A stretch of DNA of 26,351 nucleotides, taken from the IMG/VR virus record IMGVR_UViG_3300029319_000421, positions 1-26,351 of that record. The stretch is one strand, 5' to 3'. A program made the translations under genes and the position numbers. The notes beneath the pieces are model-generated. The model was not told the origin of the DNA. It did not search any database and saw nothing but the letters and a program-made list of their open reading frames with translations. This document shows, one piece after another, positions 1-26,351 of the stretch. The stretch is from a virus. Within the stretch, counting starts at the first letter, position 1. The number at the start of each line of letters is the position of its first letter.

Positions 1-2
1 CA

Positions 3-980
3 ATTGATAAAGGTTTTCTAGCTGAAGAAAAAGATTATGGTTTACAAAAACCTCTTGACGAATATTTAGCTGATGGTGGTCGAGTCGGTTTCAACGTTGG
101 AGGAATAACAGACCCTCAAGCTTTAGCTATTTATAATTCGATGAACGCTTATGGTTTCTCTGATCAAGAGATAGCAGACGCAATCACAGCTCAAGGTTAT
201 GATGCAGGAACATTAGGACAAACAACTACAACTACATCTGATACACCAACTACACCTACACCAAGTGAAGGTATTATCGGTATAGATTTACAAGAACGAG
301 GTGGTGGATTTAATCCTTTTGGTCCATTGCAACCAACTTTTACCAGACCAGCAGGATCTGATCCATCAGTATCAGAGGATGCTTTTTTTGGTTTAGGCAG
401 ATTTTTACAAGGTAAAGAAAGAGGCACACTTGGAACTAGATTAGCGGCTCAGAAACCTATAGTACCTTTACCTAGTTTTGCAGCAGCATATTCAAGGAGT
501 CCTTTTAATCCTGACTCTAAAAATTATAACCCTGATTTTGTAGATCAATTAAATTATTTAGAATTAGGTGATGGTTTAATTGGTATGTCTAGTGTTGGTT
601 TAAAATACGGACCTAAATCTGTATTAGCTGGTAAAAATGTAATATCAGGTTTTGGTACAAACAATTATCAAAAAGCTTTAGAAAAATTCATTGCAAAAGC
701 AAGGGGAGATAGAAAAATAAAAGCACAAGAAGAATTAGATAATTTCTTAGCTGCAGAAAAAACAAGAAAAGAAATAGCTAAAGCTGCAGAAAAAGCAAAA
801 TATAATATTACATCTGATTCTGATTTTGGTGGTGGAACTCCTGGTGGTGGAGGTGGTAATGTAAAAACTAGTGGTGGTGATGTTTATGGTGGTGCTGCAT
901 ATGGTTATAATGAAGCTGCAGAAAAAACAGATTATTACAAAGACGGTGGCCTCGCTTCAATGTTTGCGGAGAAAAGATAA
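3..980 (+). CDS. Unknown Gly-rich phage protein, 5' end outside window
   Basis: The frame is open from the first bases, so the true start lies upstream; the ATG at 141 is internal because coding sequence continues before it with a DGGRVGF segment near base 75. The visible part is about 325 residues. It has a Thr/Pro-rich low-complexity stretch after residue ~30 from the internal Met, a Lys/Ala/Glu-rich probably helical segment (bases ~660-800), then a Gly-rich linker and a C-terminal tail reading KDGGLASMFAEKR. Both ends carry the short DGG[R/L] motif that recurs in small genes downstream. It lies just upstream of the portal gene, where terminase or virion accessory genes often sit, but I see no ATPase or nuclease motif. 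Function unknown. The reading frame is certain; the role is not. Confidence 0.75.
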   Translation: MDKGFLAEEKDYGLQKPLDEYLADGGRVGFNVGGITDPQALAIYNSMNAYGFSDQEIADAITAQGYDAGTLGQTTTTTSDTPTTPTPSEGIIGIDLQERGGGFNPFGPLQPTFTRPAGSDPSVSEDAFFGLGRFLQGKERGTLGTRLAAQKPIVPLPSFAAAYSRSPFNPDSKNYNPDFVDQLNYLELGDGLIGMSSVGLKYGPKSVLAGKNVISGFGTNNYQKALEKFIAKARGDRKIKAQEELDNFLAAEKTRKEIAKAAEKAKYNITSDSDFGGGTPGGGGGNVKTSGGDVYGGAAYGYNEAAEKTDYYKDGGLASMFAEKR

Positions 981-1159
981 TGGATATAAAATACAACGCT
1001 GACATAGGAGCTTTTGTAAATACTGCAAATGATGAACCAGTTACACAAGCAGAATTATTACAATGGGCTAAATTAAATCCAGAGCCGCTTAAAGAAGATA
1101 AGAAACCAAACACAGAGATACTCGAAGAAGTAATTGAAACATTTAACAAAACAGGATAG
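980..1159 (+). CDS. Small acidic hypothetical protein (59 aa)
   Basis: A 59-residue ORF whose ATG overlaps the upstream stop by one base (TAATG at 978-982), the usual sign of translational coupling. It starts MDIKYNADIGAFV and contains an amphipathic segment (AELLQWAKLNPEPL) and an acidic helix near the C-terminus (TEILEEVIETF). It ends 9 nt before the portal start. I do not recognise a family. The tight packing between two long genes and the sensible amino-acid composition argue that it is real. A role in head or portal assembly would be a guess from position only. Confidence 0.6.
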   Translation: MDIKYNADIGAFVNTANDEPVTQAELLQWAKLNPEPLKEDKKPNTEILEEVIETFNKTG

Positions 1160-1168
1160 GTTAACCAA

Positions 1169-3700
1169 ATGGCCACAATAGACAAACCATTACCAAATAC
1201 GAAGACAACTGTTGAAGTTCCAGGAGAAGTGGAAATTCAAGAAGCGATCAAAGAAAACGTAGAAGAGATTCAAGAAAAAGGCGGACCTGTCGAAATAGAA
1301 ATGACAGAAGAAGGTGGTGCTGAAATTTCTTTTGATCCAAAAGTTGCTTCAGAAGAAGGTGGACAAGATCATTATGAAAATCTTGCAGAGTTTTTAGGTG
1401 ACGAAATTTTAGAACCATTAGGTTCAAAATTAGTCGATCAATACAGAGAATACAAAGAGTCCAGAGGTGACTGGGAAGAAACTTATAGAAACGGACTAGA
1501 ACTTTTAGGATTTAAATATGAAAGAAGAACGGAACCATTTAGAGGCGCTTCTGGCGTCAATCACCCTGTACTTGCAGAAGCGGTTACGCAGTTTCAAGCG
1601 CAGGCTTATAAAGAGTTACTCCCAGCTGATGGACCAGTACGAACGCAAATAATGGGAGATGTCAATGTTCAAAAAGAAGAACAGGCAAAGCGTGTAAAAG
1701 ATTTTATGAATTATCAAATTATGGATCAGATGAAAGAGTATGAACCAGAGTTTGATCAAATGCTTTTTTACCTCCCTCTCTCAGGCTCTACTTTTAAGAA
1801 AGTATATTATGATGCTCTCTTAGGTAGAGCCGTGTCTAAGTTTGTACCAGCAGAGGATTTAATTGTACCTTATTCTGCAAACTCACTAGATGATGCAGAT
1901 GCAGTGGTGCACGTTATAAAAATTTCAGAAAACGAATTAAAGAAACAACAGGTTGCAGGATTTTACAGAGACATAGAATTAGGTAATCCACCTATAACTG
2001 AGAATCAATTAGAAGATAAAAAATTAGAACTAGAGGGTATTTCAAAAGATGGTCAAGAAGATCAATACACTTTGTATGAAATACATACCAATTTAGATTT
2101 AGAGGGTTATGAAGATGTGGGAGAAGATGGCGAACCAACAGGAATTAAACTTCCATACATTGTAACTGTTTCACAGGCGGGTAATAAAGTTTTATCTATT
2201 AGGAGAAACTACAAAGTAATGGACCCGTTAAAGAAAAAAATAAATTATTTTGTGCAATTTAAATTTTTACCTGGCACAGGTTTTTATGGTTTTGGTCTAA
2301 TCCATATGATTGGTGGATTAACTAGAACTGCAACAGCAGCTCTTAGACAGTTGTTGGATGCAGGAACTTTAGCTAACTTACCAGCCGGTTTTAAATCTAG
2401 AGGTATAAGAGTCAGAGATGATGCTCAACCTTTACAACCTGGTGAGTTCAGAGACGTAGACGCTCCTGGTGGAAACATCAGAGATCAGTTTATGACTCTA
2501 CCCTTTAAAGGTCCAGATGCAACACTTCTACAATTAATGGGAGTTGTTGTATCTGCTGGCCAACGATTCGCGAGCATCGCTGATGCACAAGTGGGTGATA
2601 TGAATCAAGCCGCTGCCGTCGGTACGACTGTAGCTTTATTGGAGCGTGGATCGCGGGTAATGTCAGCTATACACAAAAGATTATATGTCGGATTAAAACA
2701 AGAATTTAAATTATTAGCAGAAGTATTTAAAACATACTTACCACCTGTCTATCCATACGATGTACCAGGTGCAACAAGAGAAATTAAAATGCAAGATTTT
2801 GATGATAGAGTAGATATATTACCTGTAGCAGATCCAAACATCTTCTCACAGACGCAAAGAATATCTTTAGCTCAATCTCAATTACAACTGGCGCAATCAA
2901 ATCCTCGTATACATAACCTATATCAAGCATATAGATCTATGTATGATGCGCTAGGAGTGAAAAATGTAAATGCAATATTACCACCACCTTCTCCACCAAT
3001 GCCAATGGACCCTGCATTAGAACATATTATGGCTATGTCAGCAAAACCTTTTCAGGCTTTTCCGGGACAGGATCACAAAGCACACATTGATGCTCACTTA
3101 AACTTTATGAGACTAAACCAAGTGCAAAATAATCCTGCAGCAATGGCAGCTTTACAGAAAAATATTTTAGAACACATAAGTTTAATGGCACAAGAGCAAG
3201 TACAATTAGAATTTGTAGAAGAATTACAAGAAGCACAAATGATTCAACAACAAATGCAAGCAATGGGAGCACAAAATCCTGCGATGGCAGCTGGTATGAT
3301 GCAAAATCCACAAATGATGCAGTCACAACAACGTCTACAACAGATTACAAACCAAATAGAGTCACGAAAAGCGAAGCTGATTGCAGAAATGCAGGAAGAT
3401 TTTGCTAAAGAAGAAGAAAAAATTATGGGTGAGTTTGGTGGCGATCCATTATTAAGACTAAAAGGTAGAGAAATTGACCTTCGAGCACAAGAAAATCAGA
3501 GAAAAGAGGAAGAAGGACAAGAAAGATTAGATCTTGATAAGATGAGAGCGATGATGAACCAAGATATTCAAGAACAAAAGCTTCAACAGAACGAAGAATT
3601 GGCAGGTTTACGTGCTGGCGTGTCTTTAGCGAAGCAATCAATGGCTGATGCAAGTAAAATTCACGATTTCGGTAGAAACTTTCCAAAGAAAAAGGTATAA
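1169..3700 (+). CDS. Portal protein, P22-like
   Basis: 843 residues, somewhat longer than P22 gp1 (about 725). The portal forms the dodecameric ring at the capsid vertex through which DNA is packaged and the tail attaches. The first ~70 residues are acidic and low in complexity. The body from ~80 (YREYKESRGDWEETYRNGLE) through FRGASGVNHPVLAEA, the YLPLSGSTFKKVYYD segment and a GFGLIHMIGGLTRTATAALR helix matches what I know of P22-type portals from marine phages. In the second half come an AAAVGTTVALLERGSRVMSAIHKR helix-rich part and a C-terminal Gln/Met/Glu-rich coiled coil (about residues 640-790), consistent with the barrel that reaches into the capsid. Only a weak AGG ribosome site precedes the ATG. 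The scaffold, capsid and adaptor genes downstream agree with this call. Confidence 0.88.
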   Translation: MATIDKPLPNTKTTVEVPGEVEIQEAIKENVEEIQEKGGPVEIEMTEEGGAEISFDPKVASEEGGQDHYENLAEFLGDEILEPLGSKLVDQYREYKESRGDWEETYRNGLELLGFKYERRTEPFRGASGVNHPVLAEAVTQFQAQAYKELLPADGPVRTQIMGDVNVQKEEQAKRVKDFMNYQIMDQMKEYEPEFDQMLFYLPLSGSTFKKVYYDALLGRAVSKFVPAEDLIVPYSANSLDDADAVVHVIKISENELKKQQVAGFYRDIELGNPPITENQLEDKKLELEGISKDGQEDQYTLYEIHTNLDLEGYEDVGEDGEPTGIKLPYIVTVSQAGNKVLSIRRNYKVMDPLKKKINYFVQFKFLPGTGFYGFGLIHMIGGLTRTATAALRQLLDAGTLANLPAGFKSRGIRVRDDAQPLQPGEFRDVDAPGGNIRDQFMTLPFKGPDATLLQLMGVVVSAGQRFASIADAQVGDMNQAAAVGTTVALLERGSRVMSAIHKRLYVGLKQEFKLLAEVFKTYLPPVYPYDVPGATREIKMQDFDDRVDILPVADPNIFSQTQRISLAQSQLQLAQSNPRIHNLYQAYRSMYDALGVKNVNAILPPPSPPMPMDPALEHIMAMSAKPFQAFPGQDHKAHIDAHLNFMRLNQVQNNPAAMAALQKNILEHISLMAQEQVQLEFVEELQEAQMIQQQMQAMGAQNPAMAAGMMQNPQMMQSQQRLQQITNQIESRKAKLIAEMQEDFAKEEEKIMGEFGGDPLLRLKGREIDLRAQENQRKEEEGQERLDLDKMRAMMNQDIQEQKLQQNEELAGLRAGVSLAKQSMADASKIHDFGRNFPKKKV

Positions 3701-3722
3701 ATCATAACTTAAGGAGTTAACT

Positions 3723-3914
3723 ATGGTTAAAAACAGAAAAAATGGTCGAGATAACGTAAAAGTTGTCCCTGAACTTGGTGCTAACGCAAAAGGCGAGCAG
3801 CAAGGTGGCATTCCTGTAGAGATGACTGATCCATTTACTTCACAAGAAGTAGATGTGAGAGGCACAAAGAGAATGAGACCAGATAAAAAACCTGTAAAAG
3901 CAACTTGGTATTAA
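3723..3914 (+). CDS. Small basic hypothetical protein (63 aa)
   Basis: 63 residues with a clear AAGGAG ribosome site 7-8 nt before the ATG. The N-terminus is basic (MVKNRKNGRDNVKVVPELGA); the middle has IPVEMTDPFTSQEVDVRGTKRMRP. There is no membrane segment, cysteine or recognisable domain. It opens the run of small late genes that follows the portal. I recall similar short proteins at this position in uncultured marine phages but know no function for them. The strong ribosome site and the tight fit between neighbours support it as a gene. Confidence 0.65.
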   Translation: MVKNRKNGRDNVKVVPELGANAKGEQQGGIPVEMTDPFTSQEVDVRGTKRMRPDKKPVKATWY

Positions 3915-3917
3915 ATT

Positions 3918-4304
3918 ATGTGGTTATCGGCGATTAAATTAGCCGTCTCTGCGGGAAGTAAGATTTATGCTAACAAGCAGAAGACGAAAATGGCTATGTC
4001 AGAGGCGCAACTTATGCACGCAACTAAAATGGCCCAAGGTCAAGAAGCTTATCAGGGAAAACTTTTAGAAGCCCGTCAATCAGATTGGAAGGACGAGGCA
4101 GTTTTATTAATTCTCTCAGCGCCAATAGTGGTGCTAGCTTGGGCAGTCGTAAGTGACGATCCGACTGCGATGGACAAAGTTAAATTGTTCTTCGAATACT
4201 TCTCGTCATTGCCGTCGTGGTTTACAAACTTGTGGATCCTTGTCGTGGCGTCAATTTATGGAATCAAGGGAACACAAATTTTTAGGAACGGAGGAAAAAA
4301 ATAA
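3918..4304 (+). CDS. Holin-like membrane protein (3TM / gene-transfer-agent holin type)
   Basis: 128 residues. Residues 1-13 are mildly hydrophobic; 15-57 form a Lys/Gln/Ala-rich amphipathic helix; SDWKDE at 55-60 leads straight into a membrane segment (~61-79, AVLLILSAPIVVLAWAVV). A second one follows at ~101-117 (FTNLWILVVASIYGI), and the tail is short and basic. The order helix, W-K-D-E, membrane span, membrane span matches what I recall of the three-TM holin family linked to gene-transfer-agent release. Holins form the inner-membrane lesion that lets the lysis enzyme out; I see no endolysin in the window. It starts 3 nt after the previous stop without a visible ribosome site, suggesting re-initiation. 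A structural membrane protein is the alternative. Confidence 0.6.
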   Translation: MWLSAIKLAVSAGSKIYANKQKTKMAMSEAQLMHATKMAQGQEAYQGKLLEARQSDWKDEAVLLILSAPIVVLAWAVVSDDPTAMDKVKLFFEYFSSLPSWFTNLWILVVASIYGIKGTQIFRNGGKK

Positions 4305-4663
4305 TGGCAAATCCTAGATTTAACAAACAAGTCGCTCAACCAAGAGGAATGAAAGTTGGCGGCAGAGTAAAAAGAATGGGTGGTGGTAGTATGGGTGGCA
4401 GAACTGGAGATATGATGTATTCACGTGGTCAAGGTATGAATATGAAATCAAAAAGAATGCCAACTGAACTTATGGATAGAGGCGCTATGAAAAAAGGCGG
4501 CAAAGTCGGTAAGAAAAAACAAGGCTACAAAGCTAGAAAAGATGAGTCTATTGCTATGAGAATCAAAAAGAAAAGAACTAAGAAGCAATTAAAAGCTTCT
4601 AGAGATGAGTCTTATGGTAAGTTTGGATCTAAAGCTAAAAAATCTGGAAAGATTAATAAATAG
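4304..4663 (+). CDS. Gly/Lys/Met-rich basic protein
   Basis: 119 residues, very basic, almost without acidic residues in the first half. The N-terminus is MANPRFNKQVAQPRGMKVGG; the motif GG[R/K]V occurs twice (KVGGRVKRMGGG near 17-28, KKGGKVGKKK near 63-73). Then come two similar segments, KARKDESIAMRIKKKRTKK and KASRDESYGKFGSKAKK, each with an [A/S]R[K]DES core. The ATG overlaps the preceding TAA by one base. The composition suggests nucleic-acid binding or charge neutralisation inside the head, but no DNA-binding fold can be named. It begins the contiguous array of basic mini-proteins up to about 6478. Confidence 0.65.
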   Translation: MANPRFNKQVAQPRGMKVGGRVKRMGGGSMGGRTGDMMYSRGQGMNMKSKRMPTELMDRGAMKKGGKVGKKKQGYKARKDESIAMRIKKKRTKKQLKASRDESYGKFGSKAKKSGKINK

Positions 4664-4818
4664 TGAAAGGTCAAAAAAAAGTTAAAAAAGTAATGCGTGA
4701 GTTTAAAAAAGGTAAACTCAACATTGGTGGCTCAAAGAAAAAAGTCAAGAACAGAAAGCAAGCGATTGCAATCGCTCTTTCTGAAGCTGGCATAAGTAAA
4801 AAAAACAGGAGAAAATAA
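4663..4818 (+). CDS. DUF6496-type basic mini-protein (51 aa)
   Basis: A GTG-initiated ORF whose first base is the last base of the upstream TAG stop (TAGTG). The product has 51 residues: MKGQKKVKKVMREFKKGKL, then a Gly/Lys linker, then NRKQAIAIALSEAGISKK. The KKVM.EFK.GKL ... RKQAIAIALSEAG layout is what I know as the DUF6496 family, common in phages and some bacteria, of unknown function. About 40 percent of residues are Lys or Arg. Its 3' end overlaps the next ATG by one base (TAATG). Strong family resemblance makes it real despite its size. Confidence 0.8.
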   Translation: MKGQKKVKKVMREFKKGKLNIGGSKKKVKNRKQAIAIALSEAGISKKNRRK

Positions 4819-4940
4819 TGAAACCAGTACCTGCAGGAAAAAAAGGAAAAGGTCTACGTAAACTTCCTAAAGAAGTCCGAAACAAAATGGGCTTTATGAA
4901 AAAAGGTGGACGAGTAAAAAAAATGAAAAGGAAAAAGTAA
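4818..4940 (+). CDS. Very small basic protein with KKGGRV motif (40 aa)
   Basis: A 40-residue ORF, start overlapping the previous stop by one base and ending directly before the next ATG at 4941. It begins MKPVPAGKKGKGLRKLPKEV and ends in MKKGGRVKKMKRKK. The KKGGRV element is the same short motif found in the neighbouring small genes. The segment GLRKLPKEVRNKMGFMKKGG looks like a conserved unit: a short amphipathic stretch followed by the Gly-Gly turn and a poly-basic tail. Function unknown. Exact end-to-end packing with both neighbours is the main evidence that it is translated. Confidence 0.65.
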   Translation: MKPVPAGKKGKGLRKLPKEVRNKMGFMKKGGRVKKMKRKK

Positions 4941-5216
4941 ATGACGAAACTATGTCCTCGAGGTAAGGCTGCTGCGAAGAGAAAATTTAAGGTATACCCC
5001 AGTGCATACGCGAACGCATATGCTAGCAAAATTTGTGCGGGTAAAATTAAAGATCCATCTGGAGTAAAAAGAAAAGACTTTAGAGGTAGTAAAGCCAAAG
5101 GTGGTTTGATGGGTGAACTCAACAGACCAGATAGAGGTTATAAAAATGGTGGTAAGGTTGCCAGAGGATGTGGTGCTATTATGTCTAACAGACGTAAAAA
5201 AACAAAGATGATGTAA
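4941..5216 (+). CDS. Conserved small phage protein with KVYPSAYANAYASKIC motif
   Basis: 91 residues. The N-terminal half (LCPRGKAAAKRKFKVYPSAY, then ANAYASKICAGKIKDPSG) is a block I recall as strongly conserved among marine phages, with two cysteines flanking an aromatic/Ala helix. The C-terminal half is Gly/Lys-rich and ends GYKNGGKVARGCGAIMSNRR plus a basic tail, again with the GG[K]V motif. It abuts the previous stop (TAA directly followed by ATG). The conserved cysteines (C5, C32, C77) might bind metal, but this cannot be shown here. No function is assigned in any family I know. Confidence 0.75.
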   Translation: MTKLCPRGKAAAKRKFKVYPSAYANAYASKICAGKIKDPSGVKRKDFRGSKAKGGLMGELNRPDRGYKNGGKVARGCGAIMSNRRKKTKMM

Positions 5217-5217
5217 G

Positions 5218-5622
5218 ATGGCAAAAAATGGTCTTGATAAATGGTTCAAACAGAAATGGGTAGATATTGGGAGCAAGCGAAAGGATGGTTCTTTCGCAAA
5301 GTGTGGCCGTTCCAAACAGAAGAAGGACGCCAAACGAAAGTATCCAAAATGCGTCCCACTTGCAAAAGCCACTCGGATGACCGAGTCGCAAAGGGCGAGT
5401 GCTGTCAAACGAAAAAGAGCAGTGGCTCAAGGAGTGGGTGGTAAACCAACCAACGTTGCAACATTTGCAAAGAGAAGTAAAAAAGCAGATGGAGGTTCAG
5501 TTGGTAATTCAATGATCAAACAAGCACAAAGAGATTATAAAGGTAGTTACATTTCTGGAAGTTTGGGTGGTGTGAAAGTTGGTAACCCAAGTTACAAAAA
5601 ATATTATAAGGGAATGTTATAA
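5218..5622 (+). CDS. Conserved phage protein (GLDKWFKQKWVDIGS type)
   Basis: 134 residues. The first half holds GLDKWFKQKWVDIGSKRKDG, CGRSKQKKDAKRKYPKCVPL and KATRMTESQRASAVKRKRA, a pattern I recall in a family of unknown function in marine phages and giant viruses (I believe DUF5872, not verifiable here). Two cysteines sit in CGR and KYPKCVP, spaced like a possible metal pair. The second half has the motif KADGGSVGN, then a Tyr/Gly-rich tail (YKGSYISGSLGGVKVGNPSY). It starts one base after the preceding stop and ends with a one-base overlap (TAATG). Likely a nucleic-acid- or capsid-associated basic protein; function unknown. Confidence 0.72.
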   Translation: MAKNGLDKWFKQKWVDIGSKRKDGSFAKCGRSKQKKDAKRKYPKCVPLAKATRMTESQRASAVKRKRAVAQGVGGKPTNVATFAKRSKKADGGSVGNSMIKQAQRDYKGSYISGSLGGVKVGNPSYKKYYKGML

Positions 5623-5903
5623 TGAGAAGACAGGATAGAATGCCTGCAAGAAATAAAAAGAACTTCAGATCTACGAAGTCTGGAGCAGGAATGACACGAG
5701 CTGGCGTTGCTGCTTACAGAAGAATGAATCCTGGCTCAAAACTAAAAACAGCCGTGACGGGTAAAGTAAAACCTGGATCTAAAGCTGCGAAGAGACGTAA
5801 GTCCTTCTGCGCGAGAAGCGCCGGTCAAATGAAAAAATTTCCTAAAGCAGCAAAGAATCCTAATTCTAGACTACGTCAGGCTAGAAGAAGGTGGAAATGT
5901 TAA
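5622..5903 (+). CDS. Conserved basic phage protein (DUF6321-like)
   Basis: 93 residues, extremely Arg/Lys-rich. Visible blocks are GAGMTRAGVAAYRRMNPGSK, LKTAVTGKVKPGSKAAKRRK, SFCARSAGQMKKFPKAAKNP and a terminal LRQARRRWKC. I recall the GV..YRR.NPGSKL.TAVT ... RRKSFCAR ... RWKC arrangement as a phage family of unknown function, probably DUF6321. The conserved cysteine in SFCAR and the C-terminal cysteine suggest a structural or metal role. The start overlaps the preceding stop by one base. Its 3' end overlaps the next gene's ATG by seven bases, and its own coding sequence supplies that gene's ribosome site. Confidence 0.75.
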   Translation: MRRQDRMPARNKKNFRSTKSGAGMTRAGVAAYRRMNPGSKLKTAVTGKVKPGSKAAKRRKSFCARSAGQMKKFPKAAKNPNSRLRQARRRWKC

Positions 5904-6100
5904 GACAAGCAATACTACAAGCACTAGAAGATAAATACCAAGCACAAATATCTGAAGCAGATGCAACTATAAAAATTTATCTAGATCACTCTGTTGGTAT
6001 CGGAGAACATCCACAACACATAGAAGAGATGGATAAACTTTTACAAAAAATTGTAGATGCTCAAGAAAAACTAAAAGAACTACAGGCTTTTAAATTATGA
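5897..6100 (+). CDS. Small helical conserved phage protein (67 aa)
   Basis: 67 residues, MLRQAILQALEDKYQAQISE onward, with a conserved-looking core NSVGIGEHP-type segment (here DHSVGIGEHPQHIEEMDKLL) between two helices; cyanophages encode comparable proteins. A GTG at 5891 would add two residues, but the AGAAGGTGG ribosome site at 5885-5893 has sensible spacing only to the ATG at 5897, so I prefer that start. The protein is probably a helical hairpin or coiled coil. In contrast to its basic neighbours it is acidic. Function unknown. Confidence 0.72.
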   Translation: MLRQAILQALEDKYQAQISEADATIKIYLDHSVGIGEHPQHIEEMDKLLQKIVDAQEKLKELQAFKL

Positions 6101-6204
6101 TAAATTTTTTTAAAAAACTGTTTGGGATAGATTCTTTGGAAAAAAGAATTAGAATACTAGAGAGAAAAAATTACTGGAGAGAGAAGTATGGCAAAAGATC
6201 CTAA
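6097..6204 (+). CDS. Tiny amphipathic protein (35 aa), overlapped at both ends
   Basis: A 35-residue ORF starting in an ATGA overlap with the previous stop and ending 17 nt inside the next gene. It reads MINFFKKLFGIDSLEKRIRI followed by a basic tail ending KYGKRS. The first 12 residues are a short hydrophobic/basic amphipathic stretch, the rest a charged helix. It fills the only gap between two well-supported genes and is coupled at the 5' end, which is why I list it. It may instead be a non-functional leader that lets ribosomes reach the 6188 start. Confidence 0.42.
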   Translation: MINFFKKLFGIDSLEKRIRILERKNYWREKYGKRS

Positions 6205-6478
6205 GAAAGGAACAGGTAAACACCCTGGAAAAAAATATGGTAGACGACTTTATACTGACGAAAACCCGCGTGACACTGTTGGAATCAAGTTTGCAACGCC
6301 GACAGATGCGAGAAAAACAGTGGCGAAAGTTAAAAAGATTAATAAACCGTTTGCTAGGAAAATTCAAATTTTAACTGTTGGAGAACAGCGAGCCAAAGTT
6401 ATGGGTAAAAGAGAAGTCGCTTCAATATTTAAGAAAGGTAAAGATGCTATCAGGAGAACAAATAATAGAAAAGCTTAA
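6188..6478 (+). CDS. Conserved basic phage protein (KKGTGK...RRLYTDENP)
   Basis: 96 residues with a GGAGAG ribosome site about 7 nt before the ATG. The N-terminus MAKDPKKGTGKHPGKKYGRR, followed by LYTDENPRDTVGIKFATPTD, resembles small proteins I know from cyanophages and other marine phages in which K.GTGKKP...RRLYTDENP.DTV..KF.TP.D is conserved. The C-terminal half (KKINKPFARKIQILTVGEQR AKVMG) is helical and basic. It overlaps the next gene by 35 nt. Function unknown; the N-terminal block looks like a binding peptide rather than an enzyme. Confidence 0.72.
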   Translation: MAKDPKKGTGKHPGKKYGRRLYTDENPRDTVGIKFATPTDARKTVAKVKKINKPFARKIQILTVGEQRAKVMGKREVASIFKKGKDAIRRTNNRKA

Positions 6479-6683
6479 GAGAAGAATAAATGCAACTCTA
6501 CAACAGATTGGAGACAGTATGATTACTGGTGGGGTTGACAGTATGGAAAAATACAAATATATGTTAGGACAGGCAGCAGCCTATCAAATAATAATACAGG
6601 AAATCTCTAACCTGCAAAAAGAAGATGAAAAGGAGCCAAATGACGGAAACGTTATCGACATCAAAGGAAGTACCAAAAACTAA
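6444..6683 (+). CDS. Small conserved helical phage protein (79 aa)
   Basis: 79 residues from the ATG at 6444 (MLSGEQIIEKLKRRINATLQ). Upstream codons in this frame (back to 6378) lie wholly inside the preceding gene and look like shadow sequence. An AAAGG at 6434-6438 gives a ribosome site for 6444. The central ITGGVDSMEKYKYMLGQAAA segment resembles a recurring unit in marine and T7-like phage small proteins (a helix, then a TGG-like turn with Y.Y..G helix). It overlaps the previous gene by 35 nt and the GroES-like gene by 44 nt. Function unknown. Confidence 0.65.
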   Translation: MLSGEQIIEKLKRRINATLQQIGDSMITGGVDSMEKYKYMLGQAAAYQIIIQEISNLQKEDEKEPNDGNVIDIKGSTKN

Positions 6684-7101
6684 ACTGGCACTTCAAGAAA
6701 AATACGATCAAGAAAAAAAAGAAGAATCCCACGCAGTAAGACTAGATCCCGACAATATTAAGGAAATGGTAAGTCAATTACCAGAACCTGTTGGGTATAG
6801 AATTTTAGTTTTACCTTTTACACCAAAAGAGAAAACTAAAGGTGGAATATTATTTTCCCAAGAGCAATTAGATAAAGCTAGAATTGCAACTACGTGTGGT
6901 TATGTTTTAAAAATGGGAGATCTTGCATACAAGGACAAAGAAAAATTTAATAAACCTTGGTGCAAAATAGGAGATTGGGTAATGTTTGCCAGATATGCTG
7001 GTTCACGTTTACCAATAGAAGGTGGAGAAGTGCGAATACTAAACGATGACGAAGTGTTAGGGACCATAGGTGATCCCGAATCAGTTCTTCATTACATTTA
7101 A
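6640..7101 (+). CDS. groES: GroES-like co-chaperonin (phage Cpn10)
   Basis: 153 residues from the ATG at 6640, chosen over the in-frame ATG at 6625 because AAGGAG at 6630-6635 sits four bases before it. Residues ~1-45 are a charged extension absent from bacterial GroES; the Cpn10 fold follows: PVGYRILVLPF, then the mobile-loop region KEKTKGGILFSQEQ, CGYVLKMGDLAY, WCKIGDWVMFARYAG, and C-terminal EVRILNDDEVLGTI. GroES caps the host GroEL chamber; phage versions such as T4 gp31 allow folding of a capsid protein. Lying between portal and scaffold/capsid genes fits that role. I see no GroEL, so it should use the host's. The IEGGEVRILNDDEVLGTI layout is like phage Cpn10 proteins in cyanophages. Confidence 0.85.
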   Translation: MTETLSTSKEVPKTKLALQEKYDQEKKEESHAVRLDPDNIKEMVSQLPEPVGYRILVLPFTPKEKTKGGILFSQEQLDKARIATTCGYVLKMGDLAYKDKEKFNKPWCKIGDWVMFARYAGSRLPIEGGEVRILNDDEVLGTIGDPESVLHYI

Positions 7102-7116
7102 CATAGGAAGGATACT

Positions 7117-8091
7117 ATGCCGACGGAAAACGCACATAAAGCAGATGATCTTATTGATGTAGGCGAAGATAAAGGAGCTGAAATCAATTTAGATGATAAG
7201 GGTGAACCAGAAAAAGTTGAAGCACCCAAGGAAGAGAAGATAGAAGTCGAAGAGGTTACTGATGTCCCTGTTCAAGAGGACAAACGGGAACAACCTGAAG
7301 TTAAGACAGAAGATAAAAAAGACGAGTTAAAAGAATATAGTGAGGGCGTTCAAAAAAGAATTGCTAAACTAACTCGTAAAATGCGAGAAGCTGAAAGACA
7401 AAGAGAAGAAGCAATCGCATTTGCAGAAGCAGCTAATAAATCTAAATCAGATCTAGAAGGAAGACTTTCAAAATTAGATAAGTCTTATGTTTCTGAATTT
7501 GAAAGCAGAGTTAAAACTAATATGGCAGCAGCCAAGTTAGCTTTAAAAAATGCAATCGAATCTCAAAATGTTGAAGCACAAGTAGCAGCACAAGAGCAGA
7601 TAGCTAATTTGACTATGGATGCTGCAAGACTAAATGCTTTAAAAGTTGAAGGTGAAACTAAACCAAGAGAGGAAAAAGAAGTTAATATTAATCCTCAAAG
7701 AGTTCAACAACCTACTACAGATCCTAAAGCTGAAGATTGGGCTTTAAGAAATCCTTGGTTTGGTAATGACTCTGCAATGACTTACACAGCTTTTGATTTA
7801 CATAAAAAGCTTGTGGAAGAAGAAGGTTTCGACCCTAAATCTGACGAATATTATGCAGAAGTTGATAAAAGAATTAGACTTGAATTTCCGCATAAATTTG
7901 ATAAGGTAGAAGATACTACTACAGAAAGAGCAAAACCTGCTCAAACTGTAGCTTCGGCTAAACGTTCAGCCTCAACGAGTAAAGGACGCAAAACTGTCAA
8001 GCTCACACCTTCACAGGTAGCAATCGCTAAAAGATTAGGTGTGCCACTAGAAGAATACGCAAGACAATTAAATATCACGGAAGGAGTATAG
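7117..8091 (+). CDS. Capsid scaffold/assembly protein
   Basis: 324 residues, preceded by AAGGA. Residues ~1-70 are strongly acidic and disordered, 70-190 a long charged coiled coil (KRIAKLTRKMREAERQREEA and on), followed by a Pro/Thr linker. The second half holds DWALRNPWFGNDSAMTYTAF, an acidic/aromatic helix, and a basic C-terminus GRKTVKLTPSQVAIAKRLG with VPLEEYARQL. Acidic coiled-coil body with a basic C-terminal helix is the usual design of a scaffolding protein whose C-terminus binds the capsid protein. The LTPSQ.A.AK.LGVPLEEYA ending is one I recall in marine-phage proteins at this position. No protease motif is visible, so it is likely scaffold only. Confidence 0.75.
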   Translation: MPTENAHKADDLIDVGEDKGAEINLDDKGEPEKVEAPKEEKIEVEEVTDVPVQEDKREQPEVKTEDKKDELKEYSEGVQKRIAKLTRKMREAERQREEAIAFAEAANKSKSDLEGRLSKLDKSYVSEFESRVKTNMAAAKLALKNAIESQNVEAQVAAQEQIANLTMDAARLNALKVEGETKPREEKEVNINPQRVQQPTTDPKAEDWALRNPWFGNDSAMTYTAFDLHKKLVEEEGFDPKSDEYYAEVDKRIRLEFPHKFDKVEDTTTERAKPAQTVASAKRSASTSKGRKTVKLTPSQVAIAKRLGVPLEEYARQLNITEGV

Positions 8092-8095
8092 GCAT

Positions 8096-8557
8096 ATGGA
8101 AAATGAAAAAATAAGAACTTCTCGTGCGAGCCAAACAAGAGCTAAATCAGAGTTAAAAAAAGTTTGGACTCCACCCAACTCACTTGATGCACCTCCAGCG
8201 CCAACTGGATACAGACATCAATGGCTAAGATCCGAGATACTCGGACAAATGGACACTAAAAATATAGCGTCCTCTCTTAGAGAAGGATGGGAGTTAGTTA
8301 GAGCTGACGAATATCCAGAAGAGAATTGGCCAACGATGAATGAGGGTAGATACGCTGGTGTCATCGGGCAAGGAGGCCTTGTGCTGGCAAGGATACCAGA
8401 AGAGATTGCGCTTCAAATCGATGCTTATTATAAAAAGCAAAACGAAGACAAAGAAGAAGCAGTAGAGACCAATCTTTTGAAGGAACAGCACCCTAGTATG
8501 AGATTCTCAAAAGAATCAAATACTCGTGTAACCTTCGGTGGTACAAAGAAAAGCTAA
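8096..8557 (+). CDS. Conserved head-module protein of unknown function
   Basis: 153 residues, AAGGAG nine bases before the ATG. Recognisable blocks are PPAPTGYRHQWLRSEILGQM, NIASSLREGWELVRADEYPE and YAGVIGQGGLVLARIPEEIA. I recall the series GYRH.WLR.EI...D..N...LREGWE.VRADEYP ... GVIG.GGL.LARIPEE in many marine phages, always between the scaffold and capsid genes, without assigned function. The C-terminus is charged and probably flexible. Position implies a role in head assembly or as a minor head protein; this is inference from synteny. Confidence 0.72.
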   Translation: MENEKIRTSRASQTRAKSELKKVWTPPNSLDAPPAPTGYRHQWLRSEILGQMDTKNIASSLREGWELVRADEYPEENWPTMNEGRYAGVIGQGGLVLARIPEEIALQIDAYYKKQNEDKEEAVETNLLKEQHPSMRFSKESNTRVTFGGTKKS

Positions 8558-8604
8558 ACTATTAGCAATTCCTACCCAACGAAACAACTTAAAAGGAAAC
8601 AACT

Positions 8605-9258
8605 ATGGCAAACCAAACAGCTGGCTTTGGATTCAGACAAGCACCTACAGTAGGATCAACTCCTGCTACAGGTGGTCAAGCTGAGTACAAGGTCAAATCA
8701 GGTTTGGGTGTAGGAATTTTCCAGAACAATCCTGTTTCACAACAACATACGGCAGGTGACGATGGGTATCTACAAGATGCAGCAGCGGCCACTATGGACG
8801 ATGGAATAACTGGTGGAGCAGGTTGGTCAACTGGAACTTCAAACATTCAACCAATCGTAGGTGTGTTTAATGGAATATTTTATATAAATAGTTCTACAAG
8901 CAAACCTACTTTCGCAAACCACGTGTTGGCTAGTACTACGTTCGGAACGGACTATAATACTGGTTCAAGCGACGGAATCGGCTTTGTTAACGACAACCCT
9001 ATGCAAGAATATACTTGCAAAGCGGATGCAGCGGTAACACAAGCTAGTCTTTTACACACTTTTAATCCAAATGATGGAGCAACTGTCGGTACTTCTAGTA
9101 ACGGTCAATCGACTGTCACGTTAGATATTACTGGATCAGCGGCTACTTCAATGTTTAGAATTGTTAGAACGGCAAACGATCCGGCAAACGACGACAATGC
9201 TTCGGCTAATTCGAACGTAGTAGTTCAAATTTCGCCAGCAGCGTCAATTTCTAACTAA
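8605..9258 (+). CDS. Putative head decoration/structural protein
   Basis: 217 residues, AAAAGGAAAC before the ATG, 16 nt upstream of the capsid gene. The start (MANQTAGFGFRQAPTVGSTP) followed by EYKVKSGLGVGIFQNNPVSQ and later NIQPIVGVFNGIFYINSSTS follows the pattern I know from marine-phage capsid-associated proteins: a Tyr-rich strand, an 'I-F-x-N/G-x-P-V' turn, then a 'GVF.G..Y' strand. It is rich in beta-forming residues, Gly, Thr and Asn and low in charge, as expected for a virion surface protein. The C-terminal third (TVTLDITGSAATSMFRIVRT) looks like a small beta domain. Decoration protein is the best guess; unassigned virion protein otherwise. Confidence 0.68.
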   Translation: MANQTAGFGFRQAPTVGSTPATGGQAEYKVKSGLGVGIFQNNPVSQQHTAGDDGYLQDAAAATMDDGITGGAGWSTGTSNIQPIVGVFNGIFYINSSTSKPTFANHVLASTTFGTDYNTGSSDGIGFVNDNPMQEYTCKADAAVTQASLLHTFNPNDGATVGTSSNGQSTVTLDITGSAATSMFRIVRTANDPANDDNASANSNVVVQISPAASISN

Positions 9259-9273
9259 TAGGAGCAATTAACT

Positions 9274-10179
9274 ATGGCAATATCAAGAGCACAACTAGTT
9301 AAAGAACTAGAGCCTGGTCTAAATGCACTATTTGGACTAGAGTACAAACAATATGGCGAGCAGTGGGCAGAAATTTTTGACACTGAAACATCAGACAGAG
9401 CTTTCGAAGAGGAAGTAATGTTAGCTGGTTTCGCAAACGCATCAGTCAAACCTGAAGGTCAAGGCGTTCAGTTTGATCAAGCGCAAGAAACTTTCACAGC
9501 TCGTTACACTAACGAAACGGTTGCATTAGCATTCGCTATCACAGAAGAAGCTATCGAAGATAACTTGTATGACAGACTTGCGTCTAGATATACAAAAGCG
9601 TTAGCAAGATCTATGGCGTCTACTAAGAATATCAAAGGTGCAGCGGTGCTTAACAATGCATTTGATTCAAACTTCGCTGGTGGAGATGGTAAAGAGCTTT
9701 GCGCTACTGACCACCCAACATTAGCTGGTACATTATCAAATGAGTTAACAACACCCGCTGAACTTAACGAAACTTCATTAGAACAGTCGTTGATTGACAT
9801 CGCGGCATTTACTGATGAAAGAGGCCTAAAAATCGCAGCGCAAGGAGTAAGATTAATAATCCCTTCAGCGTTAAGATTTACTGCTGACAGACTTATGAAT
9901 TCTGCTGGTAGAGTAGGTACTGCGGACAATGACATTAACGCAATCAGAAATATGGGAATGATCTCTGGTGGATATGTAGTAAACAACTACTTAACTGCTG
10001 CGAAGAAATTCTTTATTAAAACTGATGTGCCTAATGGCTTGAAGCATTTCAATAGATCACCTATCAAAACTTCAATGGAAGGTGACTTTGATACTGGAAA
10101 CGTAAGATACAAAGCTAGAGAGAGATACGTATTTGGATTCTCTGACCCTAGAGGTATCTTCGGATCTAACGCAACATAA
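9274..10179 (+). CDS. Major capsid protein, Mu gpT-like
   Basis: 301 residues, close to the length of Mu gpT (about 305), with TAGGAG before the ATG. It starts ISRAQLVKELEPGLNALFGL and continues with YKQYGEQWAEIF, TARYTNETVALAFAITEEAI, YDRLASRYTKALARSMASTK (long spine-type helix), LCATDHPTLAGTLSN, RLIIPSALRFTADRLMNSAG and KHFNRSPIKTSMEGDFDTGN. These are the landmarks of the Mu gpT-type head subunit, an HK97-fold protein that builds the capsid shell. There is no long N-terminal delta domain, so the separate upstream scaffold probably supplies assembly guidance. G+C is visibly higher than in the surrounding genes, as expected for a highly expressed gene, and a strong terminator follows. Confidence 0.9.
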   Translation: MAISRAQLVKELEPGLNALFGLEYKQYGEQWAEIFDTETSDRAFEEEVMLAGFANASVKPEGQGVQFDQAQETFTARYTNETVALAFAITEEAIEDNLYDRLASRYTKALARSMASTKNIKGAAVLNNAFDSNFAGGDGKELCATDHPTLAGTLSNELTTPAELNETSLEQSLIDIAAFTDERGLKIAAQGVRLIIPSALRFTADRLMNSAGRVGTADNDINAIRNMGMISGGYVVNNYLTAAKKFFIKTDVPNGLKHFNRSPIKTSMEGDFDTGNVRYKARERYVFGFSDPRGIFGSNAT

Positions 10180-10191
10180 TAAAAAGATATT

Positions 10192-10222
10192 AAAGGGCCG
10201 ATCTTGTATCGGCCCTTTTTTT
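10192..10222 (+). terminator. Rho-independent terminator after the capsid gene
   Basis: GGGCCGAT at 10195-10202 pairs perfectly with ATCGGCCC at 10208-10215 around the five-base loop CTTGT, extended by AAA/TTT pairs, and is followed by a run of seven T (10216-10222). It starts 13 nt after the capsid stop codon and closes the head-gene transcript. Partial read-through would give capsid mRNA in excess over the tail genes. Confidence 0.9.
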
Positions 10223-10238
10223 ATAGTAAGGTGTGAAT

Positions 10239-10508
10239 ATGAAAAACTTCCGAGTACAAATCCGTGCGTATGGTTATTATGCAGACTTCCAAATATCATC
10301 AGAAGATGGCCCAATATCTATAGAAAATGCTATAGTTGACAAACTGGGAAAAGGTGATATAAAATGGGAAGATGAAGGGTTTTATAGTCCTTCACGAAAC
10401 TATATAACCTATGAGGAGGTTATAAATGGAGGAGATGATGCAACATCTACAAGACCTTTACACGAAGAAGAGGGGTCTGGATCTAGAATGGGAGCAGGAG
10501 CATCTTAA
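10239..10508 (+). CDS. Small conserved phage protein (RVQIRAYGYYADFQI)
   Basis: 89 residues from the ATG at 10239; AAGG at 10228-10231 favours it over the GTG at 10233. The body, MKNFRVQIRAYGYYADFQIS through NAIVDKLGKGDIKWEDEGFY and NYITYEEV, has an alternating hydrophobic beta-strand pattern. From about residue 63 onward the product becomes low-complexity (NGGDDATSTRPLHEEEGSGS) and runs for 83 nt across the next gene in another frame. I think the conserved protein ended near EEV and the tail is a read-on through the neighbour's ribosome site and coding sequence. Function unknown. Confidence 0.6.
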   Translation: MKNFRVQIRAYGYYADFQISSEDGPISIENAIVDKLGKGDIKWEDEGFYSPSRNYITYEEVINGGDDATSTRPLHEEEGSGSRMGAGAS

Positions 10509-10653
10509 AGAGGGTAGATATACTCTCAATATGGTTAAGATCGATAGAAAAGTTAGAGAAGTTCTTACCCACATAAGAGCAGCAGAAGCAAAAAAAGCTC
10601 ATATGGAAAATAAAGTTGAGGATGCGGCTCCACAAGTTTCAGTAGCTACTTAA
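10426..10653 (+). CDS. Small charged coiled-coil protein (75 aa)
   Basis: 75 residues with an ideal ribosome site, AGGAGG, 8 nt before the ATG. The sequence MEEMMQHLQDLYTKKRGLDL ... EGRYTLNMVKIDRKVREVLT ... is highly charged and helical throughout, probably a helical hairpin, with an Ala/Val-rich tail. It overlaps the preceding ORF by 83 nt in a different frame; its ribosome site lies inside that ORF. I do not recognise a family. The strong initiation signal makes translation likely. Confidence 0.65.
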   Translation: MEEMMQHLQDLYTKKRGLDLEWEQEHLKEGRYTLNMVKIDRKVREVLTHIRAAEAKKAHMENKVEDAAPQVSVAT

Positions 10654-10700
10654 TAAAAAGCTACATCGTTGAATAAAATCAATTCACATTACAGGCTCTC

Positions 10701-10729
10701 TTGCGCTCTAATTAAATGTGTTGTATAAA
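10701..10729 (+). promoter_or_regulatory. Possible sigma70-type promoter for the tail operon
   Basis: TTGCGC at 10701-10706 and TATAAA at 10724-10729 are spaced by 17 bases. The -10 box matches the consensus at five of six positions, the -35 box only at TTG. It stands in the longest non-coding interval of the window, about 90 nt before the next gene. In AT-rich DNA such matches arise by chance, and it overlaps an inverted repeat, so this is tentative. Confidence 0.3.
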
Positions 10730-10752
10730 AGACACACTATACAATTAATTAG
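10708..10752 (+). other. Interrupted inverted repeat in the leader (hairpin 1)
   Basis: CTAATTAA (10708-10715) pairs with TTAATTAG (10745-10752), and inside it TTGTATA (10721-10727) pairs with TATACAA (10738-10744) around a ten-base loop; a five-base bulge lies on the 5' arm only. No T-run follows, so it does not look like a terminator. As DNA it could be an operator; as RNA a bulged hairpin. It overlaps the candidate promoter. Confidence 0.5.
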
Positions 10753-10792
10753 AATACTGACGAGTATAGTCGACGGCCTAGAGACAGTATTC
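10752..10792 (+). other. Inverted repeat upstream of the 10814 gene (hairpin 2)
   Basis: GAATACTG (10752-10759) and CAGTATTC (10785-10792) are perfect 8-base inverted repeats around a 25-base loop that itself holds a CGA/TCG pair. The element ends 8 nt before the AGGAGG ribosome site of the 10814 gene, so as RNA it would form a stem directly above the translation start. It directly abuts hairpin 1, sharing one base. Confidence 0.5.
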
Positions 10793-10813
10793 AGAAACTA
10801 GGAGGATATAATT

Positions 10814-11275
10814 ATGGCACAAACTACGTTTTCAGGACCAATATTAGCTGGTACTATTAAAAATACTACAGGTACTACAGTTGGAACTGATATGAAAAAC
10901 ACAGGTCAAGTTGTAATGGCACAAACTTTTGCAATTGATCTTTCAAGCGGAGCAATCGCAGCTCAAGCATCGGATGTAATAATTCCAGCAAATTCACAAA
11001 TCATTGATTGTATTTTTGATGTTATTACAGCAGCAAACACTTCTACTAACATTAGTGTTGGTTTTGTTGGTGGCTCAGCTACTGCTCTTGTAAACGCTCA
11101 TACAATCGGAACAACTGCAGGTAGACAATACCCAACAACAACCGCTGGTGGAGCATTAGCTTGGGAAGATATTGGAACATCTGATCAAAGAATTAATTTT
11201 ACTAATTCTGCAGCAACAAATGCAGGTGAAGTTAGAATTACGATTACGTATCAGCAAAACAATAACTTAGCATAA
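10814..11275 (+). CDS. Virion structural protein, unassigned (153 aa)
   Basis: 153 residues with a strong AGGAGG ribosome site. It starts MAQTTFSGPILAGTIKNTTG and continues with beta-rich sequence low in charge: IDLSSGAIAAQASDVIIPAN, IIDCIFDVITAANTSTNISV, ending EVRITITYQQNNNLA. Alternating Thr/Ala/Ile strands with 'DVIIPANSQIID' are what I associate with small head or tail surface proteins in marine phages. First gene after the structured leader and framed by strong expression signals, so probably a high-copy virion protein. Decoration or tail-fibre subunit are both possible. Confidence 0.68.
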   Translation: MAQTTFSGPILAGTIKNTTGTTVGTDMKNTGQVVMAQTFAIDLSSGAIAAQASDVIIPANSQIIDCIFDVITAANTSTNISVGFVGGSATALVNAHTIGTTAGRQYPTTTAGGALAWEDIGTSDQRINFTNSAATNAGEVRITITYQQNNNLA

Positions 11276-11282
11276 TAATTTA

Positions 11283-11302
11283 GTGTGGGCTCCGGCCCAC
11301 AC
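11283..11302 (+). other. GC-rich hairpin with UNCG-type tetraloop
   Basis: GTGTGGGC (11283-11290) pairs perfectly with GCCCACAC (11295-11302) around the loop TCCG, giving C(UCCG)G in RNA, a member of the unusually stable UNCG tetraloop class. It lies 8 nt after one stop and 18 nt before the next start, with no T-run downstream, so it is more likely an RNA stability or processing element, or a weak terminator, than a strong intrinsic terminator. Confidence 0.75.
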
Positions 11303-11320
11303 ATAATTTAAGGAGAAACA

Positions 11321-11602
11321 ATGTCATCATACTCAAGTGATCAACAGGTAGCCAACGCTACAGCCGATGCTCAAATGGTTCCTACAACTCAACGAGCTAG
11401 GTTAACAGGAATACAAGCAGAGGGAGCTTCTGGATCTAAAATAATTTTTAAATCTGGTGGGGCTTCTGGAACTGCAATAGCTACGTTTGAGTTTGGATCT
11501 GAAGGAATAGATTTTTATGTTCCTGGTTCTGGAATTCTATTTGAAGAAGGAATTTATTTAGATCTAACAGCCACACCAAGTGTTACTATAACATTTACGT
11601 AG
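11321..11602 (+). CDS. Small virion structural protein, unassigned (93 aa)
   Basis: 93 residues, AAGGAG before the ATG. MSSYSSDQQVANATADAQMV is followed by RARLTGIQAEGASGSKIIFK, SGGASGTAIATFEFGSEGID and a strand-rich end (ILFEEGIYLDLTATPSVTIT). It reads as a compact beta-sandwich: R..L.GI......G...I.FK.G...G.....F......D.Y.PG.GI.F..GIY. I recall such small proteins in marine phages beside tail or adaptor genes, with no function assigned. It lies between the UNCG-type hairpin and the adaptor gene. Confidence 0.65.
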   Translation: MSSYSSDQQVANATADAQMVPTTQRARLTGIQAEGASGSKIIFKSGGASGTAIATFEFGSEGIDFYVPGSGILFEEGIYLDLTATPSVTITFT

Positions 11603-11611
11603 GAGTAAATT

Positions 11612-12706
11612 GTGGCTACTATAACTTACAAAGTAACCGTAGCAACGGGGACAACACAATACGGAACTGGTAATAGATTTTATATTAACGGTGAGCTAGC
11701 TCCTGTTTTGTATTTACAAGAAGGTAATACCTATATATTTGATCAATCTGATTCTAGTAATGCCTCTGGTGGTGTTCATCAAATTGCTTTTTCTAGAAAT
11801 CCAAATAATAGTCCAGTAGCTGCTTACACATCGGGTGTTACATCTACAGGGACACCAGGAAGTTCAGGAGCACAAACAACATTTAATGTTGCACCTGTAA
11901 GAACTACAGGCGCGCCTTTATTATTTTATTACTGCACAAATCACAGTGGTATGGGTAATACTGCACAAACTATTTCACCAACATCTGAAGAGACACAATT
12001 TAATCCTCAAATAGATGATATCATAGAAGAAGCATTTGAAAGAACAGGTGTTAAAAGTGCGAGAACAGGATATATGTTAAGATCTGCAAGAAGATCTTTA
12101 AACATTATGTTTCAAGAATGGGCAAATAGAGGCGTTCATTTATGGAAAGTAAAACTTGCAAAAGTTCCATTGGTAGAAGGTCAAGCAGAATATAATTTTG
12201 CAGCTGATTCAGAAAATTTTCCAGAAGATTTAGATACAGTTTTAGAAGCCTATTATAGAAATAATTCAAATGCAGCGGCTCCAGAAGATATTGCGCTTAC
12301 AAAAATAGATAGATCTACATATTCACAAACACCAAATAAGTTGGCAAAAGGAACACCATCACAATATTATGTGGAAAGAAAATTAAATCCAAGTATATTT
12401 TTATACACAACACCAAGTTCAAGTGTATCAGATTCTACAACTCCAAGTAATTTTCAATTTTGTTTTTATTATTTAGCAAAAATTCAAGATGCTGGTGCAT
12501 ATACAAATACATCAGATATAGTTAATAGATTTTATCCTTGTATGATGTCTGGTCTTGCATATTATTTAAGTCAAAAATATTCACCAGATAGAAGTCAAGA
12601 ATTAGAACGTAGATATGAAAGTGAATTATTAAGAGCTCTTGATGCAGATAATCAGGGCACATCTACTTTCATTTCACCACAAACATTTTATGGAGATGGA
12701 GTATAA
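11612..12706 (+). CDS. Head-tail adaptor protein with N-terminal cupredoxin-like domain
   Basis: 364 residues, GTG start, with AGGAG six bases upstream. Residues ~3-120 form a beta-rich domain with a complete type-1-copper-like ligand set: His56 (GGVHQIAF) and Cys108, His111, Met114 in YYCTNHSGMGN. This is the C-x2-H-x2-M loop plus upstream His expected of a cupredoxin; copper binding itself is inferred. From ~128 begins a separate helical module: FNPQIDDIIEEAFERTGVKS, YMLRSARRSLNIMFQEWANR and, near the end, FYPCMMSGLAYYLSQKYSPD. I recall this as the P22 gp4-like adaptor of marine phages, which seals the portal. No in-frame start lies between the domains, so it is a true fusion. The next ATG overlaps its stop by one base. 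Confidence 0.75.
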   Translation: MATITYKVTVATGTTQYGTGNRFYINGELAPVLYLQEGNTYIFDQSDSSNASGGVHQIAFSRNPNNSPVAAYTSGVTSTGTPGSSGAQTTFNVAPVRTTGAPLLFYYCTNHSGMGNTAQTISPTSEETQFNPQIDDIIEEAFERTGVKSARTGYMLRSARRSLNIMFQEWANRGVHLWKVKLAKVPLVEGQAEYNFAADSENFPEDLDTVLEAYYRNNSNAAAPEDIALTKIDRSTYSQTPNKLAKGTPSQYYVERKLNPSIFLYTTPSSSVSDSTTPSNFQFCFYYLAKIQDAGAYTNTSDIVNRFYPCMMSGLAYYLSQKYSPDRSQELERRYESELLRALDADNQGTSTFISPQTFYGDGV

Positions 12707-13341
12707 TGGGTAGATACGCTTCAGGAAAATATGCATACGCTATTTCAGATAGATCAGGATTAAGATTTCCTTATGATGAAATGGTTAGAGAATGGAATGG
12801 ATCATTAGTTCATTTTTCAGAATATGAACCAAAGCAACCTCAATTAGAACCAAAACCAGTTGGTTCTGACCCACAAGCTTTGTATAATCCAAGACCACAA
12901 CCTGCATCAAAAACAAGTTTAATACTTTTAGATTCTAATCCTTTTACAACTGTAATTTCTAGTGGAACAACTTTTGTAAATGTTTTTTCAGAAGATCATC
13001 AAAGAGCAGCAGGTTCTATAGTTAGATTTAGAGGTCCACCAGAAGTAATAGCAGCGGGTCCTGGTGGTGATGATTCAGATGACACTCCAAACTTACAACA
13101 ATTTCAAAATATACCTACATTTGACAACGTAAGTGATTTAAATAATACAAGTGGTTTTACAATTGCTTTAGGTAAAATAGATTCTTCGGGTAATATTACA
13201 GGAGCTACAACGACAGATCCTTTAACAGATCCAATAAATTTTTTTCATATAACTAGCACTAGCAATGCTACAACAGGAGGAGTATCTGGTGGTGGAGAAA
13301 ACTGTTCAGCAGGACCAGTAACATTGGAGGTAATTAATTAA
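12706..13341 (+). CDS. Virion structural protein (SGKYAYAISDRSGLRFPY type)
   Basis: 211 residues starting in a one-base overlap with the adaptor stop. The N-terminus MGRYASGKYAYAISDRSGLR FPYDEMVREWNG and the segment SDPQALYNPRPQP are landmarks I recall from marine-phage structural proteins ('GK.A...CDRSG.RYP...LV.EWNG ... DPQ.L.NPRP'). The middle is a beta-rich piece (TVISSGTTFVNVFSEDHQRA). The C-terminal third is Asp/Asn/Thr/Gly-rich and probably extended. It sits between two adaptor-type genes, so a neck or tail component is likely. No catalytic motif is seen. Confidence 0.68.
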   Translation: MGRYASGKYAYAISDRSGLRFPYDEMVREWNGSLVHFSEYEPKQPQLEPKPVGSDPQALYNPRPQPASKTSLILLDSNPFTTVISSGTTFVNVFSEDHQRAAGSIVRFRGPPEVIAAGPGGDDSDDTPNLQQFQNIPTFDNVSDLNNTSGFTIALGKIDSSGNITGATTTDPLTDPINFFHITSTSNATTGGVSGGGENCSAGPVTLEVIN

Positions 13342-13343
13342 TT

Positions 13344-14042
13344 ATGGCATACACTTTAACAAACTTAAGAGATGATATTAGAAACTATACTGAAGTTGGT
13401 AGTAATGTTTTAACGGATGCAGTTTTAGAAACTATAATTATAAATGCAGAAAATAAAATTCATAGAGCGATAGATACTGATCAAAGTGTATTTTATGCAA
13501 CATCAAATGCTATTGTTGGAAATAGATATGTTACGATACCTGATGATTTAAGAGCCATAAGATATGTACAACTTAAAGATTCAGCTGGGAATCAATTTTA
13601 TTTAGAACAAAAAGATACATCATACATAGCAGAATTTTACTCTACACCTGGTACATCAGCTGTAGATATACCTAAATATTATGCAAACTGGGATGAAGAA
13701 TTTTGGGTCTTAGCACCTACACCAGACCAAACTTATGAAATTACTTTAGCTTATGATAAGGAGCCAGAAACTATAACTGATACTACATCTACTCCCGCTC
13801 CAGCTACAGTTGGAACTTATTTGTCTAATAAATATCAAGATTTACTTTTATACTCGTGTCTGGTAAATGCATATGGATACTTGAAAGGTCCGGCAGATAT
13901 GTTACAATACTATCAAGGCCAATATAAAGAGGCAATAGAATCGTACGCGATCGAGCAAATCGGTCAAAGACGCAGAGACGAATATCAAGATGGTGAAGTT
14001 CGAGCTCAACTTAACGTTAAACCACCATCAAGTTATACATAG
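13344..14042 (+). CDS. Phage adaptor (head-tail connector) protein, SU10/gp6-like
   Basis: 232 residues, two bases after the previous stop. LTNLRDDIRNYTEVGSNVLT, LETIIINAENKIHRAIDTDQ, NRYVTIPDDLRAIRYVQLKD and a late SNKYQDLLLYSCLVNAYGYL helix, then YYQGQYKEAIESYAIEQIGQ. An N-terminal helical bundle, a central beta insertion ('F..LAPTPDQTYEITLAYDK') and two long C-terminal helices are the design of connector proteins that bind under the portal; I believe the SU10-type adaptor family fits best, but an HK97 gp6 or T7 gp11-like assignment is close. The C-terminal tail is Arg/Asp/Gln-rich and flexible. Confidence 0.72.
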   Translation: MAYTLTNLRDDIRNYTEVGSNVLTDAVLETIIINAENKIHRAIDTDQSVFYATSNAIVGNRYVTIPDDLRAIRYVQLKDSAGNQFYLEQKDTSYIAEFYSTPGTSAVDIPKYYANWDEEFWVLAPTPDQTYEITLAYDKEPETITDTTSTPAPATVGTYLSNKYQDLLLYSCLVNAYGYLKGPADMLQYYQGQYKEAIESYAIEQIGQRRRDEYQDGEVRAQLNVKPPSSYT

Positions 14043-14055
14043 GAGATAAAACAAT

Positions 14056-14502
14056 ATGGCAAACATAATACCAAATAGTTTTAGAGGTGCTCTCTTCGAA
14101 GCGAATCATAACTTTAAAGCTTCTGGTGGAAACACTTTTAAAATTTCATTATACACAACTAATCCATATACAACAGCTTCAACTGTTTATTTAGCAGGAA
14201 CTGGAAATGGCGAAGTAGATACAACAGGTGGAACTAACTATTCAGTTAAAACATTAACTAATTTTGGAGTTGCTTCGAGCACAGCAGTTGCTTCAGTTGA
14301 TTTTGATAATGTTACTTATAGTAGTGCATCTTTTACTGCAGCTTTTGCAGCAATCTATAATACAGATACAGTTGATGGAACAGCAAACAGATTAGTGGTG
14401 GTTTTAGATTTTGGTGGAAATAAGACAGCAACGAATGGTACTTTTACTATTACGTTTCCTGATCCAACTACACCGGCTAATGCAATCATAAGTATGGCAT
14501 AG
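14056..14502 (+). CDS. Small beta-rich tail/virion protein (148 aa)
   Basis: 148 residues, TAGGAG before the ATG. MANIIPNSFRGALFEANHNF continues with SGGNTFKISLYTTNPYTTAS and a Thr/Ser/Ala/Val-rich body ending in ATNGTFTITFPDPTTPANAI. The pattern 'N.F...L.....F...G..TFKI.LYT' with later 'D.V.Y..ASFTAAFAAIYN' is one I associate with a conserved marine-phage tail protein family, lacking an assigned function. It is the first of a group of four small genes before the large fibres and probably belongs to the same appendage. Confidence 0.68.
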   Translation: MANIIPNSFRGALFEANHNFKASGGNTFKISLYTTNPYTTASTVYLAGTGNGEVDTTGGTNYSVKTLTNFGVASSTAVASVDFDNVTYSSASFTAAFAAIYNTDTVDGTANRLVVVLDFGGNKTATNGTFTITFPDPTTPANAIISMA

Positions 14503-14510
14503 GAGAATAA

Positions 14511-14903
14511 ATGGCCTTAGTTATAAATGATAGAGTAAAAGAAACTAGTACAACACAAGGAACAGGTGATATTACACTTGCAGGTGCTGTAACTGGTTTT
14601 ATAACATTCAATAGTGGTATTGGAACTTCTAATACAACTTACTACACTATCTTTGAACAAGGCACAGCAAACTTTGAGGTAGGTTTAGGGACTTTATCAG
14701 GTTCTACAACTTTACAAAGAGATACAGTTTTAAGTAACTCTGCAGGTAACACTTCAAAGATTAACTTTAATTCAGGTGGTTCAAGTACATTAGATGTATT
14801 TTGTACAATGCCTGCAAGTAAATCGGTTTTCTTGGACGCATCAGGAGATCCGGTGGGAGCAGCGTCAGCTGGCTTTGCATTAGCAATGGCGGTGGCGTTA
14901 TAA
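14511..14903 (+). CDS. Tail fibre-type protein (VINDRVKETSTTQGTGDITL)
   Basis: 130 residues, TAGGAG before the ATG. The N-terminal block LVINDRVKETSTTQGTGDIT LAGAVTGFITF, then TTYYTIFEQGTANFEVGLGT and TLQRDTVLSNSAGNTSKINF, is a widespread module of phage tail fibres and fibre-associated proteins ('DRVKETT.T.GTG...L.GA..GF..F ... Y.I......EVG.GT .... L.R..V..SS'). The hydrophobic Ala/Gly-rich C-terminus (AGFALAMAVAL) is unusual for this module and may pack in a trimer. Likely a short fibre or an attachment piece for the Gly-rich fibres downstream. Confidence 0.75.
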   Translation: MALVINDRVKETSTTQGTGDITLAGAVTGFITFNSGIGTSNTTYYTIFEQGTANFEVGLGTLSGSTTLQRDTVLSNSAGNTSKINFNSGGSSTLDVFCTMPASKSVFLDASGDPVGAASAGFALAMAVAL

Positions 14904-14914
14904 AGGAATAAATT

Positions 14915-15241
14915 ATGGCACAAAATTTTAGAAACGATTTACAAAGAAACGTCGGAACATCAGAAGTTACTTTAATAACTGGTGGAGACTTTGATGCAGT
15001 TATCGGAATAAGATGTTGCAACGTTCTTACCTCTACTATTGAAGTGGATGTATTTATCGAGAATAGTAGTAATGATCACTTTCTTGCAAAAGGCGTGGTT
15101 GTACCACCAAATTCTGCGATAGAATTAATTCAAGGTGGGGCAAAAATTGTTTTAAAAAATGGTGATGTATTAAAAGCTAAAAGTAATACTGCTTCTAGTT
15201 TAGATATTGTCACTTCATTTATAGACGATATTAGTTCGTAA
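14915..15241 (+). CDS. Small conserved virion protein (108 aa)
   Basis: 108 residues, AAAGGA before the ATG. MAQNFRNDLQRNVGTSEVTL, AVIGIRCCNVLTSTIEVDVF, FLAKGVVVPPNSAIELIQGG and KIVLKNGDVLKAKSNTASSL outline a small beta-sandwich of the type 'IIGI...N...S.I.VDV.I.......LAKG..VP..S.IEL......L..GD.L.A.S', found near tail fibres in many phages and likely a virion surface domain. Two adjacent cysteines (CC) occur in the strand. No enzyme motif. Lies ten bases before the next small gene. Confidence 0.68.
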   Translation: MAQNFRNDLQRNVGTSEVTLITGGDFDAVIGIRCCNVLTSTIEVDVFIENSSNDHFLAKGVVVPPNSAIELIQGGAKIVLKNGDVLKAKSNTASSLDIVTSFIDDISS

Positions 15242-15250
15242 GGGGGAATT

Positions 15251-15427
15251 ATGACGGCAATAGTAAACGGTGTTCAATACATTGGAGGTCAAACATCTCC
15301 AGATGAATTTATAAAAAATCAAGCGTCAACGATTGACGGAACTCAAACAATAGACAGTGCAGTTCTTGCAGGACCTATTACTGTTCCTGCAACTATAACA
15401 GTAACGGGGACTTTAGTAATAGTGTAA
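15251..15427 (+). CDS. Small virion-type protein (58 aa)
   Basis: A 58-residue ORF with AGGGGGAA before the ATG. MTAIVNGVQYIGGQTSPDEF is followed by Ile/Thr/Ala/Val strand-forming sequence ending GPITVPATITVTGTLVIV, which looks like a few repeated beta strands such as those at the tip of a fibre. Its stop overlaps the ATG of the first Gly-rich fibre by one base (TAATG), so translation is probably coupled. A helper or tip peptide for the fibre is plausible from position only. Confidence 0.6.
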   Translation: MTAIVNGVQYIGGQTSPDEFIKNQASTIDGTQTIDSAVLAGPITVPATITVTGTLVIV

Positions 15428-16773
15428 TGTCAAAGATAGAAGTAAATACAGTTGCACCACAATGCGGAACTACTTTAACACTAGGGGAATCTGGTGATAC
15501 AGTAACTCTTGGATCTGGCGCGTCACAAACAGGATTTGGTAGAACAGGAACTGTAGATTGGCAAACAGATATTAAAACTACAACTTTTACAGCTGCAAAC
15601 GGAGAAGGTTATTTTGTAAATACTACTAGTGGAGGAATCACAGTAAATCTTCCAGCAGGCACAGCTGGATCTATTGTGTCTATAAAAGATTATTTAGGAA
15701 CTTTTAATAGCGGCAACTGTACTGTCGCTGCAAATGGTTCACAAAAAATTAATGGTTTAACTTTAGATGCTACATTAAATCAAACCGGTCAATCTGTTAC
15801 TTTAATTTATTCAGATGACACACAAGGTTGGTTGAATGTTCAGACAGATACCACTGTTGTAGGAAAGTCTTATATAGCAGCAACAGGAGGAACTGTTACT
15901 ACAGTTTGCACAGATTTTAAAGTACATACATTTACAGGTCCAGGAACTTTTTGTGTTTCAGCAGTGGGAAATCCTACAGGTTCAGACACAGTTTCTTATT
16001 TAGTTGTGGCTGGCGGCGGTGCAGGATCGTCTTCTGATGTGGGTGGAGCTGGTGGAGCAGGTGGTTATAGAGAAGGTAGAGCAAGTTATGATACTTATTC
16101 AGTTTCTCCATTGAACGCACCAGCTGGTTTACCTGTATCTGTTCAAGGATACCCAATTACAGTTGGAGCAGGTGGAGCAGGTCAAGCTAATAACGCTGGA
16201 AATCCTGGAGTAAGGGGAGGAGAAGGAAATAATTCAATTTTTTCAACTATAACATCAGCTAAAGGTGGTGCAGGTGGTTCAGCAACTCCTGAAAATAATG
16301 GAACAGCAGGTGGTTCAGGTGGTGGTGGATCACATTCTAGTAGTGGTACTGGTGGAGCAGGAAATACACCTCCTGTAAGTCCACCTCAAGGAAATAGTGG
16401 TGGTAACGCCCCTGGAGCAGGAAATCCTGCTTATGGTGCTGGTGGTGGCGGTGGAGCTGGTGGAGCCGGTAGCGCTGGTACAACTTCTACAGGTGGGCCT
16501 GGTGGTCCAGGAGTGGCTACTTCAATTACAGGTGCCTCTGTCACAAGAGCCGGTGGTGGAGCTGGATCAGGAGATGCTCCAGGAACTGGTGGTACGGGTG
16601 GACCTGGTGGTGGTGGACCAAGTAATGCATCTGCTAGTGATGCAACGTCGGGAACGGCTAATACTGGTGGTGGTGGAGGCGGTGCCTCCGGACCTGGTGG
16701 TGGTGGATCTGGTGGAGCTTCTGGGTCTGGTGGATCAGGAATAGTTGTGATAAGGTATAAATTTCAAAATTAA
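15427..16773 (+). CDS. Glycine-rich tail fibre/adhesin, paralogue 1
   Basis: 448 residues. Residues 1-50 carry a short repeat-like N-terminus ending FGRTGTVDWQT (37-47). Residues ~50-140 are a beta domain (NGEGYFVNTTSG, VNLPAGTAGSIVSIKDY, VTLIYSDDTQGWLNV); a linker with FKVHTFTGPGTFCVS follows. From ~190 to ~440 the chain is mostly Gly/Ala/Ser in runs of GG separated by short motifs (YPITVGAGGAG, NTPPVSPPQG at 313-322), closed by SGIVVIRYKFQN. Gly-rich runs of this type form polyglycine-II helix sandwiches in known phage adhesins such as S16 gp38, and give receptor specificity. First of three tandem paralogues; the start overlaps the upstream stop by one base. A host-binding role is inferred from this architecture. 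Confidence 0.82.
   Translation: MSKIEVNTVAPQCGTTLTLGESGDTVTLGSGASQTGFGRTGTVDWQTDIKTTTFTAANGEGYFVNTTSGGITVNLPAGTAGSIVSIKDYLGTFNSGNCTVAANGSQKINGLTLDATLNQTGQSVTLIYSDDTQGWLNVQTDTTVVGKSYIAATGGTVTTVCTDFKVHTFTGPGTFCVSAVGNPTGSDTVSYLVVAGGGAGSSSDVGGAGGAGGYREGRASYDTYSVSPLNAPAGLPVSVQGYPITVGAGGAGQANNAGNPGVRGGEGNNSIFSTITSAKGGAGGSATPENNGTAGGSGGGGSHSSSGTGGAGNTPPVSPPQGNSGGNAPGAGNPAYGAGGGGGAGGAGSAGTTSTGGPGGPGVATSITGASVTRAGGGAGSGDAPGTGGTGGPGGGGPSNASASDATSGTANTGGGGGGASGPGGGGSGGASGSGGSGIVVIRYKFQN
16351..16377 (+). repeat. 27-base exact repeat shared by fibre paralogues 1 and 3 (copy 1)
   Basis: Bases 16351-16377, starting GGTGGAGCAGGAAATACACC, recur exactly at 19189-19215. The repeat encodes the Gly-Ala-Gly-Asn-Thr-Pro-Pro-Val segment at the heart of the Gly-rich domain. 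Direct orientation, about 2.8 kb apart. It could serve as a recombination site between fibre genes. Confidence 0.85.
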
Positions 16774-16775
16774 TT

Positions 16776-18149
16776 ATGACAAGCACAATTAAAGTAAACA
16801 ACGTTCAAAACCAATGTGGTCAAAACATTATTAACGAGAGTAGTAATACAATCACTATTGGCGCTAGTGGTGATACGATTGCTTTAGCATCAGGCGCAAG
16901 TCAGACAGGCTTTGGTAGGACAGGAACAGTAGACTGGCAAACATCAATTAAAACAGCTGCGAGTTTTACTCCAGCAAATGGTGAGGGTTACTTTGTGGAT
17001 ACATCAAGTAATGCTGTAACTGCAAATTTACCAGCAGGTTCTGTTGGAGCGATTGTAGCTTTTAAAGATTACGCACAAAATTTTGACACAAATGCTTTAA
17101 CTATCGTTGCTAATGGATCTGAAAAAATTGAAGGACAAACTTTTAATTTAATTCTAAATATAGAAGGACAAGGTGCTACTTTAGTTTATGGTGATGCTAC
17201 AAAAGGTTGGCAAGTTGTTAATAGTAACGACATTGCAAACGTACAAAAATTTGTAACAGCAACTGGTGGCACAGAAACGGTGGTTTGTACAAATTTTAAA
17301 GTCCACACTTTTACAGGTCCAGGAACTTTTGACGTTCAATGTGCTGGTAATCCAGGTGGTTCAAGTAGTGTAGATTATTTAGTAGTTGCTGGTGGGGGTG
17401 GTGGAGGAAGCCTCGGCGGCGGTGGAGGCGGAGGAGGTTTTAGAGAATCTCCTGGAACAGCATCAGGAAGTTATACTGCATCACCTTTAGGAACATCACC
17501 GGCTGTGGCTTTACCAGTTACAGCAAGAACTTTTCCAATTACAGTAGGTGCTGGAGGAGCAGGCGGTGGACCTACTCAACCAGGTGCAGCAGGTTCAGTT
17601 TCAACATTTTCAACAATTACTTCTGCAGGTGGAGGATTTGGTGGTGGACACGCAGGAGGTGCTATTGGAGCAGGTGGTTCTGGCGGTGGTCAAGGTTTTC
17701 CAAGTGGTCCAACTTCTGCAGGTGCAGCAGGAAATACTCCACCAGTTGATCCTCCTCAAGGTCAACCAGGAGGTGGTGGTCAAAATGCAAATACTTATTC
17801 AGGCGGTGGTGGAGGTGCTACAGAGGCAGGTGAAACAACTCCAGGTTCTGCTGGTGGTAGAGGTGGCGCAGGTGGAACAACTAACATACCTGGATCACCA
17901 ATATCAAAATCTGGTGGTGGCGGTGGAGGAATTAATGGTGCTGCTCCAGGAAGTGCAGGTGCAGGAAGTCCTTGTGGCTCTGGCGCGGCAGGAATAAAAG
18001 GTGGTAGTAGTGGAGCAGGACCAAGTGCAAGTGCAAACACTGGCGGTGGCGGTGGTGGGGGTGCACATACATCAAGTCCACCGACTGGCTCTACTAATGG
18101 TGGAGCAGGAGGAAGTGGTATCGTAGTAATAAGGTATAAGTTTCAATAG
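16776..18149 (+). CDS. Glycine-rich tail fibre/adhesin, paralogue 2
   Basis: 457 residues, two bases after paralogue 1 without a clear ribosome site, so probably translated by re-initiation. Same order: N-terminal stretch ending FGRTGTVDWQT, beta domain (NGEGYFVDTSSN, ANLPAGSVGAIVAFKDY, ATLVYGDATKGWQVV), FKVHTFTGPGTFDVQ, then a Gly-rich domain from about residue 200 with NTPPVDPPQG (320-329), ending SGIVVIRYKFQ. Differences from paralogue 1 are mostly in the Gly-rich half: different lengths of GGG runs and inserts such as TASGSYTASPLGTS and TTNIPGSPISKSG. Variable adhesive half with a conserved anchoring half suggests diversification of host contact. Confidence 0.82.
   Translation: MTSTIKVNNVQNQCGQNIINESSNTITIGASGDTIALASGASQTGFGRTGTVDWQTSIKTAASFTPANGEGYFVDTSSNAVTANLPAGSVGAIVAFKDYAQNFDTNALTIVANGSEKIEGQTFNLILNIEGQGATLVYGDATKGWQVVNSNDIANVQKFVTATGGTETVVCTNFKVHTFTGPGTFDVQCAGNPGGSSSVDYLVVAGGGGGGSLGGGGGGGGFRESPGTASGSYTASPLGTSPAVALPVTARTFPITVGAGGAGGGPTQPGAAGSVSTFSTITSAGGGFGGGHAGGAIGAGGSGGGQGFPSGPTSAGAAGNTPPVDPPQGQPGGGGQNANTYSGGGGGATEAGETTPGSAGGRGGAGGTTNIPGSPISKSGGGGGGINGAAPGSAGAGSPCGSGAAGIKGGSSGAGPSASANTGGGGGGGAHTSSPPTGSTNGGAGGSGIVVIRYKFQ
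17292..17323 (+). repeat. 32-base exact repeat shared by fibre paralogues 2 and 3 (copy 1)
   Basis: Bases 17292-17323, beginning AATTTTAAAGTCCACACTTT, recur exactly at 18742-18773 and encode the FKVHTFTGPG linker before the Gly-rich domain. Paralogue 1 has a diverged version at about 15917. This is the junction between the conserved and variable halves of the fibres. Confidence 0.85.
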
Positions 18150-18156
18150 GTAAATT

Positions 18157-19584
18157 ATGAGTGAAATAAAAGTAAATAAAATTAGTCCAAGAACAAATTG
18201 TGGCACAACACAATTAGGAGACGCTGGAGATACAATCACTGTTACAGGTGATTTAAAATCAAATTCAATTAAAACAGCATCTGGTTCAACTCTTACAATA
18301 GGTCAATCAGGTGATACTGTAACACTTGCTTCAGGTGCATCACAAACAGGGTTTGGTAGAACAGGAACTGTAGACTGGCAGACAGGATCAATTAAAACAG
18401 GAAACTTTACAGCAGCAAATGGTGAAGGTTATTTTATTGATACTACAAGTGGTGCAATTACAATGAGTTTACCAGCAGGAAGTGCTGGTGCAATAGTATC
18501 AGTTCAAGATTATGCAAACACATTTGATTCAAACGCATTAACAATAAATCCAAATGGATCACAAAAAATAAATGGTGGTGAAGGTGGTGCGGGAATAACT
18601 ATAAACACAGAATCTCAAGGGTTAACTTTTGTTTACGTTGATTCAACTCAAGGATGGAAAACAGTTCAAGACAACACTTTTGGAACAGCTGGATCTGCTT
18701 ATGTTGCAGCTACAGGAGGAACCATAACAACAGTTTGTACGAATTTTAAAGTCCACACTTTTACAGGTCCAGGCACATTTTGTGTATCTGCAGCAGGTGG
18801 TCCTAGTGGTTCTAATACAGTAGATTATTTAGTTCTTGCTGGCGGCGGTAGTGGAGGTTCAAGAGATAGAGCAGGTGGAGGTGGAGCAGGTGGTTATAGA
18901 GAATCATCAGGTGCTGCTTCAGGTTGTTACACTGCAAGTCCATTAGGATCTAGTGTTTCGGCATTACCGGTTTCAGTACAAGGTTACCCAATAACAGTTG
19001 GAGCAGGAGCTTCGGCAAATCCTGCAGTTAGTAGAGGAAATCAAGGTTCAACTTCAACTTTTTCAACAATATCTTCTGCTGGTGGTGGCGCTGGTGGAGG
19101 TGATAATGGTGATAGTGTTCCCGCATTAGCAGGTGGATCTGGTGGTGGAAGAGGTGTTGGTGGATTACCTTGTGGACCCGTACAGCCTGGTGGAGCAGGA
19201 AATACACCTCCTGTATCTCCGCCTCAAGGAAATAATGGTGGAGGTGGTCAACACAATGGAAATGGTGGATCAGGTGGTGGCGGTGGTGCTGGAGCTGTCG
19301 GAGTTGATGGAAATGGAAACCCCCCTGGACAAGGTGGCGCTGGCGGAAATGGTGTAGCAAGTTCAATTACAGCATCCCCTGTCACAAGAGGTGGCGGCGG
19401 TGGTGGAGGAGGAGATCAAGGACCACGACCTGGAGGATCAGGTGGTGGAGGTGCTGCTCTACCAGGAGGCGGAGCAGGAACAGCTAACCTTGGCGGTGGC
19501 GGTGGAGGTACCGACACAAGTGGTGGTTCAGGTGGCGCTGGAGGATCAGGAATAGTAGTAATAAGATACAAATTTCAAAATTAA
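18157..19584 (+). CDS. Glycine-rich tail fibre/adhesin, paralogue 3
   Basis: 475 residues. It differs from the other two by an N-terminal insertion (about 20-25 residues around DTITVTGDLKSNSIKTASGS, repeating the 'GDTxTxxG' unit), after which FGRTGTVDWQT, the beta domain (NGEGYFIDTTSGA, MSLPAGSAGAIVSVQDY, LTFVYVDSTQGWKTV) and FKVHTFTGPGTFCVS follow. The Gly-rich domain runs from ~224 and contains NTPPVSPPQG (349-358) and the shared end SGIVVIRYKFQN. Its YPITVGAGASANP and the 27-base DNA identity with paralogue 1, plus a 32-base identity with paralogue 2, point to mosaic exchange. Last gene before the enzyme block. Confidence 0.82.
   Translation: MSEIKVNKISPRTNCGTTQLGDAGDTITVTGDLKSNSIKTASGSTLTIGQSGDTVTLASGASQTGFGRTGTVDWQTGSIKTGNFTAANGEGYFIDTTSGAITMSLPAGSAGAIVSVQDYANTFDSNALTINPNGSQKINGGEGGAGITINTESQGLTFVYVDSTQGWKTVQDNTFGTAGSAYVAATGGTITTVCTNFKVHTFTGPGTFCVSAAGGPSGSNTVDYLVLAGGGSGGSRDRAGGGGAGGYRESSGAASGCYTASPLGSSVSALPVSVQGYPITVGAGASANPAVSRGNQGSTSTFSTISSAGGGAGGGDNGDSVPALAGGSGGGRGVGGLPCGPVQPGGAGNTPPVSPPQGNNGGGGQHNGNGGSGGGGGAGAVGVDGNGNPPGQGGAGGNGVASSITASPVTRGGGGGGGGDQGPRPGGSGGGGAALPGGGAGTANLGGGGGGTDTSGGSGGAGGSGIVVIRYKFQN
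18742..18773 (+). repeat. 32-base exact repeat shared by fibre paralogues 2 and 3 (copy 2)
   Basis: Exact copy of 17292-17323 in the third fibre gene, in direct orientation 1450 bases downstream, at the equivalent domain boundary. Confidence 0.85.
19189..19215 (+). repeat. 27-base exact repeat shared by fibre paralogues 1 and 3 (copy 2)
   Basis: Exact copy of 16351-16377 in the third fibre gene; the flanking sequences differ, and the second fibre has only a synonymous variant at this place. Confidence 0.85.
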
Positions 19585-19629
19585 TATGTATTTACTGAAC
19601 TTAAAAATTAATATATAAGGAGAAACATT

Positions 19630-20085
19630 ATGGCACATTTTGCAAAACTAGGAGCTAACGGAAAAGTTATTCAAGTGTTAACTATGGATAACGATAAGAT
19701 GTTAAACGCTGATGGTGTTGAAGACGAAGCAGTAGGTCAACAGTGGTTAGAAACACACAACAACTGGCCTGCACAAATGTGGATTCAAACTTCATATAAC
19801 ACTATGAATAACAAACACAGCTCTGGTGATAACTCAAAAGCATTTAGAGGAAACTACGCAGGTATAGGTTTTGAGTGGGATGAAGATAATCAAATCTTTT
19901 GGCCTAAAAAACCTTATGCGTCTTGGGTAAAAGATATTACAACTGCAACTTGGAAATCACCAATTGGTGATGCTCCTGCATTAACTGCAGAACAAACTTC
20001 ACAAAATGAAGCTGGTACTCATAGGTGGAGTTATGTTTGGAATGAATCAGGCCAGTCTTGGGACTTGACAGACCATAACGCATAA
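19630..20085 (+). CDS. Conserved phage protein (MAHFAKLGANGKVIQVL type)
   Basis: 151 residues, AAGGAG before the ATG. It opens MAHFAKLGANGKVIQVLTMD and has GQQWLETHNNWPAQMWIQTS YNT, FRGNYAGIGFEWDEDNQIFW, PKKPYASWVKDITTATWKSP and a Trp-rich C-terminus (HRWSYVWNESGQSWDLTD). Cyanophage T4-like genomes carry very similar proteins ('MAHFA.LDENN.V..V..V.N ... W.QTSYN...R..FRGN.AGIG..YD...D.F..PKP..SW.LN...W..P'), usually within tail or fibre regions, of unknown function. Very high Trp content (about nine residues in 151). It opens the enzyme block but is separated from the overlapping genes by 18 bases. Confidence 0.78.
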   Translation: MAHFAKLGANGKVIQVLTMDNDKMLNADGVEDEAVGQQWLETHNNWPAQMWIQTSYNTMNNKHSSGDNSKAFRGNYAGIGFEWDEDNQIFWPKKPYASWVKDITTATWKSPIGDAPALTAEQTSQNEAGTHRWSYVWNESGQSWDLTDHNA

Positions 20086-20103
20086 ATTACAAAGGTATGT
20101 GGT

Positions 20104-20607
20104 ATGCAAAAGAAAGTATTATCTGAACAAGCTTTATATTATGGTGACGTGGCAATGCCTAAAGATTGGGACATTGACCGAGGTAAATTAGAAAAAGACA
20201 TTTTACAATCAGTAATTCAAAACAAAGAATTTCCATTCTCAAGAACTTGGGATATGTTGAATACATATATGCGAGATCACATTAATCTTGAGTATGGTTT
20301 TAATTTAATTAGTAAAAAAACGTGGGGCAATATCTATAAACCTGCAGAAACAACAATTCCATTATTAAATATAGATCCAGTAGATCTACGTAACTCACCA
20401 GATTATACACTGTTATATGGTGTCAAAGTTGAAGATTGTAATGTTAGAATATATTATGAAGATAATAGACGTAAAGGTAGATCTTGGGATATACCATTAG
20501 AAAATAATAAATTTATAATGTTTCCATCAACTAATATGTATTATTTAACTAATAATCAAAAGGATAGTTTAAATTTTGTACAAACTATAACGTATGAATA
20601 TATCTAA
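20104..20607 (+). CDS. Double-stranded beta-helix-like protein without visible iron ligands
   Basis: 167 residues. AAAGG at 20091-20095 gives good spacing to the ATG at 20104. Start MQKKVLSEQALYYGDVAMPK; the second half has LLNIDPVDLRNSPDYTLLYG, VRIYYEDNRRKGRSWDIPLE, NNKFIMFPSTNMYYLTNNQK and a final LNFVQTITYEYI. The strand order 'V.I.Y.DNRR.G..W..PL.NN..I.FPS...Y.........F..T..Y.Y' copies the C-terminal half of the 2OG-oxygenase fold, but the position where the distal His is expected (FPSTNMYY) has no His and no H-x-D is present, so catalysis by iron is unlikely. I recall homologues beside 2OG oxygenases in cyanophages. It may be a partner or regulatory subunit. The 3' end overlaps the next gene by 14 bases. 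Confidence 0.6.
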   Translation: MQKKVLSEQALYYGDVAMPKDWDIDRGKLEKDILQSVIQNKEFPFSRTWDMLNTYMRDHINLEYGFNLISKKTWGNIYKPAETTIPLLNIDPVDLRNSPDYTLLYGVKVEDCNVRIYYEDNRRKGRSWDIPLENNKFIMFPSTNMYYLTNNQKDSLNFVQTITYEYI

Positions 20608-21223
20608 TTACTATTGGTATTTTACTGGTGCGTTAACCCCTAGGTTCTGTGATGAGGTAATACAGTATGCTAATGCACAAAAAGAAGTTATGGCTAGGAC
20701 AGGTGGTTATGGTGATAAAAAATTAAATAAAGAAGAGATACTAGATTTAAAAAGAAAAAGAAACTCTGATTTAGTATGGCTCAATGATACTTGGATATAT
20801 AAAGAGTTACATCCCTATGTGCACGAAGCAAATAAAGCTGCTGGTTGGAACTATGATTGGGATAGAAGTGAGTCTTGTCAGTTTACAAAATATAAATTAA
20901 ATCAATACTATGATTGGCATTGTGATAGTTGGGACAAACCTTATGATAAAGAAGGACCCGAAAAAGGTAAGATTAGAAAACTATCTATGACTTGTCAGTT
21001 AACAGACGGATCAGAATATAAAGGTGGTGAATTAGAATTTGATTTTAGAAACTATGATCCACATATGCGAGACGAATCAAAACATAGAATACAATGTAAA
21101 GAAATATTACCAAAAGGATCAATCATTGTGTTTCCTAGTTTTGTGTGGCACAGAGTTAAACCAGTAACCGCTGGCACAAGATACAGTCTTGTTGTTTGGC
21201 ATTTAGGAAGACCATTTAAATGA
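20594..21223 (+). CDS. 2OG-Fe(II) oxygenase, prolyl-hydroxylase-like (PKHD type)
   Basis: 209 residues; ATG lies 14 bases inside the preceding gene. Fe(II) ligands are visible: His109 and Asp111 in YDWHCDSWDKP, distal His186 in PSFVWHRVKPV, and Arg196 in TRYSLVVWHLG to bind 2-oxoglutarate. Preceding SMTCQLTDGSEYKGGELEFD and EILPKGSIIVFPSFVWHRVK are the usual core strands of P4H/PKHD hydroxylases. These enzymes hydroxylate an unactivated C-H, typically a side-chain of a peptide or a small molecule, using O2 and 2-oxoglutarate. The substrate cannot be read from sequence. It ends in an ATGA overlap with the halogenase gene, so the two are probably co-translated. Confidence 0.87.
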   Translation: MNISNYYWYFTGALTPRFCDEVIQYANAQKEVMARTGGYGDKKLNKEEILDLKRKRNSDLVWLNDTWIYKELHPYVHEANKAAGWNYDWDRSESCQFTKYKLNQYYDWHCDSWDKPYDKEGPEKGKIRKLSMTCQLTDGSEYKGGELEFDFRNYDPHMRDESKHRIQCKEILPKGSIIVFPSFVWHRVKPVTAGTRYSLVVWHLGRPFK

Positions 21224-22704
21224 AAATATTAATTGTAGGTGGTGGAAGTGCAGGGTGGATGACAGCAGCCACTTTAGAATCACAGTTTCCAAATTATAAA
21301 ATATCATTAATTGAATCTAAAAATATATCTACAGTTGGTGTAGGTGAAAGCACTCTTGGTCAAATAACTGATTGGATGCGGTTGCTTAAAATAAAAGATA
21401 ACAATTTTATAAAACACGTAGATGGTAGTTATAAATTAAGTATAAAATTTACAGACTTTTATAAAAAAGGAGAGGCTTTTCATTATCCATTTGGAAAACC
21501 TGTTACAGAAGATACACAAGCAGGAATTAACGATTGGTGGTTTAAAAAAATACTTAATCCTAAAACACCCTATGCTGACTATGCAGATTGTACCTATCCT
21601 TTACAAATGGCTTATGTTAATCAAAACAAATTTGATATAAATGAAGTACAAAGGGCTTATCATTTTGATGCGACCAAGTTTGGTTTATGGTTAAAAAACA
21701 ATTATTGTAAAAAAATAAAACACATAGTTGATGATGTCATTTCCATAGAACAAGATAAAAATGGAATTAAATCTTTAAATAAAAAATATAAAGCTGATTT
21801 ATACATAGACTGCACTGGGTTTAAATCTTTATTACTGGACAAAACTTTAAAAGAACCTTTTGAATCATACTCTGATATGTTACCTAATGATTCTGCGTGG
21901 GCTACAAGAATCCAATACAAAAACAAAGAAAAAGAATTAGTGCCTTACACAAACTGCACAGCTATTGAAAATGGTTGGGTTTGGAACATACCTTTATGGT
22001 CTAGAATTGGAACAGGTTACGTATACTCAAGTAAATTTGTAGATGATGAAACAGCACTAAAAGAATTTAAAAAACATTTAGGTCAAGATAATTTAGAATT
22101 TAAAAATATAAAAATGAGAGTTGGTATTCATAATAGACTATGGGTAAAAAATGTAGTGGCAATTGGATTGTCTGCTGGGTTTATAGAACCATTAGAAAGT
22201 AATGGTTTATATACGGTTCACGAATTTTTAATAAAATTAATTAGAAATTTAGGTAGAGATAAAATATCTCAATGGGATAGAGATAATTTTAATTATCAGT
22301 GTAAACATATGTTTAGAGAGTTTTCTGAATTTGTAGCAATGCATTATGCTTTATCTCATAGAGACGATACAGAGTATTGGAAAACTTGTAATAATAAATC
22401 TTGGGAAAAAAATTTAATAAATTTAAAACCCACATCTGTTTCAGGTTTTAAAGAAGCAGTTTGGAGAAGAACTTATGAGTGGAGATATCCTTCTAATACA
22501 GGTCTTCATTGCATTGCAGCTGGTATGCATTGGGCTCCTACCGATAAAGTATCTTTAATAAAAGAAGGTGGTTTTTCAGAGGAATCTATTGAAGAAAAAT
22601 TTGAATCTGCTATAGAAAAATTAAATGATAGAAAGGAATTGTGTAAACAGCTTGTTAAAGAAAAACCAAATTTGTTTTCAGTTTTAAAAAATGTACATAA
22701 ATAA
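21220..22704 (+). CDS. Flavin-dependent tryptophan-halogenase-like enzyme
   Basis: 494 residues, in the usual range (PrnA 538, PyrH 511). It oxidises halide with FADH2 and O2 to a hypohalous acid that is held by a lysine and transferred to an aromatic or other electron-rich substrate. Visible: FAD-binding GGGSAGWMTA (7-16); VGVGEST (39-45); Lys72 in DGSYKLSIKFTDF, aligned to the catalytic Lys79 of PrnA; WVWNIP at 253-258, the W-x-W-x-I-P diagnostic motif; and FIEPLESNGL (321-330) with Glu326 aligned to PrnA Glu346. All expected catalytic landmarks are intact. No flavin reductase is in the window, so the host must provide FADH2. Cyanophage Syn10 VirX1 shows that phages encode active halogenases, there preferring iodide. 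G+C is low (about 25-32% in sampled lines), like its neighbours. Confidence 0.92.
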   Translation: MKILIVGGGSAGWMTAATLESQFPNYKISLIESKNISTVGVGESTLGQITDWMRLLKIKDNNFIKHVDGSYKLSIKFTDFYKKGEAFHYPFGKPVTEDTQAGINDWWFKKILNPKTPYADYADCTYPLQMAYVNQNKFDINEVQRAYHFDATKFGLWLKNNYCKKIKHIVDDVISIEQDKNGIKSLNKKYKADLYIDCTGFKSLLLDKTLKEPFESYSDMLPNDSAWATRIQYKNKEKELVPYTNCTAIENGWVWNIPLWSRIGTGYVYSSKFVDDETALKEFKKHLGQDNLEFKNIKMRVGIHNRLWVKNVVAIGLSAGFIEPLESNGLYTVHEFLIKLIRNLGRDKISQWDRDNFNYQCKHMFREFSEFVAMHYALSHRDDTEYWKTCNNKSWEKNLINLKPTSVSGFKEAVWRRTYEWRYPSNTGLHCIAAGMHWAPTDKVSLIKEGGFSEESIEEKFESAIEKLNDRKELCKQLVKEKPNLFSVLKNVHK

Positions 22705-23323
22705 TTATTTTAACACGACCATTTGGTCAGAACACAAACCAGAGTTTGTTAAGTCTTTAAATAAAGCGAGTAACAAATATATTAAAGAATCGAGAGACAG
22801 AAATAAAGCACATATTAAAAAATATGGAGACTTTGGATTGTCTCATCACTCAACACCACTTACAGTCGATAACGATTTTTTAGATTTTAGAAATTACATT
22901 GGTCAAAAATCTTGGGAGTATTTAGATCATCAAGGTTATGATATGTCACAATATCAAACTATTTTTAGTGAGTTATGGGTACAAGAGTTTTCTAAAAAAG
23001 GTGGTGGACACCACAGTGCACACATACATTGGAATCAACACGTATCGGGTTTTTATTTTTTAAAGTGTAGTGATAAAACTTCTTATCCAATATTTCACGA
23101 ACCGAGAACAGGTGCTAGAGCTACAAAATTAAAAATGAAACCAGATCAAAAAGGTGTGTGGCCAGGTTCAGAACTTATACATTTTAAACCTACACCAGGC
23201 ACATTAATTATATTTCCAGGATTTTTGGAACACGAATATGCAGTAGACTATGGCATAGAGCCTTTTAGATTTATACATTGGAATATACAAGCAGTGCCAA
23301 AAGAAATGGCTAAAGATGTTTAA
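22691..23323 (+). CDS. 2OG-Fe(II) oxygenase, 2OG-FeII_Oxy_5-like
   Basis: 210 residues, overlapping the halogenase by 14 bases. FSELWVQEFSKKGGGHHSAH IHWNQHVSGFYFLKC holds the His111-x-His113 pair with 'HxH.N...SG.YYL' spacing typical of the phage family known as putative 2OG-Fe(II) oxygenase (PF13759-like). ELIHFKPTPGTLIIFPGFLE with His181 (FLEHEY) gives the distal ligand, and Arg193 in PFRFIHWN may hold the 2OG carboxylate. The first metal site is less canonical than a plain H-x-D, as usual in this family. The N-terminal 60 residues are charged and not typical of the core. Substrate unknown. It overlaps the next gene by eight bases. Confidence 0.8.
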   Translation: MYINNYFNTTIWSEHKPEFVKSLNKASNKYIKESRDRNKAHIKKYGDFGLSHHSTPLTVDNDFLDFRNYIGQKSWEYLDHQGYDMSQYQTIFSELWVQEFSKKGGGHHSAHIHWNQHVSGFYFLKCSDKTSYPIFHEPRTGARATKLKMKPDQKGVWPGSELIHFKPTPGTLIIFPGFLEHEYAVDYGIEPFRFIHWNIQAVPKEMAKDV

Positions 23324-23972
23324 AAAGAAAAAATATACAATAATACGTCAAGCAATATCAAAAGATCTAGCAGCTTTTGTTGCAAATTATTTTTTAATGC
23401 AGAAACAAGTATATGATACTTGTAAAGTGTCTAGATACTTTTCACCTTTTGAAACCATACTTGGATATTACGAAGGTGAGAATGAACAGATTCCAAACAC
23501 CTATTCTGCTTATGGTAATATCGCTATGGAAACTTTATTACTTAAATGTCAACCAGAAATGGAAAAAGCAACAGGATTAAAATTATATCCAGCTTACACT
23601 TATGCTAGAATATATAAAAAAGGTGATGAATTAAAAAGACACAAAGATAGATTTAGTTGTGAGATATCTACTACTATGAATCTTGGTGGAGATGACTGGC
23701 CAATATATCTAGAACCAAATCCTAAAAAAGGTGGTGTAAAACCAGGTGTTGGATATGTATCTGATAACACTAAAGGTGTTAAAGTAGATTTAAAACCAGG
23801 AGATATGCTGGTTTATTCTGGCTGTGAGCTAGAACATTGGAGAGAAAAATTCAAAGGCAAAGAATGCGTACAGGTTTTTCTGCATTATAACAATCGTAAG
23901 ACCCCAGGAGCGAAGGATAATATGTTTGACAAACGTCCACATTTAGGTCTTCCTAACTGGTTTAAACGATGA
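23316..23972 (+). CDS. 2OG-Fe(II) oxygenase-like protein
   Basis: 218 residues, overlapping the previous gene by eight bases. Landmarks are YARIYKKGDELKRHKDRFSC (His109, Asp111), STTMNLGGDDWPIYLEP and DLKPGDMLVYSGCELEHWRE (distal His174), then ECVQVFLHYN. The spacing of about 63 residues between H-x-D and the distal His is typical of the double-stranded beta-helix. The usual 2OG-binding Arg is not obvious (Gln186 occupies the neighbourhood), so activity is likely but the co-substrate site may be variant. I recall related proteins in cyanophages. The C-terminus (KTPGAKDNMFDKRPHLGLPN) forms a tail. Last gene of the enzyme block, followed by a hairpin. Confidence 0.78.
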   Translation: MFKKKKYTIIRQAISKDLAAFVANYFLMQKQVYDTCKVSRYFSPFETILGYYEGENEQIPNTYSAYGNIAMETLLLKCQPEMEKATGLKLYPAYTYARIYKKGDELKRHKDRFSCEISTTMNLGGDDWPIYLEPNPKKGGVKPGVGYVSDNTKGVKVDLKPGDMLVYSGCELEHWREKFKGKECVQVFLHYNNRKTPGAKDNMFDKRPHLGLPNWFKR

Positions 23973-23978
23973 TATAAT
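23970..23978 (+). promoter_or_regulatory. Possible extended -10 promoter
   Basis: TGATATAAT (23970-23978) matches an extended -10 box (TGn-TATAAT) exactly; no credible -35 is seen. It begins on the stop codon of the last oxygenase gene and lies about 55 bases before the 24035 gene. A chance match is quite possible in AT-rich sequence. Confidence 0.35.
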
Positions 23979-23986
23979 CTTTAGAT

Positions 23987-24024
23987 GGGGGCAGTACACC
24001 ACCACATACCTACTGTCCCCTTTT
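23987..24024 (+). terminator. Hairpin terminator closing the enzyme block
   Basis: GGGGGCAGTA (23987-23996) pairs with TACTGTCCCC (24011-24020), ten pairs with one G-U, around a 14-base loop, and is followed by TTTT. The T-run is short, so termination may be partial. If the -10 candidate just upstream is active, the same hairpin would instead lie in the leader of the 24035 gene. Confidence 0.6.
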
Positions 24025-24034
24025 AAGGAATTTT

Positions 24035-24484
24035 ATGAGTTTAGGATTTGACGCAATATCAGCATTACCATTCGCTACATCGGGCCCAGATACAGATGTA
24101 AGTGTTTCAGTAACCGGTAATTCACTTAACATTACAATTGGTAGTGTCGGTATTATTGCAGATTCAGTAGTAGAAAATTTAACAGCAAATCAAGTAACTT
24201 TAGGTACAGGTACTTTAAGTATTAGAACAGATGTAGATCACACTGTTACAGGCTCACAAGTAACTTTAAATATAGGTAATTTTACTATCAGCACAGATGT
24301 TGATGTATTACCATCAGGTGTTGACTTGACCTTGGCTACAGGTAATGTTACAATAACTGCTGACGCAAATATAAGTCCTACAGGTTCTCAATTAACATTA
24401 GATACCGTAGAACCAGGAGTTATTACGTGGAACGATATAGTACCAGGAGCAACAATGGTTTGGACACCAATAAAACCTTATTAA
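24035..24484 (+). CDS. Repetitive beta-strand virion protein (149 aa)
   Basis: 149 residues, AAGGA before the ATG. After MSLGFDAISALPFATSGPDT come about five copies of a 22-24 residue unit of the form 'D..V..TG..LTL..G..TI.T', for example TDVDHTVTGSQVTLNIGNFT and TDVDVLPSGVDLTLATGNVT. The last unit changes into PGVITWNDIVPGATMVWTPI with conserved aromatic residues. Such repeats fold as a stack of short beta strands and occur in fibre or tail proteins of marine phages (I recall 'V.P.G..L....G...I.AD.N..' repeats). The number of units may vary between relatives. Its stop is one base before the next ATG. Confidence 0.72.
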   Translation: MSLGFDAISALPFATSGPDTDVSVSVTGNSLNITIGSVGIIADSVVENLTANQVTLGTGTLSIRTDVDHTVTGSQVTLNIGNFTISTDVDVLPSGVDLTLATGNVTITADANISPTGSQLTLDTVEPGVITWNDIVPGATMVWTPIKPY

Positions 24485-24485
24485 T

Positions 24486-25256
24486 ATGGCATCAACATTT
24501 TCATCAGATTTATCATTAGAGTTAGTCGCAACCGGCGAAAAAGCAGGTCTATGGGGAGCAATAACAAATACTAATTTACAATTATTACAAACAGCTGCAT
24601 CAGGTTATGTGGAAGTAACTTTAAGTTCTGGTAATGTAAACTTAAGTTTAGCCGATGGAGACGCAACTGCAAACGGCAAAAATCTTTACATCAAAGTTAC
24701 AGGAACTTTATCCGGTAACGCAAGTTTAACAATGCCAGCAACTACATCTGGTGGTAATGCTAACAGAGTATTTTTTGTAGAAGATGGAACTACTAGAGGT
24801 GGAGCTGGTGATAGTTATACAGTGACTTTACTTACAACAGGTCAAAGTGCATCTACACAAGTGCCTCTTCCCGAAGGTGCAAAAGTTTTAGTTTATTCTA
24901 GAGGTAGTGTTCCAGCTACAACTTTAGCTATGATGGAAAAAGGATTTACGGAAGTAACTGCAGCTAGCAAAACAGCATACACAGCAGTTGCTGGAGATCA
25001 AATTGGTGTTGATACTGTTGCTAATATTGTAACAATTACACTTCCAGCATCACCTGCACAAGGTGATGAAGTAACAATTATGGATGTGTCTGCATCTAAT
25101 GGTTTTGGAACTAACAAATGTGTGGTTGCAAGAAACGGATCAAATATTCAAGGTGGTACATCTGATTTAGACTTAACTGCAAATAATCAATGTGTAACAC
25201 TAATCTTTACGACTGCTACAAAGGGTTGGCAAATAAAAACTAATAGTACATCATAG
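24486..25256 (+). CDS. Tail fibre-type protein with a domain shared with the Gly-rich fibres
   Basis: 256 residues. The N-terminus MASTFSSDLSLELVATGEKA with GLWGAITNTNLQLLQTAASG is a common phage tail-fibre module ('L.L.L...GE.AG.WG..TNTNL..L..A..GY'). The rest is beta-rich. Residues ~165-252 (AVAGDQIGVDTVANIVTITL, PASPAQGDEVTIMDV, NGSNIQGGTSDLDL, VTLIFTTATKGWQIK) match the beta domain of the three Gly-rich paralogues (…YFV.T....ITVNLPAG..G.IVSIKDY … NGSQKI.G … VTLIY.D.TQGW..V). This shared domain argues that they belong to one appendage. It starts one base after the previous stop. Confidence 0.78.
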   Translation: MASTFSSDLSLELVATGEKAGLWGAITNTNLQLLQTAASGYVEVTLSSGNVNLSLADGDATANGKNLYIKVTGTLSGNASLTMPATTSGGNANRVFFVEDGTTRGGAGDSYTVTLLTTGQSASTQVPLPEGAKVLVYSRGSVPATTLAMMEKGFTEVTAASKTAYTAVAGDQIGVDTVANIVTITLPASPAQGDEVTIMDVSASNGFGTNKCVVARNGSNIQGGTSDLDLTANNQCVTLIFTTATKGWQIKTNSTS

Positions 25257-25265
25257 GAGTAAAGG

Positions 25266-26351
25266 ATGCTTACGAAAATTAAGTTTGCTCCTGGTATTGA
25301 CAAACAAGACACTGCTGTAGGAGCAGAGGGTCGTTGGGTTGATTCTGATAATGTAAGATTTAGATATGGATTACCTGAAAAAGTAGGTGGCTGGCAATCA
25401 TTACTATCTGATTCTATTGTTGGAGTTGCCAGAAAACAACACGCTTTTGTAGATACTGAGGGTAATAGATATGTTGCACTTGGAACTGATAAATTTTTAT
25501 TGTTATATTTTGAAGGTCAACTTTTTGATATTACTCCTTTTAGATGTAACAATGCAGGAGTTGTAGATAGTCTTACTAGCTCAACATTAGCTACAAACAG
25601 TACATCAGTTAAAACTTGCACCATTACAACAACAAGCGATCACGATTTATCTGTAGGAGATATTATAGAACTATCATCAGTTACTCTGCCAAGTGGTACA
25701 GGATTAAATGCAAGTGACTTTGAAGATAAATTATTTCAAGTATTAACTGTTCCAACTCCTACGACATTTACAATTAATTCTTTAAATCAAGCATCTGCAG
25801 TTATATCAACAGGTGGTAGTATGACTGTTAAAGTTTATCAACCTGTGGGTCCTGCAGCACAAACTTATGGTTATGGTTTTGGTATTGGAAACTATGGTGG
25901 TACAATTACTGGTGCTTTGACAACAACTCTTAATGGAGCGTTGCTCGCGGATACAGCTGGTACAGGTGGATCGGGGACAGCAATAACTTTAACATCAACA
26001 ACTGGTTTTCCAACAACAGGCACAATAGCTGTTGGTAATGAATTAATAACATACACAGGTATATCAGGATCTGACATAACAGGTATTACTAGAGGAGCAT
26101 TAGGCACAGCAACATTTGGTACATCTAACGGACAAGCTCACAGTGGTGGTGCAACAGTTACAAACGCTACAAATTTTTCTGGATTTGGTAGCGCAGTTGA
26201 AGCATCATCAGTCGTACTAGAACCAGGACTTTGGTCATTAAGTAATTTTGGTGAAGTGTTAGTTGCAACTATTGCAAATGGTAAAACATTTACTTGGAAT
26301 GCAGGAATTACAGCTAGACTTACAACAAGAGCTTCTATGTTAACATCTGGT
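25266..26351 (+). CDS. Large tail protein (P22 gp10-like hub/stabilisation), 3' end outside window
   Basis: The ORF opens at ATG 25266 with AGGAGTAAAGG before it and runs stop-free for 362 codons to the window end. MLTKIKFAPGIDKQDTAVGA EGRWVDSDNVRFRYGLPEKV GGW is a signature I know from marine-phage tail proteins resembling P22 gp10 or T7 gp12 (FKPGI.......G.W.D.D.VRFR.G.PEK.GGW). Two module-like insertions follow: residues ~110-180 (TITTTSDHDLSVGDIIELSS, FQVLTVPTPTTFTINSL) and ~235-300 (ITLTSTTGFPTTGTIAVGNE, GITRGALGTATF, HSGGATVTN). After about 320 the host protein resumes (LEPGLWSLSNFGEVLVATIA NGKTFTWN). The rest is outside. Confidence 0.78.
   Translation, partial: MLTKIKFAPGIDKQDTAVGAEGRWVDSDNVRFRYGLPEKVGGWQSLLSDSIVGVARKQHAFVDTEGNRYVALGTDKFLLLYFEGQLFDITPFRCNNAGVVDSLTSSTLATNSTSVKTCTITTTSDHDLSVGDIIELSSVTLPSGTGLNASDFEDKLFQVLTVPTPTTFTINSLNQASAVISTGGSMTVKVYQPVGPAAQTYGYGFGIGNYGGTITGALTTTLNGALLADTAGTGGSGTAITLTSTTGFPTTGTIAVGNELITYTGISGSDITGITRGALGTATFGTSNGQAHSGGATVTNATNFSGFGSAVEASSVVLEPGLWSLSNFGEVLVATIANGKTFTWNAGITARLTTRASMLTSG

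Follow-up and report, generated by a model that had tools for sequence, protein, structure and literature searches.

The locus analysed here raises the question of what a domain resembling a copper protein is doing at the N-terminus of a head-tail adaptor, a protein placed at the neck of the virion. The gene lies in a virus record of 26,351 bases, and this whole stretch of DNA is referred to below as the window. We took up the question from an earlier note on the same sequence, considering the gene, its two parts, the putative metal site and the spread of the domain in turn.

Gene structure and translation

The open reading frame encodes a single protein, in which residues 3-122 are cupredoxin-like and residues from about 124 to 364 form the adaptor.

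11612-12706, plus strand: coding sequence of the fused adaptor, 364 amino acids, GTG start; 79% identity over 364 residues in phage 023Pt_psg01
11601-11605, plus strand: Shine-Dalgarno sequence AGGAG, six bases 5' of the GTG

A second reading of the frame and its translation agreed with the earlier note on the open reading frame, on the GTG start and on the numbering of His56, Cys108, His111 and Met114, and the strong ribosome site that it reported ahead of the GTG has a Shine-Dalgarno-like counterpart, likewise before the annotated start, in 78 of 79 sequences. Its remark that there is no internal start is literally wrong, as Met114 is encoded by an ATG in frame. It is unlikely that the adaptor is translated on its own from this codon, since a Shine-Dalgarno-like sequence precedes it in none of 82 sequences, against 78/79 at the GTG. 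The fusion is also present in all of the best 80 close relatives fetched, the query being the full-length fused protein. Together these data corroborate the view that the fusion is genuine. The cupredoxin domain is under purifying selection, with a median dN/dS of 0.20 compared with 0.12 for the adaptor part (2487 of 3321 pairs usable).

The adaptor part and the kinship of the virus

11981-12703, plus strand: head-tail adaptor part, residues 124-364; phrog_12985; homologues match PF24175 SU10_adaptor; adaptor fold matches
13344-14042, plus strand: second SU10-adaptor-family protein (PF24175, E 1.3e-19), in the neck/tail gene cluster

The match to phrog_12985 covers residues 134-356. Searched alone against Pfam, the adaptor part of the window gave no match; aligned homologues in Roseobacter phage CRP-901 (1.2e-13) and phage DSL-LC04 (8.5e-13) match PF24175 above the cut-off. 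The model of residues 122-364 reaches a pLDDT of only 72.9. With this model Foldseek listed phage adaptors first (cyanophage A4, 1.2e-6; VP1; GP4; SU10, 1.3e-4) and VIA-align matched LME-1 (Z 10.4, rmsd 3.9 over 101) and T7 gp11 (Z 8.8, rmsd 3.7 over 99). Searching PDB sequences with the adaptor profile returned nothing useful. The head-tail adaptor identity proposed before is thus supported through the homologues and the fold matches. The adaptor does follow the cupredoxin domain as described, and the start given for it, about residue 128, should be moved slightly upstream, to about residue 124, where homology begins. The TSEETQF of the window (within ISPTSEETQF) aligns with the TSGTTxF that starts the unfused adaptors (MATSGTTxF), indicating that the junction with the extra domain falls almost exactly on the adaptor N-terminus. 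The SU10-type portal and adaptor proteins mean a short tail, and short tails have no sheath, so the earlier idea of a tail-sheath decoration is rejected.

The closest named relative of the protein is that of phage 023Pt_psg01, in which the neck genes also have the same order, followed by those of the Pelagibacter phages HTVC023P and HTVC027P; the adaptor part is 51% identical to that of HTVC023P. By sequence the virus belongs with the HTVC023P-type pelagiphages and, since these are its closest relatives, its host is probably SAR11. The adaptors of HTVC023P and HTVC027P are without the cupredoxin domain, which shows that the domain is dispensable in the lineage. In HTVC027P gp64 (L083:3007-3945) an insertion of unrelated sequence occupies residues 85-170 or so instead, which shows that the decoration of this adaptor differs from phage to phage.

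Other genes of the window include a GroES-like co-chaperonin (6625-7101, PF00166) upstream of the capsid gene and three similar glycine-rich proteins in tandem (15427-19584; 448, 457 and 475 amino acids), the first of which matches PF21722 Gly_rich_2. Within the structural region, at 20594-23972, a gene of the tryptophan halogenase family (21220-22704) lies among 2OG-Fe(II) oxygenase-like genes.

Predicted fold of the N-terminal domain

11618-11977, plus strand: cupredoxin-like domain, residues 3-122; profile match E 8.9e-36; copper-protein fold matches

The AlphaFold model of this domain, built with 51 homologues, has a pLDDT of 92.0 and a pTM of 0.86. The leading PDB matches in Foldseek are multicopper oxidases and rusticyanin, and VIA-align matched a copper nitrite reductase over 101 residues (Z 10.2, rmsd 2.5) as well as small laccases (Z about 9); identity to the solved structures in the listed matches is just 9-18%. 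In the model His56 lies directly ahead of strand 58-61, Cys108 closes strand 103-108, and His111 and Met114 fall in the loop preceding strand 116-121. A histidine before a strand, a cysteine at a strand end and a histidine and methionine in the loop that follows is the arrangement of cupredoxins. The strand order and the fold matches fit a cupredoxin site, in which the four residues would lie close together. The cupredoxin-like fold put forward in the earlier note is therefore what structure prediction also returns, the best fold matches being cupredoxin domains, and we consider a fold of this kind with a type-1-type site very probable.

Sequence similarity to named copper families is faint. 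The window copy is covered by no curated Pfam or NCBIfam family and gave zero matches to their copper families. Weak matches were obtained from its 51 homologues to PF00127 Copper-bind (14; best 3.5e-5), PF25489 (At5g54830-like; 12) and TIGR02656 plastocyanin (9; best 1.8e-4). With the single domain as query, a PDB sequence search found unrelated chains only (E 0.19 and above); with the domain profile it found mostly copper proteins, yet at E of only 0.023 and above. The domain profile detects no second cupredoxin elsewhere in the window (next best match E 0.33). We also observed that short stand-alone 'beta-sandwich proteins' of marseilleviruses/pithoviruses (BFVD A0A481YVH3, A0A481Z7Q7 and A0A481Z6J5) match the domain model at E 5e-6 to 9e-5.

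Conservation of the putative copper ligands

11777-11779, plus strand: codon of His56, putative copper ligand; invariant in the 12- and 51-domain alignments and present in 79/82 close homologues
11933-11935, plus strand: codon of Cys108, putative copper ligand; conserved in homologue alignments
11942-11944, plus strand: codon of His111, putative copper ligand; conserved in homologue alignments
11951-11953, plus strand: codon of Met114, putative axial ligand; conserved, and also the in-frame ATG without a ribosome site

The full type-1 ligand set in canonical order and loop, as first read from the window, holds in the homologues. Among 12 phage domains with identity down to 29%, His56, Cys108, His111 and Met114 are invariant together with five other residues. 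In an alignment of 51 diverse domains they are the sole invariant columns; this alignment comprises the window and 50 of 54 representatives (L001, L231, the second L294 copy and one of the two L317 copies were dropped), and the invariance of the methionine is partly due to the omission of L231. In that distant copy (L231:4468-4884) the axial methionine is replaced by glutamine (C-x2-H-x2-Q), a set found in 1/477. Glutamine is the axial ligand of stellacyanin.

The same picture was obtained with a ligand-blind sample, drawn from IMG/VR by a profile scan with the half of the domain that precedes His56. In the best 80 loci all 85 copies keep the histidine followed by C-x2-H-x2-M (76/85) or C-x2-H-x3-M (9/85), the latter nine lying outside the exact motif and being assigned by eye; the pattern of this sample, [TV]YxF[DL]QSD[STN], is typical of canonical copies, so that degenerate ones are under-sampled. 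The genome scan behind L255-L321 used a pattern with fixed Cys, His and Met and is informative on His56 alone. The arrangement is not a chance motif: C..H..M occurs once in the open reading of all six frames of the window (19,205 residues), and the absence of the histidine plus C..H..M from 20,000 shuffles of the domain residues, together with the invariance in relatives, rules against chance.

Exceptions are few. All four ligands are present in 79 of 82 adaptor fusions by multiple alignment (for His56, pairwise alignment counted 75/80). In the other three (L028, L029 and L043) His, Cys and His are jointly changed to Gln, Ser and Thr with the methionine kept; the three resemble one clade, and the loss may have been one event. 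They represent a natural ligand-less control for the site. In gp10-like baseplate proteins one copy is without the C-x2-H-x-M loop, and the gp10-like reading frames of cyanophage type with a copy minus the Cys-His-Met loop (L175-L254) stand beside gp9-like proteins with a fully liganded C-terminal copy. The site is thus usually retained whole or lost as a unit.

These counts bear on the main rival to a copper site, namely an inert domain that acts as spacer or decoration, with ligand residues that serve folding or hold a different metal, for example zinc, and with copper uninvolved. The ligand-less versions on the same adaptor and in gp10-like proteins show that the scaffold manages without the site. 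Phages often carry beta-sandwich decorations, and the HTVC027P adaptor has its own, unrelated insertion. Against this, four dispersed ligands are kept exactly even at 29% identity and stay in place while the loop between them varies in length. The joint loss of His, Cys and His and the exchange of Met for Gln both suit a real type-1 site, and fit it better than a need of folding. We therefore regard the inert domain as unlikely and the copper site as the better reading.

Distribution of the domain among virion proteins

12706-13341, plus strand: next gene, phrog_28581; relatives in other phages have the same domain at the C-terminus, the window copy is without it

The earlier note had treated the domain as a feature of this adaptor, where it is indeed present, and our analysis showed it to be far more widespread on neck and tail proteins. 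We sorted 481 domain-bearing reading frames (L482 and above were left out by design) into adaptors with the domain N-terminal (83), gp9-like fibre connectors (84), gp10-like proteins (77; they hold two or more copies each, which were sorted roughly), relatives of the next gene product (71, with the domain C-terminal in 67), other reference proteins (69) and those with no match (97). Relatives of the next gene that bear a C-terminal cupredoxin are found at L095-L174, L402-L481 and others. Tail fibres are among the carriers, and the domain occurs on many unrelated proteins, often midway in long ones. Cultured phages with the domain include Pelagibacter phage HTVC028P and cyanophage S-TIM5; in HTVC023P the next gene, like the adaptor, is without it. 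The PHROG families matched by the domain profile are tail, baseplate, virion-structural or 'unknown' entries.

Both the adaptor and the next gene were present at 318 loci (268 distinct pairs; L094 is the window itself), and the domain lies on the adaptor only in 84, on the next gene only in 78, on neither in 156 and on both in 0, a zero that persists at a loose cut-off. As these loci come from several queries with the best 80 taken for each, and contigs recur, the fractions are not natural frequencies. At L459 a divergent adaptor has its own N-terminal cupredoxin, whose nearest neighbour in the domain tree is the domain on the next gene of the L474 phage, which points to a possible second fusion event. 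The tree has few columns and unsettled bootstrap values and was used for the adaptor clade (100/100) and for the position of L459 outside it (93/92, not starred). By its distribution the domain is a mobile virion module, present in many marine viruses on proteins of the neck, the baseplate and the fibres.

Bacterial copies are placed at the end of lipobox lipoproteins of SAR86 and Woeseiaceae. The marine bacterial proteins at L302, L304, L308, L312, L314, L317 and L321, mostly from these two groups, start with a lipobox and a glycine run and have the domain further on, where it is often terminal.

The presence of the same domain on surface lipoproteins of marine bacteria and on tail fibres favours another alternative, in which virions would collect copper, either out of sea water or off the host, and use it to engage the host's uptake of copper or the copper proteins on its surface, as a counterpart to the iron 'Ferrojan horse'. 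The adaptor, however, is not a receptor-binding tip, and we know of no copper-uptake partner or receptor for these phages. PMC11705849 takes up iron-binding HxH sites of phage tail fibres together with the Trojan-horse idea, and with this precedent included we still find copper carriage decidedly improbable.

A proposed metal-holding docking module at the neck

The explanation that we favour overall, with a chance that we put at about even, is an outward-facing, metal-stabilised cupredoxin on the adaptor ring, serving in docking or adhesion. In this reading the protein is a subunit of the adaptor ring, which connects the portal with the tail of a short-tailed, HTVC023P-type marine phage, and a cupredoxin bearing a type-1 copper ligand set has been spliced onto its N-terminus. 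Adaptors of the SU10 type being dodecamers, the neck would by analogy be ringed by about 12 copies of the domain; the SU10 adaptor binds portal and nozzle and has six sites for long tail fibres (PMC9509320). We infer that the domain faces outward, where it would lie near the level of fibre attachment.

The ligand set is what makes copper the likely metal, taken up perhaps after lysis or in a cell envelope, and we think it fairly probable that copper is bound in virions. Docking or adhesion is a call that could fall either way. An external module of this kind is the most likely role because the domain is carried by the adaptor (a fibre dock), the gp9-like connector, the gp10-like wedge and fibres and, in bacteria, by surface lipoproteins. 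Ig-like domains on other phages presumably act in a similar way. The domain would move between virion genes because its position matters and not the identity of its carrier. Against the proposal count the three close homologues without ligands (3/82), the HTVC023P and HTVC027P adaptors without the domain, the lack of a match of the window copy to the copper families of Pfam and NCBIfam, and the great scarcity of free copper in the cytosol, where virion proteins assemble.

A redox switch or electron carrier, which would sense the host envelope and help to trigger tail opening, draws on the complete ligand set and on the fact that the type-1 sites of solved relatives are electron-transfer centres. 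The SU10 adaptor also adjoins parts that rearrange at ejection (PMC9509320), but no redox partner is seen, the copies sit on many unrelated proteins, often inside long ones, and ligand-less versions replace the domain on the same adaptor, which makes this role very unlikely.

For the docking module, its recurrence in neck and tail proteins suggests that marine virus particles may carry copper. A broader form of the proposal, which we hold to be speculative and unlikely, is that the virions of many abundant marine phages are metalloparticles that contain copper, with the type-1 copper module ringing the neck in about 12 copies or studding the fibres, the copper being used in host contact or genome release and the module being common to SAR86 and Woeseiaceae surface lipoproteins.

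Novelty and comparison with known systems

The fold and the adaptor were already known, and it is their combination and placement that are new. Among openly licensed papers we found no description of this module, and searching by term the main text of PMC9599517, the paper on genomes of the HTVC023P type, gave no mention of it. Should copper be bound, some of the common phages of the ocean would hold a pool of copper and a metal centre that lacks a known virion role, and the loss of one cysteine would be a direct test of virion metal in infection. With or without copper, the mobile virion module has no name as yet and merits its own family model.

The domain resembles the type-1 cupredoxins (amicyanin, plastocyanin, rusticyanin and the domains of CuNIR and laccase) in predicted fold, in strand order and in a histidine followed by C-x2-H-x2-M. 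This spacing is identical in the alignment to that of the C-terminal domain of CuNIR 9cck, and the amicyanin loop is likewise C-x2-H-x2-M. It differs from them in belonging to a virion protein without a signal peptide, in which copper is presumed from the ligands. Like the Ig-like domains, it is a promiscuous beta-sandwich on unrelated phage virion proteins, but unlike them it keeps a conserved set of metal ligands. By profile, PHROG tail families 30742, 27200, 677, 693 and 708 have the same domain, in entries not named copper-like; these carry it within fibres or baseplate proteins, whereas the window protein has it on the neck adaptor. The C-terminal 240 residues are like SU10 gp11 (PF24175) and T7 gp11, with homology through relatives and fold; the members of these families that we examined begin at the adaptor part, to which the window protein adds the N-terminal cupredoxin. 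The iron-binding HxH sites of tail fibres (PMC11705849) share with the module the proposal of a metal in phage tail parts, while the fold, the ligands and the metal of the cupredoxin module are others.

Follow-up and report, generated by a model that had tools for sequence, protein, structure and literature searches.

A conserved oxygenase cassette behind the glycine-rich fibre genes of a pelagiphage, with a VirX1-like halogenase as accessory insert

The window, i.e., the whole 26,351-nucleotide stretch of viral DNA analyzed here, carries behind its glycine-rich (Gly-rich) fibre genes a conserved cassette formed by genes 1, 2, 4, and 5, and a flavin halogenase gene (gene 3) that is an accessory plug-in, cleanly inserted between genes 2 and 4. 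Judged from sequence comparison, the products may represent a late, exchangeable enzyme set tailoring fibre or tail proteins, a reading that we put forward tentatively.

The cassette and its flanks

The window covers part of the genome of an HTVC023P-type pelagiphage, and the hosts of pelagiphages are the ocean's most abundant bacteria. Its capsid protein shares 95.7% identity with that of 023Pt_psg01 and 72% with that of HTVC023P; the tail and cassette genes are likewise homologous and in the same order, the cassette being syntenic with both phages. The relevant features, all on the + strand, are the following.

15427-16773, +: Gly-rich tail-fibre gene (PF21722 Gly_rich_2/phrog_2295; Pfam 2.3e-18)
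16776-18149, +: Gly-rich tail-fibre gene (same families; Pfam 2.9e-09)
18157-19584, +: Gly-rich tail-fibre gene (same families; Pfam 6.9e-12)
19630-20085, +: Trp-rich phrog_7759 protein, probable fibre partner (6e-31)
20104-20607, +: gene 1, degenerate DSBH of 2OG-oxygenase type, lacking an HxD...H iron site (alignment, AlphaFold, Foldseek)
20594-21223, +: gene 2, 2OG-Fe(II) oxygenase, PKHD/P4H-like (PF13640 3.8e-15; PDB PiuC 9.2e-08)
21220-22704, +: gene 3, flavin-dependent halogenase resembling VirX1, inserted between genes 2 and 4 (PF04820 8.8e-110)
22691-23323, +: gene 4, PF13759 2OG-type oxygenase with HxH...H...R metal site (PF13759 4e-12; PDB 3bvc 9.9e-06)
23316-23972, +: gene 5, 2OG-oxygenase fold with HxD...H (phrog_2954 9.9e-52)
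24035-24484, +: structural/tail gene
24486-25256, +: structural/tail gene (phrog_31104 6.6e-55, plus tail-fibre families)

The three consecutive fibre genes (15427-19584), whose products are candidate substrates, and the phrog_7759 gene upstream, together with the structural/tail genes downstream (24035-25256), bear out the location between fibre and tail genes described in a sequence-only reading of this DNA. The downstream genes are syntenic with HTVC023P gp68-69, of which gp69 is annotated as "putative tail protein." In the phrog_7759 protein, residues W51, W99, W108, and W137 are invariant in the alignment, and its gene is repeatedly the next one after Gly-rich fibre genes (loci L232, L257, and L284). 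Matches to promoters or terminators that would isolate the cassette were no more frequent than in shuffled sequence, and searches of the window found neither RNA families nor tRNAs.

The five open reading frames overlap by 14, 4, 14, and 8 nt, exactly as that reading had claimed, and the same lengths recur in related contigs: 14 nt between genes 1 and 2 (106/106), 4 nt between gene 2 and the halogenase gene (62/63), 14 nt between the halogenase gene and gene 4 (47/47), and 8 nt between genes 4 and 5 (35/35). This recurrence is more than chance. The starts of genes 2 and 4 lack Shine-Dalgarno pairing (+0.9 kcal/mol), the values for most genes of the window being about -5 to -13 kcal/mol, and together with the near-invariant overlaps this supports the proposed tight translational coupling. 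The 14-nt overlap after gene 1 does not extend this support to a partner-specific complex: among 31 different inserts, 25 likewise begin at this point, so the overlap is dictated by the 3' end of gene 1 itself.

Encoded protein families

Gene 1, for which the profile search returned no Pfam match, is predicted to fold like a 2OG prolyl hydroxylase: its AlphaFold model has a pLDDT of 89.6, and Foldseek matched it in the PDB to 3bvc, PHD2, and P. putida P4H (E values of 4e-07 to 1e-05). As its alignment contains neither an invariant His nor HxD...H, the iron ligands of an active 2OG oxygenase, the protein was rightly called iron-ligand-less. In gene 2, H109, D111, H186, and R196 are invariant and form a complete HxD...H...R signature, i.e., the iron site plus the 2OG-binding Arg.

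Gene 3 matches PF04820 over residues 2 to 399 and phrog_2928 over residues 1 to 473. Its match to VirX1 (6qgm; 1.5e-99) ends near residue 392, and the C-terminal part diverges from VirX1. The motifs GGGSAGW, K72, WVWNIP, and EPLES, which correspond to the GxGxxG FAD motif, the catalytic Lys (equivalent to K79 of PrnA), WxWxIP, and the catalytic Glu region, are conserved among 89 aligned sequences, and the gene is under purifying selection (dN/dS of about 0.11 to 0.17). The Pfam match and the presence of all catalytic motifs thus agree with an intact, putatively active flavin halogenase.

The description of genes 4 and 5 as two further 2OG-Fe(II) oxygenases agrees with fold and iron-site motif for gene 5 and holds for gene 4 in part. 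In gene 4, the invariant residues H111, H113, H181, and R193 depart from the HxD/E...H iron site even though the PF13759 profile is matched; since HxH is common to PF13759-type inserts and to HTVC027P proteins, gene 4 may work like a canonical HxD enzyme without being one. Gene 5 has invariant residues H109, D111, and H174 (HxD...H) and a DSBH fold (AlphaFold pLDDT 86.1), with P. putida P4H (6e-09), PHD, and MINA53/NO66 as top Foldseek matches; the small-molecule enzymes OkaE, AsqJ, and EctD are also matched, and the profile search gave a weak Tet-like match (E value of 0.16) and none in Pfam. The family of gene 5 is labelled "ferrochelatase" in PHROGs and GenBank, but no ferrochelatase occurs among the 50 fold matches listed, which are 2OG-type oxygenases, and the profile search produced no PDB ferrochelatase match either. 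Wittmers 2022 (PMC9599517), dealing with 2OG/"ferrochelatase" partner genes, read gene 5 as a ferrochelatase and did not mention a halogenase; this "ferrochelatase" partner interpretation of HTVC023P-type phages rests on a wrong label.

Gene order and halogenase linkage across phages

HTVC023P gp64-67 correspond to genes 1, 2, 4, and 5 in the same order (78 to 90% identity) and differ in having no halogenase; 023Pt_psg01 likewise carries the cassette oxygenases without it, and a halogenase gene is present at only 4 of 50 gene-1 loci (8%), which rules out one fixed five-gene operon. Gain/loss junctions at the cassette are clean and also take other oxygenases: about 68 of the 71 inserts at the junctions fall into clusters with representatives of apparent 2OG type, and in L161 a carbamoyltransferase gene occupies a junction. 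Seen from the halogenase, at least two of genes 2, 4, and 5 lie within 5 kb at 29 of 30 distinct loci with full flanks. In L116 and L126 the halogenase is 82 to 83% identical but gene 2 only 41 to 47% and gene 5 43 to 47%, and the halogenase gene still adjoins a Gly-rich fibre gene and several oxygenase genes.

A comparable combination is found in the T4-like cyanophage Sf-CH11 (PV340848), where a single run before the neck genes comprises a Gly-rich fibre, phrog_274, phrog_81, the halogenase, phrog_61, and phrog_2954, with the halogenase gene, the closest from a cultured phage on the tree, placed among oxygenase genes. Sf-CH11 differs in its host (Synechococcus), its 196-kb genome, the swapped order of phrog_61 and phrog_81, and the absence of gene 1. 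Because of the 29 linked loci and the combination in Sf-CH11, homologues of the halogenase are not mostly apart from the oxygenases. What stands of the proposed tail-module operon is accordingly a halogenase-oxygenase linkage that extends beyond one contig, not a fixed five-gene unit.

VirX1 of cyanophage Syn10 (PDB 6qgm) belongs to the same PF04820/phrog_2928 family and has the catalytic Lys, WxWxIP, and EPLES motifs, and its gene lies directly behind Gly_rich_2 fibre genes and adjoins phrog_81 oxygenase genes. It is about 44% identical to gene 3, and Syn10, a T4-like myovirus, differs in having tandem halogenases and a phrog_1787 protein in place of phrog_7759. For these two small upstream proteins a common origin was rejected (profile comparison probability of about 0).

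With an upstream tail gene as marker, 11 fibre-bearing contigs were found, and the cassette lies behind the Gly-rich fibres in 9 of them; one of these 9 is either the record of the window itself or nearly identical to it. Of 17 cyanophage genomes, 10 have a halogenase gene less than 1.5 kb from a Gly_rich_2 fibre gene (p of 0.02-0.07 per genome); five of these genomes also carry a second halogenase, at a distance of 8 to 68 kb. Nine cyanophages possess the gene-5 family, and in 7 of them it is located no more than 6.6 kb from the halogenase gene. All phrog_81/61 oxygenases of HTVC023P and 023Pt_psg01 are in the tail region; HTVC027P, which is without this cassette, keeps oxygenases there without Gly-rich fibres. 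The one HTVC023P-type transcriptome available (PMC12753301) concerns HTVC027P and reports temporal classes in mosaic order. Halogenase genes without cassette oxygenases nearby occur in L086 (beside DNA polymerase) and L124 (beside an endolysin gene), both encoding close halogenase relatives; S-B64 has one in its recombination module. That fibre-adjacent halogenases form one clade was rejected, as the tree needs 5 to 6 changes and does not set them cleanly apart from the others.

Candidate substrates

To our knowledge, viral halogenases, although known for more than a decade, have no established substrate in infection. If the cassette tailors fibre or tail proteins, its genes would be expressed together with the fibre genes, and the oxygenases would act as hydroxylases on side chains of the Gly-rich fibres, of the Trp-rich phrog_7759 protein, or of both. 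Supplied with reduced flavin by the host and with bromide, chloride, or iodide from seawater, the halogenase would halogenate aromatic residues on the same proteins, and both activities may form a joint hydroxylation-halogenation pathway. The iron-less gene 1 product would assist without catalysis, by binding the substrate or serving as a scaffold, and enzyme swaps at the junctions would make the receptor-binding surface chemically more diverse.

This reading is favored by the fibre-side location, the partner set of Sf-CH11, the transfer pattern in L116 and L126, the 2OG-type junction cargo, the tail-region phrog_81/61 oxygenases of HTVC023P and 023Pt_psg01, a window without recognized small-molecule backbone genes, and closest folds that are protein hydroxylases (P4H with EF-Tu, PHD2, MINA53/NO66). 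Against it stand the halogenases lacking cassette oxygenases (L086, L124, S-B64), the absence of a halogenase from most such phages, the lack of separation on the tree, the tail-region oxygenases of the Gly-rich-fibre-less HTVC027P, and the use of similar folds by OkaE, AsqJ, and EctD. Neither the fibres nor phrog_7759 contain more Trp in the presence of a halogenase; the last fibre shows small Tyr and His differences, confounded by relatedness. A search restricted to one literature collection returned no paper on hydroxylation of Gly-rich phage fibres. The linkage in pelagiphages and T4-like cyanophages, VirX1 locus included, points to one candidate substrate class in cultured phages, and we consider it unlikely, if conceivable, that two unrelated marine phage groups hydroxylate and halogenate their own Gly-rich fibres or fibre partners with a dead oxygenase as adaptor. 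If true, a virion protein would be halogenated post-translationally by an enzyme, and VirX1-type viral halogenases would gain a physiological role.

The main rival, which we regard as somewhat unlikely, is that a free small molecule of host or phage (Trp, indole, or a lipid or sugar derivative) is oxidized and halogenated during infection to give a compound that serves as signal, toxin, or protectant. By the title of Gkotsi 2019 (cited in PMC10452541), VirX1 is able to halogenate diverse small molecules in vitro, protection of the pyrrolnitrin type is a published proposal (PMC2984593, PMC9964418), and the L161 carbamoyltransferase would fit such chemistry, as would the 10-gene halogenase/2OG/cupin/carbamoyltransferase cluster of S-SSM6a, with its predicted halogenated metabolite (Iyer 2021, PMC7824862). 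That cluster resembles ours in that the phage halogenase is accompanied by several enzymes of 2OG and cupin-like type; however, its halogenase is distant, and it has its own carbamoyltransferase, sugar, and methyltransferase genes, none of which were recognized in the 26-kb window. Nor were backbone, sugar, or amino-acid pathway genes recognized near the cassette there, the S-SSM7 halogenase beside sugar genes is only a distant relative (31%), and in two groups of viruses the cassette is positionally linked to fibres.

Unlikely, in our estimate, is an insertion hotspot in which the fibre-side region gathers oxygenases and halogenase as unrelated cargo with separate substrates. Variable slots, the 8% occupancy, clean junctions, and related halogenases in other genome regions agree with it, but the cargo is not a mixture of auxiliary genes, being nearly all halogenase or of DSBH/2OG type, Sf-CH11 has the same partner families, and at least two oxygenases are kept at 29/30 distinct halogenase loci. 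Nucleic-acid modification or repair by AlkB-like oxygenases with an incidental halogenase, as suggested by the role proposed for prolyl-hydroxylase-like proteins that cyanophages encode beside UvsX/UvsY (PMC2984593) and by the Tet-like match of gene 5, is highly improbable given that no halogenase is known to have such a role, that the cassette is located with virion genes, and that oxygenases acting on proteins and small molecules make up most of the best structural matches.

Genes of the window and their predicted products

By its capsid protein, which is 95.7% identical to that of pelagiphage 023Pt_psg01 and 72% identical to that of HTVC023P, the window, a virus fragment from IMG/VR, is assigned to an HTVC023P-type pelagiphage. 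The block consists of the following five ORFs:

20104-20607, + strand, gene 1
20594-21223, + strand, gene 2
21220-22704, + strand, gene 3 (halogenase)
22691-23323, + strand, gene 4
23316-23972, + strand, gene 5

Their successive overlaps of 14, 4, 14, and 8 nt agree with those of the sequence-only reading. According to Pfam and PHROG searches, the block is preceded by three Gly-rich fibre genes and a phrog_7759 gene (151 aa) and followed by structural/tail genes. Elsewhere in the window, a GroES-like co-chaperonin gene (6625-7101) lies upstream of the capsid gene, and a series of small Lys/Arg-rich ORFs (4304-6478) lies between the portal and GroES-like genes.

Gene 3 encodes a flavin halogenase (PF04820, 8.8e-110), with VirX1 of cyanophage Syn10 as the closest solved structure; since its catalytic motifs are conserved across 89 sequences and dN/dS is about 0.11-0.17, it is predicted to be a maintained enzyme. 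Gene 1 had no match in Pfam or PHROG and no invariant His in a 34-sequence alignment. Its AlphaFold model (pLDDT 89.6) resembles 3bvc, PHD2, P. putida prolyl-4-hydroxylase, and numerous cyanophage 2OG proteins, and is interpreted as a degenerate 2OG fold. Gene 2 (PF13640; H109, D111, H186, and R196 invariant) is nearest to the PKHD hydroxylase PiuC and P4Hs. Gene 4 (PF13759) has H111-x-H113...H181...R193 and is therefore classed as a non-canonical, not an HxD, enzyme. Gene 5 belongs to phrog_2954, labeled ferrochelatase, an assignment ruled out by its invariant HxD...H and by a structure model (pLDDT 86) matching P4H in complex with EF-Tu, PHD, MINA53, and NO66; motif and model identify it as a predicted 2OG-type oxygenase. 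The 'ferrochelatase' of pelagiphages and cyanophages (here 23316-23972; gp67 in HTVC023P) is thus a 2OG-oxygenase-fold protein with HxD...H, and the iron/heme partner reading in PMC9599517 depends on the former label. Matches to phrog_274 ('DNA endonuclease V') also occur within oxygenase clusters of related contigs (L126 4808-5326, L131 6980-7495, L162 4823-5320); because one such protein is annotated in GenBank as a 2OG dioxygenase-domain protein, this label may be wrong as well.

The halogenase as an insert in the oxygenase cassette

Genes 1, 2, 4, and 5 are present without the halogenase in HTVC023P (gp64-67) and 023Pt_psg01. At loci selected through gene 1, the junction between genes 2 and 4 was empty in 43 cases, held the halogenase in 4, and another gene in 3. 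Inserts at the three junctions fell into clusters nearly all of the PF13759 or PF13640 type, the remainder being a ParB-like protein and a carbamoyltransferase. The latter, another tailoring enzyme (548 aa, L161 5741-7384), lies between genes 1 and 2 of a halogenase-bearing phage. At least two of genes 2, 4, and 5 were found within 5 kb of the halogenase in 29 of 30 distinct loci (those flanked by 1.4 kb or more on each side), which were retrieved with the window halogenase as query and of which many share backbone ancestry. Podoviruses at a greater distance (L116, L126) have a halogenase 82-83% identical to that of the window, against 41-47% for genes 2 and 5, and still keep the order Gly-rich fibre, oxygenases, halogenase, tail gene. 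By these comparisons, the halogenase is a plug-in to the oxygenase cassette.

In the fetched contigs, the junctions were near-invariant: -14 from gene 1 to gene 2 (106/106), -4 from gene 2 to the halogenase (62/63), -14 from the halogenase to gene 4 (47/47), and -8 from gene 4 to gene 5 (35/35), with -1 or +1 where gene 2 directly abuts gene 4. Together with the absence of Shine-Dalgarno pairing at genes 2 and 4, unlike at most window genes, this supports predicted translational coupling. Of 31 different inserts, 25 likewise start within the last 14 nt of gene 1, so that the overlap is a property of the end of gene 1, not of one partner.

Association with fibre genes and proposed function

A search with an upstream tail gene as marker gave 11 contigs that have Gly-rich fibres. 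The cassette is present in 9 of them, one of the nine being the record of the window itself or one nearly identical to it; of the others, L232 ends in partial oxygenase matches and L284 had no oxygenase matches. HTVC027P, a pelagiphage without Gly-rich fibres, lacks the cassette but carries three oxygenases in its tail region, encoded on the opposite strand. In L232, L257, and L284, phrog_7759 repeatedly follows the fibre genes (fibre, phrog_7759, fibre, phrog_7759), an alternation that suggests a protein dedicated to the fibres, perhaps a chaperone or an adhesin.

Among 17 halogenase-carrying myovirus records (cyanophages and pelagiphage HTVC008M), the halogenase lies <1.5 kb from a Gly_rich_2 fibre in 10 (per-genome chance 0.02-0.07; the genomes are related and the figures not independent); where a second halogenase is present, in five of the genomes, it is 8-68 kb away. 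Within 8 kb of fibre-adjacent halogenases, 1-6 oxygenases were counted versus 0.6-1.8 expected, differences that are individually weak and come from non-independent genomes. Of the 9 (related) genomes with the phrog_2954 family, 7 have it no more than 6.6 kb from the halogenase. Synechococcus phage Sf-CH11 has the consecutive run Gly-rich fibre, phrog_274, phrog_81, halogenase, phrog_61, phrog_2954, and in Syn10 the VirX1 gene stands behind Gly-rich fibres, adjoining phrog_81 oxygenases.

The best-supported reading, proposed tentatively, is that exchangeable oxygenases would modify the Gly-rich fibres, or the Trp-rich protein that accompanies them, late in infection, that the halogenase would add an optional halogenation, and that the gene 1 product would act as a non-catalytic partner. 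The genes present, their active-site motifs, the signature of coupling, the conserved position, and the exchange of enzymes are observed; expression time, substrate, reaction order, and the gene 1 role are inferred. A fibre composition test gave no convincing aromatic enrichment in halogenase carriers. The main rival, which we regard as rather unlikely, is that the enzymes act on a host or phage metabolite, as has precedent in the S-SSM6a cluster (PMC7824862). An insertion hotspot for unrelated cargo, which we consider unlikely, would be consistent with the variability of the cassette but not with the narrow range of its cargo.

Published work already covers halogenases in phages, expansions of phage 2OG enzymes, and one cluster that combines a halogenase with 2OG enzymes (PMC10452541, PMC9599517, PMC7824862). 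Judged by the literature searched, the new elements are a fibre-linked oxygenase cassette whose first member is dead, the occurrence of the halogenase as an accessory insert of that cassette in pelagiphages, its counterpart in T4-like cyanophages (with the VirX1 locus among them), and the new assignment of the 'ferrochelatase'.

Halogenase copies at other locations

In L086 (2713-4194), a halogenase with 86% identity to that of the window immediately follows a DNA polymerase gene, at a distance from fibre and oxygenase genes; a close relative adjoins an endolysin gene (L124), and one of 49% identity is located in a recombination module of S-B64. As the tree also requires 5-6 changes between fibre-adjacent and other locations, the halogenase is mobile and cannot be strictly dependent on the cassette oxygenases for its function. 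Contig L137 (4821-7684) carries tandem halogenases, one window-like and one grouping with that of P-SSM2, just downstream of a phrog_7084 protein, whose family adjoins VirX1 in Syn10. Copies interrupted or split by a stop codon or frame break in S-PM2 (121316-122701), P-TIM40 (183734-184855), and S-SSM7 (168249-169337) suggest that some non-fibre halogenases of cyanophages are decaying.
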